Positions 1-64,000 of a DNA stretch of 64,000 nucleotides are shown here, piece by piece (position 1 is the stretch's first letter; each line of letters opens with the position of its first letter). The position numbers were made by a program, and so were the translations under genes. The stretch is from Oceaniglobus trochenteri. GTDB taxonomy: Bacteria > Pseudomonadota > Alphaproteobacteria > Rhodobacterales > Rhodobacteraceae. Location: contig NZ_JACNMM010000007.1 of the NCBI RefSeq assembly GCF_020529025.1, positions 1 through 64,000 on the forward strand, in the 5' to 3' direction. Below the pieces are notes generated by a model. The model ran no database searches and had not been told where the DNA came from. It worked only from the letters and a program-made list of their open reading frames with translations.

Positions 1-238
1 CCTGCAGGTCCCGGAGCTGCTTCTCGTATTGCTCGCGGATATCGAGCGGGTTGGCGCGCAGCGAGTTCTCCATGCCGCGCTTCGCTTCCTCGACCCAGCC
101 CTCGATCTCGGAGGGCGTCAGGTCAAACGACCGGCTCGCCTCCGACACGGTCGTCTTGCCTTGGATGATCTCGATGACGAGCGCCGTCTTACGCTTCGCC
201 GTCCACCGTTTGATGCTGTCGTCCATCGTCATACTCAT
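1..238 (-). CDS. IS3-family transposase OrfA-like protein, N-terminal part (runs off window)
   Basis: Reading leftward from ATG at 238, the frame gives a protein starting MSMTMDDSIKRWTAKRKTAL with a helix-turn-helix of the IS3 OrfA type (segment KTTVSEASRSFDLTPSEIEGW, written here as KTTVSEASRSFDL then TPSEIEGW) followed by a helical stretch ending at the window edge after 79 residues. This resembles the small DNA-binding first frame of IS3-type elements, which is normally followed by OrfB with the DDE integrase core. OrfB would lie outside the window. A GGGAGAA ribosome site lies about 7 bases upstream of the start. Two further in-frame ATGs sit at codons 3 and 5. The gene is incomplete because of the window boundary, so I cannot say whether the element is intact. 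Confidence 0.7.
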   Translation of the reverse strand, partial: MSMTMDDSIKRWTAKRKTALVIEIIQGKTTVSEASRSFDLTPSEIEGWVEEAKRGMENSLRANPLDIREQYEKQLRDLQ

Positions 239-271
239 CGCTACGTTCTCCCTTGTAGCATGAGCAGGTTT

Positions 272-1138
272 TCACTGGGTCGATACAGCCGCGTGCAGAA
301 TGTCAGCGAACCTGCGCCGGGCGGCGAATTCCGGGCTGTCGGCGCGCGAGATCAACACCGTGTCCTGCCAGCACCAGGGCTCGGGGATGTCGTGCAGGCG
401 CACCGTGTCGCGGTTCGCGATGTTCTCGAGCGCCGAGAGCGGCAGAACCGTGATTCCGATCCCGGCGGCGGCGAAGCTCAGCCGCAGGCCGATGCTGGGC
501 ATTTCGATGATGCGCAACTGGGGATAACCGCTGCTGGCCCACCATTGTTCGATGTGCTTGCGTTGCGCGCCACCTGCCCGGGCCGCTAGGAAGGTGGAAT
601 CCCGCTGTCCGAACGGATCGCTCACACGGCGGGCCGAGGCCAGCACCAGGCGTTCGCGGCGCACCATCTCGATGTTCAGGGCCGGGTCGGCGGGTTGCGT
701 GTTGATGATCGCACAGTCCAGATCATGGGCCTTGACCAGCGCGATCAGCTCGCTTGTCACGGTCGAGGTGATCTCGAATGTCACGTCGGGATAGGTTTCG
801 TGATAGCGGGCGAAGACTGGCGGCAGATAGATGGTTGCGGCGGTATCGGTGGCCCCCACGCGCAGGGTGCCGCGCGGTTCGGCATCGTGGCGCACTGCCT
901 TGGCCGCTTCGTCGAACAGCTTGATCGCCTTTTCCGAATACTCCAGCAGGATCCTCCCCGTGGGTGTCGGCACCATGCCGCTGCTTTCGCGTGTCACCAG
1001 CTTCTGGCCCACTTCGGCCTCAAGCTGTTTCAGCCGCGCCGTGACGGCCGACGGCACGCAGTGCAGGCGCGCCGCGGCCTTTGTCACGCTGGCGGTATCG
1101 CAGACGATCTTGAGCGTGGTGAGGTTGGCAAGGTTCAT
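272..1138 (-). CDS. LysR-family transcriptional regulator
   Basis: The 288-residue protein has the LysR layout: an N-terminal winged helix-turn-helix (about residues 2-60, with TKAAARLHCVPSAVTARLKQ and LEAEVGQKLVTRES) and a C-terminal effector domain starting near RGTLRVGATD at about residue 90. It is transcribed divergently from the tctC-tctB-tctA-pcaD-pcaB operon, the usual arrangement for a LysR activator and its target. The likely inducer is therefore the substrate of that transporter or an aromatic-pathway intermediate (inference). At 288 residues it is slightly short for the family. The stop codon coincides with a possible end of the adjacent IS3-like element, so the last few residues may have been lost. 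Confidence 0.9.
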   Translation of the reverse strand: MNLANLTTLKIVCDTASVTKAAARLHCVPSAVTARLKQLEAEVGQKLVTRESSGMVPTPTGRILLEYSEKAIKLFDEAAKAVRHDAEPRGTLRVGATDTAATIYLPPVFARYHETYPDVTFEITSTVTSELIALVKAHDLDCAIINTQPADPALNIEMVRRERLVLASARRVSDPFGQRDSTFLAARAGGAQRKHIEQWWASSGYPQLRIIEMPSIGLRLSFAAAGIGITVLPLSALENIANRDTVRLHDIPEPWCWQDTVLISRADSPEFAARRRFADILHAAVSTQ

Positions 1139-1298
1139 CGCACCGCCTTTTTCCAGGTGAACCGGCTGTGCGATACAGTTTCAGATTTTTTGAATGTCCA
1201 AGTCAACAATGATCATTTGTGGTGCATCGCAAGCCTTCGTAAGTTGCGGCATGAAGGCGGCAGGCGACATCTGCCGGTCAACAGGGAGGAGATTATCA
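1139..1298. promoter_or_regulatory. Divergent promoter region, LysR / TTT-pca operon
   Basis: These 160 bases separate the divergent LysR gene and tctC. A TTGA-N9-TCAA dyad at 1190-1206 and a TTG-N10-CAA dyad at 1217-1232 are candidate LysR-type binding sites, which are usually dyads built around T-N11-A. An AGGGAGGAG ribosome site at 1283-1291 serves tctC at 1299. No convincing -35/-10 pair stands out. The operator assignment is by eye and weak. Confidence 0.35.
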
Positions 1299-2267
1299 AT
1301 GCGCATCGTTTTCGCGGCGGCCTGCGCCGTCGGCATGTTTGCAGGTGGGGCCGCTCTGGCCCAGAATGCGATCACCGATCCGGAGTGTATCGCTCCGGCA
1401 CAACCCGGCGGCGGGTTCGACCTGACCTGCCGCGTGGCCCAGGACGGATTTTCCGAGGTCCTGTCAGAACCGATGAAGGTTTCCTTCCTGCCGGGCGGGT
1501 CGGGCGCCGTGGCGATCAACCAGTTCAACACGACCCGCACCGACGATCCCAACGCCATCGTCGCATTCTCGACGGGGTCGCTTCTGAATATCGTGACCGG
1601 CAAGTTCGGTGAATGGACAGAGAACGACGTGCGTTTCGTGGGCACGGTCGGGGCCGACTTCGGCGCCGTCGTCGTGCGCGCCGACAGCGAATGGCAGAAC
1701 CTCGACGATCTGGTGGCGACCCTGAAGGAAGACCCGACATCGGTGATCTTCGGGTCGGGCGGTTCGGTCGGATCGCAGGACTGGATGAAGGGCGCGATCT
1801 TGCTGGATACCGTCGGACTGGATGCCAAGACGATCCGCTATGTCGCCTTCGACGGCGGCGGCGAGGCGATCGCGGCCCTGCTGGGCGGCAACACCGATGT
1901 CTTCTTCGCCGATATGGGCGAAATGACGGCCCACATGGACACGGGCGAAATGCGCATTCTCGCCTCGCTGTCGCCCGAGCGGCTTCCCGCCCCCTTCGAG
2001 GAAATCCCGACTGCGATCGAACAGGGCTATGACGCCGAGTACACGATCATGCGGGGCTTCTACGTGGGCAAGAACGTTTCGGACGAAGCCTACCAGGAAT
2101 GGATCGACGTGTTCCGCTCCGCCTATGAGAATGACCACTTCAACAAGGTGGTTGCCGAGAAGGGCCTGCTCAAGATGCAGATGGCCGGCGACGAACTGAA
2201 CGCATCCATCGCCGACCGCGTGGACCGTCTGCGCGGCATGGCGCAACGCGCGGGCCTGATCCAGTAA
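1299..2267 (+). CDS. TctC-family periplasmic substrate-binding protein of a TTT transporter
   Basis: This is a 322-residue tripartite tricarboxylate transporter (TTT) receptor. I start it at ATG 1299, not the in-frame codon at 1194, because AGGGAGGAG lies 7 bases upstream and the protein then opens with a Sec signal peptide (MRIVFAAACAVGMFAGG, cleavage after AALAQ). The mature part begins with the family pattern PAQPGGGFD and continues through VSFLPGGSGAVAINQF. The protein binds a carboxylate ligand in the periplasm and hands it to TctA/TctB. It is first in an operon with tctB, tctA, pcaD and pcaB, which points to an aromatic or muconate-type acid as ligand (inference). A hairpin follows the gene. 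Confidence 0.92.
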   Translation: MRIVFAAACAVGMFAGGAALAQNAITDPECIAPAQPGGGFDLTCRVAQDGFSEVLSEPMKVSFLPGGSGAVAINQFNTTRTDDPNAIVAFSTGSLLNIVTGKFGEWTENDVRFVGTVGADFGAVVVRADSEWQNLDDLVATLKEDPTSVIFGSGGSVGSQDWMKGAILLDTVGLDAKTIRYVAFDGGGEAIAALLGGNTDVFFADMGEMTAHMDTGEMRILASLSPERLPAPFEEIPTAIEQGYDAEYTIMRGFYVGKNVSDEAYQEWIDVFRSAYENDHFNKVVAEKGLLKMQMAGDELNASIADRVDRLRGMAQRAGLIQ

Positions 2268-2275
2268 ACGGCACC

Positions 2276-2305
2276 GGACAGGGCGCGCGCCCCTGCGCCC
2301 TGTCC
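2276..2305 (+). terminator. Intercistronic hairpin after tctC
   Basis: A perfect 11-bp stem, GGACAGGGCGC paired with GCGCCCTGTCC around an 8-base loop, lies between tctC and tctB. No T-tract follows, so it is more likely a processing, stabilising or partial-termination element favouring the binding-protein message than a full terminator. Comparable hairpins follow six other binding-protein genes in this window. Confidence 0.6.
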
Positions 2306-2335
2306 CCCCGAAACGCCCACACCCGGAGGCGAACC

Positions 2336-2776
2336 ATGGCCGAACGGCTTTTCTACGGCGCCCTGTTCATCCTGACGCTCGGCTATCTCTATTTCGCCTT
2401 CGTCACGATCAAGGCCCCGATCCAGTACGACCCCCTGGGGCCGGAAACCTGGCCCCGCCTTCTGGGGCTCTTGATGGCGGTGGCCCTTGCAATCCGGCTG
2501 GTGCGGCCCTCGGGCGTGGCTCCGGACGTGGCACGGAAAACGATCATCCGGCTGGCAGTCGTCGCGGGGTTTCTCCTGCTCTATGCGATCCTGTTCCAGC
2601 GGCTTGGCTTCATCCTGTCGACCTGGGGCTTCTGTTCTGCCGTGACCTGGCTTCTGGGCACCCGGCCCGTGAAGGCCGTGATCTTCGGCGCGGTGGTCAG
2701 CACCGTCACCTTCTTCGTCTTCACCGATCTTCTCGATCTCAACCTGCCGGGCGGTTTGCTCGAATTCCTGGACTGA
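2336..2776 (+). CDS. TctB-family small membrane subunit of TTT transporter
   Basis: A 146-residue hydrophobic protein with about four predicted membrane segments (first around residues 5-25, the others between about 45 and 130), as expected for the small TctB subunit. It contains the family-like PLGPETWPRLLGLLMAVALA near residues 37-56. A GGAGGC ribosome site lies just before the ATG. It lies between tctC and tctA in the standard order and works with TctA as the inner-membrane part of the transporter. TctB sequences are poorly conserved, so context carries much of this call. Confidence 0.88.
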   Translation: MAERLFYGALFILTLGYLYFAFVTIKAPIQYDPLGPETWPRLLGLLMAVALAIRLVRPSGVAPDVARKTIIRLAVVAGFLLLYAILFQRLGFILSTWGFCSAVTWLLGTRPVKAVIFGAVVSTVTFFVFTDLLDLNLPGGLLEFLD

Positions 2777-2783
2777 TCTAGAT

Positions 2784-4292
2784 ATGGAAACCGTACTTTC
2801 GGGCCTTGCCGGCGGATTTGGCGTCGCGCTGCACCCTTTCAACCTGTTCCTCGTGCTGGTGGGGTGCTTTGGCGGAACCCTGATCGGCGCCCTGCCCGGA
2901 ATCGGGCCCACGAACGGCGTGGCGATCCTGTTGCCCATCGCCTATGGCCTAGGACTGCCGGTGGAATCGGCGCTGATCCTGCTGGCCGGCATCTATTACG
3001 GTGCGGAATACGGCGGCAGGATCTCGTCGATCCTGCTGAACGTGCCCGGTGATTCAGGCGCGGTGATGACCACCCTCGATGGCCACCCCATGGCGGTGAA
3101 CGGCGAGGCGGGGCGCGCCCTTTCCCTGTCGGCCGTCGCATCCTTCATCGGGGGCACCTTCGCCGTTGTCCTGATGAGCGTCTTCGGCCCCCTCCTTGCC
3201 TCCTATGCGATCTCGTTCTCACCGGCCGATTATGTCGCGCTGATGGTCTTTGCCTTCGCCTCGCTGGCCTCACTTGTGGGCAAGGACCCGCTGAAAACCC
3301 TGATCGCCGCACTGATCGGGCTGATGCTGGCCACGGTCGGCATCGATGCCTCGACCGGGATCAAACGGTACGATTTCGGCATCCCCGACATCCTGGCCGG
3401 GATCGATTTCCTGGTCGTCATCATCGGCCTTTTCGGCATCGGAGAGCTTCTGCACCTTGTCGAACAGCAGGTGACGGGGCGCATGTCGCTTCTGAAACTC
3501 GACAAGAGCTTCGTGTCGAAGGCCGATCTTCTGCTGACCAAATGGACCATCGCGCGCGGGTCGGTCATCGGCTTCTTCGTCGGCATCCTGCCGGGCACCG
3601 GCGCGTCGGTCGCTTCGGCGGTCGCCTATGGAACCGAGAAACGGCTGGCCCGCGACAGCGAAAAGTTCGGCACAGGCGATCCGCGCGGCCTTGCCGCCCC
3701 GGAAAGCGCCAACAATGCCGCCGCCGGCGGGGCCATGGTGCCCATGCTCACCCTCGGGATTCCCGGGTCGGGCACCACGGCGATGCTTCTGGGGGCGCTG
3801 CTGTTGTTCAACGTGCAGCCCGGCCCGCTGATGTTCCAGCAAAGGCCGGAAATCGCCTGGGGCCTGATTGCGTCGATGTATATCGGCAACGTGGCGCTTC
3901 TGGTGATCAACCTGCCGCTGGTCGGGCTGTTTGCCCGGATGCTGACGATCCCGCCGCGCTATCTGACGCCGCTTATCGGGGTGCTGGCCTTTGTCGGGGT
4001 CTATGCCGTGATCGGCAATACCTTCGATCTGAAACTTGCCATCGGCCTCGGGATTTTCGGCTGGATCCTGCGCAAGCTCGATTTTCAGCTGGCCCCCGTG
4101 ATCCTGGGTTTCGTGCTGGGCAGCCTCTTCGAAAACAACCTGCGCCGCGCCCTGTCGATGTCGGGCGGTGACTGGTCGATCCTGCTGGAATCCTTCGACA
4201 GCCAGGCGCTCTATGTCCTGACGGCGCTGACCATCGTGATCCCGGTGATCGTGGGGCGTCGCCGGCTGCGGATGGCGGCACAGAAGCAATGA
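2784..4292 (+). CDS. TctA-family large membrane subunit of TTT transporter
   Basis: A 502-residue polytopic protein of the TctA family (about 10-12 membrane segments). The family signature near the N-terminus is GALPGIGPTNGVAILLPIAY, and the second repeat carries FFVGILPGTGASVASAVAYG. The conserved LGIPGSGTTAMLLGAL follows near residue 330. Length matches the usual 500 residues. It starts 7 bases after tctB and its stop overlaps the pcaD start (ATGA), so these genes are translationally coupled. It is the transport channel of a secondary, ion-driven importer of carboxylates. Confidence 0.95.
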   Translation: METVLSGLAGGFGVALHPFNLFLVLVGCFGGTLIGALPGIGPTNGVAILLPIAYGLGLPVESALILLAGIYYGAEYGGRISSILLNVPGDSGAVMTTLDGHPMAVNGEAGRALSLSAVASFIGGTFAVVLMSVFGPLLASYAISFSPADYVALMVFAFASLASLVGKDPLKTLIAALIGLMLATVGIDASTGIKRYDFGIPDILAGIDFLVVIIGLFGIGELLHLVEQQVTGRMSLLKLDKSFVSKADLLLTKWTIARGSVIGFFVGILPGTGASVASAVAYGTEKRLARDSEKFGTGDPRGLAAPESANNAAAGGAMVPMLTLGIPGSGTTAMLLGALLLFNVQPGPLMFQQRPEIAWGLIASMYIGNVALLVINLPLVGLFARMLTIPPRYLTPLIGVLAFVGVYAVIGNTFDLKLAIGLGIFGWILRKLDFQLAPVILGFVLGSLFENNLRRALSMSGGDWSILLESFDSQALYVLTALTIVIPVIVGRRRLRMAAQKQ

Positions 4293-5101
4293 GCGTTGAA
4301 GTTCGCTGGCCGCGGGCCTTCCGGTGTGCCGACGTCACGCTGAACGTCGAAGTTGCGGCAGGGCCAGGCCGGGCACCGACGCTGGTGTTCATCAACTCTC
4401 TCGGGTGCGATCTGAGGATCTGGAACCGGGTGGTTCCGGCGCTGCGCCCGCACCTGAACGTGATCCGCTACGACAAGCGGGGGCACGGCCTGTCCGGCAG
4501 CGGCACGGGCGAGTGCCGGATCGCCACCCACGCCGCCGACCTTGTGGCGCTGATCGCTGAATTCGCCGAAGGGCCGGTGTTTCTGTGCGGCTTGTCGATC
4601 GGCGGTCTTGTCGCCATGGAAACCGCGCTTGGCCAGCCTGAGCTGGTCCGGGGCCTGATCCTCTGCGATACCGCCGCGCGGATCGGCACATCCGCGCGGT
4701 ATCAGGACAGGACGAACCGAATCCGCAAGGGGGGCATAGGGGCCATCGCCGACGAACAGATGGAGCGCTGGTTTTCCCCGGCCTTCAGGGAAAATCATCC
4801 CGGCGAGGTTGAAATCATGCGCAACATGCTGGTGCGCCAATCCGACGAAGGCTACCTGGGCAGTGTCGCGGCCCTGCGCGAGGCCGACCTGACCCAGCGC
4901 ATTGGGCAGATTTCCGCCCCCACATTGTGCCTTGTCGGCGAGCATGATGCCTCGACCCCGCCCGCCGTTGTCAGGGCCCTGGCCGACGGCATCCCCGGGG
5001 CGCGGTTCGCGGCAATCCCGGCGGCCGGCCACCTGCCCTGCATCGAAGCGCCCGAAGCGCTTGCCGATCATATCCTCGGTTTCTCGGGTGATTGCGCATG
5101 A
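4289..5101 (+). CDS. pcaD: 3-oxoadipate enol-lactonase (alpha/beta hydrolase)
   Basis: A 270-residue alpha/beta hydrolase that best fits PcaD, which hydrolyses 3-oxoadipate enol-lactone to 3-oxoadipate in the protocatechuate branch of the beta-ketoadipate pathway. The triad is visible as Ser103 (CGLSIGG), Asp220 (GEHDAST) and His248 (AAGHLPC), and NSLGCDLRIW forms the oxyanion region. Its start overlaps tctA by 4 bases and its stop overlaps the next gene, pcaB, which acts two steps earlier in the same pathway. The adjacent pcaB strengthens the assignment over a generic hydrolase. No pcaC, pcaH or pcaG is in the window. Confidence 0.85.
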   Translation: MSVEVRWPRAFRCADVTLNVEVAAGPGRAPTLVFINSLGCDLRIWNRVVPALRPHLNVIRYDKRGHGLSGSGTGECRIATHAADLVALIAEFAEGPVFLCGLSIGGLVAMETALGQPELVRGLILCDTAARIGTSARYQDRTNRIRKGGIGAIADEQMERWFSPAFRENHPGEVEIMRNMLVRQSDEGYLGSVAALREADLTQRIGQISAPTLCLVGEHDASTPPAVVRALADGIPGARFAAIPAAGHLPCIEAPEALADHILGFSGDCA

Positions 5102-6171
5102 GCGTCTCTGTCTTCGATCACCCCGTGCTGTCGGGCTGGGCCGGCGACGAGGCCACGCGCCTGGCCCTTTCCTTTGAGGCCGACCTCGCGGCGATGCTGC
5201 GGTTCGAAAGCGCGCTGGCCCGGTCACAGGCCGACCTTGGCCTTGTGCCCGACTCCGCCGCCGTGCGTATCGGGCAGGCATGCGCGGGGTTTCAGCCCGA
5301 TATCGCGGCCCTGCGTGCCAGTACCGCGCGTGACGGGGTTGTCGTTCCGGGCCTGATCGACCAGCTGCGCCGGGCTGTCGACGCCCCCGCAAGGCAATAT
5401 CTGCACATGGGGGCCACCAGTCAGGATGTGGTCGACACCAGCCTGATGTTGCGTCTGAAACCGCTGCTGGCGGGATATGAAAGGCAGCTTGAAGCGCTTG
5501 AAACCGAGGTCGGGGCGCTGGCCGACCAATGGGGCGACCGCCCGCTGATGGCGGTCACGCGGATGCGCGCCGCCCTGCCCTTTTCCGTCGGCGACCGGCT
5601 TTGTACCTGGAAACAGGGGCTTGTCGCGGCGCGCCACCGCCTGCGCGGGATGCAGGACACTGGCCTGGCGCTGCAATTCGCCGGACCGGTGGGAACGCTT
5701 GACAAGTTCACGGATGGCGGTGGCGCCCTGCGGGCCGCCCTGGCCGAACGCCTTGGCCTGCCCGATCCCGGCGGGCCCTGGCATGTAGAGCGGAGCAGGA
5801 TGTTCCATCTGGCGACCACGCTGGCGCAGACGACGCAGGCCACGGGCAAGATCGGCATCGATGTTGCCTTGATGGTGCAGGACGGCATCGATGCCCTTGC
5901 CCTGACAGGCGGCAGTTCGTCCTCGATGCCTCACAAGGTCAATCCGGTCGATGCCGAACTGCTGGTCGCCCTGGCGCGGAAATCCTCGCTGAACCTTGGC
6001 GCCGCAGGCCTGTCGGCGGTTCACGAAAACGAACGCTCGGGTATTTCCTGGACGCTGGAATGGCTGTGCTTTCCAGATCTTCTGGCCTCGACCGGCGCGG
6101 CCCTGGGCGTGACGGCCCGCCTGCTGCGTTCGTTCCGACGCATGGGGCCCGAGCGACCGGCCAATCCATAG
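5098..6171 (+). CDS. pcaB: 3-carboxy-cis,cis-muconate cycloisomerase
   Basis: A 357-residue member of the fumarase/aspartase (class II) superfamily. The superfamily loop is GGSSSSMPHKVNP at about residues 271-283, and HMGATSQD at 103-110 forms part of the active site. PcaB converts 3-carboxy-cis,cis-muconate to 4-carboxymuconolactone, and its pairing with pcaD fits this. Adenylosuccinate lyase is the main alternative but is longer (about 430 residues) and would not be expected here. ATG 5098 overlaps the pcaD stop (ATGA). A TTG two codons upstream is possible but less likely. The gene is last in the TTT operon, convergent with the epimerase gene. Confidence 0.88.
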   Translation: MSVSVFDHPVLSGWAGDEATRLALSFEADLAAMLRFESALARSQADLGLVPDSAAVRIGQACAGFQPDIAALRASTARDGVVVPGLIDQLRRAVDAPARQYLHMGATSQDVVDTSLMLRLKPLLAGYERQLEALETEVGALADQWGDRPLMAVTRMRAALPFSVGDRLCTWKQGLVAARHRLRGMQDTGLALQFAGPVGTLDKFTDGGGALRAALAERLGLPDPGGPWHVERSRMFHLATTLAQTTQATGKIGIDVALMVQDGIDALALTGGSSSSMPHKVNPVDAELLVALARKSSLNLGAAGLSAVHENERSGISWTLEWLCFPDLLASTGAALGVTARLLRSFRRMGPERPANP

Positions 6172-6185
6172 CGATCCGGTGCGCC

Positions 6186-7097
6186 TCAGGCCCGCGACTG
6201 CCATTCCAGTTGCATCGCGAATTCCAGGGTCGCGCCATGGGCAAGGCGTTTCAGGCCGGGCATGCCTGCCATGTTGTGGGCATCCACCGGATGGCTCACC
6301 GGTTCGAAACAGAAGAATCCGCTCTGCGCGCCCGGCGAATAGACAATGGCAGTATCAAGGTCAGTGTCCGCCGTCATCCGAAGATCGATCCCCAGGTGCG
6401 GCTGTGCGATCGTCACCGTGCCGGGCCATCGGGTGAAGGCGTTGTTGATCAGCCCCTCGGGCAGGGGCGCGCCGCTGGCGAAGGCGGCCTGGCCCCATTC
6501 GGCGGCCGAAACTTCGCGGGTCGGAAGGTGCTGCGCATCCTCCAGCCAGACGCCCTTGTGATCGAAGGTCAGCCGGGTTTCGGCGCCACGCGGGAACCAG
6601 GGATGGAAACCGCCACCGAAGGGCAGTTCACGCCCCTTGTTCGTGATCCGCAGTCCAGCGTGAAGCGTGCCGTCGTTCAGCCGATAGGTTGCCTCGGCGC
6701 TGTAGCGGTAAGGCCCGATTGCGCCGTCCTCAAGCGCCAGCACCGCCTGCGTGGCGCTTTGGCTGACGACCTGCCAGGGTTTCTGGAAGCCATCGCCGTG
6801 AATCGGAAAAGGCTCGCCCGTCAGGTTGGGCGCGAGGGGATGAAATGTTTCACCCTCGCCCGGATCGAAGGCGAAGCCGCCCCCCGATATCCGGTTTGAA
6901 AAGGGCACCAGCAGGTTCATCCCGACCCCGAAGACGCCCGCCTCCGTCCCCGGCCAGGGGCGCAGGACCGGCTGTTCCGTGCCATCGGGCAGCCGCGCCT
7001 GCATATCCGCCACGGCCCCGCCAAGGGCGGGCACCAGGCGCAGGCGGCTGCGCGCGTCACTCAGTTCCAGGAGCCTTGCCACCCAGCCATCCCCCAT
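6186..7097 (-). CDS. Aldose 1-epimerase family protein
   Basis: A 303-residue protein of the galactose mutarotase-like fold. Visible landmarks are NLLVPFSNRISGGGF near residue 60, the conserved HGDGF at about 99 and PFGGGFHPWFPR around 160, whose histidines are the expected general acid and base positions of the family. It would interconvert the alpha and beta anomers of an imported aldose. It is the last gene of the minus-strand sugar operon starting at GntR 12532, and overlaps the SDR gene by 41 bases. The exact sugar cannot be read from sequence. Confidence 0.88.
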   Translation of the reverse strand: MGDGWVARLLELSDARSRLRLVPALGGAVADMQARLPDGTEQPVLRPWPGTEAGVFGVGMNLLVPFSNRISGGGFAFDPGEGETFHPLAPNLTGEPFPIHGDGFQKPWQVVSQSATQAVLALEDGAIGPYRYSAEATYRLNDGTLHAGLRITNKGRELPFGGGFHPWFPRGAETRLTFDHKGVWLEDAQHLPTREVSAAEWGQAAFASGAPLPEGLINNAFTRWPGTVTIAQPHLGIDLRMTADTDLDTAIVYSPGAQSGFFCFEPVSHPVDAHNMAGMPGLKRLAHGATLEFAMQLEWQSRA

Positions 7098-7809
7098 CGA
7101 TGCCGATATTCTGTGCCGTGATCATCGCCGCCCCCGGCGATACCAGGAACGCCACCAGTCGCGCAACGTCGGCGGGTTCGATCCGGGTTTTCAGGCATTG
7201 CTGTTCCAGCACCCAATGGGAATATTCCTGTGCCTTGTCGGCAAAGACCCGCGCCTCGGCCTCGCTGACGATGGCGCCGGGCGCAACCGCGTTGACGGTG
7301 ATGCCGTGGGGGCCAAGTTCGCGCGCAAGGCTGACGGTCAGCCCCAGCATCGCACCCTTGGATGCGATGTAGGGCACATAACCGTCGATCATCCCCTTCA
7401 ACGTGACCGAGGTAAAGTTGACCACCCTACCCCAGCCCTGCGCCTTCATGTGTTCGGCGCACACCGCCGTCAGCGCGAAGGCCGCGGACGAGTTCACGCG
7501 CACCTGGTCTTCGTATTCGGCCATGGTAAAGGCCGAATAGGGGCGGTTGATGATCAGGGCGGCGTTGTTGACCAGGATGTCGAAACCGCCCGCCTGGCGC
7601 ACGGTGTCCTGGGCAGCTTCGAGATCGTTCAGATCGCAGGGCAGGAAGCTGGCGCCCAGTTCGCCCGCCCGCGCCGCGCCGTCCTCATACTCGGGCCGTT
7701 CCAGGATGGTGACCTGCGCGCCCCGCCCTGCAAGTTCCTGCGCCTGGGCCCGCCCCAGAGAGCCAAGCCCCCCGGTGAGGAGAACCCTCTTTCCGTCTAG
7801 TTCTGCCAT
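7057..7809 (-). CDS. Short-chain dehydrogenase/reductase, probably sugar dehydrogenase
   Basis: A 250-residue classical SDR. The NAD(P) loop is LLTGGLGSLG near residues 10-19, then NNAA, the serine region NFTSVT and the YxxxK pair in YVPYIASKGA. I start it at ATG 7809, where GAAGGAGGAAACC precedes MAELDGKRVLLTGG. A longer frame to 7917 would only overlap the ABC ATPase gene. Together with the epimerase, sugar importer and enolase-type dehydratase, it could oxidise the imported aldose to a lactone, or act later on a keto-acid (inference). It overlaps the start of the epimerase gene. Confidence 0.88.
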   Translation of the reverse strand: MAELDGKRVLLTGGLGSLGRAQAQELAGRGAQVTILERPEYEDGAARAGELGASFLPCDLNDLEAAQDTVRQAGGFDILVNNAALIINRPYSAFTMAEYEDQVRVNSSAAFALTAVCAEHMKAQGWGRVVNFTSVTLKGMIDGYVPYIASKGAMLGLTVSLARELGPHGITVNAVAPGAIVSEAEARVFADKAQEYSHWVLEQQCLKTRIEPADVARLVAFLVSPGAAMITAQNIGIDGGWLGGKAPGTE

Positions 7810-7820
7810 GGTTTCCTCCT

Positions 7821-8552
7821 TCACAGGGCCGAATGGATTTCTTCCATGTTCGTCTCTTCGGTGCGGCGGTCGAGAACCACCTCGCCGCGCGCCATGGCCA
7901 CGATCCGGTCGCAGCATTCGAAGACATGATGGATATTGTGGCTGATGAAGATCGCGGTGATCCCCAGTTCCTTCAGCGATTGCACGAAACCGATCACCTT
8001 CTGCGTTTCCTTCACCGCAAGGTGGTTTGTCGGTTCATCCAGGATCATCACCTTGGATTTGAAGTGCATGGCCCGCGCGATGGCGACGCCCTGCCGCTGG
8101 CCGCCCGAAAGTTCGCCCACAAGGGCATCGGGCGATCGCAGGTGCAGATCGACATCGGCGATGGCCTGGACGCTTTCCTCGGCCATGCGCTTGCGGTCCA
8201 TGATGCCTACGCCCATGAACGACGCCTTCAGCGGCTCGCGGCCGATGAACATGTTGCGCGCGATGCTCATGGTCGGCACCATCGAGTTGTACTGGTAGAT
8301 CGTCTCGATCCCGCGATCCATGGCATCGCGCGGGTTGCGGAAGTTCACCTTTTCGCCGTCGATGGTGATTTCGCCCTCGTCGGCCTGCTGGATGCCCGAC
8401 AGGATGTTGATCAGCGTGGATTTGCCGGCGCCGTTGTCCCCGACAAGGCCAAGCGCCTCGTTCGGCTGGATGTCCAGCGACACCCCCTTCAGGGCGTGCA
8501 CGCCGGAATACCATTTGTGCAGGTTGCGGATCTTGATGATGGGATCGGCCAT
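7821..8552 (-). CDS. Sugar ABC transporter ATP-binding protein (single-domain, FrcA-type)
   Basis: A 243-residue ABC ATPase with Walker A GDNGAGKST, signature ELSGGQRQGVAIARA and Walker B VMILDEPTNHLAV. It has one nucleotide-binding domain, as in FrcA-type importers, unlike the double-length RbsA type found elsewhere in this window at 23080-24600. With the permease and binding protein upstream it forms an importer of the ribose/fructose class, working presumably as a homodimer on the cytoplasmic face. The start lies one base from the permease stop region, indicating coupling. Confidence 0.93.
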   Translation of the reverse strand: MADPIIKIRNLHKWYSGVHALKGVSLDIQPNEALGLVGDNGAGKSTLINILSGIQQADEGEITIDGEKVNFRNPRDAMDRGIETIYQYNSMVPTMSIARNMFIGREPLKASFMGVGIMDRKRMAEESVQAIADVDLHLRSPDALVGELSGGQRQGVAIARAMHFKSKVMILDEPTNHLAVKETQKVIGFVQSLKELGITAIFISHNIHHVFECCDRIVAMARGEVVLDRRTEETNMEEIHSAL

Positions 8553-8553
8553 G

Positions 8554-9534
8554 TCAGGTCTCCACCTTCATTGCCTTGGCCTTCTTGCGCAGCCAGGAGT
8601 TGAGGATGACGGCGAAGATGGTCAGCGAACCGATCGCCAGCTTGAACCAGTTGGCATCGACCTGCGACAGCACCAGCCCGTTGTCGATCACCCGGATCAG
8701 GGTGGCGCCGATGATGCCCCCCAGGATCGTGCCGATCCCGCCGGTCAGGGCCGTGCCGCCGATCACTGCCGCCGCGACGGCCTGAAGCTCCAGCCCCTCG
8801 CCGATCGAGGGCAGCGGCGCGCCAAGGCGCATCACCTGGATGGTGCCGGCGAACCCCGCCAGCAGCGAACACAGCATGAAACACGCGGTCTTCACCCGCG
8901 CCGTGGGAATGCCCATGGCCTGGGCCGCGGGCAGGAAACCGCCCGTGGCGCGCACCCAGTTGCCGAAGTTCGTGCGCGACAGCAGAAGCGATACCACCAC
9001 CGCCACCAGGACGAACCAGACAAAGGACATGCGGAACAGATCGTTCGGCCCGACAAAGGATGTGAACATCCCTCGCGGCAAGGCGTCGCGCGGCAGGACC
9101 GGCGGGAAGCCCCCGGAAATCACGACGGTGATCGACCGCGCGACGAACAGCATCCCAAGCGTGGTGATGAAGCTGGGGATCTGGAAGCGGATGGTCAGGA
9201 AGCCGTTGACGAATCCGATCAGAAGCGCCGTTGCCATGCCGGCCATGATCGCGGGCAGGAAGGGCCAGCCGTCCTGAATGAGAACCGCCATCACCATGGG
9301 CGTCAGCGCGAATACCGACCCCACCGAGAGGTCGAATTCGCCGCATATCATCAGCAGGGTCACACCGATGGCCACCAGCGCCATTTCAGGCAGGATGCCC
9401 AGGATACCCTGCATGTTGTAGGCGTTCAGAAACGCGCCGTCGGTCTGAAACTGGAACACCGCCGCCAGCAGAAGCAGGAACACGATGCCCGCCAGCTCTG
9501 GTTTTTCCATGTAGATCTTGAGTAGTCGTCGCAT
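8554..9534 (-). CDS. Sugar ABC transporter permease (ribose-type)
   Basis: A 326-residue permease of the BPD_transp_2 class with about 8-10 membrane segments. The typical region GEFDLSVGSVFALTPMV follows the third segment, and GGTALTGGIGTILGG lies near residue 245; both are characteristic of RbsC-like permeases. It lies between the binding-protein gene and the ATPase gene in the sugar operon on the minus strand, and probably forms a homodimeric channel. Confidence 0.93.
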   Translation of the reverse strand: MRRLLKIYMEKPELAGIVFLLLLAAVFQFQTDGAFLNAYNMQGILGILPEMALVAIGVTLLMICGEFDLSVGSVFALTPMVMAVLIQDGWPFLPAIMAGMATALLIGFVNGFLTIRFQIPSFITTLGMLFVARSITVVISGGFPPVLPRDALPRGMFTSFVGPNDLFRMSFVWFVLVAVVVSLLLSRTNFGNWVRATGGFLPAAQAMGIPTARVKTACFMLCSLLAGFAGTIQVMRLGAPLPSIGEGLELQAVAAAVIGGTALTGGIGTILGGIIGATLIRVIDNGLVLSQVDANWFKLAIGSLTIFAVILNSWLRKKAKAMKVET

Positions 9535-9563
9535 GAAGCCCGTCCGCCCCCTTGGTTCTGAAG

Positions 9564-9591
9564 GGGGCCGCGGTGCGTTGCCCGCGACCCC
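9564..9591 (-). terminator. Intercistronic hairpin after sugar-binding-protein gene
   Basis: GGGGCCGCGG (9564-9573) pairs with CCGCGACCCC (9582-9591) with one mismatch around an 8-base loop, in the gap between the binding-protein stop and the permease start. There is no T-tract. It is one of seven such hairpins placed directly after binding-protein genes. Confidence 0.45.
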
Positions 9592-9605
9592 GGATCGTCA
9601 GATGC

Positions 9606-10580
9606 TCAGCGCAGGCCCTGCGCGGCGAGGTCTTTCAGGGCGGCAACATCCTCTTGCAGGACAAGGCCCTGACCGGTGTCCACATCGGTGGGCGACAGGC
9701 CGAAGTTGTGGGCCAGGTAGGCCTGTACGACCGGCATGAACCCCTGCATGTAGGGCTGCTGGTCGACCTGCACCTGGATATAGCCGGCCTCCATCTGCTG
9801 CAGCACTTCGGACACGATGTCGAAGCCGCCCATCAGAACGGTGCCCGGTTCGATCCCGCGATCGGCCAGAACCTGCGCGACATAGGCGTGCCACAGCCCG
9901 GTGTCGAAATAGACCGTCGTGTCGGGGTTGGCGTTGATATAGGCGCCCACCCGTTCGGCCACCTGCGCACCGTCGGTGCCGGTGTCCAGCCGTTCGATGT
10001 TGACGTCGCGGCCGGTTTCCTCGGCCCAGGCCTTGAGGCCCTCGATCACGCCCTGGCCGCGCTGTTCCGACCAGTTCTGGCCGGGCGCCGAAATGCCGAC
10101 GACCGCGTTGATCGGGCCTTCCTCGGGGAAGAACTCGGTCATCTTGGCGGCCAGCGACCGGCCCGCCGGCACGAAGCCCTGACCGATGAAGGCCGCGCGG
10201 GCGTTGCCTGCGGCGCCTTCGCTGTCGTCCACGTTGACGGCGACGGTGATCACGCCGTCATCGACCGCACGCTGGATGATCTCGTCAAAGGCGTTGTTGT
10301 CGACGATCGAGGTCAGCAGGGCGTCGGGGCTGCGCGCCAGCGCGGTCATCATGTTGGCGGCCTGCTGGTCGATGGCGCCTTCGGTCTGGGTAAAGACCAT
10401 CTGGCAGTTCGCCTCGATCTTTTCGCAGGCGTCGTCAAAGCCCTTCTTGACGGCCTGCCAGAACGGGTTGGATGCCGACGAGTGATGCGTGAAAACGATG
10501 TTCATCTTGTCGTCCTGCGCCATGGCCTGACCACCGGTCAGCGCCGCCGCAAGGGCGATGGTGGATACGAGTTTCTTCAT
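9606..10580 (-). CDS. Periplasmic sugar-binding protein (ribose-type, PBP1 fold)
   Basis: A 324-residue protein with a Sec signal peptide (MKKLVSTIALAAALTGGQAMA, cleaved before QDD; written in two parts, MKKLVSTIALAAALTGG and QAMA) and a type 1 periplasmic-binding fold (start of the mature domain MNIVFTHHSSASNPFW). It delivers a sugar to the permease/ATPase pair downstream. A GGAGG-like site precedes the ATG. It lies between the dehydratase gene and the permease gene of the same operon. The sugar is unknown. The operon enzymes suggest an aldose oxidised to a sugar acid. Confidence 0.92.
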   Translation of the reverse strand: MKKLVSTIALAAALTGGQAMAQDDKMNIVFTHHSSASNPFWQAVKKGFDDACEKIEANCQMVFTQTEGAIDQQAANMMTALARSPDALLTSIVDNNAFDEIIQRAVDDGVITVAVNVDDSEGAAGNARAAFIGQGFVPAGRSLAAKMTEFFPEEGPINAVVGISAPGQNWSEQRGQGVIEGLKAWAEETGRDVNIERLDTGTDGAQVAERVGAYINANPDTTVYFDTGLWHAYVAQVLADRGIEPGTVLMGGFDIVSEVLQQMEAGYIQVQVDQQPYMQGFMPVVQAYLAHNFGLSPTDVDTGQGLVLQEDVAALKDLAAQGLR

Positions 10581-10608
10581 GTCTTCCTCCCTTGGTAAAT
10601 CTTGCGGG

Positions 10609-11811
10609 TCAGATATCTGCCCCGGTCGTCATTCGCCTTGTCACGTCAAAGGCACGGGCAAGCTCGGGGTTGAGCGCCATGCCCAGCCCCGGCCCCGGCG
10701 GCACCGTGATCATGCCGTTGGTTACCGTCGGCAGCGCGGTCACCAGATCGCGGTACCAGGTGTTGTAGAAGGCGCGCACGCTTTCCTGCACCAGCGCGTT
10801 GGGCGCATTCAGCGACAGATGTGTCGATGCCCCCAGAACCACCGGCCCGGTGCAATCGTGCGGCGCAACCGGCAGGTGCCAGGTTTCGGCCATGGCGGCG
10901 ATCTTGCGCGCCTCGGACAGGCCACCGCACCAGGAAATGTCCAGCATGACAATACCCGCCGCACCGGTTTCCAGCAGGTCGCGGAAGGCCCAGCGGCTGC
11001 CCAGCGTTTCCGACGCCGAAATCGGGGCGCGGCTGACGGCGGCATAGCGGGCCAGGTCGCCCAGGCTGTCCATCTTGATGGGGTCTTCGTGCCAGAAGGT
11101 GCGGAACTGCTCCAGCTCGCGGGCGATTTCCATGGCCGGCAGCAGTTGCCACATCGAATGGAACTCGACCATGATGTCGATCTTGTCGCCCACCGCGTTG
11201 CGGATCTTCTCGAACGGTTCAAGTGCCGCGCGCATGTCCGGCCCCGAGATGTACTGACCGCGGGTCTTTTCGGCGGCCATGTCGAAGGGCCAGATCTTCA
11301 TGGCGGTGATGCCATCTTCCAGCAGCGATTGCGCCAGTTCGTCGGCGCGGTGCAGGAAACCGTTCAGGTCGTCATACTGCCCGCGCGTCTCCAGCCCATA
11401 GTTCCCCGACTGCTGGCCGGTGGCCTTCTTGATGTATTCGGTCCCGGCGCAGGTGTTGTAGGTGCGGATCTCGCGGCGCGAGAAGCCGCCCAGAAGCTGG
11501 GCAATCGGCTGGCCCGTGGCCTTGCCGAAGATGTCCCACAGCGCGATGTCGAAGGCGGAATTGCCGCGCACCTCGGCCCCGGTGGACCGGAACCCCAGAT
11601 AGCCGTTCAGATCGGCCGCCAGCAGGTCGATCTGCAGCGGGTCGCGCCCGATCACCTGCGGCGCGATGAATTCGTGGATGTAGGTTTCGACCGTTTCGGC
11701 AAGGAAGAACGTCTCGCCCAGGCCGGTGATGCCTTCGTCGGTGTGCACCTCGATCCACAGCAGGTTGGGCCGTTCGGCAATGCGGATGGTTTCGATTCCG
11801 GTTATCTTCAT
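10609..11811 (-). CDS. Enolase-superfamily (mandelate racemase/muconate lactonizing type) sugar-acid dehydratase
   Basis: A 400-residue enolase-superfamily enzyme. The capping domain is followed by the barrel with AMKIWPFD (Lys on strand 2), metal-ligand glutamates in IMVEFHSMW, FWHEDPIKMD and SASETLGSRW, and a histidine in VAPHDCTGP. The last fits the His-Asp dyad of the mandelate-racemase subgroup. The second basic residue of the usual KxK pair is replaced by Trp, so the chemistry is not simply that of classical sugar-acid dehydratases. It follows GntR and precedes the sugar importer, which supports action on the acid derived from the imported sugar. I cannot name the substrate. Confidence 0.85.
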   Translation of the reverse strand: MKITGIETIRIAERPNLLWIEVHTDEGITGLGETFFLAETVETYIHEFIAPQVIGRDPLQIDLLAADLNGYLGFRSTGAEVRGNSAFDIALWDIFGKATGQPIAQLLGGFSRREIRTYNTCAGTEYIKKATGQQSGNYGLETRGQYDDLNGFLHRADELAQSLLEDGITAMKIWPFDMAAEKTRGQYISGPDMRAALEPFEKIRNAVGDKIDIMVEFHSMWQLLPAMEIARELEQFRTFWHEDPIKMDSLGDLARYAAVSRAPISASETLGSRWAFRDLLETGAAGIVMLDISWCGGLSEARKIAAMAETWHLPVAPHDCTGPVVLGASTHLSLNAPNALVQESVRAFYNTWYRDLVTALPTVTNGMITVPPGPGLGMALNPELARAFDVTRRMTTGADI

Positions 11812-11818
11812 GTTTGCC

Positions 11819-12532
11819 TCACGCTATTCCGGCCGCGACCAGCGCGCGGACACTTTCATCGAAATGGAGCGACATCAGTTCGCTCGCTCGTTGTGGATTT
11901 CCCGTCTGTATCGCCTCGGCCAGGTCGCAATGCAGCCCGACAACCTTTTCCTGCTGGCTGCGCTCGGTACGGCTGCGCCATCCGATGGGCCAGGTCTGGC
12001 GGGTGATGCCTTCGAAGGCGCCGACGATCAGCGTGAACACCGGATTGCGCGCCGCCTTCGCGATCGCCAGGTGGAAAGCGATGTCGTGTTCCAGCATCCG
12101 GTCCAGATCATCGTGCGATTCGGACATGACCTGCGAATGCGCCACGATCTGCGCGGCCTCATCTTCGGTGCGCCGCAGCGCCGCCAGGGCCGCGGTGCGC
12201 GCCTCGATCGTGCGGCGCACGTCATAGATCTGCTGGATCGATATCTGATCGATGTGGACACCGTGTTCGATGAGCGGCGACAGCGAGGCATAGTCCAGCC
12301 CCGCCACCGTCGCCCGCTTGCCGGTGTTCTGTTCGATCAGCCGCATCGCCGCGAGCGAGCGAAAGGCCTCACGCACTGTGGTGCGCGATACGTTCAGCTC
12401 CCGGCTCATCTCGATCTCGCTGGGCAGCCTGTCCCCCAGGCCAAGATCGTTTACCCGGATATGCCGCGTGATGGCGGCGATGGTTTCGCCGACCAGGTTC
12501 TGGCTACCGGGAGTTTTGACGCGAGGATTCAC
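11819..12532 (-). CDS. FadR-type (FCD) GntR transcriptional regulator
   Basis: A 237-residue regulator with an N-terminal GntR winged helix (LGDRLPSEIEMSRELNVS then RTTVREAFRSLAAMRLIE) and an all-helical C-terminal FCD domain that usually binds an organic or sugar acid and a metal ion. It is the first gene of the minus-strand operon leading to the aldose epimerase, so it probably regulates its own operon. A dyad matching the FCD operator style lies 25 bases upstream at 12557-12573. An ATG further downstream is unlikely because it would cut the winged helix. Confidence 0.9.
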   Translation of the reverse strand: MNPRVKTPGSQNLVGETIAAITRHIRVNDLGLGDRLPSEIEMSRELNVSRTTVREAFRSLAAMRLIEQNTGKRATVAGLDYASLSPLIEHGVHIDQISIQQIYDVRRTIEARTAALAALRRTEDEAAQIVAHSQVMSESHDDLDRMLEHDIAFHLAIAKAARNPVFTLIVGAFEGITRQTWPIGWRSRTERSQQEKVVGLHCDLAEAIQTGNPQRASELMSLHFDESVRALVAAGIA

Positions 12533-12556
12533 GGGGTTTCCAATGCAGATTCGCCA

Positions 12557-12573
12557 AACTTGTAGGACAGGTT
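12557..12573. promoter_or_regulatory. Candidate GntR operator upstream of the sugar operon
   Basis: AACTTGTAGGACAGGTT is an imperfect dyad (AACyTGT, three bases, ACArGTT). FCD-type GntR proteins typically bind short dyads of the form TNGT-N3-ACNA, which this approaches. It lies just upstream of the GntR gene, so autoregulation is the simplest reading. Confidence 0.45.
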
Positions 12574-12718
12574 TATTGAAAATGATTGTTACCTATCCCG
12601 ATTGTGGTCTGTCAACATCCATTTCCACTTTTTCGGGCACCCCGAATGCGGCCCCGCAAGGCTGGTTTCTTGCTGGCCGGCGCGCCGGGCTTGCCGACAG
12701 CCATTTTCAGAAAAGGGA

Positions 12719-12766
12719 TTGACAGAATCCCTCGTTACTTTACTCACTAAGTAAACAAAAGGAGGG
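12719..12766 (+). promoter_or_regulatory. Promoter and ROK operator upstream of the sulfatase/ABC operon
   Basis: TTGACA at 12719-12724 is a perfect -35 box. A weak -10 (TACTCA, 12741-12746) follows after 16 bases. Over it lies the perfect dyad TTTACT-cacta-AGTAAA (12739-12755), a good candidate for the ROK repressor encoded directly downstream. AGGAGGG at about 12761-12766 is the ribosome site for ATG 12771. The rest of the 238-base gap to GntR shows no gene. Confidence 0.5.
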
Positions 12767-12770
12767 CGAC

Positions 12771-13922
12771 ATGACGGCCATCGGCAACATCCTCAGCCTG
12801 CTGCGCGATACCGAAGGGCTTTCCCGGGCCGATATCGTGCGCGCCACGGGTCTGTCCTCGGCCGCGACCACGAAGATCACCGCCCAGATCCTTGCCGAGG
12901 GCTATGCCCGCGAAACCCGGGCCGAGGATTTCACCGGCATCGGCCGCCCCCCCGTCACGATCAGCCTTTGCCCCGATGCCCGGCTGGTCTGTGGCATTCA
13001 CCTGTCGGCGGGCAAGGTGGCCATCGCCCTGACCAACCTGCGGCTGGAGCCGGTAGCCGAAACGCGGTTCGGTTTCGATACCGCCTCGTCGCCTGACGAG
13101 GTGATCGAACGCACCGTCGCCGCCGCCAACGACCTGTTCGAACGCAACGGCACCCTGCGCCAGGATATCGTCGGGGTCGGTGTCGGGGTTCCCGGTCGGG
13201 TGGACGCCGCTCAGCGCATCAACACCCATGCCGTCGCAACCGGTTGGTACGACGTGCCCTTCGCCGACCGCTTCGAGGCCGCCTTCGACCTGCCCGTGGC
13301 GCTTCAGCACAACGCCACCGCCATCGCCCTGGCCGAAACCTGGTTCGGCGCCGGGCGCACCGCCGAAAGCACCCTGCATGTCTTCATGGGGCGCGGCACC
13401 GGCGGGGGCCTTGCCTATGCCTCGCGGGCGCTGGCTCCGGCGCGGATCGGCGGCCCCATCGAACTGGGCCATATCGTGATCGACCAGAACGGCGCGTCCT
13501 GCGCCTGCGGCGGGCGCGGCTGCCTTGAAACGGTCTTTGCCGAACGCCCGTTGCTGAAGGCCCTGGGCCTTGACGAAGTGCCGCCCGAAGGCCTGATCGC
13601 CGCGGCCATGCGCACCCCCGAATGGGACGGCATCTACGATGCCTTCCTGCGCGCCCTGGCCACCACCGTCACCCTGATCGCCCCCGAGGCGGTGGTGCTG
13701 GGCGGACACCTGGAAGTGGCGCCGCCCGAATTCACCGACCGCCTGCGCCAGGATCTGGGCGGGCGCATCATGCAGCAGCAACGTGTCGGCCTGACCATCG
13801 GCCCGACATTGCTGGGCCCCGGTGTCGGTGTGCGCGGTGCGGCCTGCGTGGGGCTGGACCGGTTCTTCTATGCCGCCGGCCCGTCGCGCCAGCGCCCGGC
13901 GCATCACCGCGTCACGACATGA
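12771..13922 (+). CDS. ROK-family transcriptional repressor
   Basis: A 383-residue ROK protein with an N-terminal winged helix (LSRADIVRATGLSSAATTKI) and a sugar-kinase-like core. The ROK zinc motif is CACGGRGCLE, and the hexose-contact region is GGPIELGHIVID. In true ROK kinases the catalytic Asp lies in an NDAN-like motif. Here the aligned stretch is HNAT, so the aspartate is replaced and the protein is best read as a regulator, not a kinase. It heads the operon with a SsuABC-type importer and a sulfatase, and probably responds to a sugar or sugar-sulfate derivative. It overlaps a good dyad in its promoter. Confidence 0.9.
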   Translation: MTAIGNILSLLRDTEGLSRADIVRATGLSSAATTKITAQILAEGYARETRAEDFTGIGRPPVTISLCPDARLVCGIHLSAGKVAIALTNLRLEPVAETRFGFDTASSPDEVIERTVAAANDLFERNGTLRQDIVGVGVGVPGRVDAAQRINTHAVATGWYDVPFADRFEAAFDLPVALQHNATAIALAETWFGAGRTAESTLHVFMGRGTGGGLAYASRALAPARIGGPIELGHIVIDQNGASCACGGRGCLETVFAERPLLKALGLDEVPPEGLIAAAMRTPEWDGIYDAFLRALATTVTLIAPEAVVLGGHLEVAPPEFTDRLRQDLGGRIMQQQRVGLTIGPTLLGPGVGVRGAACVGLDRFFYAAGPSRQRPAHHRVTT

Positions 13923-13935
13923 ATCGCAGAAAAGG

Positions 13936-13951
13936 CCCGGCCGTGGCCGGG
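13936..13951 (+). other. Short GC hairpin between ROK gene and ABC permease
   Basis: CCCGGCC and GGCCGGG form a short perfect inverted repeat in the 44-base gap before the permease. It is too short and lacks a T-tract, so I do not call it a terminator. It may partly separate regulator expression from the transporter. Confidence 0.3.
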
Positions 13952-13966
13952 AAGGGAGAGTAACAG

Positions 13967-14761
13967 ATGTCCGTCATATCCGACGCCGAACCACCCGATC
14001 AGAAACGCCGCGGCGTCCCGCCCCGCGCCCTTGTTCTGGGTATCATTTCCTTCGCGGCGGGCATCGGCCTGTGGTGGCTTGCCACGGTGTCCGGGCTGTC
14101 GGTGCTGCCCAACCCGCTTGCCGTCGCGATCCGCTTTGGCGAGCTTCTGGCCAACGGGCAACTTCTATCGGATGCCGGGGCGTCGCTGGCGCGGGTGTTG
14201 ACCGGTTTTGTCATCGGCACGGCCGTTGCCATTCCGGTCGGCTTCCTGATGGGCTGGTACAAGACCGCGCGGTCGCTCATCGACCCCTGGATCCAGTTCT
14301 TCCGCGTCGTCCCGCCGCTGGCGATCATCCCCCTGGCCATCGTCACGCTGGGGATCGACGAAAAGCCCAAGATCTTCGTCATCTTCCTGGCGGCATTCCT
14401 GTCGTCGGTGGTGGCGACCTATCAAGGCGTCATCAGCGTCGACAAGACCTATATCAACGCCGCCCGGGTGCTGGGCGCGTCGGACCGCACGATCTTTGCC
14501 AAGGTCGTCATCCCGGCCTCGACGCCCTTCATCCTCGTGGGCTTTCGCATCGGGCTGGGCTCGGCCTGGGCGACGGTGGTGGCGGCCGAACTGATCGCGG
14601 CCCAATCGGGGCTGGGGTTCAGGATGCAGCAGGCGCAGCTTTACTACGATTTGCCGACGATCTTCGTGTCGCTGATCACCATCGGAATACTTGGGCTGAT
14701 CATGGACCGCGTCGTCGTCTGGAGCGACACCCGCCTTACCGGCTGGCAGGAAAGGATGTGA
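13967..14761 (+). CDS. ABC transporter permease, sulfonate/taurine/nitrate type
   Basis: A 264-residue permease of the BPD_transp_1 class with about six membrane segments. The cytoplasmic EAA-type loop reads [20 protein letters not shown]. This pattern is characteristic of SsuC/TauC-like permeases. It lies 44 bases after the ROK gene and ends 2 bases before the ATPase start. With the ATPase and binding protein downstream it makes up an importer whose substrate is probably a sulfate ester, given the sulfatase at the end of the operon (inference). Confidence 0.92.
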
Positions 14762-14763
14762 TC

Positions 14764-15549
14764 ATGGACACCCAGGACCCCAAGATCCGTTTCGACAATG
14801 TCACCAAGGTGTTCGGTGAAGGCGTCGATGCCTTCACCGCCCTTCGGAACCTGAACCTGGATATCGCCGATGGTGAAATCGTCACCGTCGTCGGGCCCTC
14901 GGGCTGTGGCAAATCCACCGCTATGAATATCGTGGCCGGGTTGCAGGATGTCACATCCGGCCAATGTCTTGTGAACGGAACCGAGGTGCACGGCCCCGGC
15001 CCCGACCGTGGCGTGATCTTCCAGCAATATGCGCTGTTTCCCTGGCTGACGGTGCGCAAGAATGTCGAATTCGGCCTCAAGCTTCAGGGGCTGGGCAAGG
15101 ACGAAAGGCGCAAGCGGGCCGAACACTACATCGCGCTTGTCGGTCTGTCGGATTTCGCCGACACCCTGCCCAAGAACCTCTCGGGCGGGATGAAGCAGCG
15201 CTGCGCCATCGCGCGGGCCTATGCGGTGAACCCCAGTGTTCTACTGATGGACGAACCCTTTGGCGCGCTGGACGCGCTGACGCGGGTGCGCCTTCAGGAT
15301 CAGCTGCTTGATACCTGGTCGCGCGACAAGCGCACCATCATGTTCATCACCCACGATGTCGACGAAGCGGTCTACCTGGCGCACCGGGTGATCGTTCTGG
15401 CGGCGCGCCCCGGGCGCCTGCAGGAGATCATCGAGGTCGACCTGCCCTTTCCCCGCAACGAGGACATCCGCCTGTCGTCCGAATTCACCAAGATCCGCAA
15501 TCGTGTCTGGCACGCGGTCTATACCCGTTCCGACAAAGAAACCGCATGA
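14764..15549 (+). CDS. ABC transporter ATP-binding protein, SsuB/TauB type
   Basis: A 261-residue ABC ATPase with Walker [10 protein letters not shown], signature LSGGMKQRCAIARAY and Walker B VLLMDEPFGALDALTR, the pattern of the SsuB/TauB/NrtD group. I start it at ATG 14764 (MDTQDPKIRF), two bases after the permease stop. A longer frame starting at 13822 overlaps the upstream genes and is not real. It energises the importer encoded by its neighbours. Confidence 0.93.
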   Translation: MDTQDPKIRFDNVTKVFGEGVDAFTALRNLNLDIADGEIVTVVGPSGCGKSTAMNIVAGLQDVTSGQCLVNGTEVHGPGPDRGVIFQQYALFPWLTVRKNVEFGLKLQGLGKDERRKRAEHYIALVGLSDFADTLPKNLSGGMKQRCAIARAYAVNPSVLLMDEPFGALDALTRVRLQDQLLDTWSRDKRTIMFITHDVDEAVYLAHRVIVLAARPGRLQEIIEVDLPFPRNEDIRLSSEFTKIRNRVWHAVYTRSDKETA

Positions 15550-15563
15550 AGAGGAGGAACATC

Positions 15564-16538
15564 ATGCAAATCACCAAGCGCAACTTTCTGGGCACCACCG
15601 CCGGGCTGATCGCCCTGGCCGCGACCTTCGGCACCGCCGCATCGGCCCAGGACATGACCGAAATCCGCATGGGTTACATCGCCGATTATTTCGGCACCTC
15701 GATGGTGGCCATCGCCACGGAAAAGGGTCTGTGGGAAAAGCACGGGCTTGACGCCGACACCAAGGTCTTCACCAACGGCCCGATCCAGGTTCAGGCGCTG
15801 AACGCCGGTTCGCTGGACTTTGCCTATATCGGCCCCGGCGCGCTGTGGCTGCCCGCCAGCGGCCAGGCCAAGGTAATCGCCGTCAACGCCCTGGGCTATA
15901 CCGACCGCGTGATCGCCCAGCCCGGCATCGACGGGATCGAAGGGCTGAAGGGCAAGAAGGTCGGCGTGCCCGAAGGCACCTCGGGCGACATGTTGCTGCG
16001 CCTGGCGCTGGATCGCGCCGGCATGACCACGGATGACATCGAAGTCGTCAAGATGGACCCCAGCACCATCGTCACCGCCTTTGCCTCGGGGCAGATCGAC
16101 GGTGCGGGCATCTGGTATCCCTTCGTCGACGTGATCAAGCAGCGCATCCCCGACCTGGGCGAACTGACCTCGAACGAGGATTTCTTCCCCGAGATTGCCT
16201 TCCCCTCCAGCTTCATCGTCAGCGACGCCATGGCCGGCAACGAAGAGGCGATCCTGAAGGTCAATGCCGTCATCAAGGAAGCGCTGGATTTCCGCCGCGA
16301 CAACCTGGACGAGGCGGTTTCGATCACCGCCAAGTTCCTGGGCGTGCCCGAAGGCCCCCTGAAGGCCGAGGCGGTTCAGGCCAAACTGCCTTCCAGCGCC
16401 GAGCTTGAGGAGCTGACCCGCAACGGCAACGTCGGCAACTGGTTCGACACGTTGGCCAATCTCTATGCCGACTTCGGCAAGATCGACGAACCGCTGCCGG
16501 CTTCCGAATTCTACCTCGGCGATCTTTACGCCCGCTGA
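15564..16538 (+). CDS. Periplasmic binding protein, SsuA/NMT1-like
   Basis: A 324-residue binding protein of the SsuA/TauA/NMT1 class. I start it at ATG 15564 because AGGAGG at 15552-15557 lies directly upstream. The earlier ATG at 15546 would put that site inside the gene. The signal peptide is MQITKRNFLGTTAGLIALAA with cleavage near TAASAQ. The mature domain begins DMTEIRMGYIADYFG. It is the substrate-capturing part of the importer in this operon and is followed by a strong hairpin and then the sulfatase gene. Confidence 0.92.
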   Translation: MQITKRNFLGTTAGLIALAATFGTAASAQDMTEIRMGYIADYFGTSMVAIATEKGLWEKHGLDADTKVFTNGPIQVQALNAGSLDFAYIGPGALWLPASGQAKVIAVNALGYTDRVIAQPGIDGIEGLKGKKVGVPEGTSGDMLLRLALDRAGMTTDDIEVVKMDPSTIVTAFASGQIDGAGIWYPFVDVIKQRIPDLGELTSNEDFFPEIAFPSSFIVSDAMAGNEEAILKVNAVIKEALDFRRDNLDEAVSITAKFLGVPEGPLKAEAVQAKLPSSAELEELTRNGNVGNWFDTLANLYADFGKIDEPLPASEFYLGDLYAR

Positions 16539-16547
16539 TGCCCATCC

Positions 16548-16573
16548 GGCCGGCCGCAGCCAGGCGGCCGGCC
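16548..16573 (+). terminator. Intercistronic hairpin after SsuA-like gene
   Basis: A perfect 10-bp stem, GGCCGGCCGC paired with GCGGCCGGCC around a 6-base loop, lies between the binding-protein stop and the sulfatase start. No T-tract follows. It may protect the binding-protein message or reduce read-through into the sulfatase gene. Confidence 0.55.
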
Positions 16574-16596
16574 CCCACCCTGCCTTGAGGATACCC

Positions 16597-18135
16597 ATGA
16601 CCCGGCCCAACATCCTGTTCATCATGTGCGACGATCACGCCGCCGCCGCCATTTCCGCCTATGGTTCGGGGCTGAACTCCACCCCGCAGATCGACCGTAT
16701 CGCGCAGAACGGCATGCGGATGGACCGTTGCTATGTCACCAATTCGATCTGCACGCCTTCGCGCGCGTCGATCCTGACCGGCACCTACAACCACGTGAAC
16801 CTTGTCACGACGCTGGACACCCACCTCGACAACCGCCTGCCGAACGTGGCCAAGCACCTGCGTTCGACCGGCTATCAGACCGCGATGTTCGGCAAGTGGC
16901 ACCTGGGCGAAGGCCCGGCGCACCAGCCCAGCGGTTTCGATCAGTGGTCGGTGGTCCCCGGGCAGGGCGAATACTTCGATCCCGTGATGATCGGTCCCGA
17001 GGGCGAGACCGTCGAAAAGGGCTATGCCACCGACATCATCACCGACAAGTCGGTCGATTTCATTACGAACCGCGACAAGGATCGCCCGTTCTTCCTGATG
17101 TGCCACCACAAGGCGCCCCACCGCCCCTTCGTGCCGCACCCGCGCCACAACGATCTTTACACCGACGACCTGCCGGTGCCCGAAACCTTCGACGACACCT
17201 ATGAAAACCGCGCCGTCGCCGCCGGTGCCGCCAAGATGCGCGTGCGCCGCGACATGAGCTATACCGACCTTGGCCTGGTGCAGCCCGAGGGCGGCAGCGA
17301 GGTGGGCGAGATGGTGATGCCCGGCGCCGACCTGCGCACCGTGCCCGACGATCACGAGGGCCTGCGCCTGATCGACCGCGCCACCGGCGAAACCTATACC
17401 TTTGAAACCAAGCGCGAATTGGACCTGTTCAAGTACCAGCGCTACATCAAGCGTTACCTGCGCACCGTCGCGGCCATCGACGAAAGTGTGGGCCGTCTGC
17501 TTGATACGCTGGACGCCGAGGGCCTGACCGACGACACCATCGTGATCTATACCTCGGATCAGGGGTTTTTCCTGGGCGAACATGGCTGGTTCGACAAGCG
17601 CTTCATGTACGAGGAATCGCTTCAGATGCCGTTCCTTGTGCAATACCCCCGCGCCATCGCGCCCGGCAGCGTGTCCAAGGACATTGCCATGAACGTCGAT
17701 TTCGCCCCGACCTTCCTTGACTATGCCGGTCAGACCTCTCCGACCTACATGCAGGGCAACAGCCTGCGCCCGGTGTTCGAAAGCACGGCAGGGGACGATT
17801 GGCAGGAGGTGGCCTATCACCGCTACTGGATGCACAAGGACGATATCCACAACGCATTCGCCCACTACGGAATCCGCAGCGCGCGCTACAAGCTGATCTA
17901 CTGGTACAACGAACCCCTGGACCAGATCGGCGCCAACGCGGGCGACGAGCCGCCGGAGTGGGAACTTTTCGATTGCGAGGCCGACCCGCACGAGTTGAAC
18001 AACCTGGCCCATGACCCGGCCCATGCCGAAGTCTTCGCGACCATGCTGCACAAGCTGGACGCGAAAATGGCCGAGATCGGGGAAGAGCCCCGCCACGATA
18101 CCGCCGCGATCCTGCGTCAGGCGGTTGCGGCCTGA
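16597..18135 (+). CDS. Type I sulfatase (formylglycine), cytoplasmic
   Basis: A 512-residue sulfatase of the alkaline-phosphatase superfamily. The modification motif is Cys52-Thr-Pro-Ser-Arg, where Cys52 would become formylglycine. Metal-site residues appear in FIMCDDH at the N-terminus and YTSDQGFFLGEHGWFDKRFM near residues 312-331. The sequence style is near N-acetylglucosamine-6-sulfatase and choline-sulfatase relatives. ATG 16597 gives MTRPNILFIM with no signal peptide, so it acts in the cytoplasm on an imported sulfate ester. That fits its place at the end of an importer operon. No formylglycine-generating enzyme is in the window. The exact substrate is unknown. Confidence 0.9.
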   Translation: MTRPNILFIMCDDHAAAAISAYGSGLNSTPQIDRIAQNGMRMDRCYVTNSICTPSRASILTGTYNHVNLVTTLDTHLDNRLPNVAKHLRSTGYQTAMFGKWHLGEGPAHQPSGFDQWSVVPGQGEYFDPVMIGPEGETVEKGYATDIITDKSVDFITNRDKDRPFFLMCHHKAPHRPFVPHPRHNDLYTDDLPVPETFDDTYENRAVAAGAAKMRVRRDMSYTDLGLVQPEGGSEVGEMVMPGADLRTVPDDHEGLRLIDRATGETYTFETKRELDLFKYQRYIKRYLRTVAAIDESVGRLLDTLDAEGLTDDTIVIYTSDQGFFLGEHGWFDKRFMYEESLQMPFLVQYPRAIAPGSVSKDIAMNVDFAPTFLDYAGQTSPTYMQGNSLRPVFESTAGDDWQEVAYHRYWMHKDDIHNAFAHYGIRSARYKLIYWYNEPLDQIGANAGDEPPEWELFDCEADPHELNNLAHDPAHAEVFATMLHKLDAKMAEIGEEPRHDTAAILRQAVAA

Positions 18136-18140
18136 ATCAC

Positions 18141-18178
18141 GGCGGGGCCGCACGCCACCTTTCGCGTGCGGCCCCGCC
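18141..18178. terminator. Strong bidirectional terminator hairpin
   Basis: A perfect 14-bp stem, GGCGGGGCCGCACG paired with CGTGCGGCCCCGCC around a 10-base loop, lies between the convergent ends of the sulfatase operon (plus) and the long SDR/ABC operon (minus). Its position at a convergent junction supports terminator function in both directions, although no T-tract is present. Confidence 0.75.
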
Positions 18179-18220
18179 AATGACGGGTGCGCGACTGCGC
18201 GCAGGTTCCGGCGCCGACGC

Positions 18221-18988
18221 TCAGCGCCCCATCCAGCCCCCGTCGACGACAAGGATCTCGCCGTTCACATAGTCCGACGCCGCCGAGGCCAGAAAGACCA
18301 CCGGCCCGCCGAAATCCTGCGGCTGACCCCATCGTCCGGCCGGAATCCGCGCAAGGATGGCCTCTGACCGTTCCGGATCATCGCGAAGCGCCTGCGTGTT
18401 GTCGGTGGCGATATAACCCGGCGCGATGGCATTGACGTTGACACCGCGCCCCGCCCATTCGTTGGCCAGCGCCTTTGTCAGCTGGCCGATACCGCCCTTG
18501 GACGCCGCATAGCCCGGCACGGTGATCCCGCCCTGGAAGGTCAGAAGCGAGGCGGTGAAGATGATCTTGCCCCGGCCCCGTTCGATCATGCCGCGCCCGA
18601 TCTCGCGGCTCAGCACGAATTGCGCCGACAGGTTCACCTCTATCACCTCGTCCCACCAGTCGTCGGGATGCGCGGCGGCGGGCTTGCGCCGGATGGTGCC
18701 CGCATTGTTGACCAGGATATCCGGCGCGATGCCATCGGCTTCCAGCCGCGCGGCAAGCCCGGTCACTGCCGCCCGGTCCGAGAAATCGCATTGACAGGGC
18801 GTGAACCGCCGACCCAGTGCAGTGACCGCCTGTTCCACTTCGGACCCCGGGCGCAACGACGCGCTGACCCCCACGATATCGGCGCCGGCCTGGGCCAAGG
18901 CCTCGGCCATGGCGCGCCCGATGCCGCGATTGACCCCGGTGACAACGGCTGTCTTGCCGCCAAGGTCAAAGGAATTCAGAACACTCAT
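18221..18988 (-). CDS. SDR-family oxidoreductase, KduD/gluconate 5-dehydrogenase-like
   Basis: A 255-residue classical SDR with cofactor loop VVTGVNRGIGRAMAE, NNAG, the catalytic serine region TASLLTFQGG and YxxxK in GYAASKGG. The C-terminal DGGWMGR is typical of KduD (2-deoxy-D-gluconate/2-keto-3-deoxygluconate dehydrogenase) and gluconate 5-dehydrogenase relatives. It is the last gene of the aldA-ABC-dehydratase operon and overlaps the alcohol dehydrogenase stop by 4 bases. It could oxidise a hydroxyl of the keto-deoxy acid made by the dehydratase (inference). Confidence 0.87.
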   Translation of the reverse strand: MSVLNSFDLGGKTAVVTGVNRGIGRAMAEALAQAGADIVGVSASLRPGSEVEQAVTALGRRFTPCQCDFSDRAAVTGLAARLEADGIAPDILVNNAGTIRRKPAAAHPDDWWDEVIEVNLSAQFVLSREIGRGMIERGRGKIIFTASLLTFQGGITVPGYAASKGGIGQLTKALANEWAGRGVNVNAIAPGYIATDNTQALRDDPERSEAILARIPAGRWGQPQDFGGPVVFLASAASDYVNGEILVVDGGWMGR

Positions 18989-20019
18989 GCCACCTCTCCC
19001 ACCTTGATCAGGCTCTTGAGCGCGGTCGGGCTTGCGTCGAGGGCCTCGAACGCCTGCTGGATCCCGGCCAGCGGGCTGACATCGGTGATCACGCTTTCGG
19101 CGGCGATGGCGCCCCCGGCCACCAGCGAAATCGCCTTGTCGTAGTCTTCCGGCTCATAGACGCGGGCGCCGACAAGCTGCAATTCGCGCCAGAAGAACCG
19201 GAACATGTCGACCTGCGGCTTCTTGGCATGGATGGCGACCATGCAGATGCGGCCGCGGGTTGCGGCCACCGCCGTCATCGCATCGACGCCTGCCTGACTG
19301 CCCGACACCTCGAAGACGACATCCGCACCCTTGCCATCCGTGCGCGCCATGATGGCGGCCTGCAGATCTGCCGTCGCGGGGTTCACCGTATCAAAGCCCA
19401 GGGCATCGGCGATGGCCCGGCGCGTTTCGTTGACCTCGGAGATCACCACCTTGCCGCCGGCATCGCGTGCCACCATCGCCACCAGCACCCCGATCGGTCC
19501 GCCGCCGATCACGACCACGTCCTCGTCCGGTTGCAGCCTGGCCATGCGCACGTCATGGCAGGCCACCGCCACCGGTTCGATCAGCGCGGCATGATCCAGC
19601 CGCATGTCATTGGGCAGAACATGCAGGGTATGGGCGGGCGCGCACCAAAGTTCCTGCATGGCACCGTCGGTGTCCAGGCCAAGGAACGCCAGATTGTGGC
19701 AGATGTGGCTATGGCCCGCGTTGCAGGCCGGGCAGTCGCCGCAATGATCCAGCGGGCGCACCACGACCTTCTGACCGGGCTTCACCCTGTCCACGTCTGC
19801 CCCCACGGCTTCGACGATGCCCGACATCTCGTGGCCCACGATCCGGTTCAGGCCGACGCGGGCATCCATGTTGCCGTGAAAGACATGCATGTCGGTGCCG
19901 CAGATGCCGCAATAGGCGACGCGCAGCATGACCTGGCCCGCCGAGGGCGTCGGCGCCTCGACCTGCTCGACGGCAAAGCTCTTGTTTCCGCGGTAGAAGG
20001 CGGCGGCGATCATGGTCAT
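18985..20019 (-). CDS. Zinc-dependent alcohol dehydrogenase (sorbitol/threonine/idonate dehydrogenase-like)
   Basis: A 344-residue medium-chain dehydrogenase. The catalytic zinc site is [14 protein letters not shown] and GHE. The four structural-zinc cysteines are in [15 protein letters not shown]. The Rossmann motif is [13 protein letters not shown]. Such enzymes oxidise a secondary alcohol of a polyol or sugar acid with NAD(P). It is coupled by 4-base overlaps to the enolase-type dehydratase upstream and the SDR downstream, so it acts in the same sugar-acid route. L-idonate or L-galactonate 5-dehydrogenase are possibilities that cannot be resolved here. Confidence 0.88.
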
Positions 20020-21116
20020 CTGTGCATGTCCTCGTGTGCTGCTTGAAGTTTGTCCCAGTCGAAGGCGACACCGATGCCCGGTGTGTCCGGGGCCACGGCC
20101 AGGTGGTTCTCGACCACCAGGGGGCGGTGGGTGTATTCATCGATGGGGAAGGAATGAACCTCGATCCAGCCCGGGTTGGACTGTGCCGAGACAAGGCTGA
20201 CGTGCAGTTCCTGCATCCCGTGGCTGCAGACCGGAATGCCGTGCCGACGGCTCAGCCCGGCCACCTGAAGCCAGCCGGTGATACCGCCGCAATTGCTGGC
20301 GTCGGGCTGAATGAAGGACAGGCGCGCCTCGGCGAAGGCCTGTTCGAATTCGTGGATGGTGTGCAGGTTCTCGCCCATGGCCAGCGGCATGCCGGTTTCG
20401 GCGGCAATCTTGCCGAAACCCTTATAGTCGTCCGGGATGGTGGGTTCTTCGAACCAGGTGATGTCGTGGGGGGCAAAGGCACGGGCGGCCGCGATCGCCT
20501 GGTCCACCGTCATCGAATAGTTGGCATCGACCATGAAGGCCACGTCGGGCCCGACAAGTTCGCGCACGGCCTTGATGCGGGCGATATCCTCTTCCAGGGT
20601 CGGCTGACCGATCTTGATCTTCACCCCGTCAAAGCCCCGCTCCAGGTATCCCTGCACGCTGCGCAGAAGCTTGGGCAGCGGAAAGTTCAGGTCGATCCCC
20701 CCGGCATAGGCGCGGCAGCGGTCTGACGTGCCGCCGGCCATCTTCCACAGGGGCTGGCCGCTGCGCTTGCCGCGCAGATCCCAGAGCGCGATGTCAAGCG
20801 CCGAGATCGCGAAGGCGGCAATTCCACCACGCGCTACATAGTGCACATGCCACTGCATCGCATCGTTCAGCGCCTCGACCGCCCCGCCATCCTGCCCGAC
20901 GAGGAAGGGCGCCAGGTCGTGTTCGATCATTGCCGCGATGGCCCGCCCGCCCCGCCCGCCGGTATAGGTGTAACCGGTGCCGACACTGCCGTCGGCAAGC
21001 GTGACCGTGGCGGTCACAAGTTCGAAGTGGGTGTGATCGCCATGCTTGGCATCCGAAAGGACCTCGGCCAGCGGCACGTCGAACAGCCGGACCCTGACGC
21101 TGGTGATATCGCTCAT
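20016..21116 (-). CDS. Mandelate-racemase-group enolase-superfamily sugar-acid dehydratase
   Basis: A 366-residue enolase-superfamily enzyme. The KxK pair is in [13 protein letters not shown]. Metal ligands are in [14 protein letters not shown] and AMGENLHT, and the catalytic histidine region is [13 protein letters not shown]. This is the mandelate-racemase subgroup arrangement of acid-sugar dehydratases or racemases. ATG 21116 is chosen because it overlaps the permease stop by 4 bases and opens with the first strand of the capping domain. A longer frame to 21203 has no support. It is clearly related to the enzyme at 40509-41627 (shared ALWDLR and ELHVSL motifs). Confidence 0.87.
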
Positions 21117-22108
21117 TCCGCGGCCCTCCGGGTTCTGGTTGTCAATTGCGATTGCAGAAGGATGACCGCGAAAAGAAATCCGCCGCGAATGACCATCTGC
21201 CAATAGGCACTGAGGCTGATGACACCCCGCCCGTTTTCGAAGTTCAGGATGTTGAACACAAGGCCCAGCAGCAGCGCGCCGGCGACGGTCGCCGCGACCG
21301 AACCCATTCCGCCCGTCAAGAGGGTGCCGCCCACCACCACCGAGGCGATGGCCGAAAGCTCCCAGCCGACCCCTTCGAGGGGCTGCCCCGCGCCAAACCC
21401 CGAGGCCAGGAACACCCCGGCCAGGCCACCGCAGCCACCGCTGAGGAGATAGACGAAAACCTTGGCCCGCGCCACGCCAAGCCCCATCATCATCGTCGCG
21501 TCCTCGCCCCCGCCGACAGCCAGGACGGTGCGGCCCAGCGAGGTGAATTCAAGCACGATCCACAGGGCGACAACCACAACCGCGGTGATGACGATGGTCC
21601 AGGGCAGCAGGCCAAAGGCTTTCTCCATGCCCAGCTTGGTGAAATTCGACTCCCAGTCGATCGCGATGGTCTGAGCGCCCGAAATCACCAGCGCCCCGCC
21701 CTTGGCACCCAGCATTGTCGCCAGCGTGGCGATGAAGGGCGGAATGCGCATGGCCACCACGAAGAAGGCGTTCAGCCCGCCGATGGCCAGCCCCGCCAGC
21801 ACCGCACCCGGAAGCGCGACCTGGATCCCATAGGGCGACAGATAGGCCGCGACAACCGAAGTGAAGGCCGCCACCGACCCCACCGACAGGTCGATCCCTC
21901 CGGTCAGGATCACGAAGCACATGCCAACCGAAATGACGATGAACATGGCGTTGTAGTTCAGGAACGACGAAATGTTGTAGGCACCGCCGAAGTTGTCGTA
22001 GCGCATGAGCCCGAAAAGCACGACGATGACCAGCGCCGCCCAGACCCCGAAGGAATGCCCGCCGCCTTTCAGGTAGCGCCGCAGATCGAATGTGTTCGTG
22101 TCCGCCAT
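21113..22108 (-). CDS. Sugar ABC transporter permease 2 (ribose-type)
   Basis: A 331-residue RbsC-like permease with about nine membrane segments. Family marks are [20 protein letters not shown] near residue 71 and [20 protein letters not shown] near 280. It follows another, different permease gene by 3 bases, so the importer uses two non-identical permeases with one double ATPase. The gene is coupled to the dehydratase downstream. Confidence 0.92.
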
Positions 22109-22111
22109 GAC

Positions 22112-23083
22112 TTACTCCTTGCGGGCTTGTTGCAGATAGACGGCCGCGATGATGATCCCGGCCTTGGCGATCAGCGCGACCTCATCCGCGATGCCATTCG
22201 CCAGAAGCGTGTATTTCACCAGTTGGATGATGACCGCGCCCAGGATGGCGCCGAAGATCGGCGCGCGCCCCCCCTGCAGCAGCGTGCCCCCCACCACGGC
22301 GGCGGCGATGGCGTCCAGTTCCATCAGGGTTCCGATCCGCGCGGCATCAGAGGCCGAGTTGATCGCCACGACGATCAGCCCGGCAAGACCCGACAGCCCC
22401 GCGCAGATGACATAGGCCCCGATCTTGACCCGGTTCACCGGAATACCGGCAAGTCGCGCAGCACGTTCATTGCCCCCCACCGCCAGAAGCTGGCGACCGA
22501 AGACCGATCGCGTCACGACCCAGAACAGCACCAGCGCGATCACCAGCACCAACCAGCCCTGGAACGGCAGGCCCAGCACCTTGCCGGTGCCAAGATAGCT
22601 GAACGAAGGGTTCGAGAAGGTCTGCAGGTTGCCATTGGTCAGCACCTGCGCCAGGCCGCGCCCCGAGATGAAGAAGATCAGGGTTGCCACGATGGGCTGG
22701 ACATTCAGGTAAGTGACCAGCACGCCATTGAAGACGCCGCAGCAAAGCGCGACAAGGATCGGCACGACGATCGCGGCCAGAAGCCCCAGCGCAGGATTGG
22801 CCGTGGCGAAATCGGACAGGAAGATCAGCGGCGCCAGCGCCCCGGCCAGCGCCATGATCGCACCGACGCTCAGGTCGATGCCACCTGTGGCAATGACAAG
22901 CGTCATTCCCATGGCCACGATGGCAATGGTCGCCACCTGGCTGATATTGACGAAAAGCGTCTGCGCCTGAAGAAAATTGGGCGTCACCGCAAGATTGAAA
23001 AGAAGGATGACCGCCAGCGCCACAAGAGCGCCATGGCGCGACGGATCGAACCGCTGCTGCAACTGAGCAAGGGCCTGGGTCAC
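22112..23083 (-). CDS. Sugar ABC transporter permease 1 (ribose-type)
   Basis: A 323-residue RbsC-like permease. It contains [20 protein letters not shown] and GGTLLQGGRAPIFGAILGAV, both landmarks of the family, and about nine hydrophobic segments. Its start overlaps the ATPase stop by 4 bases. It forms the membrane part of the importer together with the next gene. Confidence 0.92.
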   Translation of the reverse strand: MTQALAQLQQRFDPSRHGALVALAVILLFNLAVTPNFLQAQTLFVNISQVATIAIVAMGMTLVIATGGIDLSVGAIMALAGALAPLIFLSDFATANPALGLLAAIVVPILVALCCGVFNGVLVTYLNVQPIVATLIFFISGRGLAQVLTNGNLQTFSNPSFSYLGTGKVLGLPFQGWLVLVIALVLFWVVTRSVFGRQLLAVGGNERAARLAGIPVNRVKIGAYVICAGLSGLAGLIVVAINSASDAARIGTLMELDAIAAAVVGGTLLQGGRAPIFGAILGAVIIQLVKYTLLANGIADEVALIAKAGIIIAAVYLQQARKE

Positions 23084-24600
23084 GCGACGTTCCTTTCATG
23101 CTGATGGGCAATGGCCCCGATGAGGGCGTCTTCGGTGACGCCGGGGTTCTGCAACTCGCTTACCGAACGGCCGTCCTGCAGAACCACGATCCGGTCCGCG
23201 CCCTCGACCAGTTCCTCGAACTCGGAACTGATGAGCAGCACCGCCAGCCCCTGGGCAACCTGCTTGCGGATGATCGACTGGATCTCGAATTTCGCGCCGA
23301 CATCGACACCGCGTGTGGGTTCGTCCAGGATCAGGATCTCGGGCTCCAGCGCCAGCCAGCGGGCCAGCAGGACCTTCTGCTGGTTGCCCCCCGACAATTC
23401 GCGGATCGGCTGCTCCATGCCCGCGGTCTTGATCTGAAGCGCGTCGATGTAATGCTGCGCCAGCTTGCGTTCGCGCGCCCGATCGACCGCCCCCAGCCGC
23501 CTGAGCCGTGGCAGCAGGGCCAGCGAGATGTTCTCGCGCACCGACATGTGCGGGATGATGCCGTCGGCCTTGCGATCCTCGGTCAGGAATCCCATGCCAA
23601 GCGCGATGGCCTGGGCGGGGTTGTCGATCCGCACGCCGCCGTGATGGACGACACGCCCGCCGGTCAGGGGATCGAGGCCAAAGATGGCGCGCGCGGCCTC
23701 GGTCCGCCCCGAACCGAGAAGCCCGCCCAGCCCGACGATTTCACGCCTGCGGACAGTCACCGAGGCCCCGCGCAGACCCGTGCGGCTGCGCATGTCCTGT
23801 GCTTCCAGCAATACCTCGCCCGGCTGGCCATGCCCGCCCGACAGCGCGGTCAGTCCGACGGCCTGGATCTCGCGCGCATCCCGGCCCAGCATTTCGGACA
23901 CAAGCCCCAGCTTTGTCGTCTGCGCCACATCGTGGGTGGCCACCGTCCGACCGTCGCGCATGATCGTGACCCGGTCGCAGATGCGGTAAAGCTCGTCCAG
24001 GAAGTGCGAGATATAGAGCACCGCCACGCCCGACTCCCTGAGATTGCGCACCACAGAAAACAGCGTCTCGATCTCCTGGTCGTCCAGCGAGGATGTCGCC
24101 TCGTCCATGATGACCAGCTTTGCCTCCAGCGACACCGCCCGCGCGATGGCCACAAGCTGCTGGATCGCGGTCGAATAGCTGCCCAGTTGGCGGGTGACAT
24201 CCACCTTCACGCCGAAACGGGCCAGGATCTCGCGGGTGCGGGCATGGGCCGCCTTCCAGTCGATCAATCCCAGCCGATTGCGCGGTTCGTACCCCATCAC
24301 GACGTTTTCGGTCACGCTGCGCAGGGGCACCAGGCTCAGCTCCTGGTAGATGGTCGCGATCCCGGCATCCTGCGCCTCGCGCGGGGTGGAGATGGCCAGC
24401 GGTTTCCCGTTCATCCGCACTTCGCCCTCGTCGCGCCGATAGACCCCCGTCAGAATCTTGATCAGCGTGGATTTTCCCGCGCCGTTCTGACCGATGATCG
24501 CGTGAACCTCGCCGGGGCGGATCGCGAGGCTGGTGTTCTGCAAGGCGATGATTCCGGCAAAGGATTTACCGATGCCCGTCATCTGGATGAGGTCATTCAT
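23080..24600 (-). CDS. Sugar ABC transporter ATP-binding protein (RbsA-type, two domains)
   Basis: A 506-residue ATPase with two nucleotide-binding domains. The first has GQNGAGKSTLIKILTG and, further on, LVIMDEATSSLDD. The second has LGGLLGSGRTEAARAIFG in place of a classical Walker A, ELSGGNQQKVLLARWLA, and ILILDEPTRGVDVGAK. This degenerate second Walker A is normal for the RbsA/MglA class. It energises the ribose-type importer of this operon. Confidence 0.94.
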   Translation of the reverse strand: MNDLIQMTGIGKSFAGIIALQNTSLAIRPGEVHAIIGQNGAGKSTLIKILTGVYRRDEGEVRMNGKPLAISTPREAQDAGIATIYQELSLVPLRSVTENVVMGYEPRNRLGLIDWKAAHARTREILARFGVKVDVTRQLGSYSTAIQQLVAIARAVSLEAKLVIMDEATSSLDDQEIETLFSVVRNLRESGVAVLYISHFLDELYRICDRVTIMRDGRTVATHDVAQTTKLGLVSEMLGRDAREIQAVGLTALSGGHGQPGEVLLEAQDMRSRTGLRGASVTVRRREIVGLGGLLGSGRTEAARAIFGLDPLTGGRVVHHGGVRIDNPAQAIALGMGFLTEDRKADGIIPHMSVRENISLALLPRLRRLGAVDRARERKLAQHYIDALQIKTAGMEQPIRELSGGNQQKVLLARWLALEPEILILDEPTRGVDVGAKFEIQSIIRKQVAQGLAVLLISSEFEELVEGADRIVVLQDGRSVSELQNPGVTEDALIGAIAHQHERNVA

Positions 24601-24627
24601 GTCCTGTCCGATCGTGAGAAGAGCGGG

Positions 24628-24645
24628 GGGCGCGCATGCGCGCCC
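24628..24645 (-). terminator. Intercistronic hairpin after sugar-binding-protein gene
   Basis: GGGCGCGC-AT-GCGCGCCC is a perfect inverted repeat in the 60-base gap between the binding-protein stop and the ATPase start. It is G+C only and has no T-tract, so partial termination or mRNA protection is more likely than full termination. Confidence 0.5.
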
Positions 24646-24660
24646 TCCCGGTGCGAAACC

Positions 24661-25638
24661 TCAGTAGGCTTCGTCGATGTGGTCGGCCGCGTTGTCGCTG
24701 GTGAAAACCCGGTCTTCGACCTGCACCCAGCCCGGGATCTCTTCGCCCGCCGCGTATTTCTTCATCACCTCGCAGGCCAGCGGGCCAAAGAACGGAGAGC
24801 TTTCGACCGTCACGCCCATCTTGCCGTCGATGATCGCCTGAAGCGCGTCGCGGGTGCCGTCGATCGAAACGATGGTCACGTCCTCGCCCGGCTTGCGCCC
24901 GGCCAGTTCCAGCGCCTGGATCGCACCAATCGCCATCTCGTCGTTGTGGGCATAGACCACGTTCACGTCGGGATGCGCCTGAAGCAGTGTCTCCATCACC
25001 TGCCGGCCCATGTCGCGGGCGAAATCGCCGGTCTGGCTGGCCACGATCTCGAAGCGGTCATCCTTGGCGATGCGGTCGTCAAACCCCTTCTTGCGGTCAT
25101 TGGCGGGGGATGACCCGGTGGTGCCCTCTAGCTCGACGATGACGCCGGTGTCGCCCTCGAAGTTCTCGATCAGCCATTCGGCGGCGCGCTTGCCCTGTTC
25201 CACGAAGTCAGACCCCAGAAAGGCCACGAAATGTTCGCCCGGCTTGGCCACGGCAGGATCGACCGACCGGTCGACAAGGAAGGTCGGAATGCCGGCGGCC
25301 TTCGCCTTCATCACGGCAGGAAGAAGCGGCTTTTCCTCGCGCGGGGGCAGGAACAGCACGTCGATACCCTGCGCGATCATGGAATCGACATCGGCAACCT
25401 GCTTGGCCGCCGAACCGGCGGCATCGGTCGCGATCAGATCCCAGTTGCAGGCCTCGGCGGTCTCGTGGAACGATTTGGTTTCCGCGATCCGCCAAGGATT
25501 GTTGGATTCCATCTGGGCAAAGCCCACCTTGTAGCGTTCCTTCTGGGCAAGGGGCGGCGTTTCGGCCGTGGCCAGCCCGGCAGTCAGCGCCACCAGCCCC
25601 GACAGGGCCGTGCCCAGCAATAGATTGCGTCTTTTCAT
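24661..25638 (-). CDS. Periplasmic sugar-binding protein (PBP1 fold)
   Basis: A 325-residue binding protein of the ribose-binding class. ATG 25638 is used because GGAGGAAGACTT lies upstream and the signal peptide then reads MKRRNLLLGTALSGLVAL with cleavage near GLATAE. The twin arginine with NLLLG is Tat-like. The mature domain starts YKVGFAQMESNNPW, as in RbsB-like proteins, and includes EGTTGSSPANDRKKGF. It follows aldA in the same operon and delivers the substrate to two permeases. The ligand is unknown. Confidence 0.91.
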   Translation of the reverse strand: MKRRNLLLGTALSGLVALTAGLATAETPPLAQKERYKVGFAQMESNNPWRIAETKSFHETAEACNWDLIATDAAGSAAKQVADVDSMIAQGIDVLFLPPREEKPLLPAVMKAKAAGIPTFLVDRSVDPAVAKPGEHFVAFLGSDFVEQGKRAAEWLIENFEGDTGVIVELEGTTGSSPANDRKKGFDDRIAKDDRFEIVASQTGDFARDMGRQVMETLLQAHPDVNVVYAHNDEMAIGAIQALELAGRKPGEDVTIVSIDGTRDALQAIIDGKMGVTVESSPFFGPLACEVMKKYAAGEEIPGWVQVEDRVFTSDNAADHIDEAY

Positions 25639-25690
25639 AAGTCTTCCTCCCAAAAGAACGACCGGACAGACCCGGCCGCAGCAAACCGGG

Positions 25691-27157
25691 TCAGGCCCAG
25701 TTCATGTAAAGGGTCTGCTTGCGCAGATACCCGTCGAAACCGTATTTTCCGTCCTCGCCCCCCAGCCCCGAGTGGCCCCAGCCGTTGTGAAAGGCCTGAA
25801 ACTGTTCGCCGTTGGCCCGGTTGACGTAGATTTCTCCGAAGTTCAGCCGATAAGGCGTCTGCATCAGGCGGCGGTGATCCTGCGTGAAGACATAGGCCGA
25901 CAGCCCGAAATCGGTGTCGTTGGCCATTTGCAGCGCGGTATCGAAATCGGGCACGCGGACGGCCGGCACCACGGGGCCGAAAACCTCCTGCCCGATGACC
26001 GGAGATGTGTTGTCCCTGAGTTCAAGAACCGTGGGCGCATACCAGTGCCCCCTGGCATAGTCGCCCTCGCGAAGCGGCCCGCCCTCCAGCAGAACCTCGG
26101 CCCCCTCGGCCACCGCGGCGTCGACGATCGCCTTCACCTTCTCCACCTCGGGCCCGCTGACCTTGGGGCCGATGTCGGGGTCGTTCATCGGATCGCCGAT
26201 GCTCAGCGCCGCCGAGGCCGCGACGAATTTCTCCAGGAATTCGTCCGCGATGTCGCGGTGCAGGTACATCCTTTCGTTGCAGGTGCAGATCTGACCGCAA
26301 TTGGTGTAGCGGGCCGTGACCGCCGCGGCGACAGCCCGGTCGATCTCGGCGTCCTCCATCACGATGAAGGGGGCCTTGCCGCCCAGTTCCAGCCGCAGCA
26401 CCTTCATACCGTCGGCCGCCGCGCGAAAGATGTCGCGCCCGGCCCGGTTGCTTCCGGTCATGGTGATCAGGCCGGTATCCGGATGTTCGACCAGCGCCTG
26501 GCCCACGACGGCGCCCCGCCCCGTCACCACGTTGACGACCCCGGCGGGAATGCCGGCCTGTTCGGCAAGGGCTGCGATGAAAAGCCCCGAGAAAGGCGTG
26601 ATCTCGTGGGCCAGCAGGACAAAGGTGTTGCCCGCCACCAGGGCCGGACCGATCTTGCGCGCCGCAAGCGCCGCCGGATAGTTCCAGGCGGTCAGGCCGA
26701 CGACCACGCCATGGGGGTGACGGCGGATATGGATCTCCTCGTCCGGGTTGTCCGAGGCGATGATGTCACCCTCGATCCTGCGGGCATTCTCGGCGGCGTA
26801 TTCCAGGAAACCCACGACGGCCCCCACCTCGCCGCGGGCCTGGCCGATCGGCTTGCCCTGCTCGCGCGTGATGAGCCTTGCCAGATCCTCGGCACGGTCA
26901 CCGATCAGCCCGGCCAGCCTGCGCACGGCGCGGCCCCGTTCGATGGCGGGGCGCGCGGCCCAGGCGGGCTGCGCCGCGCGGGCGGCGGCCACGGCACGCG
27001 CCGCATCATCGCGGGTGCCATCGGGAATCGTGCCGATCACCCCCTGGTCTGCCGGATTCTCGACCTCGATCCGCGCCCCCCGGGCCGGCGCGACCCACTG
27101 ACCGCCAATCAGCATCTGCGCTTCGAGGGCTTTGGAGAGAGCGAAATCCATCTTCAT
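25691..27157 (-). CDS. aldA: Aldehyde dehydrogenase, lactaldehyde/glycolaldehyde (AldA) type
   Basis: A 488-residue NAD-dependent aldehyde dehydrogenase. The catalytic glutamate region is LELGGKAPFIVMED and the nucleophile lies in NCGQICTCNERMYLH. The GQxC-x-C-xER pattern is characteristic of AldA, which oxidises L-lactaldehyde or glycolaldehyde to lactate or glycolate. Lactaldehyde arises from fucose/rhamnose-type catabolism, which suits the rest of the window (inference). It is the first gene of the operon, directly behind a perfect FCD-type GntR dyad at 27161-27175, so it is probably repressed by the GntR encoded at 28945. Confidence 0.88.
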   Translation of the reverse strand: MKMDFALSKALEAQMLIGGQWVAPARGARIEVENPADQGVIGTIPDGTRDDAARAVAAARAAQPAWAARPAIERGRAVRRLAGLIGDRAEDLARLITREQGKPIGQARGEVGAVVGFLEYAAENARRIEGDIIASDNPDEEIHIRRHPHGVVVGLTAWNYPAALAARKIGPALVAGNTFVLLAHEITPFSGLFIAALAEQAGIPAGVVNVVTGRGAVVGQALVEHPDTGLITMTGSNRAGRDIFRAAADGMKVLRLELGGKAPFIVMEDAEIDRAVAAAVTARYTNCGQICTCNERMYLHRDIADEFLEKFVAASAALSIGDPMNDPDIGPKVSGPEVEKVKAIVDAAVAEGAEVLLEGGPLREGDYARGHWYAPTVLELRDNTSPVIGQEVFGPVVPAVRVPDFDTALQMANDTDFGLSAYVFTQDHRRLMQTPYRLNFGEIYVNRANGEQFQAFHNGWGHSGLGGEDGKYGFDGYLRKQTLYMNWA

Positions 27158-27160
27158 TCC

Positions 27161-27175
27161 TTTGGTACGACCAAA
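27161..27175. promoter_or_regulatory. FCD-type GntR operator, aldA side
   Basis: TTTGGTACGACCAAA is a perfect dyad with a 3-base centre and contains TGGTACGACCA, an exact match to the TNGT-N3-ACNA pattern of FadR-type GntR operators. It lies 4 bases upstream of the aldA start, overlapping its leader. The likely ligand protein is the GntR encoded at 28945-29661. Confidence 0.7.
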
Positions 27176-27267
27176 CTATGGGGAACATTCACGCAAATCT
27201 GCCCCGCGTCAACAGATTTTTCCGATATTGCCATTTTTCAGGATATATGCCCAGAATAGCCCGTGCA

Positions 27268-27282
27268 TTTGGTACGTCTAAA
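27268..27282. promoter_or_regulatory. Second GntR operator, GMC side
   Basis: TTTGGTACGTCTAAA repeats the first half of the dyad at 27161 exactly and its second half with two mismatches. It lies immediately before the ribosome site of the divergent GMC oxidoreductase gene. Two such sites 107 bases apart in a divergent promoter suggest coordinated control of both operons. Confidence 0.6.
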
Positions 27283-27296
27283 TGGGGAGAGTCCGG

Positions 27297-28913
27297 GTGG
27301 AAGAGTTTGACCATATCGTCATCGGTGGCGGCGCCGCGGGGTGCGTTGCGGCAGGACGACTCGCCTCGGAGGGGGGCGCGAAGGTGCTGCTGCTGGAGGC
27401 CGGATATTCCAACCGCCACCCGCTTCTGGACATGCCGCCGGGCATCTTCAAGATGATCAACGGCACCCGGTTCATGCGCTATCACAAGACGGTGCCGCAG
27501 GCGCATCTGGACGGGCGGGTGCACGACATTCCGCAGGGGCACGTCCTTGGGGGCGGGTCTTCGGTCAACGCCCAGGTCTACATGCGCGGCCGCCCGTCCG
27601 ATTACGACGCCTGGCAGCGGCTTCTGCACGGATCGAACGATCCGGTGGATTGGGGGTGGGATGCGGTTCTGCCGCATTTTCGCCGGATGGAGGGCAACAA
27701 CCGCCTGCAGGACGAACGCCATGGCGCGGACGGCCCTCTTCTGGTGTCGGACCCCGGACATATCGACGGCCTGTCACGCCTTTTCGTTCAGGCGGTTCAG
27801 GGGCTGGGCCTGCCTTTTACCCATGATTTCAACGGGGCGCGGCAGAACGGCGTCGGCTTCTACCAGTTCATGAACCGCAACGGGCGGCGCTCATCCGCGG
27901 CCTATGCCTATGTCACCCCGCAAGAGAACAACCCCAACCTGACCGTCCGGCTCCGCTCGGAGGTGTCGCGCATCGACATCGAGAACGGGCGCGCGGTCGG
28001 TGTCACCTATCGCGACGGGTCTGGCGAACACCAGGTGCGCTGCGGCGGCGAGGTGATCCTTTCGGCCGGGTCGCTTGTCACGCCCAAGGTGCTCATGCTG
28101 TCGGGCATCGGGCCGGCGGCCCACCTGGCCGATCACGGGATCGATTGCATTGCCGATCTGCCCGGCGTCGGCCAGAACCTTGTCGATCATCCCGAGGTGC
28201 CGATCACCGCGCGGGTCAACGGGCCCTACGGGTATTACAAGCAGGGCGAAGGCTGGCGCATGGTGCGCAACGGGTTGCAGTTCAAGCTGTTCGGCTCGGG
28301 GCCCGTCACATCGGCAGGGGTCGAGGCGGGCGCCTTCGTCAACCCCGACAACCCCGAGGGCGAGCCGACGATCCAGGCCTTTTGCGTGCCCATCGTCTAT
28401 GTCGACCGCGACACCCGTGACCTGGTCGAGGAAGGTCACGGCCTGACGGTCACCACCGTCGTCGTCAAGCCCCGGTCGCGCGGCGAGGTGCGGCTTGCCT
28501 CGGCCGACCCGGCAGCGATGCCGCTGGTTTCGCCCAACCTGCTGAAGGATCCGGCCGACATGGAAGCGATGATCGCGGGGCAACGGTATTTCCTGCGGGC
28601 CTTCGAACAATCACCCCTGGCCGGGCGGATAGACCAGGTGATGCTGCCGGCACAGGGCCAGCGCGACACCGAAGGCCTCAGGGCGCATTGCCGCCGCTTC
28701 GTGAAGACCAACTATCACCCCGCCGGGACCGCCCGCATGGGGCGCGACGGCGATTCGATGGCCGTTCTCGATCCGCGGATGCGGGTGCGCGGGATCGAAG
28801 GGTTGCGCGTCTGCGACCTGTCGGCGATGCCTGACATCAATGCCGGAAACACACAGGCCCCCGCGATGATGCTCGGGGACAGGTGCGCCGACCTCGTGAT
28901 GGATGTATCGTGA
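27297..28913 (+). CDS. GMC-family FAD-dependent oxidoreductase (choline dehydrogenase-like)
   Basis: A 538-residue glucose-methanol-choline oxidoreductase. FAD-binding IVIGGGAAGCVAAGRLA is at the N-terminus, the family signature GHVLGGGSSVNAQVYMRG is near residue 80, and the C-terminal active-site residues are His in NYHPAGTARMG and Asn in AGNTQAPAMM. GTG 27297 is preferred because GGGGAGAG ends 5 bases before it. ATG 27282 lies in the operator and would include that ribosome site. Such enzymes oxidise an alcohol to an aldehyde. With AldA across the divergent promoter an alcohol-aldehyde-acid route is plausible. It is followed by the GntR gene. Confidence 0.88.
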   Translation: MEEFDHIVIGGGAAGCVAAGRLASEGGAKVLLLEAGYSNRHPLLDMPPGIFKMINGTRFMRYHKTVPQAHLDGRVHDIPQGHVLGGGSSVNAQVYMRGRPSDYDAWQRLLHGSNDPVDWGWDAVLPHFRRMEGNNRLQDERHGADGPLLVSDPGHIDGLSRLFVQAVQGLGLPFTHDFNGARQNGVGFYQFMNRNGRRSSAAYAYVTPQENNPNLTVRLRSEVSRIDIENGRAVGVTYRDGSGEHQVRCGGEVILSAGSLVTPKVLMLSGIGPAAHLADHGIDCIADLPGVGQNLVDHPEVPITARVNGPYGYYKQGEGWRMVRNGLQFKLFGSGPVTSAGVEAGAFVNPDNPEGEPTIQAFCVPIVYVDRDTRDLVEEGHGLTVTTVVVKPRSRGEVRLASADPAAMPLVSPNLLKDPADMEAMIAGQRYFLRAFEQSPLAGRIDQVMLPAQGQRDTEGLRAHCRRFVKTNYHPAGTARMGRDGDSMAVLDPRMRVRGIEGLRVCDLSAMPDINAGNTQAPAMMLGDRCADLVMDVS

Positions 28914-28944
28914 CGCTCAGCCAGAGACGGAGACCGAAACCTTG

Positions 28945-29661
28945 ATGCCAGAGACCAGCGAGAACGGAACGGGCCGCGCCGCCGATTCGGTGGTGCGCCG
29001 GCTGTCCGCGAAAATCCAGGCCGGCGAATATTCCGACGGCACCCCCCTGCCCCCCGAACGCCTTCTGATGGAGGAATTCGGCATCAGCCGCACCGTCGTC
29101 CGCGAGGCGGTGCAGGCCCTGTCAAAGCAGGGTCTTCTGGAAGCCCGCCCGCGCCATCGCCCCATCGTGCGCAAACCCGGCTATGACGCCGCGATCTCGG
29201 CGCTGGAGACGGTGGTCAGCCACCTGTTGAAGAATGCCGGCGGCGTGAAGAACCTGTTCGATACCCGCATCCTTGTCGAATCCGCGCTGGTCCGTCAGGC
29301 GGCGCAGCAGGCCCAACGCGACGATATCGCGGCGCTGAAGGCGGCGCTTGAGGCGAACGAGGCGGCCATCGACGACAGCGATGAATTCTACCGCACCGAC
29401 CGGGCCTTTCACGCGCTGCTGTACGAGATTCCGCGCAACCCGGTGCTTCCCGCCCTGCACAAGGCCTATGTCACTTGGCTTGCGCCGCAATGGTCACGGA
29501 TGCCCCGGCTGCACGAACGCAACAAGGCCAACCATGGGGCGCATGTCCAGATCCTGGACGGCATCCTCATGCGCGATCCGGACGCCGCCGAAGAGGCCCT
29601 GCGCCGGCATCTCGAACAGGCCTGGACCCAGGTTTGCGAGACATTCGGCGAAGACCTCTGA
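28945..29661 (+). CDS. FadR-type (FCD) GntR transcriptional regulator
   Basis: A 238-residue GntR protein with an N-terminal winged helix (PPERLLMEEFGISRTVVREA) and a helical FCD domain from about residue 90 (NLFDTRILVESALVRQ). The start at ATG 28945 (MPETSENGTG) leaves a short leader before the winged helix. An ATG at 28903 overlapping the GMC gene is possible. It is co-transcribed with the GMC gene and probably binds the two dyads in the aldA/GMC promoter. Confidence 0.88.
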   Translation: MPETSENGTGRAADSVVRRLSAKIQAGEYSDGTPLPPERLLMEEFGISRTVVREAVQALSKQGLLEARPRHRPIVRKPGYDAAISALETVVSHLLKNAGGVKNLFDTRILVESALVRQAAQQAQRDDIAALKAALEANEAAIDDSDEFYRTDRAFHALLYEIPRNPVLPALHKAYVTWLAPQWSRMPRLHERNKANHGAHVQILDGILMRDPDAAEEALRRHLEQAWTQVCETFGEDL

Positions 29662-29675
29662 GGCAGGCCGGTCCG

Positions 29676-31130
29676 TTACTGCATGGCCTCGGCCCCCTGG
29701 GGCGCCACGATCAGCCGCCGCGCGTTCCGGGTCTGCACCGCGCTTTCAAGGTGGAAATCCAGCATGGCATTCAACAGGCCCTGCTTGATCTCCCCCGCCC
29801 CGGGATCGTTCCAGAGGTTCCGCCGTTCGCCCGGGTCGGCGACCAGGTCGAAAAGCTGCCCCTCGTCCGATCCGCGAAACCGCACCAGCTTGTGCGTTCT
29901 GGAACGCACCATGGTCAGATAGCTGGCGCCGGTCATGTTCACATCGCCCGCCTGTTCGCAAAAGACGTGGCTGCGGCCCTCGAAGGGCTTGCCCTCAAGG
30001 GCCGGGTTCAGCGAAACGGCCTCGTACGAGCCATCGGGCGTGACGCCGGCCCATTCAAGGATCGTCGGCCCCAGATCGAAAAGCTGGACCATCTCTTCGA
30101 CATTGCGCCCGCCGTCAAAACGGTTCGGCGCCGAGATGATCATGGGAACACGGGTCACCTCGTCATAGGGCGCCCACTTCTGGCTCAGCCCGTGATCGCC
30201 CAGGTTGTCGCCGTGATCCGAGGTGAAGATGACGATGGTGTTGTCCATGTTGCCGCGTTTTTTCAGGCGGTCCAGGATATGGCCGACCTGGGTGTCGATC
30301 ATCTCGCAGTTGGCATAGTAATAGGCGCGCATCCGCTTCAGTTCGTCTGTCGTGGGCTTCAGCTTCCAGGCCACGCTGTCATGATCGACCTCGACATCAT
30401 GACTGCGCTTCTCGATCCATGGCGCGGCCAGGTTTTCTAGGTCTTCGTCCGTGACATCGGGCAGCGGCACATCGCGCGCCATGTATTTCTCGGCCATCTC
30501 GGGGGTCGGGTCATAGGGCGGATGGGGCCCGGGAAAACCGACGACAAGGAACAGCGGCTTTTCGACCGGCTTGGTTTCCAGCCACCAGCATGTGGTTTCG
30601 CCGATGAAGTTGTCCGATTGCAGCGCGGGCGCAAGATCCCAGGTGAAGGCGCCCAGCCGGTCCTTGTAATCGGGCCGCTTGCGGTATTCCTCGCGCTGCT
30701 GCTTCTTCAGGCCGTGGGTGGCCAGCGCCTTGTCCCATTCATCGAAGAACCAGCGCCCTTCAAGAAACCGGTCCTTGTTCTCGACCACGAACCTTTCGTG
30801 GAACCCGGCCTTGGCGTCATAGGGAATCGTGTGCATCTTGCCGATGTTGACACAGTGATACCCCGCATCGGCCAGGTCCGACACCCAGGTGCGGCTCCAG
30901 GGCTGGCCGTTGGCCAGAACGCCGTTGGTATGCGGGTAATAACCGGTGAACAGGCTGGCGCGGCAGGGCACGCAGGACGGCGCGGTCACATGGCATTGTT
31001 CAAAGTTGACACCGGTTTCCACCAGCCGGTCGATGTTGGGCGTATCCATGTGCGACGCACCCAGGGCGCGGATCGTGTCATAGCGCTGTTGATCGGTGAT
31101 GATGAAGACGATGTCGGGAGCATTGGACAT
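29676..31130 (-). CDS. Type I sulfatase (formylglycine), cytoplasmic
   Basis: A 484-residue sulfatase. Cys53 in SCVPCRASLF gives the CxPxR modification motif. Metal residues appear in IVFIITDQQRYD and FTSDHGDNLGDHGLSQKW. I start at ATG 31130, MSNAPDIVFI, with a good AGGACCT-like site upstream. The open frame runs back through the GntR gene but that part is out of register with any real protein. No signal peptide is present, so it is cytoplasmic. It belongs to an operon with a TTT importer and an FCD regulator, which implies an imported sulfated carboxylate (inference). A phosphonate or phosphate monoesterase activity is the main alternative. Confidence 0.87.
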   Translation of the reverse strand: MSNAPDIVFIITDQQRYDTIRALGASHMDTPNIDRLVETGVNFEQCHVTAPSCVPCRASLFTGYYPHTNGVLANGQPWSRTWVSDLADAGYHCVNIGKMHTIPYDAKAGFHERFVVENKDRFLEGRWFFDEWDKALATHGLKKQQREEYRKRPDYKDRLGAFTWDLAPALQSDNFIGETTCWWLETKPVEKPLFLVVGFPGPHPPYDPTPEMAEKYMARDVPLPDVTDEDLENLAAPWIEKRSHDVEVDHDSVAWKLKPTTDELKRMRAYYYANCEMIDTQVGHILDRLKKRGNMDNTIVIFTSDHGDNLGDHGLSQKWAPYDEVTRVPMIISAPNRFDGGRNVEEMVQLFDLGPTILEWAGVTPDGSYEAVSLNPALEGKPFEGRSHVFCEQAGDVNMTGASYLTMVRSRTHKLVRFRGSDEGQLFDLVADPGERRNLWNDPGAGEIKQGLLNAMLDFHLESAVQTRNARRLIVAPQGAEAMQ

Positions 31131-31140
31131 TGCAGGTCCT

Positions 31141-31839
31141 TCAGAGTTTGAGTTCGTAGAAGCGGTTGGCCAGGACATCCAGGTGCGATTGCATGGCGGT
31201 GCGGGCCGCATCGGGCGACCGACGTTCGAAGGCCCGCAGGATGACCCTGTGATCCTCGACCGACTGGCGGCGGTTGCCGGGATGGCGGGTCTGATCGTAC
31301 CAGAAGGCCCACATCTTGCTTTCGCGCATGCGCCAAAGCTGTGACACGAAGCCTGAAAGCACGTCGTTGCCCGCGGCCTCGGCGACGCGCTGATGAAAGA
31401 GGGCGTCGGCGGCATCGAAGCGGGCGATATTGTCGATGTTCGCGGCCATCCTTTCGTTCGCCTCGTGCATGGCTTCCAGCTGGGCGGGGGTGGCGCTGCT
31501 GGCGGCAAGCGCGGCGGTTTCCGCCTCGACCAGGCGGCGGGCGGCCAGAACCTCGGAGGGCGCGGCCGAATCCGGTTCGGCAAGGTCCCCGCGCGCCCGC
31601 GCCGAGGCATCCAGAACATAGACCCCCGCGCCGACCTTGATTTCGATGAACCGCATGATTTCCAGCGCCAGCAGGGCCTCGCGCACGGTGGTGCGGCTGA
31701 CATCAAGGGTCTGGGCAAGCTCGCGCTCGGGTGGCAGGCGTTCGCCTGAGGCATAGCGGCCATTCTGGATTTCGCCGGCCAGTTGGCGGGCGATCTGAAG
31801 ATAGCGGCGGCTGCCCGTGGGCAGGTCCAGCAGGCTCAT
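31141..31839 (-). CDS. FadR-type (FCD) GntR transcriptional regulator
   Basis: A 232-residue GntR regulator. The winged helix contains PPERELAQTLDVSRTTVREA and LLALEIMRFIEIKVGAG, and the FCD domain starts near LAARRLVEAETAAL. Its ATG overlaps the tctA-like stop by 4 bases, so it is coupled to the TTT genes upstream, and the sulfatase gene follows. It probably controls this operon through dyads upstream of the TctC-like gene. Confidence 0.9.
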   Translation of the reverse strand: MSLLDLPTGSRRYLQIARQLAGEIQNGRYASGERLPPERELAQTLDVSRTTVREALLALEIMRFIEIKVGAGVYVLDASARARGDLAEPDSAAPSEVLAARRLVEAETAALAASSATPAQLEAMHEANERMAANIDNIARFDAADALFHQRVAEAAGNDVLSGFVSQLWRMRESKMWAFWYDQTRHPGNRRQSVEDHRVILRAFERRSPDAARTAMQSHLDVLANRFYELKL

Positions 31840-33323
31840 GACGATTCCCCCTTCGCGGCGTTTTCACCCTTTCTCATCCGGGCGAAGACATAGGGCCAGG
31901 CGACGGTCAGGATGGCCAGCGCCAGGAACAGCAGCGCATAGGGCCGCGAGAGGATTTCGGTGACATCGCCATCCGACATCATCAGCGAGGCGCGCAGCTG
32001 TTCCTCGGCGATGGGGCTGAGCACGAAGCCGATCACGAAGGGGCCAAGGGGCACGCGGCAGAACTCCAACCCCAGGCCGATGACGCCAAAGGCCACCATG
32101 ACCCAGACATCGGCAAAGCTGGAATTCACGGCGTAGGAGCCGGTGACGCAGAACACCAGGATCACCGCCATCAGCCCCGAACGCGGAAGGCGCACGATCT
32201 GGGCGATATAGCGCACCGTGCCCCACATCAGCATCAGCATCAGCACATTGGCCACAAGATAGGCCGCGATGATGCCATAGGCGATCTCGGGGGCATTCTG
32301 AAACAGCAACGGGCCGGGTTGCAGGTTGTGGATGGTCAGCGCCCCGATCAGGATCGCCTCGGTGACGCTTCCGGGGATGCCCATGGTGATCAGCGGGATC
32401 AGCGCACCGCCGATCGAGGCGTTGTTGGCGCTTTCCGCCGCGATGACCCCGGGTTCATGCCCCGTACCGAACTTCTCGGGCTCGGGTGAAAGCTGCTTTT
32501 CCGTGGAATAGGACATGAGCGCGGCAATGTTCGCGCCGATGCCCGGCAAAAGCCCGATCCAGGTGCCGATCACCGAACCGCGCAGAAGTTTCCCGGCATA
32601 GCGCACATCGCTGCGATAGATCGGCAGGCGTTTCTTGGGAATCGCCATTGTCGTGCTGCTTTGCGGGGTGGCGGCATCGCGCAGGATCTGGCTGATCGCG
32701 AAGGCCCCGATCAACACAGGCAAAAGCCCGAACCCCGACAACATGGTGCTGGACCCGAAGGTCAGGCGGGCCTGGCCAATGGAACTGTCGATCCCGGGCA
32801 GGGCAAAGGCCATGCCCAGCGTCGCCGCCAGAAGCCCCTTTGTCAGCGACCCCTGCGACAGGACGGCCAGCATCACCAGCGCCATCAGCACCAGCGTGAA
32901 GTATTCCCAGGGCCCGAACTGCAGCGCAAAGCGCGCCAGCGCAGGGGACATGCCCGCCAGGAACCCCCAGGAGATGATGCCACCCACAACCGAGGCCATG
33001 ATCCCCAGCGCAAGGGCGCGTTCGGCCTTGCCCTGCATCGCCATGGGATAGCCGTCGAAGGTGGTCACGATGGAGGCGGGCGTGCCGGGCATCCTCAGAA
33101 GGATCGCGGTGATCAGCCCGCCCGAAATGCCGCCGACATATTCGCCGATCAGCAGCGTCACCGCGCTGACCGGGTCCATGTGGAAGGTCAGCGGCAGCGT
33201 CAGCGCGATCAGCATCGAGGCGGTCAGCCCCGGAATCGCGCCCACGACGATGCCAAGGGCGGTTCCGATGAAAAGGAACAGCAGGTTCTGCCATTCGAAA
33301 AGAAGGAAGAAGGCGTCGACCAT
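31836..33323 (-). CDS. TctA-family large membrane subunit of second TTT transporter
   Basis: A 495-residue polytopic protein. It contains GAIPGLTASMLIALTLPLTF (TctA signature region) near the N-terminus, IGLLPGIGANIAALMSYSTE in the second repeat and LITMGIPGSVTEAILIGALT. The length is normal. It lies between the TctB-like and GntR genes. It mediates ion-driven uptake of a carboxylate delivered by the TctC-like protein upstream in the operon. Confidence 0.94.
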   Translation of the reverse strand: MVDAFFLLFEWQNLLFLFIGTALGIVVGAIPGLTASMLIALTLPLTFHMDPVSAVTLLIGEYVGGISGGLITAILLRMPGTPASIVTTFDGYPMAMQGKAERALALGIMASVVGGIISWGFLAGMSPALARFALQFGPWEYFTLVLMALVMLAVLSQGSLTKGLLAATLGMAFALPGIDSSIGQARLTFGSSTMLSGFGLLPVLIGAFAISQILRDAATPQSSTTMAIPKKRLPIYRSDVRYAGKLLRGSVIGTWIGLLPGIGANIAALMSYSTEKQLSPEPEKFGTGHEPGVIAAESANNASIGGALIPLITMGIPGSVTEAILIGALTIHNLQPGPLLFQNAPEIAYGIIAAYLVANVLMLMLMWGTVRYIAQIVRLPRSGLMAVILVFCVTGSYAVNSSFADVWVMVAFGVIGLGLEFCRVPLGPFVIGFVLSPIAEEQLRASLMMSDGDVTEILSRPYALLFLALAILTVAWPYVFARMRKGENAAKGESS

Positions 33324-33326
33324 CGG

Positions 33327-33803
33327 TTATCCGATCGTGATGAAAAGAAAACGGCTGAGGATCGTCGAGATCGCCAGCGAAAGGACAAGCCCCAGTCCGG
33401 CAAAGACCAGAAGGTTGCGCCAGTTTCTTGCGCCGATGCTTAGCCCCACCACCACCACGAAAACCGTGGTGGCCGCAACGAAGGGAACCCGCAGCACGTC
33501 CAGCGCCAGAACATAGAGGATCAGCGCCAGCAGCACCGCGAACCCCTTGCGCGGGTCGGCGCCGTTTACCTCGGCCTTGGGCGCAACCCAGCCGCGGTGC
33601 AACCGCAGCCCGGCGCGCAGGGCAAGGATCGCCGCGAACAAGAGAAGCAGGGCGCCCAGAATGCGCGGCAATGCGGCGGAACCCAGGGGTTCAAAGCGCG
33701 GCGGCGGCAGGTCAGCGGCCCCGATGAACAGGATCACCGCCCCACCCGCCACCAGAAGCGAAAGGACCAGATCGGCGATCGAGCGGCGCGTGGCTTCTGT
33801 CAT
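33327..33803 (-). CDS. TctB-family small membrane subunit of second TTT transporter
   Basis: A 158-residue membrane protein with about four hydrophobic segments, including LVLSLLVAGGAVILFIGAAD at the start and LVFAGLGLVLSLAISTILSR near the end. The region PRFEPLGSAALPRILGALLL parallels the PLGPETWPRLLG motif of the other TctB in this window. It stands in standard C-B-A order. Confidence 0.88.
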   Translation of the reverse strand: MTEATRRSIADLVLSLLVAGGAVILFIGAADLPPPRFEPLGSAALPRILGALLLLFAAILALRAGLRLHRGWVAPKAEVNGADPRKGFAVLLALILYVLALDVLRVPFVAATTVFVVVVGLSIGARNWRNLLVFAGLGLVLSLAISTILSRFLFITIG

Positions 33804-33819
33804 TCATCGTCCTCCGGCA

Positions 33820-33841
33820 GGCGGGCCGCAATCGGCCCGCC
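33820..33841 (-). terminator. Intercistronic hairpin after second TctC gene
   Basis: GGCGGGCCG and CGGCCCGCC form a perfect 9-bp stem with a CAAT loop between the TctC-like stop and the TctB-like start. No T-tract follows. It has the same position as the hairpin in the first TTT operon. Confidence 0.5.
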
Positions 33842-33852
33842 GCTTGGTCAGC

Positions 33853-34827
33853 TCAGTTGATCGTCTCGGCGATGGCCTTGAGCGCGTTGAGTTGCTTGGT
33901 TGCGTCCTCCATCGCCTCGGCGCCCGGGGTCCAGTAAGGCTGAAGCGTGTTGCTTTCGAAATACTCGATGATTTCGGGATCGTTGATCGCCTTTTCCAGC
34001 GCATCGGCCAGGATGGCAACATTCTCATCCGGGGTGGATGCCGGAGCCAGCCACCAGTTGGGGTTGGCCCAGGACACGTCATAGCCAAGCTCGATCGCCG
34101 TCGGCACATCGGGCAGATCGGGCAGGCGTTCGCGCCCGAAATAGACCAGCGGACGCAGCCCTTCGCCCTGGGCCAGGTATTCCGACGCGGCGAACAGCGC
34201 GATATCGGCGTTGCCCCCCAGGATCAGGCGCAGGCGGTCGGCCCCCGAGTTGGCCGTCACATAGCGGGTTTCAAAGCCGGCTTCCTTGGCCAGCATGGCG
34301 CCGACGAAATGCGGGATGGTGCCAATGCCCACCGCTTCCACCAGGCTGCGCGGATCGGCCTTGAGGTGCGCGACCAGGTCTTCCATGGTCTGGAATTCGC
34401 TGTCGGCATTGACCACCCAGACCGGGCTGCCACCGCCGGTATAGCCGATGGACTTGAAGTCATCGAGGCTGAAGTCGCCCAACTCCATCGCCATGGCGAT
34501 CAGCGCCTGGTGGTGCCAGTGAACGATGGTATGGCCATCGTCATCGCCGCGCTGCATCCGGTTGACCGCATTGGCCCCGGCCCCGCCATCGGCGTTCACC
34601 ACGGCCATGGGCTGCGACAGCCAGCCGTTTTCCTGGATCTTCTCACCCATGAGACGCGCCACCACGTCGGTGCGGCCACCCGGCTTGAACGGCACGATCA
34701 CCTCGATCGGCTTGGCCGGGAAATCCTGGGCTGCGGCGGCACCTGCACCAATTGGTCCAACCGGCATGGCCAGCGACAACGCCCCTGCCACCGTCGCAAG
34801 AATTGTTCTTCGTGAAATTCCGATCAT
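33853..34827 (-). CDS. TctC-family periplasmic binding protein of second TTT transporter
   Basis: A 324-residue TTT receptor. ATG 34827 is chosen because GGGAGGAGCCC precedes it and the protein then starts with a signal peptide, MIGISRRTILATVAGALSLA, cleaved near GAAAAQ. The twin arginine in SRRTILA fits a Tat signal. The mature domain begins FPAKPIEVIVPFKPGGRTDV, the classic TctC start. It is the first gene of the operon TctC-TctB-TctA-GntR-sulfatase. Confidence 0.92.
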   Translation of the reverse strand: MIGISRRTILATVAGALSLAMPVGPIGAGAAAAQDFPAKPIEVIVPFKPGGRTDVVARLMGEKIQENGWLSQPMAVVNADGGAGANAVNRMQRGDDDGHTIVHWHHQALIAMAMELGDFSLDDFKSIGYTGGGSPVWVVNADSEFQTMEDLVAHLKADPRSLVEAVGIGTIPHFVGAMLAKEAGFETRYVTANSGADRLRLILGGNADIALFAASEYLAQGEGLRPLVYFGRERLPDLPDVPTAIELGYDVSWANPNWWLAPASTPDENVAILADALEKAINDPEIIEYFESNTLQPYWTPGAEAMEDATKQLNALKAIAETIN

Positions 34828-34867
34828 TCTGGGCTCCTCCCGTTGATTACAGCGTCTTCTTGTCATT

Positions 34868-34911
34868 ATTGGACCAACCAATATGCGAGAATTCGGAAAT
34901 TGTCTAGACCA
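34868..34911. promoter_or_regulatory. Candidate GntR operators upstream of second TTT operon
   Basis: Two dyads lie 41-84 bases upstream of the TctC-like start: ATTGG-ACCAA-CCAAT at 34868-34882 (perfect arms) and TTGTCTAGACCA at 34900-34911 (core GTCTAGAC perfect). Both resemble FadR-type GntR operators with TGGT/ACCA half-sites. They are likely targets of the GntR at 31141 (inference). Confidence 0.45.
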
Positions 34912-34999
34912 GAATTGGGAGTGTCGTTTGGCAGCGCGGGACAAGCGGCTTGCCCTGCCGGGCGCGAACTGCCATCAAGGGCGCGATGGTTCTCGGCAT

Positions 35000-35172
35000 C
35001 CAAAGCGGTGCCGGGATGAAAAGGGAATACGGTGAGGAAAAGCCCAGAGGCGCCGAGACCGTGACTGCCCCCGCAACTGTGAGCGGATAGCGAAGCCAGA
35101 CATGCCACTGGGACAGTTCCCGGGAAGGTTGGCCAAGCGATGACCCGCAAGTCAGGAGACCTGCCATCAGGT
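35000..35172 (+). ncRNA. Cobalamin riboswitch
   Basis: The region has the order and sequence of an adenosylcobalamin riboswitch: GGTGCC near 35007, AAAAGGGAA at about 35019, GGTGAGG, the GACTGCCCCCGCAACTG core, AGCCAGACATGCC, and the B12 box AAGTCAGGAGACCTGCC at 35149-35165. It precedes a ferredoxin-like protein and BtuF-, BtuC- and BtuD-like genes, the expected targets. Boundaries are approximate. The expression platform probably occupies 35173-35270, before the GTG start. Confidence 0.93.
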
Positions 35173-35270
35173 GTTAACACATTCGGACGGGGCGTCCGAA
35201 GGAGACAGCTGATGATGGACCATGTCCGTGCCAGACCCTGTTTGCCCGACCCGCCCCGCGGGAGAGCACG

Positions 35271-35990
35271 GTGCAGGCCACCCTTTATCTGATATCGCAA
35301 TCCTACGTGAGCGGGCGCAGGCTGCGCGCTGTCATGGACGGCATTTGCGCCGCAACCGAGGGGCACGCCGCGGCCATCCGGCTTGAGCGTGACGGCATGG
35401 GCCTGTGGCAGGCCCTGGCGGCCCTGCTGGCCGAGGGGGTGCGCGACATCACCCTGCGCCCGGTGGGTCTGCCGTTTTCCCAAAGCCTGATGACATGGCT
35501 GCCCGGTGCGGCGGGCGAATGGCTGGCCCGGCCCGAAAACGCGAACTGCCGCCTGTGGATCACCGACGACGCGTCGCAGGACGACGCCGTTCTATCGGCG
35601 CTGGTGCGCGCGCCCGTCACGCGGGTGCCAATCGCCCCCATGCCGCGCGGCAGCGCCGGCAAGGGGTGGGATGCCCCGCCCCGCCACCGCCACCACGTTC
35701 TTGTCTGCACCGGGCCGCGATGCCACCTGCGCGATGCCCCCGATCTGCTGGGCCTGCTGAAGGCCGAGATCAGCCGCCTTCGGATCGAGGACGACTGCCT
35801 TGTCACCGCCACCGGCTGTCTTTTCCCCTGCAACGCGGGGCCTGTCGTCGTGGTCTATCCGCGCGCCGAATGGTTTCGCCTACCCGACGCCCCGGCGGTG
35901 CGCCGCTTTGCCGAAGTGGTGCTGCGCCGCAACCGCCCCCTGCCCGACCTTCAGACCTTCACGACAGGAGAACCCCATGAAATTGCGTGA
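35271..35990 (+). CDS. CbiX-like protein with C-terminal (2Fe-2S) ferredoxin domain
   Basis: A 239-residue protein starting at GTG 35271, with GGGAGAG just upstream. The N-terminal half (about residues 1-125) has a pattern of short strands and helices with some resemblance to cobalt/ferro-chelatase CbiX-like proteins (LLAEGVRDITLRPVGLPFSQ). The C-terminal part is a thioredoxin-fold ferredoxin with four cysteines: VCTGPRCHLRDAPD and TATGCLFPCNAGPVVVVYP. It is directly behind the cobalamin riboswitch and overlaps the BtuF-like gene, so a role in cobalamin, cobalt or corrinoid handling is likely. The enzymatic function is unproven and the N-terminal assignment is weak. Confidence 0.7.
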   Translation: MQATLYLISQSYVSGRRLRAVMDGICAATEGHAAAIRLERDGMGLWQALAALLAEGVRDITLRPVGLPFSQSLMTWLPGAAGEWLARPENANCRLWITDDASQDDAVLSALVRAPVTRVPIAPMPRGSAGKGWDAPPRHRHHVLVCTGPRCHLRDAPDLLGLLKAEISRLRIEDDCLVTATGCLFPCNAGPVVVVYPRAEWFRLPDAPAVRRFAEVVLRRNRPLPDLQTFTTGEPHEIA

Positions 35991-36918
35991 TGTCGTAGCG
36001 GGGGCCATCCTTCTGCCGCTGGTGTCCACCGCCCTTGCCGCGCAAGAGGCCAGCGTGCAAAGCTGCGGCGGCAGTTTCACCTTCGACACGCCCCCAGAAC
36101 GCGCCGTGACCCTGAACCAGCAGGCCACCGAGGTGATGCTTGCCCTCGGGCTGGAAGACCGCATGGTGGGCACCGCCTACATGGACGACACGATCCTGCC
36201 CCGCTGGAAAGACGCCTATGACAAGGTCCCGGTTCTGGCCGAACGATACCCCGCGCGCGAGGTCGTCATCACCGCGCGGCCGGATTTCCTTTTTGCGGGC
36301 TTCGGTTCGGCCTTTTCCGAGGACAACCTGGGCCCCGAGGCGGAATGGCACGCGCGCGGCATCGGCACCTATCTTGTCGATGCCTCGTGCGACGCCACCA
36401 ACCCCAAGGATGTGCCGCCGACCACTGCGCCGATCCTGAAGGACATCCGCGTTATCGGCGACATTTTCGGGGTCGGGGAACGGGCCGACCGGCTGATCGC
36501 GCAGACGCAGGCGCGGCTTGACGCGGCATCGCGTAACAACGCCGGCGACGGGCGCACCGCCTTCATCTATGACAGCGGCGCGGAAACGCCCTATTCCATC
36601 GGCTGTTGTGGCGGGCCCGGCGTCCTGGTCGAAACCGTGGGACTGGTCAACATTGCCGCCGACCTTGAGGGGCGCTGGGTCGATCTGAGCTGGGAGCGGG
36701 TGGTGCAGGACAACCCCGAGGTGATCGTTCTGATCGATGCCGACTGGTCCGGCGCCGCCGAGAAACGCGCCTACATGGAGGCCGACCCGGTGCTTTCGGA
36801 ACTCGACGCCGTGCGCAAAGGACGCTTCGTCACCCTGCCCTTTTCCCAGACCGTGCTGGGAATGCAGTTCGCCGACGGGCTTGAAAACCTGTCGGCACAG
36901 CTTGCCGCCCTGCCCTGA
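35977..36918 (+). CDS. BtuF-type periplasmic binding protein (cobalamin/iron-siderophore class)
   Basis: A 313-residue binding protein of the class III (FhuD/BtuF) fold. It starts at ATG 35977, after ACAGGAG, with signal peptide MKLRDVVAGAILLPLVSTA cleaved near LAAQ. Typical marks are PERAVTLNQQATEVMLALGL and IVIT-type strands such as VVITARPDFLFAGFGS. Its stop is 4 bases before the permease ATG. Control by the cobalamin riboswitch makes a corrinoid the probable ligand, although members of this family also carry iron chelates. Confidence 0.88.
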   Translation: MKLRDVVAGAILLPLVSTALAAQEASVQSCGGSFTFDTPPERAVTLNQQATEVMLALGLEDRMVGTAYMDDTILPRWKDAYDKVPVLAERYPAREVVITARPDFLFAGFGSAFSEDNLGPEAEWHARGIGTYLVDASCDATNPKDVPPTTAPILKDIRVIGDIFGVGERADRLIAQTQARLDAASRNNAGDGRTAFIYDSGAETPYSIGCCGGPGVLVETVGLVNIAADLEGRWVDLSWERVVQDNPEVIVLIDADWSGAAEKRAYMEADPVLSELDAVRKGRFVTLPFSQTVLGMQFADGLENLSAQLAALP

Positions 36919-36922
36919 GCCC

Positions 36923-37918
36923 ATGCGCCGCCCCACGTTCATCACCACGCTGGTCCTGGCGCTGGCCATTCTGGCAGGCGTCTTCTTCGGCACGGCCGAG
37001 GCCTCGTGGTCCGACCGCTGGGCGGCGCTGATGCGCACCGCCGATGCACCGCGCAGCCTGTCGCTGATCCTCTGGGAATGGCGCCTGCCCCGGGTTCTGG
37101 CCGTGGCCACGGTGGGGGCAAGCCTGGCCCTGGCGGGGGTGATGATGCAGACCGTGCTGCACAATCCGCTGGCCGATCCCTACCTCATGGGCCTGTCCTC
37201 GGGCGCCTCGGCGGCGGCGGTGGGGGCAATCCTGTGGTTGCCGCCTTGGGTTGCCGCCACGATGGGGGTGCCGCTGATCGCCTTCCTTGGCGCGCTTCTG
37301 GCCTTCAGCCTGACCCTGGGCCTGTCGTTCCGGCGCGGGGCGATTATGGCGCCGCTGGTGGTGATCCTCGCGGGGGTCGCGGTGTCGCTGATGTTCCAGT
37401 CGCTGACGGCCTTCTTCCTTTACGTCGGCGATCCGCGCGCCACGCGCTCGGCGCTTGGCTGGCTCATGGGAACGGCGGCGGGCACCGGCTGGCGCGATCT
37501 TTGGCTGCCCGTCGCGGCGCTGGCCATCGTGACGCTTTTCGCCGGTGTCCGGGCGCAGACGCTGGACGCGCTTCTTCTGGGCGATGAACGCGCCATGGCC
37601 CTGGGCGTTCCCGTGCGCCGCTTCCGCCTGATCGTCTTCGGCGCCGTGGCGCTGCTGGCCGGGCTGTCGGTGGCGACTGTGGGCATCGTCGGCTTCGTCG
37701 GGCTGATCGTGCCGCATATGGCACGGCTTCTGGCGGGCGGGCGGCACCGCGCGCTGATCCCGCTTGCGCTGGTGCTGGGGGCGCTGGTGCTGGTGGTAGT
37801 CGACCTGCTGTGCCGCGTCGTCCTGGCGCCCGAAGAAATGCCCCTTGGCGTGTTGCTGGCCATTTTCGCGGCCCCCCCCTTCATCCTGATCCTGCGGCGG
37901 GTGCGCCATGCCTTCTGA
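36923..37918 (+). CDS. BtuC/FecCD-type ABC permease
   Basis: A 331-residue permease of the FecCD family with about ten membrane segments. Family patterns are WEWRLPRVLAVATVGASLAL, HNPLADPYLMGLSSGASAAA and GIVGFVGLIVPHMARLLAG. ATG 36923 is used because it follows the BtuF-like stop directly. It imports the ligand delivered by the BtuF-like protein, and overlaps the ATPase gene by 11 bases. Confidence 0.93.
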   Translation: MRRPTFITTLVLALAILAGVFFGTAEASWSDRWAALMRTADAPRSLSLILWEWRLPRVLAVATVGASLALAGVMMQTVLHNPLADPYLMGLSSGASAAAVGAILWLPPWVAATMGVPLIAFLGALLAFSLTLGLSFRRGAIMAPLVVILAGVAVSLMFQSLTAFFLYVGDPRATRSALGWLMGTAAGTGWRDLWLPVAALAIVTLFAGVRAQTLDALLLGDERAMALGVPVRRFRLIVFGAVALLAGLSVATVGIVGFVGLIVPHMARLLAGGRHRALIPLALVLGALVLVVVDLLCRVVLAPEEMPLGVLLAIFAAPPFILILRRVRHAF

Positions 37919-38660
37919 TCCCATGGTTCAGATCGAGGGGCTGAATGTCTCGTTGGGTGGCAGGCCCCGGGTGCGGGATTTCAGCCTGACGGTGAAGCGC
38001 GGGTCGTTCCACGGCCTGCTGGGGCCGAACGGGGCGGGCAAGACAACCCTGCTGCGCGTGCTTTACCGCGCGCGGGCGGCGGATGCCGGGCTTGTGCGGA
38101 TCGCGGGAACCCCGATCAATGACTGGGCCCGCCCCGATTGGACCCGGACAGTGGGCGCGCTGGTGCAGGAGGGCGGCAGCCTTCAGGGGCTGACGATCCG
38201 CGATGTCGTCGAAATCGGGCTGATGAACCTGCCGCTAAGCCCCGAGGACCGCACCGCAAGGATGGACGAGGCCCTGCACCTGACCGGGCTGCACGACATG
38301 GCCGACAGCGAGGCGGCGCTTCTGTCCGGCGGAGAGCGGCAGCGCACCCATATCGCCCAGATCCTGGCCCGCGATCCCGCGCTTCATATCCTGGACGAAC
38401 CGGCCAATCACCTTGACCTGTGCTATCAGATCCTGCTGCTTGATGCGATCCGGGCGCGGGGCAGCACCGTGATCGCCACCTTTCACGATCTCACGCTGGC
38501 CGCCCGCTATTGCGACACCGTCACCGTCATGCACGAGGGCCGCCATGTGGCGACCGGGCGGCCAGACGAGGTTCTGACCCGCAAGATCATGCGCGAAGTC
38601 TTTCGCGTGGACGGCGCGCTGGAAGACGGAGTGATGCGGATCACCGGCGCCTTGCGGTAG
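37908..38660 (+). CDS. BtuD/FecE-type ABC ATPase
   Basis: A 250-residue ATPase with Walker A GPNGAGKTTLLRVLY, signature ALLSGGERQRTHIAQILA and Walker B LHILDEPANHLDL. The IAQILARDP and NHLDL patterns are typical of the FecE/BtuD class. ATG 37908 overlaps the permease end. ATG 37923 is an alternative. It completes the corrinoid-type importer and ends near the convergent MaoC gene. Confidence 0.92.
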   Translation: MPSDPMVQIEGLNVSLGGRPRVRDFSLTVKRGSFHGLLGPNGAGKTTLLRVLYRARAADAGLVRIAGTPINDWARPDWTRTVGALVQEGGSLQGLTIRDVVEIGLMNLPLSPEDRTARMDEALHLTGLHDMADSEAALLSGGERQRTHIAQILARDPALHILDEPANHLDLCYQILLLDAIRARGSTVIATFHDLTLAARYCDTVTVMHEGRHVATGRPDEVLTRKIMREVFRVDGALEDGVMRITGALR

Positions 38661-38682
38661 GGTGAAAGCCACCGATGACGGC

Positions 38683-39135
38683 TCAGCCCTCGGCGGGTCG
38701 GCGTTCGACGATGTAGATATGCTCGCAGGCCAGCACCACTTCGTCGTGCTGGTTGATCACCTCGACCTTCTCGAACAGGCGGCCCGAGCCGGGGCGCTTG
38801 GGGTCGTCTTCCTTGCGGTCGAACGTGAGGCGGGTGCGGATCGTGTCGCCAATGAACACCGGCCGGACGAACCGCAGCCGGTCATAGCCATAGGAAAACG
38901 CCAGCGGGTTCACCTCGGTCGCGGTGAGGCCGATGCCGATGGCAAAGATCATCGTGCCGTGGGCGATCCGGCCGCCGAATTCCGATTTCGCCATGAACTC
39001 GGCATCCATGTGATGCGGGAAGAAATCGCCCGTATGCCCGGCATGGACGACAAAGTCGGTTTCGGTGATCGTGCGCCCCATGGTGGTGCGGCCATCGCCG
39101 ATCTCGTAGTCTTCGAAGTGGCGGGGGCGTTCCAT
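38683..39135 (-). CDS. MaoC-family hydratase/dehydratase (hotdog fold)
   Basis: A 150-residue hotdog protein with the hydratase-2 like region [20 protein letters not shown] and [12 protein letters not shown]. It carries [18 protein letters not shown], which matches [18 protein letters not shown] in the MaoC protein at 50191, so the two are paralogues. MaoC enzymes act on acyl-CoA or acyl-like substrates. Here it is the last gene of a sugar-importer/sugar-acid operon, where a CoA-bound substrate is not obvious. It is coupled to the Gfo/Idh/MocA gene (ends meet at 39135). Confidence 0.85.
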
Positions 39136-40187
39136 CAGGGCAGGTCCTTCAAGGGGGTCATGGGATAGGCCGAGGATTCATAGGCCGCCTCGACAAGGGC
39201 CATGGTGCGCCAGGCGTCCTCGACCGTGGCGATCAGGGGTTCTTCGCCGCCCGCGGCACGTTGCAGGTTGTTCATCCGGCCCAGGAACCCATGGGGGAAC
39301 CAGGCGCCGGTCAGGTCGACCTCGTGCCAGTCGCCGCCTTTGGGCTTCAGGCGCAGGCGGTCAGGCTCACCACGCGGGTAATCCAGGTTGACGCCCATTT
39401 GCAGCCAGGCCGCGCCCTCGGTGCCCGCGACGCGCAGTTCGCAAACCTGGTGGTCGCGCCCGAAGGGCCAGTCGTGGTTGACCGAAAGCGTGCAACGCAC
39501 CTCGTCGCCATAATCCAGAATGGCCGAGGTGCGGGTCTGCGACACATCATGGTTCGGATGGCCGATGGTCTTGGCCTGGACTCCTGTCGGATCGCCCAGG
39601 AAATGGCGGATCAGGTCAAGATAATGGATCGAATGCATCGTGATCTCGATCCGCGGCAAACCTTCAAGGAACTTCCAAAGCCCCCAGGGTGTGTCGAGAA
39701 CGCCGTGCATTTCCACATCGACGATCCGCCCCAGCATGCCGCGATCGACGGCATCCTTCAGCGCCACCATCATCGGCGCGAAACGCAACTGGAAATTGAC
39801 GACCGCCTGCAATTCGCGCGCGCGGCAGACCTTAAGAACCTCGGTCGCGCCGGTCAGGTCGGCGCCCATGGGTTTCTGGATCAGCGCCGGCGCCCCCTTG
39901 GGCAGCCGCGCCAGGATCTCGGCGTGGACGGCGGGCGGGGTGGCCAGGTCAAAGACCGCATCCTCGACCGAAAGGGCCTGGTCCAGGGTCAGGGCGCGGG
40001 TGCCGTTCGCTTCGGCCAGGCGGGCGGCCTTGTCCATGTCGGGGTCGTGGATGCCCGCGATGGTGTAACCGCCCATGGCATAGGCGGGCAGATGGGCATC
40101 GCTGACGATGGACCCGGCGCCGAAGATGACGATGGGCCGCTTCCTTGAAGGGGCGGGCCAGCTTTGGCGCAGGTCGGCATCACTCAT
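39135..40187 (-). CDS. Gfo/Idh/MocA-family NAD(P)-dependent oxidoreductase
   Basis: A 350-residue enzyme with an N-terminal Rossmann domain ([19 protein letters not shown]) and a C-terminal GFO_IDH_MocA domain. The family EKP motif, whose Lys is part of the active site, reads QKP here ([11 protein letters not shown]), with Lys kept. Another conserved region is [20 protein letters not shown]. It probably oxidises a sugar at C1 or a ring alcohol, which would feed the lactonases near 47 and 49 kb (inference). It overlaps the mutarotase gene by 8 bases. Confidence 0.87.
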
Positions 40188-40509
40188 GGAAGAACACTTC
40201 TTCCATGGGGGCCCACCAGTCGTCTTCCCCGGCGGTGTCCAGCTTGCGCTGTTGAGGCATGCAGATTTTCCACCAGTCCTGCGTCACCGGATCGGCGGCC
40301 ATCTTTGCCGCGTCGGCCGCCCAGTCGTCACCGTGATATTCAAAATGCGCGAACAGCAGGTTTTCCGGTTCGCGCAGGTAGATGACGTAGTTGCGGATGT
40401 TGCATTCGCTGATGGTTTTCAACACGCCGGGCCAGACATCGGCGTGAAGGCGTTTGTATTCTGCGATATGTTCAGGGCGCACCCCGATGACCGATCCCAT
40501 TCTGACCAT
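40180..40509 (-). CDS. L-rhamnose mutarotase family protein
   Basis: A 109-residue protein of the RhaM family (about 104 residues is usual). Typical features are VRPEHIAEYKRLHADVWPG, NYVIYLREPENLLFAHFEY and the C-terminal [11 protein letters not shown]. It interconverts anomers of L-rhamnose or a related 6-deoxy sugar such as L-fucose. The start ATG 40509 overlaps the upstream stop by one base (TAATG). ATG 40500 is an alternative. It is in the MalEFGK-type sugar importer operon, which suggests a deoxyhexose as the imported sugar. Confidence 0.9.
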   Translation of the reverse strand: MVRMGSVIGVRPEHIAEYKRLHADVWPGVLKTISECNIRNYVIYLREPENLLFAHFEYHGDDWAADAAKMAADPVTQDWWKICMPQQRKLDTAGEDDWWAPMEEVFFHE

Positions 40510-41627
40510 TATTTTCCCTCCCGGATGTCGCGGTTGAATTCCTCGACGGCGCGGGCCTTCAGGGCGTCGTGATCCCAGTCGATGCCGATGCCCGGTGTCT
40601 CGGGGGCCTGGGCCATGCCGTCCTTGATGGTCACACCGCTGTTGGTGATCTCGTTCAGTTGCGGGATGTATTCGACATAGCGCCCGTTCTGCACGGCGCA
40701 GACAAGGCTGACATGCAGTTCCATCAGGAAATGCGGGCAGACCGGAATGTCGAAACACTCGGCCATATGCGCCACCTTCAGCCAGGGCGTGATGCCGCCG
40801 ATCCGGCCCGCATCGACCTGGATGATCGAGGCCCCGCCCCGGGCGATATATTCAGCGAAATGACGCACCGAATAGAGGCTTTCGCCCACGGCGACGGGCA
40901 TGGCGGCGGCGGCGGCCAGATCGACATGGCCCTGGATGTCGTCGGCGGCCATGGGCTCTTCGATCCAGGCCAGATCGAAGGGGCGCAGCGCCTCGGCCCG
41001 GCGGCGGGCGGTGTCGCGCGAGAAGGCCTGGTTGGCGTCGGTCATGATCTCGTAACCGCTCCCGAGGGCGTCGCGCATGGCCGAGATGCGGGCCACGTCC
41101 TCGGCGGCGGTGGGCTTGCCGATCTTCACCTTCGATCCGGTAAAGCCCTTTTCGCGGGCGGCCAGGGCATCTTCGATCAGGGCTTCGGGGGCGATGTGCA
41201 GCCATCCGCCCTCGGTGGTGTAACAGGGCGCGGCAGGGTGCGCGCCCCCGGCCATCCGCCACAGGGGCAGCCCCGCCTTGCGGCAGCGCAGATCCCACAG
41301 GGCCGTGTCGATGGCCGCCAGCGCGATGGAGGTGATCGCGCCGATGGTGGTGGCATGGGTGGCGAATTCCAGTTCGTGCCAGATCGCCTCGACCGCGCTG
41401 GCATCCTTGCCCAGAAGGCGCGGGCAAAGGTGATCGGCCAGCAGGCGCATGACCGACGATCCGCCGGTGCCGATGGTATAGGAATACCCGATGCCCGTCG
41501 CGCCATCGGAATCGGTGATCGTCACCATGGGCGTTTCCTGGGATTCGAAGCTCTGGATCGCGTCGGTGCGTTTCACCATCGGCACCAGGTCGACCATGGA
41601 AAGCTGGATTCGTTCGATGCGGGCCAT
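40509..41627 (-). CDS. Mandelate-racemase-group sugar-acid dehydratase (second paralogue)
   Basis: A 372-residue enolase-superfamily enzyme. KxK is in GSKVKIGKPT, metal ligands in IMTDANQAF, WIEEPM and VGESLYS, and the histidine region is CPHFLMELHVSL. It is a paralogue of 20016-21116. ATG 41627 is chosen because TGATG couples it to the ATPase stop. The frame extends further but has no supporting start. In this operon it would dehydrate the acid formed from the imported deoxy sugar. L-fuconate or L-rhamnonate dehydratase activity is possible but not proven. Confidence 0.87.
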   Translation of the reverse strand: MARIERIQLSMVDLVPMVKRTDAIQSFESQETPMVTITDSDGATGIGYSYTIGTGGSSVMRLLADHLCPRLLGKDASAVEAIWHELEFATHATTIGAITSIALAAIDTALWDLRCRKAGLPLWRMAGGAHPAAPCYTTEGGWLHIAPEALIEDALAAREKGFTGSKVKIGKPTAAEDVARISAMRDALGSGYEIMTDANQAFSRDTARRRAEALRPFDLAWIEEPMAADDIQGHVDLAAAAAMPVAVGESLYSVRHFAEYIARGGASIIQVDAGRIGGITPWLKVAHMAECFDIPVCPHFLMELHVSLVCAVQNGRYVEYIPQLNEITNSGVTIKDGMAQAPETPGIGIDWDHDALKARAVEEFNRDIREGK

Positions 41628-42724
41628 CAGGCGTCCTTTCGCAGGCTGACGCCGCTGGCAGCGTCGAAAAGATGGGCGCGCGACAGGTTCAGACGGAAGG
41701 GCAGGACCGTGCCACGCCGCACATCGCGCGGGTTCAACATGCGCGATGTCCATTCCGCACCGCCGACCGAGACGAAAAGCAGCGTCTCGTTTCCAAGCGG
41801 TTCGGAGAGCGACACCTCCAGATCCTGCTCGGCCAGCTCGCGGCCCTCGACGGTGTCGATGCCATGGCCCTCGGGATAGATGTCATCGGGGCGCAGCCCG
41901 AACACCACCTCGCGCCCATCGGCCACGTCGAACCCCGGCGGCATGGGAAGGTGCGATCCGTCAGGCAGGCGCAACCTGCCGCCATCGACCGTCGCCTCGG
42001 TCATGTTCATGGGGGGCGAGCCGATGAAGCCGGCCACAAAGCGCGAGGCGGGGCGGTTGAACACTTCGTCCGGGGTGCCGACCTGTTCGATGTTGCCATC
42101 CTTCATGATGACGATGCGGTCGGCCAGGGTCATCGCTTCGACCTGGTCGTGGGTGACGTAGATGATCGTCGATTCCAGCCGCGCATGCAGGCGCTTGATT
42201 TCGGTGCGCATCTGGCCGCGCAGTTTCGCGTCGAGGTTCGACAGCGGTTCGTCGAACAGGAACACGTCGGGGTTGCGCACGATGGCGCGGCCCATGGCGA
42301 CGCGCTGACGCTGACCACCCGAAAGCTGGGCCGGGCGGCGATCGAGCAGCGTCTCGATCTCCAGCACCCGCGCGGCCTCGGCCACGGCGGTGTCGATCTC
42401 GGACTTCGGCTTGCCCGCGATTTTCAGGGTGAAGCCCATGTTCTCGCCCACGGTCATGTGGGGGTAAAGCGCATAGGACTGGAACACCATCGAGATGTTG
42501 CGCGCCCGCGGCGGCAGGTCGTTCACCACCCTGTCACCGATACGGATCTCGCCGCTGGTGATGTCCTCCAGCCCCGCGATCATCCGCAGGGTCGTGGATT
42601 TGCCACAGCCCGAAGGCCCGACAAGCGCCACGAATTCCCCGTCCTGCACGGACAGATCTATTCCCTTAACCGCGTGGAACGCGCCGTAGTTCTTGTCTAG
42701 CTTGCTCAGCGTCAGATCGGCCAT
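41627..42724 (-). CDS. Sugar ABC transporter ATP-binding protein (UgpC/MalK type)
   Basis: A 365-residue ATPase with Walker [10 protein letters not shown], signature [17 protein letters not shown] and Walker [17 protein letters not shown], followed by a C-terminal TOBE-like regulatory region from about residue 240. ATG 42724 gives [14 protein letters not shown]. The longer open frame to 43708 only runs through the permease gene. It powers the MalEFG-type importer and its stop overlaps the dehydratase start. Confidence 0.94.
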
Positions 42725-42753
42725 GTCATTTCCTTGATCGAATTCAGTGGGCG

Positions 42754-43620
42754 TCAGCCCTTGATCGCGCCCGAGGTAAGGCCCGAAACCAGATGTTTCT
42801 GCACCGCGTAGGTCAACAGCAGCGCCGGGATGATCATCACCACGGCCAGCGCACACATGCCGCGCCAGTCGATGGTGAATTCGGCCGTGTAATCCAGCAG
42901 GCCCACGGGAAGCGTCTTGCTTGCGGTCGAGCGGGTCAGCTGGCTGGCCAGGGCGAATTCGTTCCACGAGGTGAGGAAGGCGAAGATGCCGGCCGAGGCG
43001 ATGCCGGGGCGGGCCAGCGGAAATTCGACCTGCCAGAAGGCCTGCCAGCGGGTGCACCCGTCGATCTGCGCCGCCTCGGCCAGATCCTTGGGCACCTGGC
43101 GGAAGAAGCCGTCGATCAGCCAGATGGTGAAGGGCACGTTCATCGCGACATAAACCAGGATCATGCCGAAGTGGCTGTCGATGATCCCCAGCTTCGCATA
43201 GACGAAGAACAGCGGCAGCGACAACGCGATACCCGGAACGGTGCGCGTCAGCATCAGGCCCAGGAACCAGCTGCTTTTGTAGGGGAAGCGGTAGCGCGCG
43301 AAGGCGTATCCCCCCGCCATCCCGATGGCCAGCGCGATCACCGTCGAGGTGACCGAAATGATGACCGAGTTGCGGAAATAGTCGATCACCGGGATGCCGC
43401 CCTGCCCGATGCCCGAGAACATCGCGATATAGGCGTCGAAGTTCATCTCGCGCGGGATCCAGATGGCGGGTTTCGCCATGATCTCGACCGTCGGGCGGAA
43501 CGAGTTGAGGACAATCCACAGCCCCGGCAGGCAGATGATCGCCATGGCCAGGAACAGAAGGAAATTCAGGGTCCAGCGCGTCAACAGCTTGTTGGCGCGG
43601 GCGGTGCGGTTGGCGTCCAT
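42754..43620 (-). CDS. Sugar ABC transporter permease (MalG type)
   Basis: A 288-residue permease with about six membrane segments and the cytoplasmic EAA loop [23 protein letters not shown] 43620 overlaps the MalF-type stop by one base. It is the second channel subunit of the carbohydrate importer (CUT1 class). Confidence 0.93.
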
Positions 43621-44516
43621 CACCAGTCTCCTGCAACCTGGGCGCGGGCCTTCGCCAACTGGCGGAAGAACATCGCGGTAAAGGCGATCGAAAGAAGGAT
43701 CGCGACATAGCTCATGGCGTTGGCCATCCCCATGCGGGAATCGCCGTAACCGGTGCGCGCGATCAGGGTCCACAAGACCTCGGTCCGCCCGGCCGGGCCG
43801 CCGTTGGTCATGATCTTGATGATGTCATAGGCCCGTGCCACGTCGAGTGACCGGATGGTCATGGCGATGAAGGCGAAGGGCATCAGGAAGGGCCAGGTGA
43901 CATAGCGGAAGGTCTGCCAGGGGGTGCAGCCATCGACGCGCGCCGCTTCGATCGGGTCGCGCGGCATGGCCATCAGCCCGGCCAGGATGAAGATCGCGAA
44001 GACGGCGGTCGAGGTCCAGACCTCGGCGGTCATGATGGCGAAGAAGGCAAGCTGACCGTCGATCAGCCAGGGAATGGCCCTTTCGGTCAGCCCCAGGGAT
44101 TGCAGGGCGTTGTTCACCAGGCCGACGTTGTCGTTGAAGATGAACTTGAACTGGAACCCGACAAGAATGGGCGAGAACATCATCGGGAACATCAGGATCG
44201 TGCGCAGGATGCGCTGGCCGCGGCTGGCCCGTTCGACCAGAAGCGCAAGGCCCAGGCCCAGCACCATTTCAAGGTTCAGCGCCACCGTCAGAAGCAGCAC
44301 CGTGCGCCCGAAGGCCCACCAGAAATCGCTGTCGGTGAAGATGCGTTCGTAATTGCGCAGGCCCACGAACTGATAGATCGAATCCGGCCGGGTCAGCCGG
44401 AACGGCGTCAGGCTGGACCACAGCGACAGGATCAGCGGAAACAAGACCACGGCCGCCAGCACGATCACGGCAGGCAACAGCAATAGAATGTGCGGAGACA
44501 GGCGTGTCGCCTTCAT
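43620..44516 (-). CDS. Sugar ABC transporter permease (MalF type)
   Basis: A 298-residue permease with six or more membrane segments; the EAA loop reads [20 protein letters not shown]. It starts [20 protein letters not shown]. It pairs with the MalG-type subunit downstream and receives substrate from the binding protein encoded upstream, after an intervening hairpin. Confidence 0.93.
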
Positions 44517-44544
44517 GGATCATCCAATCGTGCTGAGAGACGTG

Positions 44545-44568
44545 AGGGGCCGCAGAAATGCGGCCCCT
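44545..44568 (-). terminator. Intercistronic hairpin after CUT1 binding-protein gene
   Basis: AGGGGCCGC and GCGGCCCCT form a perfect 9-bp stem with an AGAAAT loop, between the binding-protein stop and the MalF-type start. No long T-tract is present. Confidence 0.55.
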
Positions 44569-44583
44569 GCTTGGGTTGGGCGA

Positions 44584-45906
44584 TCAGAGTTCGCCGGCAT
44601 CCTCGAGGATGATCGTCGCCTCTTCGGCGGCGTCATCCAACGCTTCCTGGGGCGTCTTGTCACCCAGGATTGCGGCCTGAAGCTCGGGGAAGATCATGTT
44701 CGAGATCTCGATCCAGCTTGCGGTCTGCGGCACGGCGAAAGCGGTATCGGCAGCGGTCTGGAACGCGGCCAGCGCTTCCGAGCGGTAGGCGTCGCCCTTG
44801 GCGGCTTCGATCACGTGATCCCACACCGCAGTGCGCGAGGGCAGCGGACCTGCCGAGCTTTCCAGCTTCTGGCTGTCCTCGTTGGTGAGGAACCAGACCA
44901 GCGATGCCGCGGCCTCCTTGTTGGCGCAGTCCTGCGTGACCGAGAAGCCGTGGAAACCCGACCAGCCCGAACGCACCCCGGCCGACCCCTTGGGCGGCGG
45001 TGCAACACCGACGTTGCCCGCGATCTGGCTGGATTCCGGATCGTTGTAGAAGCCGATCCAGCCCGGCCAATCCAGGTTCAGCGCCACGGTGCCGCTGGCG
45101 AAACCGGTGCCGATGTCATCCCACAGATAGTTGGGCACACCGACCGGAACCGCCTTGGCCTGGTAGAGGTCGACGAACCACTGCAGCGCCTCGACACCCG
45201 CGGGCGAGTTGAAGGCCGGGCGGCCCTCGTCATCCAGGTACTGACCGCCATTGGCCACCAGCAGTTCATAGAAGCGGCCGTTGATCGCCTCGTCCTTGCC
45301 GGCGTACTGGGTGCCGTAGAAATCGGGCGGATTGGCGAAGAAGATCGCCTGGTCGCGCACCTCGTCCCAGGTTTCCGGCACGGCCAGCGGATAGCCGTAT
45401 TCCTTTTCGAAGGCGGCGGCCTTGTCGGCGTCTTCGTAGAGGTCTTTCTGGTAATAGAGCGCCGAGACGTCGAACTGCGCGCGCGGCAGCATCACGAGGT
45501 TGCCGTCGATCGTGGCGCTGGTGATGTTGCCCGGCACGAAAGCCTCGATCTCCGAGGCGGGCAGCAGCGCGGCCAGGTCGGTGTAGATGCCCGGATACTG
45601 CGGCGCGAAGGACGAATGGTTCGATCCGACGCACCAGCTCAGGTTGCCGGTGGCGATGTCCGACTTGATCTCGCGGTCCAGCTCGAAGTGGTTCTTCTTG
45701 GACACCACGTTGACCTTGGCACCCGTCGCCTCTTCCCACTCGGTGATGCGGGAATACAGGTTTTCGTACTGCTGTCCGCCGATCAGCTTGGCGTCGATGG
45801 TGACACCCTCGAAGCTGCCCGGCAGATCCTGTGCAATGGCCCCCCCGGCAAACAGCGCGACGGCGCAGCCGGTGCCAAGCAGAGTTATCCTTGAACGACT
45901 CATCAT
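44584..45906 (-). CDS. Carbohydrate ABC transporter substrate-binding protein (MalE class)
   Basis: A 440-residue extracellular solute-binding protein family 1 member. The Sec signal peptide is MMSRSRITLLGTGCAVALFA with cleavage near GGAIAQ. The mature domain begins with GVTIDAKLIGGQQYENLYSR, and WEEATGAKVNVVSKKNHFEL follows. GGGGAGGAGAAACC precedes the ATG pair at 45906 and 45903. It is the first gene of the operon, divergent from the IclR gene, and is probably repressed or activated by it. A 6-deoxyhexose or a related sugar is the likely ligand from context. Confidence 0.92.
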   Translation of the reverse strand: MMSRSRITLLGTGCAVALFAGGAIAQDLPGSFEGVTIDAKLIGGQQYENLYSRITEWEEATGAKVNVVSKKNHFELDREIKSDIATGNLSWCVGSNHSSFAPQYPGIYTDLAALLPASEIEAFVPGNITSATIDGNLVMLPRAQFDVSALYYQKDLYEDADKAAAFEKEYGYPLAVPETWDEVRDQAIFFANPPDFYGTQYAGKDEAINGRFYELLVANGGQYLDDEGRPAFNSPAGVEALQWFVDLYQAKAVPVGVPNYLWDDIGTGFASGTVALNLDWPGWIGFYNDPESSQIAGNVGVAPPPKGSAGVRSGWSGFHGFSVTQDCANKEAAASLVWFLTNEDSQKLESSAGPLPSRTAVWDHVIEAAKGDAYRSEALAAFQTAADTAFAVPQTASWIEISNMIFPELQAAILGDKTPQEALDDAAEEATIILEDAGEL

Positions 45907-45972
45907 GGTTTCTCCTCCCCTGAAGCCTCTCTGGCCTCGCTAGTCTGTTCACCCATATTTGGGCGACGCTTT

Positions 45973-46045
45973 CATATACAAATTAATGGGCTGATCCTGT
46001 CAAGAAACTTCTGGTCTTTCTTCTGTAATCTGCATATATGAATGC
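45973..46045. promoter_or_regulatory. Candidate IclR-type binding sites in the divergent promoter
   Basis: CATATACAAAT at 45973-45983 and CATATATGAAT at 46033-46043 (within the dyad GCATATATGAATGC, 46032-46045) are closely similar AT-rich elements in an otherwise GC-rich 160-base gap. The first recurs exactly at 49969-49979 before the lactonase and MaoC genes. IclR proteins bind AT-rich dyads of this kind. The regulator encoded at 46067 is the obvious candidate. Confidence 0.55.
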
Positions 46046-46066
46046 CTAGCTTCACGGAGAACGCTA

Positions 46067-46888
46067 GTGAGTGACACCGACCGATATCGTGCGCCCGCCC
46101 TGGACAAGGGGCTGGACATTCTGGAGCTGCTGGCCGGGGTTGAACACGGGCTGACCCAGGCCGAGATCGCCAAGCAACTGGGGCGCAGCCCGAACGAATT
46201 CTACCGCATGCTCGACCGGCTTCAGCGGCGCGGCTATGTCGCGCGGGTGGATGGCGAACGCTTTGCCCTGACGCTGAAGCTTTTCGGGCTCGCGCAGCTG
46301 CACGCGCCCATCCGCCGCCTGGTCAGCTTTGCCACGCCACTGATGCGCGAATTGGCCAAGAAGACCGAACAGGCGAATCACATGGTCGTTTTCGACCGGG
46401 GCCGTGCCGTGGTGGTGGCCCAGCAGGAAGCGCCGACCTACTGGGGCTACAGCATCCGTATCGGATCGCAGATCGGGCTGTTCGACACCGGGTCGGGCCA
46501 TGTCATGCTGGCCTTCGCCTCGCCCGAACAGCGGGCCTCGATGCTGGATGCCAACCGCACCGCACACGAACCCGACACGATTCCGCCCGACCTTGAACGC
46601 CGGCTGCACCGGATTCGCGAACAGGGCTACGAAAGCATGAGCAGCGTGCAGACCGCGGGCGTGTTCAACCTGTCGGCGCCGGTCCTGTCGACCGACGGCA
46701 GCGCCCTTGCCGCGCTGACGATTCCCTTCATCACCCACGTCAACGCCCCCAACGCCCCCGACCCTTCGGATGCGACGCATTTCCTGACCGAAATCGCCAC
46801 CCGCCTCTCCGAGGGCATCGGCGCCCAGCGGGCCAAGCCCGACGCAACCCCCCAGGATCTTTCCCAGACCACGAGGCCCAGACCATGA
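46067..46888 (+). CDS. IclR-family transcriptional regulator
   Basis: A 273-residue IclR protein starting at GTG 46067, with GGAGA six bases upstream. The winged helix is at the N-terminus (LDKGLDILELLAGVEHGLTQ, then AEIAKQLGRSPNEFYRMLDR). The C-terminal ligand domain contains HVMLAFASPEQRASMLD and QTAGVFNLSAPVLSTDGSAL. It is divergent from the MalEFGK operon and overlaps the fuconolactonase gene by 4 bases. It may also control the lactonase/CoA operons, which share its putative operator. Confidence 0.92.
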   Translation: MSDTDRYRAPALDKGLDILELLAGVEHGLTQAEIAKQLGRSPNEFYRMLDRLQRRGYVARVDGERFALTLKLFGLAQLHAPIRRLVSFATPLMRELAKKTEQANHMVVFDRGRAVVVAQQEAPTYWGYSIRIGSQIGLFDTGSGHVMLAFASPEQRASMLDANRTAHEPDTIPPDLERRLHRIREQGYESMSSVQTAGVFNLSAPVLSTDGSALAALTIPFITHVNAPNAPDPSDATHFLTEIATRLSEGIGAQRAKPDATPQDLSQTTRPRP

Positions 46889-47748
46889 CCCCCGAGCTGA
46901 TCACCGACACGCACCTGCACATCGTCAACCGCGCCAAGATCGATTATCCGTGGCTGGGCGATGCCCCGGCCCTGAACCGCGACTGGACGCAGGACGACTA
47001 TGCCACCGAGGCGCGCAAGGTCGGCATCGGCCGGGCGCTGTTCATGGAGGTGGATGTTGCGGGCGACCGGATCGGCGACGAGATCGACCACATCAACGAC
47101 CTGGCCGATCAGCCCGGTTCGATGATCGAAGGCATCATCGCCGCCTGCCGCCCCGAATCCGACGGTTTCGCGGCCGAGCGGGAACGGGCCGTCGGCCACG
47201 ACCGGATCCTGGGGTTCCGCCGGGTGCTGCACGTTGTGCCCGACGACGTGTCGCAGGGCGAAACCTTCCGCAAGAACGTTCGCAGCCTTGGCCAGACCGA
47301 CCTGACCTTCGACATCTGCATGGCCGCGCACCAGTTGCCGCTGACCATGGAACTGGTGGATTCCGCGCCCGAAACCCGGTTCATCCTGGATCATTGCGGC
47401 GTGCCCGACATCGCCGGCGACGCCTGGGACGACTGGGCGCGCAACATCACCGAACTGGCGAAACGGCCCAATATCGTCGCCGCCAAGATCAGCGGCATCT
47501 GCGCCTATGCCGCCCCCGACTGGACCGCCGCCACCCTGGGCCGCTGGGCCGGTCACGTCGCCGAAAGCTTTGGCTTCGACCGGCTGGTCTGGGGCGGCGA
47601 CTGGCCGGTCTGCACCCTGGGCGGCGGCCTGTCGACCTGGGTCGGGGCCAGCCGCGCGATCTTTGCCGGATGCAGCGCCGATGAACGCGCGGCGCTGCAC
47701 GATGGAAACGCCGCGCGCATCTGGGGGCTGGCGCCGCTCAGCTCCTGA
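46885..47748 (+). CDS. Amidohydrolase 2 family lactonase, L-fuconolactonase-like
   Basis: A 287-residue metal-dependent hydrolase with TIM-barrel motifs: HxH in DTHLHIV at the N-terminus, His in FILDHCGVPD and Asp in LVWGGDWPVC. This is the pattern of L-fuconolactonase and 2-pyrone-4,6-dicarboxylate lactonase relatives. Coupled to the IclR gene and next to the rhamnose mutarotase operon, L-fucono- or L-rhamnonolactone is a reasonable substrate. Its 3' end overlaps the convergent gene by 11 bases. Confidence 0.87.
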   Translation: MTPELITDTHLHIVNRAKIDYPWLGDAPALNRDWTQDDYATEARKVGIGRALFMEVDVAGDRIGDEIDHINDLADQPGSMIEGIIAACRPESDGFAAERERAVGHDRILGFRRVLHVVPDDVSQGETFRKNVRSLGQTDLTFDICMAAHQLPLTMELVDSAPETRFILDHCGVPDIAGDAWDDWARNITELAKRPNIVAAKISGICAYAAPDWTAATLGRWAGHVAESFGFDRLVWGGDWPVCTLGGGLSTWVGASRAIFAGCSADERAALHDGNAARIWGLAPLSS

Positions 47749-48847
47749 ACGACTCGTCGAACAGGCGCTGCAGATCGTCCAGGGCACCGTCAAGATCGCC
47801 ATCGCGCAGCGCCTGCGACACCCGCGCCGATGCCGGCCCCTGAAAGCCCATGTAACCGTCATGGCGGGGCCGCATCCAGGCCCCGTCCAACGTGGCCAGC
47901 GTGCCGGAATAGAAATGGCCCGCCGCCCGATCGACGCTGTCGTCGGTCCAGGCGGCCCGGTGCCCGGCCTGCCCCCCCGATGAGACAAAGCGCGCGGCCT
48001 GAACCTCGGGGCCGGCAACATAGCGGGCAAAGGCCAGCGCCGCCTCGGGGTTCCTGGAAAACGCCGAAACCGCGATGCCCGTACCGCCAAGCGCAGACCC
48101 GGCCACCCCGCCACCCGGCGCGACCGACGGAATGTCATGGAAGGTCACCGGATTGGCCCGGAACCCCGGCAGGGAATAGTTGATGTAACCATAGATCAGC
48201 GGCGCACAGGCGATTTCGGTTTCCGACATCCTTTCAAGCACGGCGATCGGGTCCATCTCGTAGGCGTCCTGATCGACCAGCGCGGCCAGATCGCGCAACC
48301 GCTGCAAGGCCCGCCGCCCCGCCGCCCGGTCGACAAAGGCGCCCGGCCCGTCGGCGCGGCAGGGATGGCCATCGTTGGCCACGAGGGTGAAGAACGCCAT
48401 CAGGGCATGGGGATCACGCAGCGGGATCAGAACCTTGCCCTGCTGCGCCAGCTCCATCACCGCGGCCCAATCGCGCGCCGGACCATCGGCCAGGTCGGGG
48501 CGGATCGCCTGCACCTGCGCGGCGGCGTCGATCGGCCAGGCCCAGCGTTCGCCCTGCCAGCGATAGCTGTCCACCGACTGCCCCACGCTTGAGCCGGTGA
48601 TTTCGGGCGCCTCGGGCAGGGCCAGAAGGCAACCTTCGGCAAAACACTGCCCCACATGGGGATGGTCGATCACGATAAGATCGTATTCGCGCGCCAATTG
48701 CTCAACCGGGAAACTCTCGAACCCCTGAAGCGAACGCTTGTCCCATTCGATCTCGGCCCCGCCCCGGGCGGCCCAGTCGGCGCTGCAGGCGACCATGGGG
48801 TCGTATCCGCGCGGGTGGCTCCAGGTCATGCCTTTCAGTTTCGTCAT
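47738..48847 (-). CDS. Solute-binding-protein family 1 homologue without a signal peptide
   Basis: A 369-residue protein with the overall look of a carbohydrate ABC binding protein: IEWDKRSLQGFESFPVEQLA near the N-terminus, GGTGIAVSAFSRNPEAALAF and FARYVAGPEVQA late in the chain. The N-terminus, MTKLKGMTWSHPRGYDPMVA, has no hydrophobic leader, so it should stay in the cytoplasm. There is no permease or ATPase gene beside it. It is coupled (4-base overlap) to the lactonase upstream and lies opposite the CoA-transferase operon. Its role is unknown. An intracellular sensor, or an enzyme evolved from a binding protein, are possibilities. Confidence 0.75.
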   Translation of the reverse strand: MTKLKGMTWSHPRGYDPMVACSADWAARGGAEIEWDKRSLQGFESFPVEQLAREYDLIVIDHPHVGQCFAEGCLLALPEAPEITGSSVGQSVDSYRWQGERWAWPIDAAAQVQAIRPDLADGPARDWAAVMELAQQGKVLIPLRDPHALMAFFTLVANDGHPCRADGPGAFVDRAAGRRALQRLRDLAALVDQDAYEMDPIAVLERMSETEIACAPLIYGYINYSLPGFRANPVTFHDIPSVAPGGGVAGSALGGTGIAVSAFSRNPEAALAFARYVAGPEVQAARFVSSGGQAGHRAAWTDDSVDRAAGHFYSGTLATLDGAWMRPRHDGYMGFQGPASARVSQALRDGDLDGALDDLQRLFDESFRS

Positions 48848-49932
48848 CTTGTGATCACCTCCACGATCATGGGCGTGCCGACCTTCAGTCGCCCGCCGGT
48901 TTGCTGCAATGCGCCGCTTTCGCCATCCCGGCGAAAGACGACAATCTCGTCGCTGTTCTGATTGGCCACCAGCACATGCCGCCCCGAGGGCGTGATGGCG
49001 AAGGACCGCGGCGTCGCGCCGCCGCTTGCCACATGGCCCCGCGCGGTCAGCCCCCCGGTCGCGGGGTCGACGGCAAAGATGGCCAGTGAATCATGCCCGC
49101 GGTTGGACACGTATAGATGCCGAAGGTCCGGTGACAGATGGATCGCCGCACAATAGCTGTCGCGCCAGCCCTCGGGCAGGGCCGGACAGGTCGATACCAT
49201 GGTCAGCCCGCCCGCACCGTCGTGTCGGAAGGACTGCACCGTGGAGTTCAGCTCGTTCACCACGAAGACAAGCGCGCCATCCGGGCTGGCGGTCACATGG
49301 CGCGGCCCCGCACCGGCGGCGACAGGGGTTTCACCAAGGCGCGTCAGCCCGCCATCCCGCGCCAGCCGATAGGCCAGCACCCGGTCGATACCGAGGTCGG
49401 CCACCAGCACCACATCGCCCGCCTGTTTCACGCAATGGGCATGGGGGCGTTCCTGACGCTGGGCATTCGGCCCCCTGCCGGTATGGGCAACGCTGGCCAC
49501 GGCCGTGCCAAGGGTGCCATCCGCAAGAACGGGCAAGACGGCCACCGATTTGTCGGGCCCGCCTTCGCCCATGGCGTAATTGGCCACCAGAAGATGCCGC
49601 CCATCCGCCGCAACCGTGGTGTGGGCCGCAATGCTGCCGAGGGTCGGCTGCATGTTGCGATAGGTCAGCCGGCCGCTGGTGCGGTCCAGGCCATAGGCCG
49701 AAACGGTACTTTCCCTGCGGTTGAATACCTCGCTCGTGGCGAAGAGGCTGTCGCCGTCCGCCGAAAGGCCAAGATAGGTCGGGTTGTCGATATCGTCGGT
49801 TTCCGACAGCAATTCACCCTGCCCCGTGGCATCATCGAAGGCGAAAACGGCGATTCCCCGGCCCCTTGCGCCCTGCAGATAGGGGGCGTCGCGGTTCAGG
49901 CATCCCGCGATCAGCAGCAAGGCGTCACTCAT
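48844..49932 (-). CDS. Seven-bladed beta-propeller lactonase (6-phosphogluconolactonase, YbhE type)
   Basis: A 362-residue beta-propeller of the Pgl/YbhE class. Repeated blade motifs include RHLLVANYAMGEGG, GPRHVTASPDGALVFVVNEL, LRHLYVSNRGHDSLAIFAVD and GRHVLVANQNSDEIVVFRRD. ATG 49932 is chosen because AAGGAGACGGGAC lies upstream. It would hydrolyse a sugar lactone or a phosphogluconolactone to the acid. It heads a two-gene operon with the binding-protein homologue, divergent from the MaoC-CaiB genes. Confidence 0.87.
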   Translation of the reverse strand: MSDALLLIAGCLNRDAPYLQGARGRGIAVFAFDDATGQGELLSETDDIDNPTYLGLSADGDSLFATSEVFNRRESTVSAYGLDRTSGRLTYRNMQPTLGSIAAHTTVAADGRHLLVANYAMGEGGPDKSVAVLPVLADGTLGTAVASVAHTGRGPNAQRQERPHAHCVKQAGDVVLVADLGIDRVLAYRLARDGGLTRLGETPVAAGAGPRHVTASPDGALVFVVNELNSTVQSFRHDGAGGLTMVSTCPALPEGWRDSYCAAIHLSPDLRHLYVSNRGHDSLAIFAVDPATGGLTARGHVASGGATPRSFAITPSGRHVLVANQNSDEIVVFRRDGESGALQQTGGRLKVGTPMIVEVITR

Positions 49933-49968
49933 GTCCCGTCTCCTTGTGATGGGTTGGCCGGATTGATG

Positions 49969-49979
49969 CATATACAAAT
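49969..49979. promoter_or_regulatory. Copy of the CATATACAAAT motif upstream of the lactonase and MaoC genes
   Basis: CATATACAAAT lies 37 bases upstream of the lactonase start in the 258-base divergent gap to MaoC. It is identical to the element at 45973-45983 in the IclR promoter, suggesting these operons belong to one regulon. Confidence 0.5.
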
Positions 49980-50128
49980 AGCTCACTCAAGTAAGAATAT
50001 TCATGGCCGATCCATTTCCGAACATCCATCAAGGCCGAAGCGACCCGACCTGATGGCGGCCCGGAACATCGCCGCATTTAAAAGGGCAAGGCCGGTGAGA
50101 ATTCAAACCTGCCCTGAAAACACGTCGA

Positions 50129-50157
50129 TTGACAACATCCTTCACTGGTGAAACAAT
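50129..50157 (+). promoter_or_regulatory. Candidate sigma-70 promoter of the MaoC-CaiB-Pta-AckA operon
   Basis: TTGACA at 50129-50134 is followed after 17 bases by AACAAT (50152-50157), giving a perfect -35 and a 4/6 -10 about 34 bases before the MaoC ATG. The remainder of the gap shows no gene. Confidence 0.45.
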
Positions 50158-50190
50158 TCTTCAAATTGCATCGTGCCGTGAGGAGACGCC

Positions 50191-50757
50191 ATGACCGATT
50201 TCGCCCCCACCGTTGGAGTTTCGTCCACCCACCCGAAATCCATGCCCAGCGACCACGCCGAGATCCCGGTCTGGAACGCCGAGAACTGGTTTTACGAGGA
50301 TTGGCCCGTCGGTCAGAAGATCCGGTCGCTGCGCCGCACCATCAGCGAGGGCGAAAGCCACCAGTTCAACATGCTGGTGACCGACATTCACCCCTATGTG
50401 CAGGATGCCATCTTCGCCGAAACCGAAGGCGTGTTCGACCGCCGGCTGGTGGCGGGCGCCTTCGTCTTTTCCGCCGGTCTGGGGCTTGTCGCGACGAACT
50501 GCATCAACGCCTTCTCCTATGGCTATGACAAGATGCGCTTCATCAAGCCGACCTTCATCGGCGATACGATCTACACCATCCGCACCAACATGGAGAAACG
50601 GCCCAAGTACAAGGAAATGGGCCTGATCCGCGCCTCTTACGAGGTCTACAAGAACGAAGGCGAACTTGTGCTCTACTGCGAACACCTGCAAACCGTGAAA
50701 TACAACAACCCTGCCGATTTCGCCGGCAAGACCGAGGCTGACACAAATGGCAAATGA
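50191..50757 (+). CDS. MaoC-family hydratase/dehydratase
   Basis: A 188-residue hotdog-fold protein. [20 protein letters not shown] near residue 110 matches the paralogue at 38683. The histidine/aspartate of the hydratase-2 type motif is less clear here: the aligned stretch reads [20 protein letters not shown], so it may lack classical hydratase activity. GAGGAGACGCC precedes the ATG. It overlaps the CoA-transferase gene by 11 bases and therefore probably acts on the same CoA-linked intermediate. Confidence 0.83.
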
Positions 50758-51907
50758 ACGCCGCCTGCCCCTGAACGGCATCACCGTCGTGGACATGAGC
50801 CAGTTTCTTTCGGGCCCCTATTGTTCGCTGCGCCTGCTGGACCTGGGCGCGCGGGTGATCAAGGTCGAACGCCCCGATGGCGGCGACCTGGCCCGCCGGC
50901 TGTACCTGTCGGACACCGAGATCGGCGGCGACAGCACGATCTTTCACGCCATCAATCGCGGCAAGGAAAGCTTGGCCATCGACCTGAAGAACCCCGACGA
51001 CATGGCGATCCTGCGCAAGCTGCTGGGCCAGGCCGACGTGATGATCCAGAATTTCCGCCCCGGCGTGATCCAGCGCCTGGGGCTGAGCTATGAGGAGGTG
51101 CGCCAGATCAATCCGCGCCTCGTCTATGGCTCGATCACCGGTTACGGCACCGAAGGCCCCTGGGTGAAGCGCCCCGGTCAGGATCTTCTGGCCCAGGCGC
51201 GTTCGGGGGTGATGTGGCTGAACGGCGACGAAAGCCACGGCCCGGTCCCCTTCGGGCTGGCGGTGGCCGACATGCTGGCCGGGGCGGCCCTGTGCCAGGG
51301 CCTGCTGGCGGCGCTGGTCGGGCGCGGTGTGACCGGCGAGGGCGAACATGTGGAAACCTCGCTTCTCGAAGCGCTGGTCGATCTGCAGTTCGAGGTTCTG
51401 ACCACCCACCTGAACGACGGGCGCCGCCCGCCCCGCCGCTCGGACCTGCGCAGCGCCCATGCCTATCTTTCGGCCCCCTATGGCGTCTATCCCACCGCCG
51501 ACGGGTTCATCGCCATCGCCATGACCCCCATCGGCAAGCTGGCCGATCTGCTCGGGCTTGAGACGCTGGAACCCTTCCGCGACGATTCCGCCAGCTGGTT
51601 CACCAAGCGTGACGAAATCAAGGCGATCCTCGCCGCCCATCTTGCCACCGACACGGTAGCCAACTGGCGCGCCCTGCTGGAGCCGGCCGACATCTGGTGC
51701 GCCGAAGTGCTGGACTGGCCACAGCTTCTGGACAGCGAAGGCTTCAAGGCGCTGGACATGCTTCAGACCGTCACCCGCGAAGACGATGTGAGCATCGAAA
51801 CCACCAAGTCGCCCCTGCGCATCAGCGGCCAGCGGTCGGGCATCCGCACCGCCGCCCCCCGGATCGGGGAACACAGCGCGACCATCCGCAAGGATTTCGC
51901 CCTCTAG
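50747..51907 (+). CDS. CaiB/BaiF-type (family III) CoA transferase
   Basis: A 386-residue family III CoA transferase. The catalytic aspartate is Asp146 in [14 protein letters not shown]-terminal [20 protein letters not shown] and [12 protein letters not shown] are characteristic. Family III enzymes exchange CoA between carboxylic acids by a ping-pong or ternary route and usually serve one unusual acid. The length is near the usual 400. It follows MaoC with overlap and precedes phosphotransacylase and kinase genes, forming an acyl-CoA handling unit. The acid cannot be named from sequence. Confidence 0.92.
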
Positions 51908-51994
51908 GGTGCGCGCGCCCCGGCCCGTCTGCCGATTGCCAAGCATGGCCCATTCGTGCACCCATGGGCCATGCATGCCACCGGAGGACAGCAT

Positions 51995-52924
51995 TTGACC
52001 GATCATTACCAGCAAATCCTCGATCTCTGCGCCCCCCTGCCGCCGCTGAAGACGGCGGTGGTGCATCCGGTCAAGGCCAATGTCCTGGGCGCGGTTGTCG
52101 ATGCCGTCACCGAAAACCTGATCCTGCCGGTGCTGATCGGGCCGCGCGCCCGGATCGAATCTGCCGCCGCCGAGGCGGGCATCGACATCGCCGCCTTCGA
52201 GATCGTCGAAGCCGAACACAGCCACGAGGCGGCCCGGAAGGCCGCCCAGATGGCGGCGGCGGGCCGGGTTGCGGCCATCATGAAGGGCGCGATCCATACC
52301 GACGAACTGCTGGGTGCGGTGGTGCGGAGCGATGCCGGGCTGCGCACGGAAAAGCGCATCTCGCACGCCTTCCTGATGAGCATCGAGGACTATCCCAAGC
52401 CCTTCATCATCACCGATGCCGCCGTCAACATCATGCCCGATCTGGCGATCAAGGCCGACATCCTGCAAAACGCCATCAACCTCTGGAAGGTCGTCTTCGG
52501 CTTCGACCAAACTCCGAAGGCCGCGATCCTGGCGGCGGTCGAAACGGTGAACCCGCGCATGCAGCCGACGCTGGACGCCGCCGCCCTGTGCAAGATGGGG
52601 GACCGGGGCCAGATCACCGGCGCCATCATCGACGGCCCGCTGGCCTTCGACAACGCCATCAGCGCCGCCGCCGCACGGCAGAAGGGCATCGTTTCGCCCG
52701 TGGCGGGTGAGGCCGACATCCTTCTGGTGCCCGATATCGAGGCGGGCAACATGCTGGCGAAACAGCTGATCTTCATGGGCGGCGCGGATTCGGCGGGCAT
52801 CGTCATGGGCGCGCGGGTGCCGATCATGCTGACCAGCCGCGCCGACAACCGGCGCGCGCGGCTTCTGTCCTGTGCGCTGGCGGTCCTGGTGGCCGGGGCG
52901 CGGGCGCGGGGCGATCTGAAATGA
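51995..52924 (+). CDS. Phosphate acetyl/butyryltransferase
   Basis: A 309-residue PTA/PTB-family enzyme, which converts an acyl-CoA and phosphate to acyl phosphate and CoA. Family marks include PFIITDAAVNIMPDLAIKAD, AILAAVETVNPRMQPTLDAA and CKMGDRGQITGAIIDGPLAF. TTG 51995 is preferred as start because CCGGAGGACAG lies just upstream. ATG 51971 is an in-frame alternative. In many bacteria this domain is fused to a MaoC-type domain. Here it stands alone, with MaoC two genes upstream. It overlaps the acetate kinase gene by 4 bases. Confidence 0.9.
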   Translation: MTDHYQQILDLCAPLPPLKTAVVHPVKANVLGAVVDAVTENLILPVLIGPRARIESAAAEAGIDIAAFEIVEAEHSHEAARKAAQMAAAGRVAAIMKGAIHTDELLGAVVRSDAGLRTEKRISHAFLMSIEDYPKPFIITDAAVNIMPDLAIKADILQNAINLWKVVFGFDQTPKAAILAAVETVNPRMQPTLDAAALCKMGDRGQITGAIIDGPLAFDNAISAAAARQKGIVSPVAGEADILLVPDIEAGNMLAKQLIFMGGADSAGIVMGARVPIMLTSRADNRRARLLSCALAVLVAGARARGDLK

Positions 52925-54033
52925 CCGACACGCTGCTGGTTCTGAATGCCGGGTCGTCCAGCCTGAAGTTCAGCATGTTCCGGCAGGGCGACCTGGGCCT
53001 GCTGGCCAGGGGGCAGGTCAGCCGCATCGACGGCGCCGCCACCTTCACCGCCGGGCTGACCGGCAAACCGCCCGAAACCCGCGACATGGCCAAGGGCGCC
53101 GATCATGTGGCGGCCCTTGAATCGGTCCTCGATTTCATCGACCGGCACGACGACTCCTGGCGCATCGCTGCCGTGGCGCACCGCGTGGTGCATGGCGGCA
53201 GCGATTTCACCGGCCCCATCCTGGTGAACCCGCAGGTCATCCAGGCGCTGGCCGCGCTGACGCCCCTCGCCCCGCTGCACCAGCCCCATAACCTGGCGGC
53301 GATCGACGCCGCCGGGCGGCTGTTGCCGAAGGTGGCGAACATCGCCTGTTTCGACACCGCCTTTCACACCACCCTGCCCGAATTGCACAGCACCTTCGCC
53401 CTGCGCCGGGAGCTGCGTGACAAGGGCATCTGGCGCTATGGCTTTCATGGGCTGTCCTACCGCTGGATCGCCCGCGTCCTTTCCGAAGATCACCCACAGC
53501 TTGCGGCGGGGCGGGTGGTGGCCGCGCATCTTGGCAATGGCGCCAGCCTCTGCGCGATGCGGGGCGGCGAAAGCCTTGACACCACCATGGGCCTGACCGC
53601 GCTGGACGGGTTGACCATGGGCACCCGCGCGGGCGCCATCGACGCGGGCGCCGTCCTCTACATGCAGCGCGCGCTGGGGATGAGCATCGAGGACACCGAG
53701 GACGAACTTTACCGCCGCTCCGGGCTGCTGGGCCTATCGGGGCTGAGCAACGATGTCGAAACCTTGCTGGGGTCAGACGATCCGCGCGCAGGTTTCGCAC
53801 TGGATCATTTCGCGCTGAGGGTGGCCCAGTTCAGCGCGAAGATGGCGGTGTCCATGGGCGGGCTGGACGGAGTCGTTTTCACGGGGGGCATCGGCGAACA
53901 TGCCGCGCCGGTGCGCGAGGCCATTCTTGCGCGGCTGGCTTTCCTTGCCCCCTTCGAGGTCCAAATCATTCCCGCGAACGAGGAACGGATGATGGCCATC
54001 GAGGCGCAGGCGGTTCTGTCGGCCACGGGCTGA
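52921..54033 (+). CDS. ackA: Acetate/butyrate kinase
   Basis: A 370-residue kinase of the acetokinase family (usually about 400). Visible motifs are LVLNAGSSSLKFSMF, AHRVVHGGSDF, GFHGLSYRWIA, AAHLGNGASLCAM, MGLTALDGLTMGTRAG and VFTGGIGEHAAPVRE. It forms ATP from acyl phosphate and ADP, the second half of substrate-level phosphorylation with the phosphotransacylase encoded just before. The acyl group need not be acetyl, given the CoA transferase context. Confidence 0.92.
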   Translation: MTDTLLVLNAGSSSLKFSMFRQGDLGLLARGQVSRIDGAATFTAGLTGKPPETRDMAKGADHVAALESVLDFIDRHDDSWRIAAVAHRVVHGGSDFTGPILVNPQVIQALAALTPLAPLHQPHNLAAIDAAGRLLPKVANIACFDTAFHTTLPELHSTFALRRELRDKGIWRYGFHGLSYRWIARVLSEDHPQLAAGRVVAAHLGNGASLCAMRGGESLDTTMGLTALDGLTMGTRAGAIDAGAVLYMQRALGMSIEDTEDELYRRSGLLGLSGLSNDVETLLGSDDPRAGFALDHFALRVAQFSAKMAVSMGGLDGVVFTGGIGEHAAPVREAILARLAFLAPFEVQIIPANEERMMAIEAQAVLSATG

Positions 54034-54061
54034 ACCCCTGCCCGGCCAACGACAGCACCGG

Positions 54062-54826
54062 CTATTCCGAGATGAAGCGGCGCTGCATCTCCATCTCCTG
54101 CCCGCGCATCAGGGCCCAGGCGGTTTCCATATGCGCCTTCATGATCGCCCGCGCAGCGCCGCCATCGCCCTCGCGCAGGGCCATGACCAGCCGCACCTGG
54201 TAATCCCGCCCGCGCGCCCAAAGCTCGGCGTTGGGCGGGGCGTAAAGTTCGCGGTGCACCGTCAGGTCCGACAGCATGTTCACCATGAAATCGATCACGA
54301 AGCTGAGAAGCGGATTGTCCGATTGCGCCGCCAGGATCGCGTGAAAGCGCAGCGAGGCGACATGCTGCCGGCGTTCTTCATCCAGCGTGCGGGCGGGGTG
54401 GGAATATTGCGCGGTATTCGCCTCAAGCTCGGCCAGCACCGTTTCGGGCAGGTGGCCTGCCAGCCCCGCCACCAGTTCGGGCTCCAGCGCCAGGCGCAGC
54501 TGGTAGATGTCGCCGATGGTCAGATCCTTGAAGTAGAAATAGTTGCCCAGAAGCGCCTTGGCCCTTTCGCGGCTGACCTCGTGCACGAAGCTGCCCCCGC
54601 CCGGGCCGGTGCGGGTCTTGATCAGGCCCTGCGCTTCCAGAATGCGCATCGCCTCGCGGATCGTGCCCTTGGACATCGAGAACCGCGCAATCATCTCGAC
54701 CTCGCCGGGCAGCCTGTCACCCGGGCGCAGGCCTTCCTCCACGACCCAGCTCTTGATCGCCTCGGCCACCTGCACCGGGCGGCTGAGCTTGGGTTCAACT
54801 TTCGATGGGGTGGTGACAGGCGGCAA
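54062..54826 (-). CDS. FadR-type (FCD) GntR transcriptional regulator
   Basis: A 254-residue GntR regulator. The winged helix includes PGEVEMIARFSMSKGTIREA and MRILEAQGLIKTRTGPGG, and the FCD domain starts near DIYQLRLALEPELVAG. The start is taken as TTG 54826, with AGAGGAT upstream. The gene overlaps the end of the Dpp ATPase gene. A frame back to 54910 has no good start. It is the last gene of the peptide importer operon and probably binds the TATCATGATA dyads upstream of DppA. Confidence 0.85.
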   Translation of the reverse strand: MPPVTTPSKVEPKLSRPVQVAEAIKSWVVEEGLRPGDRLPGEVEMIARFSMSKGTIREAMRILEAQGLIKTRTGPGGGSFVHEVSRERAKALLGNYFYFKDLTIGDIYQLRLALEPELVAGLAGHLPETVLAELEANTAQYSHPARTLDEERRQHVASLRFHAILAAQSDNPLLSFVIDFMVNMLSDLTVHRELYAPPNAELWARGRDYQVRLVMALREGDGGAARAIMKAHMETAWALMRGQEMEMQRRFISE

Positions 54827-55751
54827 ACTGATCCTCTTGCATCTGGCGCAGCGCCGGGTCTTCGGCGCGGCAAATCTGGGTGGCACGGGGACAGCGGCCC
54901 GCAAAGGCACAGCCCGGCGGCGGGTTCAGCGGATCGGGAAGCTCGCTCCCCTTCTGCTCGGGTGCCGTCAGGGGGCGGCCCACCACCGGCGCGCTGTCGG
55001 CCAGAAGTTTCGTATAGGGATGTTTGGGCGCGCTGAAAATCGTCTTTGCGTTGCCGATTTCCACCACCGCCCCGAAATAGAGAACCACCACCCGGTCGCT
55101 GACCGCCTCGACCACGGCCAGATCGTGGCTGATGAACAGATAGGTCAGGTCGAATTCGTCGCGCAACCGCGCCATGAGGTTCAGCACCTGCGCCTGAACC
55201 GACACGTCCAGCGCCGACACCGGTTCGTCCAGAACGATGATCCGGGGGCTGGCGGCAAGGGCGCGGGCGATGCCGATACGCTGGGCCTGCCCACCGGAAA
55301 ATTCGTGGGGATAACGATCAAGGAACTCCTCGCGCAGGTTCACGCTGTCGAAGATTTCGGCAATGCGGGCGGTGCGTTCGGCCTTTTCCATCCCGTAAAG
55401 CCGCTTGAGCGGCGTTTCCATGATCTGGCGAATGGTCTTGCGAGGGTTCAGGCTGCTGATCGGGTCTTGAAAGACATACTGGATCAACCGCCCGAAGACC
55501 GCCGGATCGGCATTGTCCAGCGCCTTGCCGGCGATTTCGATATGGCCCGTGGTCGGATCGAGCAGCCCCACCAGCATCCGCGCCAGGGTGGATTTGCCGC
55601 AGCCGGATTCGCCCACGATGCCCAGGGTTTCGCCGCTTTCCACCGTGAACGACATGGGCCGGACCGCCCGCACCCCGGGGCGCGCCGGGCCGAACAGGCG
55701 GCGCGGCAGGGGGAATGTCTTCGACAGATCGGTGACGGCAAGGGCGGTCAT
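54795..55751 (-). CDS. Peptide ABC transporter ATP-binding protein (DppF/OppF type)
   Basis: A 318-residue ATPase with Walker A GESGCGKSTLARMLVGL, signature FSGGQAQRIGIARALA and Walker B IIVLDEPVSALDVSVQ. The C-terminal oligopeptide-transporter region contains a cysteine cluster of the kind found in DppD/DppF: GCAFAGRCPRATQICRAEDP. It partners the ATPase half of the fusion protein encoded upstream. Its start overlaps the stop of that gene. Confidence 0.93.
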   Translation of the reverse strand: MTALAVTDLSKTFPLPRRLFGPARPGVRAVRPMSFTVESGETLGIVGESGCGKSTLARMLVGLLDPTTGHIEIAGKALDNADPAVFGRLIQYVFQDPISSLNPRKTIRQIMETPLKRLYGMEKAERTARIAEIFDSVNLREEFLDRYPHEFSGGQAQRIGIARALAASPRIIVLDEPVSALDVSVQAQVLNLMARLRDEFDLTYLFISHDLAVVEAVSDRVVVLYFGAVVEIGNAKTIFSAPKHPYTKLLADSAPVVGRPLTAPEQKGSELPDPLNPPPGCAFAGRCPRATQICRAEDPALRQMQEDQFAACHHPIES

Positions 55752-57616
55752 GTCACGGGCTCCTCGGGGAACAGGCAGCGCACGGCGCGGGGGGCTTGCC
55801 CGTCCAGCGGAATGTCACCGCGCCGGCATTCGTCGCGCGCCTTGTCACAGCGCGGAGCGAAGGCGCAGCCCTCGGGCAGGTTGTCCACCACCGGCGGCAG
55901 GCCCGGAATCGCGGCCAGTTCACGCTGCCCGCCGCCCAGTTCGGGCACACAGGCAATCAGGCGTTTCGTATAGGGATGGGCGGGGGCGTTCAGCACCGTA
56001 TCGGTGGGCCCCTGTTCCACGATGCGCCCGGCATACATCACCGCCACGCTGTCGCACAGCTGCGCCACGACGCCGAAGTCATGGGTGATGAACACGATGG
56101 CCAGACCGCGTTCGCGCCGCAGGTCATCAAGCAGCGCCAGTATCTGCGCCTGCACGGTCACGTCCAGCGCGGTGGTCGGCTCATCCGCGATGATCACCTC
56201 GGGGTCGTTGGCCAGGGCCATGGCAATGCCCACGCGCTGACGCATCCCGCCGGACATTTCGTGCGGGTAATTGTCCAGCCGGCTTTCGGCATTCGGCATC
56301 CGCACCGATTTCAGCAGGTCCAGCGCGCGGGCGCGGGCCTCGCGGTCGCTCGGCTTGTGATGCACCTGGATCGCCTCGGCCAACTGGTGGCCGACCTTGT
56401 AGAGCGGATGCAGCGTCGCCAGCGGGTCCTGGAAGATATAGGCCACCTTCTCGCCCCGCTTGGCACGCAGGGTTTCATATTTCGCACCCAGCAGATCCTC
56501 GCCCTCAAGCCGCACCGCGCCGCCGGTGATGACGCCGGGGGGCGACGACACAAGCCCCATGACAGACAGCGCCGTCACCGATTTGCCCGACCCGCTTTCG
56601 CCGATCACGCCCAGGCATTCGCCCGGCTTGACCGCCAGAGACACCCGGTTCACCGCGCGATAGATGCGCTTGCCGACGTGGAACTGCGTCTCAAGGTGCT
56701 GAATCGCCAGCAGATCGTCGGTGGCGGGGGGCACGTCGCCCCTGCGGCGCACCTGCGTCATCGGCAGGGGGCGCGACAGGGCGCCGGATTTCAGGCGCGG
56801 GTCAAGGGCATCGCGGATGCCGTCGCCCAGAAGGTTCACGCTCATCACGATGAGGAAGATCATAACCCCCGGAACGAACGAGGTATGGGGCGCCGAGATC
56901 AGCGCCGCCCGCGCCTCGCCCAGCATCGAGCCGAGATCGGCCTGGGGCGGCTGGCTGCCCAGCCCCAGGAAGGACAGGCCCGCCGTTTCAAGGATCATCC
57001 AGCCCACGGTGGTGGACATGGCGATCACGATCACGGGCAGGACGTTGGGGAACAGCTCTTGCAGGATGATCCGGGTATGGCCCAGCCCGGCAAGGCGCGC
57101 GGCGTCGATGAATTCGCGTTGCGCCAGCCCGGCGGTGATGCCGCGGATGTTTCTGGCAAAAAACGGGATGTTCACCGCCGCCACGGCGATCAGCGCGTTC
57201 AGCAATCCGGGGCCAAGGGCCGCAACGATGGCCAGCGCCAAAAGGATATAGGGAAAGGCCATCAGCATATCGACGCCACGCATGATGATATTGTCGATCC
57301 GCCCGCCGAAGTACCCCGCGATGATCCCGATGGCCGACCCGATGCTGGCGGCAATCAGCGCCGCAACCACCCCCACGGCCAGCGAAAGCCGCGTGCCGTA
57401 AAGCAGCCGCGACAGGAGATCGCGGCCCAGGTGATCGGTGCCCAGAAGATGCCCCTCGCTGAAGGGCGGCTGAAACCGGTCGGCGGTGGCGATCACGTCC
57501 GGGTCGGGCAGCGGCAACAGCGGGATGGCCAGAACCAGCAAAAGGATCGCCCCCAGAACCACGGCCCCCAGGGCGGCAAGGCGGTTGCGGAACAGAAGGC
57601 GCAGAAAGGCGCTCAT
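55748..57616 (-). CDS. Peptide ABC transporter permease-ATPase fusion (DppC-DppD)
   Basis: A 622-residue protein that joins a DppC-type permease (about residues 1-280, starting [20 protein letters not shown], with [20 protein letters not shown]) to a DppD-type ATPase (about 300-622) in one reading frame. The ATPase half has [53 protein letters not shown] and the cysteine-rich [22 protein letters not shown] 57616 overlaps the DppB stop. In most bacteria these are two genes. Fused forms exist in some Alphaproteobacteria, to my knowledge. It joins translocation and one ATPase in a single chain. Confidence 0.9.
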
Positions 57617-58560
57617 GTCTTGATCCTCGGGTCCAGCAGGCTTTGCGCAACGTCCACCGCGATGTTGAACAGCACATAGCAGGCGGCCACGAAGACCACG
57701 CCGCCCTGCACCAGGATGATGTCGCGCTTGAGGATCGCATCCACCAGCATCCGCCCCACCCCGGGCCACTGGAACACCAGTTCGATATAGACGGCGCCGG
57801 ACAACACGAACCCGGCCTGGATGCCCAGAACCGGGATAATGCTGACCATGGCCGCGCGCAGGGCATGGCCCATCAGCACCCGGCGTTCGGGCACCCCCTT
57901 GGCGCGGGCGGTGCGGATATAATCCTGGCGCAATACTTCGAGCATGGCCGAGCGGGACAGGCGCGCGATCACCCCCGTGGCCACGGCGGCCAGCGCAAGG
58001 GCTGGCATGGCAAGGTGGCGCAACAGGTCAGGCAGATCGCCGCCGCCATAGATCGCGTACATCCCCGACACCGGCAGCCAGCGCAGGTTCACCGCGAAGA
58101 GAAGGATCATCATCATGCCAAGGAAGAACGACGGCACCGAGATGCCGATCAGCACGACGAAGGTGATCGCCTTGTCGGCAAGGCCATACTGCCGCGCCGC
58201 CGAAACCACGCCCGCAAGAATGCCCAGAAGCGAACAGAGGACAAAGCTGGTACCGGCCAGAACCAGCGTGGCGCTGAACCGTTCGACAATCTCGTCCAGC
58301 GCCGGGCGGTTCAGGGAAAACGACCGCCCGAAATCGCCGGTCAACATGTTGCCAAGCCAGATGAAATACCGCTGCACCAGGGGCTTGTCCAAGCCCAGGT
58401 CTCGGTTCAACTTGGCGACGTTTTCGGGGGTGGCATAGCTGCCCAGAATGGCGGTGGCCGGATCGCCCGGGATCATCGCCATGATCAGGAACACGATCAC
58501 CGTGATCCCCAGCAAGACCGGGATGGCCGACAGCAGGCGTTTCAGAATGTATCGGCCCAT
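57613..58560 (-). CDS. Peptide ABC transporter permease (DppB type)
   Basis: A 315-residue permease with six membrane segments. The start, MGRYILKRLLSAIPVLLGIT, and the EAA-like loop RTARAKGVPERRVLMGHALR are typical of DppB/OppB. It pairs with the permease half of the fusion protein and follows the binding-protein gene after a hairpin. Confidence 0.94.
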   Translation of the reverse strand: MGRYILKRLLSAIPVLLGITVIVFLIMAMIPGDPATAILGSYATPENVAKLNRDLGLDKPLVQRYFIWLGNMLTGDFGRSFSLNRPALDEIVERFSATLVLAGTSFVLCSLLGILAGVVSAARQYGLADKAITFVVLIGISVPSFFLGMMMILLFAVNLRWLPVSGMYAIYGGGDLPDLLRHLAMPALALAAVATGVIARLSRSAMLEVLRQDYIRTARAKGVPERRVLMGHALRAAMVSIIPVLGIQAGFVLSGAVYIELVFQWPGVGRMLVDAILKRDIILVQGGVVFVAACYVLFNIAVDVAQSLLDPRIKT

Positions 58561-58579
58561 GGTTCCCCCCGGATGGTCG

Positions 58580-58599
58580 GGGGGCGGCGCACCGCCCCC
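58580..58599 (-). terminator. Intercistronic hairpin after DppA gene
   Basis: GGGGGCGG and CCGCCCCC form a perfect 8-bp stem with a CGCA loop, in the 46-base gap between DppA and DppB. It lacks a T-tract, and is one of seven hairpins directly following binding-protein genes. Confidence 0.5.
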
Positions 58600-58606
58600 G
58601 CCGGTT

Positions 58607-60172
58607 TCAGTTCTTCACGACATCCGCAAGCTGCAGCAGGAACGACGGTTCAAGGCTGAAACTCTCGACCCGGTCGTTTGTCACCGCGTTCTGTTTCCAG
58701 TGGGCGACGAAGACCCAGGGCGCATCCTCCTGCACGATCTTCTGCATCTTCTGGTACAGTTCGGCGCGCTTGCCCTGATCGGTGGCGGTGCGGGCCTCTT
58801 CCAGAAGGGCATCGACCTCGGGGTTGGAATAGTAACCCGAGTTGAAGCCGCCCTTGTCGGGCCAGGCATCGGTGCGCAGCGCAAGATAGGGCAGCGTGTC
58901 GGGGTCGTTGGTCATCCAGGCCATTTCGGCCATGTCGGCCTTGCCCTCCAGACCCGGGTTCACTTCGCCAAGGAAGGTGTTCCATTCGTAGGTTTCGATC
59001 TTCACGTCCAGACCCACGGCGGCCAGATCGGCCTGGATCGCGGTGCCCATGGCGATCGGGTCAAGCATGCCGGAGCCGCCCTCGGTGACATAGAAGGTCA
59101 GGCTTGCGCCCTCGGCCCCCGCTTCGGCCAACAACTCCCTGGCGCGGGCGGGATCGTAGGGATAGGGATCGAGATCAGCGTTATAGGCCCAGGCGAAGGC
59201 GGGCGGCGTCGGGCCTGCGGCCACGGCGGCGGTGCCTTCCAGCACGTCGTCGACGATCGCCTCCTTGTTGATCGCGTAGTTGGCGGCCTGGCGCACGCGC
59301 TTGTCGGCGAAGGGGCCTTCCTTGGCGTTCAGGATCAGGAACCAGACGTGGGGCCCGGCCTGTTCGACCACCCTGAATTCATCGCCCTGGAATTGCCCCA
59401 GCGCGGTTGGCGGCACCTCGACCATCATGTCGATCCCGCCCGCCAGCATTTCGGCAACCCGGGTGTTGGCATCGGTGATGGGACGGAAGACGACGGCCTG
59501 GGTGCCCGCCGGATCGCCCCAATACTCGGGGTTGCGTTCCACGACGACCGCTTCGTTGCTGCGCCATTCGGCGAACTTGAAGGGGCCGGTGCCCACGGGG
59601 TTGCGCCCGAAATCGGCGCCCCCGGCTTCGACCGCGGGCGGGGAAACCAGCAGGCCGGTGGGATAGGCCAGGTTCGACAGGAAGGGCGCGTAGGGTTCGT
59701 TCAGGGTGAATTTCACGGTCAGGTCATCGACCGCCTCGGTTTCCTGCACGGCACTGAAGAAAAAGGCGAGCGGAAACGGCCCCGTGTCGTGGAAGGGGTG
59801 CGATTCGTCCAGCATCCGGTCGAAGTTGAATTTCACCGCCTCGGCGTTGAATGGGGTGCCATCGTGAAACGTCACGCCATCACGCAGGGTGAAGGTGTAT
59901 TCGGTGCCGTCTTCGCTGATCTGCCAATCGGTGGCCAACTGCGGTTCAACCTCAAGCGTGCCGGGCTTGTAGCGCACCAAGCCTTCGTAAAGGTTCACAA
60001 GAATGCGGAAATCGTTCACCGCCGTCACTGCCGCCGGGTCCAGCGATTTCGGCTCGGCGATCTGGCCGACGATCAGCACGCCTTCCGGGGTCTGCGCGCT
60101 GGCGCTCAACGGCATGGCCAGGGCAACGGCCCCCGCCAGAACGCCCCGCCGCGTCCAATTCAAAAGCTTCAT
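58607..60172 (-). CDS. Peptide/nickel-class ABC substrate-binding protein (DppA type)
   Basis: A 521-residue family 5 binding protein. Signal peptide: MKLLNWTRRGVLAGAVALAM with cleavage near SASAQ. TRRGVLA fits a Tat signal. Characteristic segments are EPKSLDPAAVTAVNDFRILV, YEGLVRYKPGTLEVEPQLAT and VTFHDGTPFNAEAVKFNFDR. ATG 60172 has GGGAG upstream. A GTG three codons earlier would overlap this site. It is first in the Dpp-type operon, divergent from the DUF1028 gene. Confidence 0.93.
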   Translation of the reverse strand: MKLLNWTRRGVLAGAVALAMPLSASAQTPEGVLIVGQIAEPKSLDPAAVTAVNDFRILVNLYEGLVRYKPGTLEVEPQLATDWQISEDGTEYTFTLRDGVTFHDGTPFNAEAVKFNFDRMLDESHPFHDTGPFPLAFFFSAVQETEAVDDLTVKFTLNEPYAPFLSNLAYPTGLLVSPPAVEAGGADFGRNPVGTGPFKFAEWRSNEAVVVERNPEYWGDPAGTQAVVFRPITDANTRVAEMLAGGIDMMVEVPPTALGQFQGDEFRVVEQAGPHVWFLILNAKEGPFADKRVRQAANYAINKEAIVDDVLEGTAAVAAGPTPPAFAWAYNADLDPYPYDPARARELLAEAGAEGASLTFYVTEGGSGMLDPIAMGTAIQADLAAVGLDVKIETYEWNTFLGEVNPGLEGKADMAEMAWMTNDPDTLPYLALRTDAWPDKGGFNSGYYSNPEVDALLEEARTATDQGKRAELYQKMQKIVQEDAPWVFVAHWKQNAVTNDRVESFSLEPSFLLQLADVVKN

Positions 60173-60207
60173 GAGGTCCACTCCCTGATCTGATTATTGC
60201 CCTCAAT

Positions 60208-60246
60208 TTATCATGATAATTTGCGCCGGTCAATTTTTCATGATAA
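60208..60246. promoter_or_regulatory. Paired TTATCATGATAA operators in the dppA/DUF1028 promoter
   Basis: TTATCATGATAA at 60208-60219 is a perfect 12-base palindrome, and TTTTCATGATAA at 60235-60246 repeats it with one change, 27 bases away. Both lie in the 102-base divergent gap. Spacing and symmetry suggest a dimeric repressor, most likely the GntR at the end of the Dpp operon (inference). Confidence 0.6.
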
Positions 60247-60274
60247 ATACGGAACAAATGTTCAGAGGCGGCCC

Positions 60275-60940
60275 ATGACCTTTTCCATTCTTGCGCAAGA
60301 CCCCGAAACCGGCGCCATCGGTGGCGCCGCCGCCACGGGAAGCCTTTGCGTCGGCGGATGGGTTCTGCGCGGGCGGCTTGACGCGGGCATGTCGGCCAGC
60401 CAGGGCGCGGCACCTTCCACCTTCTGGGGCGAGGATGTTCTGACCGGCATGGCCAAGGGCGAAACGGCGGGCGATGCGGTGGCGCGGATCACCGGGGCCG
60501 ACGCGGGCCGCGCCGAACGCCAGCTTTCGGCCCTTGACCTTGTCGGCGGCGGTGCGGCCTTTGACGGCACCCAGAACACGCCCGAAATCAACAGCAGGGT
60601 TTTTGAAAACGGCGTGGCGGCGGGCAACATGCTGGCCAGGCGACAGGTCATCGATGCGATGGTGCGCGCCTTCAAGGCTGCGGAGGGTTCCTTTGCCGCC
60701 CGGCTGATCGCCGCCCTGCGCGGGGCCGAGCGGGCAGGCAGCGACAGCCGCGGATTGCTTTCGGCCGCTCTTCTGGTTCTGCACCCGGACAGTGCGCCCC
60801 TGACCCTGCGCATCGACCATCACGCAAGCGACCCCATCGGCGCGCTGAGCGATCTGCACAGGCGCGCCACCACCGGCGACTACGCCGGGTGGGCCACCCA
60901 GGTTCCCACCCTGAACGACCCGCAGCGGGGGCTGGATTAA
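60275..60940 (+). CDS. DUF1028 family protein (Ntn-hydrolase-like)
   Basis: A 221-residue DUF1028 protein. The N-terminus after Met, TFSILAQDPETGAIGGAAAT, is the conserved start of the family, whose Thr2 may become the N-terminal nucleophile of an Ntn-hydrolase fold. ATG 60275 is used rather than upstream in-frame starts because it gives this exact family start. It is divergent from and shares operators with the Dpp importer, so it may hydrolyse the imported peptide or amide (inference). Its stop overlaps the next gene's stop. Confidence 0.85.
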   Translation: MTFSILAQDPETGAIGGAAATGSLCVGGWVLRGRLDAGMSASQGAAPSTFWGEDVLTGMAKGETAGDAVARITGADAGRAERQLSALDLVGGGAAFDGTQNTPEINSRVFENGVAAGNMLARRQVIDAMVRAFKAAEGSFAARLIAALRGAERAGSDSRGLLSAALLVLHPDSAPLTLRIDHHASDPIGALSDLHRRATTGDYAGWATQVPTLNDPQRGLD

Positions 60941-61767
60941 CGGCCCAGCCGCGCAAAGCGCGCGCGGTGGCGCGTGACGAAATCCTCGATCGGCTCGGGC
61001 GGGCGGTGCAACAGCGCCGGGATATCGCTGCAATCGTGACGGGGCCTGCGGGTGAACCGCGGCAGCCAGTGCAAAAGCAGCATCACGAAGATCATGCCCC
61101 AACCGGTACCATCGCGCCGGGACCGACGGACATAGGCGAACAGCCCGGCGGGAACATAGCGCAGATCGGTGCCGGCAATCCGGTTGATGATGGCGCAAAC
61201 TTCGTCAAAGCGTAAAAACCGGCCCGAACAGACCGTCACCACCGGGCGCGATACCTGGCCCGTCAGCGCCAGCGCGCAGAGGGCGGCGATGTCGCGCACC
61301 GACACCCAATCAAGCGCCAGTTCGCCCGAGGGCAGGTAGATCTCCCCGTCACGCTCCAACTCCGGCCAAAGCGTGGTCAGCAGGTTCTCCATGAAATAGG
61401 CGGGGCGCACGAAGACATGGTCAAAGCCCATTTCGACGATCCGCTTTTCGATCTTCGCATGGGGCAGATAGCCCGCCTCGCCCGCGCCCTGCACCGACAG
61501 GAACACGATCCGGGTGGCACGATCCAGCGGATCAAGGAAGGCGGCGAAAAGGTCGGGGTCGGTCAGTTGCGGCGGGCGCATGAGGAACACGGCATCATAG
61601 CGCCCCGTCGCCCCCTGCCCCGCCGCGAAATCCACCGTCACGGGAGTGGCCCCCGGAACCGGGGTGCCATCACGCACCCCGGCAAACAGGCGGTGGCCGC
61701 TGCCCGCAAGCTGCCCGATCACCTCGGCCCCGACGTTGCCCGTTGCTCCGGTGATCAGGATGTCCAT
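60937..61767 (-). CDS. NmrA-like NAD(P)-binding protein
   Basis: A 276-residue Rossmann protein of the atypical SDR/NmrA type, starting MDILITGATGNVGAEVIGQL. The YxxxK motif of catalytic SDRs is not visible, and the typical pattern FVRPAYFMENLL is present. The C-terminal third is basic with a hydrophobic stretch (GMIFVMLLLHWLP). The starts and stops indicate that it follows the uronate dehydrogenase gene in one operon. Function is unknown. A sensor of NADP or a reductase are both possible. Confidence 0.8.
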   Translation of the reverse strand: MDILITGATGNVGAEVIGQLAGSGHRLFAGVRDGTPVPGATPVTVDFAAGQGATGRYDAVFLMRPPQLTDPDLFAAFLDPLDRATRIVFLSVQGAGEAGYLPHAKIEKRIVEMGFDHVFVRPAYFMENLLTTLWPELERDGEIYLPSGELALDWVSVRDIAALCALALTGQVSRPVVTVCSGRFLRFDEVCAIINRIAGTDLRYVPAGLFAYVRRSRRDGTGWGMIFVMLLLHWLPRFTRRPRHDCSDIPALLHRPPEPIEDFVTRHRARFARLGR

Positions 61768-61778
61768 GACCGGGCCTG

Positions 61779-62615
61779 TCAGGTCTTCTTGCGGTCGTCG
61801 ATGATGTTCATGCTGCCAAGCGCGCTGTTGCCCAGTTCGATCGAGGCGAAGGGCCCGCCATGGCACATGTCGCCCGGATCGGTCGGGTCCAGCGGCCCGG
61901 CCTTGGCGAAGACCTCCTTGGCGAACTGCTCGGCGTTGTCCTTGGGGCGGTATCCCAGGAACGAGGCCTTGGAGTTGTCCACCGGCGCGCGGTCATTGTT
62001 GGACACGCCATAAATCACGCTGAATCCGGTGACGGGGGTGTCGATGGCCCGCGTGACCAGCTGGATCAGATCGTCATAGGACAGCCAGCTTCCCACGGCG
62101 CGGGGGTTGCCTACGTTGGCACAGGACAGGATGCGCATGCAGACCGATTCAAGCTGGCGCTTGTCCCAGTACATGCTGGCCAGATCCTCGGCAAAGCACT
62201 TGGCCAGGCCGTAGAAGGTATCGGGGCGATGGGGGGCGTCGATGCCGATGAACTGGTTCTTGGGGTGCATGCCCACCGCGTGGATCGAGCTGGCATAGAC
62301 GACACGGCGCAGCCCGTTGCGGTGCGCGGCCTCCCAGATGTTGTAGGCGCCGATGAAGTTCGGGCCGAGAAGCTGTTCGAAGGGGGCTTCGTCGACAATG
62401 GCGCCGAAATGCACCACCATGTCGGCGCCTTCGGTGATCGACAGCATGGCGTCCAGATCGGCCAGGTCGGCGCTTACATAGGTTTCGCCATCGTAAAGCG
62501 TGCCGATGTCCTCGACGATGTCGGTGGAGACCAGCGTGTCGCACATCTTCGACAGCGGTTCGCGCAGGTAGGACCCAAGACGCCCGGCGGCCCCGGTCAG
62601 CACAAGTTTCTTCAT
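61779..62615 (-). CDS. udh: Uronate dehydrogenase (extended SDR)
   Basis: A 278-residue extended SDR with cofactor motif LVLTGAAGRLGSYLREPLS and YxxxK in TFYGLAKCFAEDLASMY (Tyr135, Lys139). Other parts match the Agrobacterium/Pseudomonas Udh layout: FEQLLGPNFIGAYNIWEAAH, VYASSIHAVG and GYRPKDNAEQF. Udh oxidises D-galacturonate or D-glucuronate to the aldaro-lactone with NAD. It fits the sugar-acid theme of the window. The ATG follows a good GAAAGG-type site. It is co-oriented with the DAO-type oxidoreductase upstream. Confidence 0.82.
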   Translation of the reverse strand: MKKLVLTGAAGRLGSYLREPLSKMCDTLVSTDIVEDIGTLYDGETYVSADLADLDAMLSITEGADMVVHFGAIVDEAPFEQLLGPNFIGAYNIWEAAHRNGLRRVVYASSIHAVGMHPKNQFIGIDAPHRPDTFYGLAKCFAEDLASMYWDKRQLESVCMRILSCANVGNPRAVGSWLSYDDLIQLVTRAIDTPVTGFSVIYGVSNNDRAPVDNSKASFLGYRPKDNAEQFAKEVFAKAGPLDPTDPGDMCHGGPFASIELGNSALGSMNIIDDRKKT

Positions 62616-62639
62616 GTCGTGGCCTTTCGTTTTTCGCGT

Positions 62640-63839
62640 TCAGATGACGGCCTTTTCCACGAAAGGCGCGCCGCGTACAATGCGACCGTAATGGAACGGG
62701 CTGAGATCGAGGGTGCGATAGGCACCATGCACCAGCATTTCCGCCGTGCCCCGCCCCATGGCTGGCGATTGCTGAAGCCCGTGGCCCGAGAACCCGTTGA
62801 GGAACAGGAAATTCGACACCTCGGGATGGGGACCCAGGATGGCGTTCTGATCGAAGACGTTCCAGGCATAATGGCCCACCCATTCGTGGCGTACCTTGAT
62901 CGCCTCGAACTGGGGAATGCGGTTGGCCAGGGCCGGCCAGATCTTGTCTTCCCAGATGGCGTGATCCATGGCGAAATCATCGGGTTCGACCGCCGGATCG
63001 TGGTCGGCGTGGCCCCCTGCCATGTAATACTGCGTGCCTTCCTGGCGCACATGCACCCCCGAGGGATCGATGGTCAGGGGCAGAGGGCGGTCAAGGGGCC
63101 TGGCAGCCTCGAACACCCAGGTGAACCGCTTGCGCGGCTCGATCGGCACGGAAATGCCGGCCATGCGCGCGGTGCGGGCCGCGCGCGGGCCGGTGGCGTT
63201 CACCACCTGCCCGCAACAGACCGTGGCGCCCGATTTCAGGTGAACGCGCGTCACCCGCGTTCCGCCTTGCGAGAGGTCCATCTTCACCACCTCGTCGGCG
63301 ATGAATTCGACACCCTTCGCCTTGGCGCCCTTGCGCCAGTGATCGAACATGGTGCTGCCGTCGAAATAGCCTTCGTCGACGGTGTTGTGGCTGGCCAGCA
63401 GGATATCGTCCAACTGGTAGAAGGGGAAAGCCGCGGCCAGTTGATCGCGGTTCAGCAATCTGGTGCCGGCCCCTGCGGCCACCTGCACCTTGTGGCTGGC
63501 GCGCAGGGCCTTGGCGAAGGCCGGATCGTCGGCCAGATAGAGATAGCCGAAATTCTGGATCTTCAGGTTCGGCACATCCGGATCGCCGCCCATGTGGCTG
63601 CGCAGGTTCTGGACATAGTCGGCCCCGAACTGGGAAATCCGCACGTTGATCTCGGTTGAAAACTGTTGGCGGATGCAGCTGTTGGTGTGGCTGGTGGAAC
63701 AGTTCTCATAGGTCGGGTCACGCTCCACCACCAGGACACGTCCGTCGAAATCGGGTTCTTGTGTCAGGAACCACGCTGCCGAAGACCCCATGATTGCCCC
63801 ACCGACAATCACCACGTCATAGCTTTGATGTTGCGCCAT
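62640..63839 (-). CDS. FAD-dependent oxidoreductase (DAO family)
   Basis: A 399-residue FAD enzyme. The FAD motif is VVIVGGAIMGSSAAWFLTQE. A C-terminal FLFLNGFSGHGLQQSPAMG is typical of DAO-family amine or hydroxy-acid oxidases. The resemblance is to DadA/SoxB/FOXRED1-type proteins rather than to a defined enzyme. It would oxidise an amino acid, N-methyl compound or hydroxy acid. The next gene upstream is an enoyl-CoA hydratase. The substrate is unknown. Confidence 0.85.
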   Translation of the reverse strand: MAQHQSYDVVIVGGAIMGSSAAWFLTQEPDFDGRVLVVERDPTYENCSTSHTNSCIRQQFSTEINVRISQFGADYVQNLRSHMGGDPDVPNLKIQNFGYLYLADDPAFAKALRASHKVQVAAGAGTRLLNRDQLAAAFPFYQLDDILLASHNTVDEGYFDGSTMFDHWRKGAKAKGVEFIADEVVKMDLSQGGTRVTRVHLKSGATVCCGQVVNATGPRAARTARMAGISVPIEPRKRFTWVFEAARPLDRPLPLTIDPSGVHVRQEGTQYYMAGGHADHDPAVEPDDFAMDHAIWEDKIWPALANRIPQFEAIKVRHEWVGHYAWNVFDQNAILGPHPEVSNFLFLNGFSGHGLQQSPAMGRGTAEMLVHGAYRTLDLSPFHYGRIVRGAPFVEKAVI

Positions 63840-63921
63840 TATGCGACCTCACCATGCCTTTCTGAGTTATCACGGCCAGTTGAACGCCAGCCTCCGGGCA
63901 ATGACAAGGGGCAAAGCAAGA

Positions 63922-64000
63922 TCAGTTCCCCGACCACCGGGGCGGGCTGTTCGACAGGAAGGCGGCAATGCCGTGGGCCGCTTCCTCGCCCTCCCAGGTG
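63922..64000 (-). CDS. Enoyl-CoA hydratase/isomerase family protein, C-terminal fragment
   Basis: Reading leftward from the window edge, the frame gives TWEGEEAAHGIAAFLSN followed by SPPRWSGN and a TGA stop at 63922-63924. An EGxxAFLxxRxPxW-like ending is characteristic of crotonase-family enoyl-CoA hydratases. The rest of the gene lies beyond position 64000, so the identity rests on 25 residues. Confidence 0.65.
   Translation of the reverse strand, partial: TWEGEEAAHGIAAFLSNSPPRWSGN

Follow-up and report, generated by a model that had tools for sequence, protein, structure and literature searches.

A recurrent module of a CaiB-type CoA transferase and a leaderless binding-protein homologue, a hint at the processing of some sugar acids in CoA-bound form

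The closest described counterparts of the genes considered here are the non-phosphorylating oxidative pathway of L-fucose and L-rhamnose and the CaiB/CaiD pair of enterobacteria, in which CaiD is crotonase-like. To our knowledge, the oxidative pathway as described has no CoA step, no MaoC or CaiB protein and no cytoplasmic binding protein. The SM_b21101-21112 genes of Sinorhizobium presumably have a role in L-fucose use, as we take from the Fitness Browser and GapMind; in the open-access literature that we searched, we found no paper for six of these locus tags, none for six sugar-acyl-CoA names and no description of a set of CaiB, hydratase and cytoplasmic binding-protein genes. In the L-carnitine dehydratase of enterobacteria, the CaiB/CaiD pair cycles CoA between substrate and product (PMC2131755).

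Here, we compare these systems with genes in a 64-kb stretch of contig NZ_JACNMM010000007.1, referred to as the window (Table 1). A preliminary description had named six gene families between 47738 and 54033, and all of them are present as intact ORFs, each backed as a real gene by GC3. The cluster reaches beyond this interval, down to 38683, where a second, intact MaoC sits. An ABC importer, a mutarotase-type protein, a Gfo/Idh dehydrogenase, two lactonase-type hydrolases and an MR/MLE dehydratase accompany the module of CaiB, MaoC and the leaderless binding-protein homologue SBPc. The region is best explained as the lower half of a single catabolic cluster that extends from about 38.7 to 51.9 kb, includes an IclR regulator and, by this explanation, has a 6-deoxy sugar of L-fucose/L-rhamnose type as its substrate.

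Table 1 Features of the cluster in the 64-kb window of NZ_JACNMM010000007.1
Feature	Position	Strand	Remark
MaoC150, MaoC hydratase with intact catalytic residues	38683..39135	-	match to PDB 4ffu
Gfo/Idh/MocA dehydrogenase	39135..40187	-	66% to annotated Nitratireductor homologue
L-rhamnose-mutarotase-type protein (RhaM-like)	40183..40509	-	69% to annotated L-rhamnose mutarotase
MR/MLE (enolase superfamily) sugar-acid dehydratase	40509..41753	-	top model talarate/galactarate dehydratase, under cut-off
UgpC-type ABC ATPase	41639..42724 (match range)	-	
ABC sugar permease	42757..43620 (match range)	-	
ABC sugar permease	43620..44516	-	
SBPp, exported sugar-binding protein	44584..45906	-	hydrophobic N-terminal leader
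Operator-like motif CATATACAAAT, transporter/IclR promoter	45973..45983	+	
IclR-family regulator	46067..46888	+	
Amidohydrolase, L-fuconolactonase-like	46885..47748	+	under NCBIfam cut-off
SBPc, leaderless binding-protein homologue (SBP_bac_8-like; PF13416)	47738..48847	-	
7-bladed beta-propeller lactonase (PF10282)	48844..49932	-	ATG start at 49932 likelier, judged by sequence, than the mechanical GTG start at 49986
Operator-like motif CATATACAAAT, lactonase/MaoC188 promoter	49969..49979	+	
MaoC188, MaoC fold family with conserved D-x-H-P-Y-V	50191..50757	+	canonical catalytic His lost
CaiB/BaiF family III CoA transferase (CoA_transf_3)	50747..51907	+	catalytic Asp position kept
PTA_PTB, phosphate acetyl/butyryltransferase	51956..52924	+	unconserved in module
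Acetate/propionate-family kinase (acetokinase, AckA)	52921..54033	+	unconserved in module

At least 467 relatives were found, and gene content was read in the best 80 loci among them. In these best 80, the unit of CaiB and SBPc mostly neighbours a 6-deoxy-sugar operon that has an IclR regulator; CaiB adjoins SBPc on the same strand in 80/80 and a MaoC or crotonase hydratase is present in 77/80, while MaoC188 is found in 59–63/80, depending on the method, the MR/MLE dehydratase in 39/80 and the lactonase in 32/80. The expectation that the six genes are kept together in relatives therefore failed for the full set but held for CaiB with SBPc, often joined by MaoC188 (63/80). In 36 further stretches, which include near-duplicates (L151 and L187 are from one species and L157-L159 from one genus) and some close relatives (L164), CaiB lies <100 bp from SBPc in 23. 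SBPc occurs without CaiB in six of the 36; four of these contain MR/MLE or UxuA, one is at a contig edge, and in the sixth, from the genome of the window (L026), SBPc and a CaiB are about 5.5 kb apart. Among 101 genomes including that of the window, SBPc is present in 6/6 with this CaiB (P = 5.5e-9) and in 5/6 with MaoC150 (P = 1.6e-6), P values that are rough because the genomes are related. SBPc distances correlate with those of the nearest CaiB in a Mantel test (n = 30, r = 0.74, 0/2000 permutations), which fits co-evolution of the two proteins but does not take out the history that the species share. The SBPc family is patchy, because it was found in 18/398 genomes of the phylum, with the Variovorax kind in 2/300 Burkholderiales genomes and the Sinorhizobium LMB1 kind in 6/385 Alphaproteobacteria genomes, the genome of the window counted. 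We conclude that the conserved unit is CaiB plus SBPc, usually with a MaoC or crotonase hydratase.

CaiB matches PF02515 over residues 9–377 of 386 (E = 7.8e-103), and no equivalog model scored above its cut-off. Its catalytic Asp, the position of which we assume by analogy with formyl-CoA transferase, is kept in 106/106 matches and aligns with the Asp of three solved CaiB/Frc-type proteins. For SBPc, we compared the window protein with 62 homologues picked by one of us. The start codon lies ≤12 residues before a conserved TW motif in 63/63 sequences, and a hydrophobic N-terminal extension is possible in only one (L166, from a TTG start); that this is a leaderless binding-protein homologue, as previously described, is thus borne out by 62/63 sequences. 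The predicted model (pLDDT 95.9) has an intact SBP fold with the trehalose-binding LpqY as closest match (TM 0.86), and the family has the conserved motifs W-x-HPRG, DHPH and GGQPG.

The catalytic motif of (R)-hydratases of the PhaJ/MaoC type is, as we take it, an Asp followed by a His five residues on. MaoC188, aligned with PDB 4ffu, does not have this combination: the His is replaced by Val in 64/64 matches, and D-x-H-P-Y-V is kept in 64/64. MaoC188 was therefore rejected as a canonical hydratase, and the hydratase role that had been proposed for it is not supported. It is the hydratase homologue closest to CaiB, yet looks non-canonical. MaoC150, an orthologue-like match to 4ffu (E = 2e-69), keeps the Asp/His dyad, GD[FY]FPHH, in 59/59 matches (GDFFPHH in the window) and, judged from these residues, is the likelier hydratase. 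MaoC150 is missing from the stretch in 34 loci, and it was found in 11/11 of their genomes that were probed.

The suggestion of the preliminary description that an acid derived from the sugar passes through a CoA step is still the most economical reading. Our working hypothesis, which we hold tentatively with a rough probability of 0.38, is that CaiB, a hydratase and SBPc dehydrate a sugar acid in a CoA-cycling reaction like that of carnitine dehydratase. CaiB would shift CoA from the product ester onto a sugar acid in its free form; a hydratase, MaoC150 in the window and a crotonase in other clusters, would take the 3-OH off the aldonyl-CoA; and the resulting 2-keto-3-deoxy product would pass its CoA on to another acid molecule, with no ATP spent once the cycle is primed. 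SBPc would be a sugar-binding protein of the periplasmic type that is retained in the cytoplasm, a subunit whose task would be to bind the polyhydroxy acid and present it, and MaoC188 would be an accessory protein, possibly the non-catalytic partner in a MaoC heteromer. PTA and AckA could prime the cycle by converting acetate to acetyl-CoA. The module occurs in Alphaproteobacteria and was also seen in Variovorax and Streptomyces plasmids; pSymB of Sinorhizobium meliloti 1021 has homologues of the CaiB and SBPc genes at 16832-19119 of L109. It is possible, although we would not count on it, that it represents a widespread CoA-recycling sugar-acid dehydratase with three parts, namely CaiB, an exchangeable MaoC or crotonase and a formerly periplasmic binding protein, acting beside or in place of IlvD- or enolase-type dehydratases; the binding protein of such a system may be a cytoplasmic substrate-binding or catalytic subunit.

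Because the window type has an MR/MLE free-acid dehydratase, CoA-dependent dehydration would be redundant there or would act on another acid. Conceivably, then, the CoA module acts on an acid of the same cluster without dehydrating it, with CaiB and MaoC188 carrying out a racemisation or epimerisation or another step on the CoA ester, or it acts on a second substrate; we regard this as doubtful but worth serious consideration. It would agree with the MR/MLE enzyme in 39/80 loci, with an annotated L-fuconate dehydratase separate from that enzyme in three annotated relatives, with the missing His of MaoC188 and with the racemases in the CaiB family, 2-methylacyl-CoA racemase being among the matches of the family search. 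TRAP transporters, which usually import acids, are found in some SBPc clusters and a further ribose-type transporter in many relatives, and both point the same way. Set against these observations are the intact MaoC150 that accompanies the module and the crotonase-type clusters, which encode a proper enoyl-CoA hydratase. Crotonase is present in 16/25 further stretches with CaiB <1 kb from SBPc, and the seven of these that also contain an FAH enzyme of 2-keto-3-deoxy-acid type, a group defined after the fact, have no MR/MLE, IlvD or UxuA label (7/7). One FAH protein of the seven stretches was tested and is related to 2-keto-3-deoxyarabinonate dehydratase. Dehydratase labels were assigned in 4/9 stretches with crotonase and CaiB <1 kb but no FAH (L111, L153, L155 and L170) and in 4/12 of all FAH-bearing stretches (L018, L161, L163 and L184). 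These and other gene labels are best matches to a reference set of limited size, compiled by us from the window, four IlvD proteins of its genome and plasmid regions with annotation, so a divergent dehydratase could escape labelling. An unlikely variant is that SBPc is itself the enzyme, a dehydratase or lactone hydrolase derived from a sugar-binding protein, with CaiB acting before or after it. Other binding-protein folds have evolved into dehydratases, SBPc is also found without CaiB, and 21 columns, including D56, D61, D107, R13 and R326, are invariant in homologues that share as little as 26% identity and occur with different sugar transporters. However, the model is that of an ordinary sugar-binding protein, some of the conserved motifs (for example, RP close to the C-terminus) are matched in an alignment by a solved sugar-binding protein, and we identified no catalytic site in SBPc.

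We give little credence to the route originally proposed, in which CaiB activates the sugar acid, MaoC188 hydrates or dehydrates the ester, and PTA and AckA recover ATP through an acyl phosphate. The four genes do run head to tail, and the PTA frame overlaps that of AckA by 4 bases; AckA is the sole PF00871 match in this genome; and PTA scores highest, above cut-off, with PRK08190, a family of fused MaoC-PTA proteins, giving the MaoC-PTA link a precedent. Yet PTA and AckA are present in 0/80 of the best 80 loci and were rejected as pathway members on this ground, and in 5/6 other loci the PTA-AckA pair lacks a CaiB, SBPc or MaoC label, the sixth being unlabelled. Five relatives (G010, G012, G018, G030 and G039) have PTA as well as SBPc; in these, the two are on different contigs or ≥0.13 Mb apart. 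With PTA and AckA unconserved and MaoC188 without its His, the linear order from acid to CoA ester, acyl phosphate and ATP has no comparative support, and PTA and AckA apparently are a local addition or insertion outside the conserved module. Chance adjacency of the sugar operon with an acyl-CoA operon that has nothing to do with it is disfavoured and seems equally improbable to us. In the Phyllobacterium loci L087, L097 and L108, the MaoC188-CaiB-SBPc unit is indeed apart from the sugar operon, and the window motif, allowing ≤1 mismatch, lies upstream of MaoC188 in 1/66 relatives, CaiB in 0/88 and the lactonase in 0/35, compared with 42/67 for the transporter. On the other side, IclR is linked in 70/80 and the transporter in 61/80 of the best 80 loci, and CaiB with SBPc occurs independently in other sugar clusters, where the hydratase is a different one. 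The two units also have a promoter motif in common in the window, as had been noted: CATATACAAAT occurs exactly twice in the 64 kb, at 45973 and 49969, with 0.06 occurrences expected, an optimistic figure because the motif was chosen by eye before counting; the 49969 site is the top-scoring site of the motif matrix in the 64 kb. A looser matrix test against shuffles of two-base blocks replaced a comparison with background windows that was uninformative because the background held true sites. In this test, the region upstream of MaoC188 was positive in 45/65, a result only partly independent because the motif of the window had served as the seed for the sites, and transporter upstream regions scored above all shuffles in 65/67, a result that is circular for the same reason. 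Shared motif and conserved linkage thus uphold the proposed link of the module to the neighbouring 6-deoxy-sugar oxidation genes.

If CoA-cycling dehydration by CaiB, a hydratase and SBPc is correct, it would be a CoA-dependent alternative to free-acid dehydration by IlvD, enolase or UxuA enzymes and predicts aldonyl-CoA intermediates, which are directly testable. A set of annotations as CaiB and 'ABC substrate-binding protein' in rhizobia and roseobacters would then mislead, because the binding proteins among them would work inside the cell as partners of CoA enzymes. CaiB with a leaderless binding protein is a recurrent module, and an unexplained one even if the proposed chemistry is wrong; together with a hydratase-type enzyme it recurs in many bacteria, a hint that coenzyme A is attached to some sugar acids while they are processed. 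Compared with known systems, the PTA and AckA genes of the window match the models of the phosphotransacetylase/acetate kinase pair and lie outside the conserved module. SBPc has the fold and family of extracytoplasmic sugar-binding proteins of the LpqY, SmoF and MalE type but differs from them by its missing export signal, its CoA transferase gene neighbour and its own motifs. With the non-phosphorylating oxidative L-fucose/L-rhamnose pathway, the cluster shares, at the level of families only, an ABC importer, a mutarotase-type protein, a dehydrogenase, a lactonase and an enolase-superfamily dehydratase; clusters of relatives also share an SDR, an FAH-family hydrolase and an annotated L-fuconate dehydratase, whereas no SDR or FAH diketo-acid hydrolase is labelled beside the window operon and six FAH-family matches lie elsewhere in the genome. 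Among the gene labels assigned in module clusters, which did not target it, there is no CaiC-type ligase. The window module differs from the CaiB/CaiD system in its sugar-acid cluster, in the possible use of a MaoC in place of a crotonase and in the leaderless SBPc, and the cycling is what we infer here; it resembles that system in that a family III CoA transferase is encoded with a separate enoyl-CoA hydratase, which in distant clusters is a crotonase.

The preliminary description reported six genes as a candidate CoA pathway for a sugar acid; all six genes are real and belong to the families claimed. They continue a wider gene set extending back to 38683, where a second, small MaoC (MaoC150), a Gfo/Idh/MocA dehydrogenase, a RhaM-like mutarotase, an MR/MLE dehydratase, a UgpC-type ATPase, two permeases and an exported binding protein are found; an IclR regulator and an L-fuconolactonase-like amidohydrolase also belong to it. 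This gene content and linkage are direct observations. Sugar-catabolism genes are abundant across the window. Two more sugar-type clusters (7000-12500 and 18200-27200) carry a FadR-type regulator, RbsA/RbsC-type genes and MR/MLE dehydratases (75% and 39% to references). Parts of an ABC transporter at 35800-38660 have below-cut-off hits to TIGR03868, TIGR03869 and TIGR03873, models of a hypothetical "F420-0 ABC transporter". A GntR/FCD regulator and a dipeptide-type ABC transporter (54062-60181) are convergent to the acetokinase gene; their link to the CoA module was sought within the 80 related loci only.

Genes of the CoA module and its divergent neighbours
Gene	Position	Strand or arrangement
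SBPc, SBP_bac_8 homologue, leaderless	47738-48847	-
Lactonase, PF10282	48844 to about 49932	-
MaoC188, MaoC	50191-50757	divergent from lactonase/SBPc
CaiB, family III CoA transferase	50747-51907	divergent from lactonase/SBPc, downstream of MaoC188
PTA/PTB	51956-52924	divergent side, after CaiB
Acetokinase (AckA)	52921-54033	divergent side, after PTA/PTB

Scanning one genome per species, we found at least 467 relatives of SBPc and read the best 80 of these as loci. CaiB adjoins SBPc on the same strand in 80/80, and the gap between the matched segments is 0-27 bp in 79. The same best 80 contain IclR (70), MaoC188 (63), the permease (61), the exported binding protein (61), the amidohydrolase (59), Gfo/Idh (47), MaoC150 (46), MR/MLE (39) and the lactonase (32), many of these loci ending early at contig ends or at the 10-kb flank. 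A hydratase (MaoC or crotonase) is present in 77 of them. MaoC150 was found in 11/11 genomes probed from the 34 loci whose stretch had none, just past the stretch in at least L069, L073 and L099 and elsewhere on the chromosome in L108. The recurrent unit is CaiB, leaderless binding protein and hydratase. Among 101 genomes including the window's own, SBPc occurs in seven (E 1e-60 or better), CaiB in six (1e-100), all of them SBPc-bearing, and MaoC150 in six (1e-35), five of which have SBPc. Because SBPc was found in 0/5 same-genus genomes, the distribution of the cluster is patchy. Two CaiB copies flank SBPc, between MaoC188 and lactonase, in L017 (G030:C10, 6317-11391), and two copies also occur in L155, L156, L160, L161 and L166. 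In many Mesorhizobium loci (L033, L035, L042 and others in L029-L108), SBPc is separated from the amidohydrolase/IclR pair by a second ABC transporter, of ribose type, which could point to the import of a further substrate.

PTA and AckA, previously assigned to ATP recovery, are absent (0/80 each) from the best 80 of the at least 467 SBPc relatives, and the unit is common elsewhere; on this evidence, their place in the pathway is not borne out. At a threshold of E 1e-60, 31/101 genomes have a PTA homologue. Five relatives carry PTA as well as SBPc: G018 and G039 have them on a single contig but separated by 0.13 Mb or more, and the other three on separate contigs. Of six other PTA loci, five show PTA and AckA side by side and none of the labels CaiB, SBPc or MaoC (the sixth is unlabelled). 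The pair appears to be a common unit that joined the window operon locally. Because AckA is the sole PF00871 match of the window's genome and PTA scores best against a family of fused MaoC-PTA proteins, the pair may still serve the operon, e.g. by supplying acetyl-CoA as first CoA donor.

The active-site residues, which can be read directly, separate the two MaoC proteins. MaoC150 has an intact hydratase motif with Asp and His (GD[FY]FPHH in 59/59 matches) and aligns along its full length with PDB 4ffu (E 2e-69). MaoC188 reads D-x-H-P-Y-V in 64/64 matches, with the Asp retained and the catalytic His replaced by Val, and is therefore unlikely to be a canonical hydratase, the role first proposed for it; its conservation argues that it has some function. 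In the Martelella loci L040 and L086, MaoC150 directly follows CaiB and SBPc and MaoC188 is absent, pointing to MaoC150 as the working hydratase.

SBPc has the predicted fold of an intact sugar-binding protein (pLDDT 95.9, from 44 sequences; TM 0.86 to LpqY), with 21 invariant positions in two overlapping alignments, and a search for an export signal in it found none. The plainest reading is that it would be a cytoplasmic binding subunit; alternatively, it may be an enzyme.

We also considered another 36 SBPc stretches, most of them more divergent and some of them near-duplicates. CaiB lies within 100 bp of SBPc in 23 of them and within 1 kb in 25, and 30 have it anywhere in the stretch. Six stretches lack CaiB: four (L024, L113, L183, L184) have MR/MLE or UxuA dehydratases, the fifth (L182) is a short fragment of a contig, and for the sixth, L026 (contig C29 of the window's genome), a CaiB lies ~5.5 kb off, outside the stretch. 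This second, diverged SBPc (31%; L025, L026; G000:C29:60021-67657) is accompanied by a ribose-type ABC transporter; L157-L159 are similarly arranged and include UxuA and crotonase. Crotonase replaces MaoC in many distant clusters (Sinorhizobium meliloti LMB1, Variovorax, Azospirillum, Streptomyces) and stands alongside a MaoC in Rhizobium Q54. Sixteen of the 36 have CaiB <1 kb from SBPc together with crotonase; seven of these, two from one species, also have an FAH-family enzyme, which in Azospirillum is related to 2-keto-3-deoxyarabinonate dehydratase. In this grouping, made after seeing the data, 0/7 bear MR/MLE, IlvD or UxuA labels. They carry a sugar-dehydrogenase-type gene and/or aldose epimerase, though not every one has both, along with the keto-deoxy-acid enzyme, and some also have an aldehyde dehydrogenase; CaiB, SBPc and crotonase would here stand in the place of the missing dehydration step. 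A dehydratase label occurs in four of the nine such stretches without FAH (L111, L153, L155, L170) and in four of the 12/36 with FAH overall. L165 and L168 are a compact version, perhaps for an imported acid: a TRAP transporter stands with CaiB, crotonase, SBPc and a small MaoC that is intact.

CATATACAAAT, picked out by eye, has exactly two copies in 64 kb against 0.06 expected, one in the transporter/IclR and one in the lactonase/MaoC188 intergenic region. With ≤1 mismatch, it lies upstream of the transporter in 42/67 related loci (background 49/7057 windows, transporter windows counted in) and, among module genes of relatives, upstream of MaoC188 in 1/66, CaiB in 0/88 and lactonase in 0/35. 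A 23-base matrix was built from the relatives' transporter sites, leaving the window out, yet with sites seeded with the window's motif; the lactonase/MaoC188 site is its top-scoring window site. Matches reached by ≤3/60 shuffles were found upstream of MaoC188 in 45/65 relatives (weak; 17 above all 60), of lactonase in 13/35 (four above all 60) and, better than for MaoC188, of the amidohydrolase in 56/65 (40 above all 60). Operator-like sites of TTCATTCAAATAAGAATT type upstream of the amidohydrolase (65 related loci) outscore those of MaoC188 with this matrix. Based on these counts and scores, co-regulation of sugar genes and module is clear within the window but only suggested in relatives. 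The motif may be a binding site of the IclR protein.

In the cycle that we infer, with its substrate and CoA esters, CaiB would convert aldonate and 2-keto-3-deoxy-acyl-CoA to aldonyl-CoA and 2-keto-3-deoxy acid, and MaoC150 or crotonase would convert aldonyl-CoA to 2-keto-3-deoxy-acyl-CoA and water. Against such CoA-cycling dehydration, CaiB does not always accompany SBPc, and the motif upstream of the module is not kept in most relatives. The window's own type also carries a free-acid MR/MLE dehydratase, so the CoA step may belong to another point of the pathway or serve a second acid. The presumed assignment to L-fucose/L-rhamnose rests in part on neighbouring annotations, namely L-fuconate dehydratase, L-rhamnose mutarotase and a diketo-deoxy-rhamnonate hydrolase model matched below cut-off.

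Of the preliminary description, the observation of an undescribed-looking sugar/CoA gene set was right, while the interpretation stands in part, having lost, on this evidence, PTA/AckA and an active MaoC188. For CoA-cycling dehydration, the closest working precedent is carnitine dehydratase, in which, as PMC2131755 describes, CaiB shuttles CoA between the product and the substrate of the hydratase CaiD.
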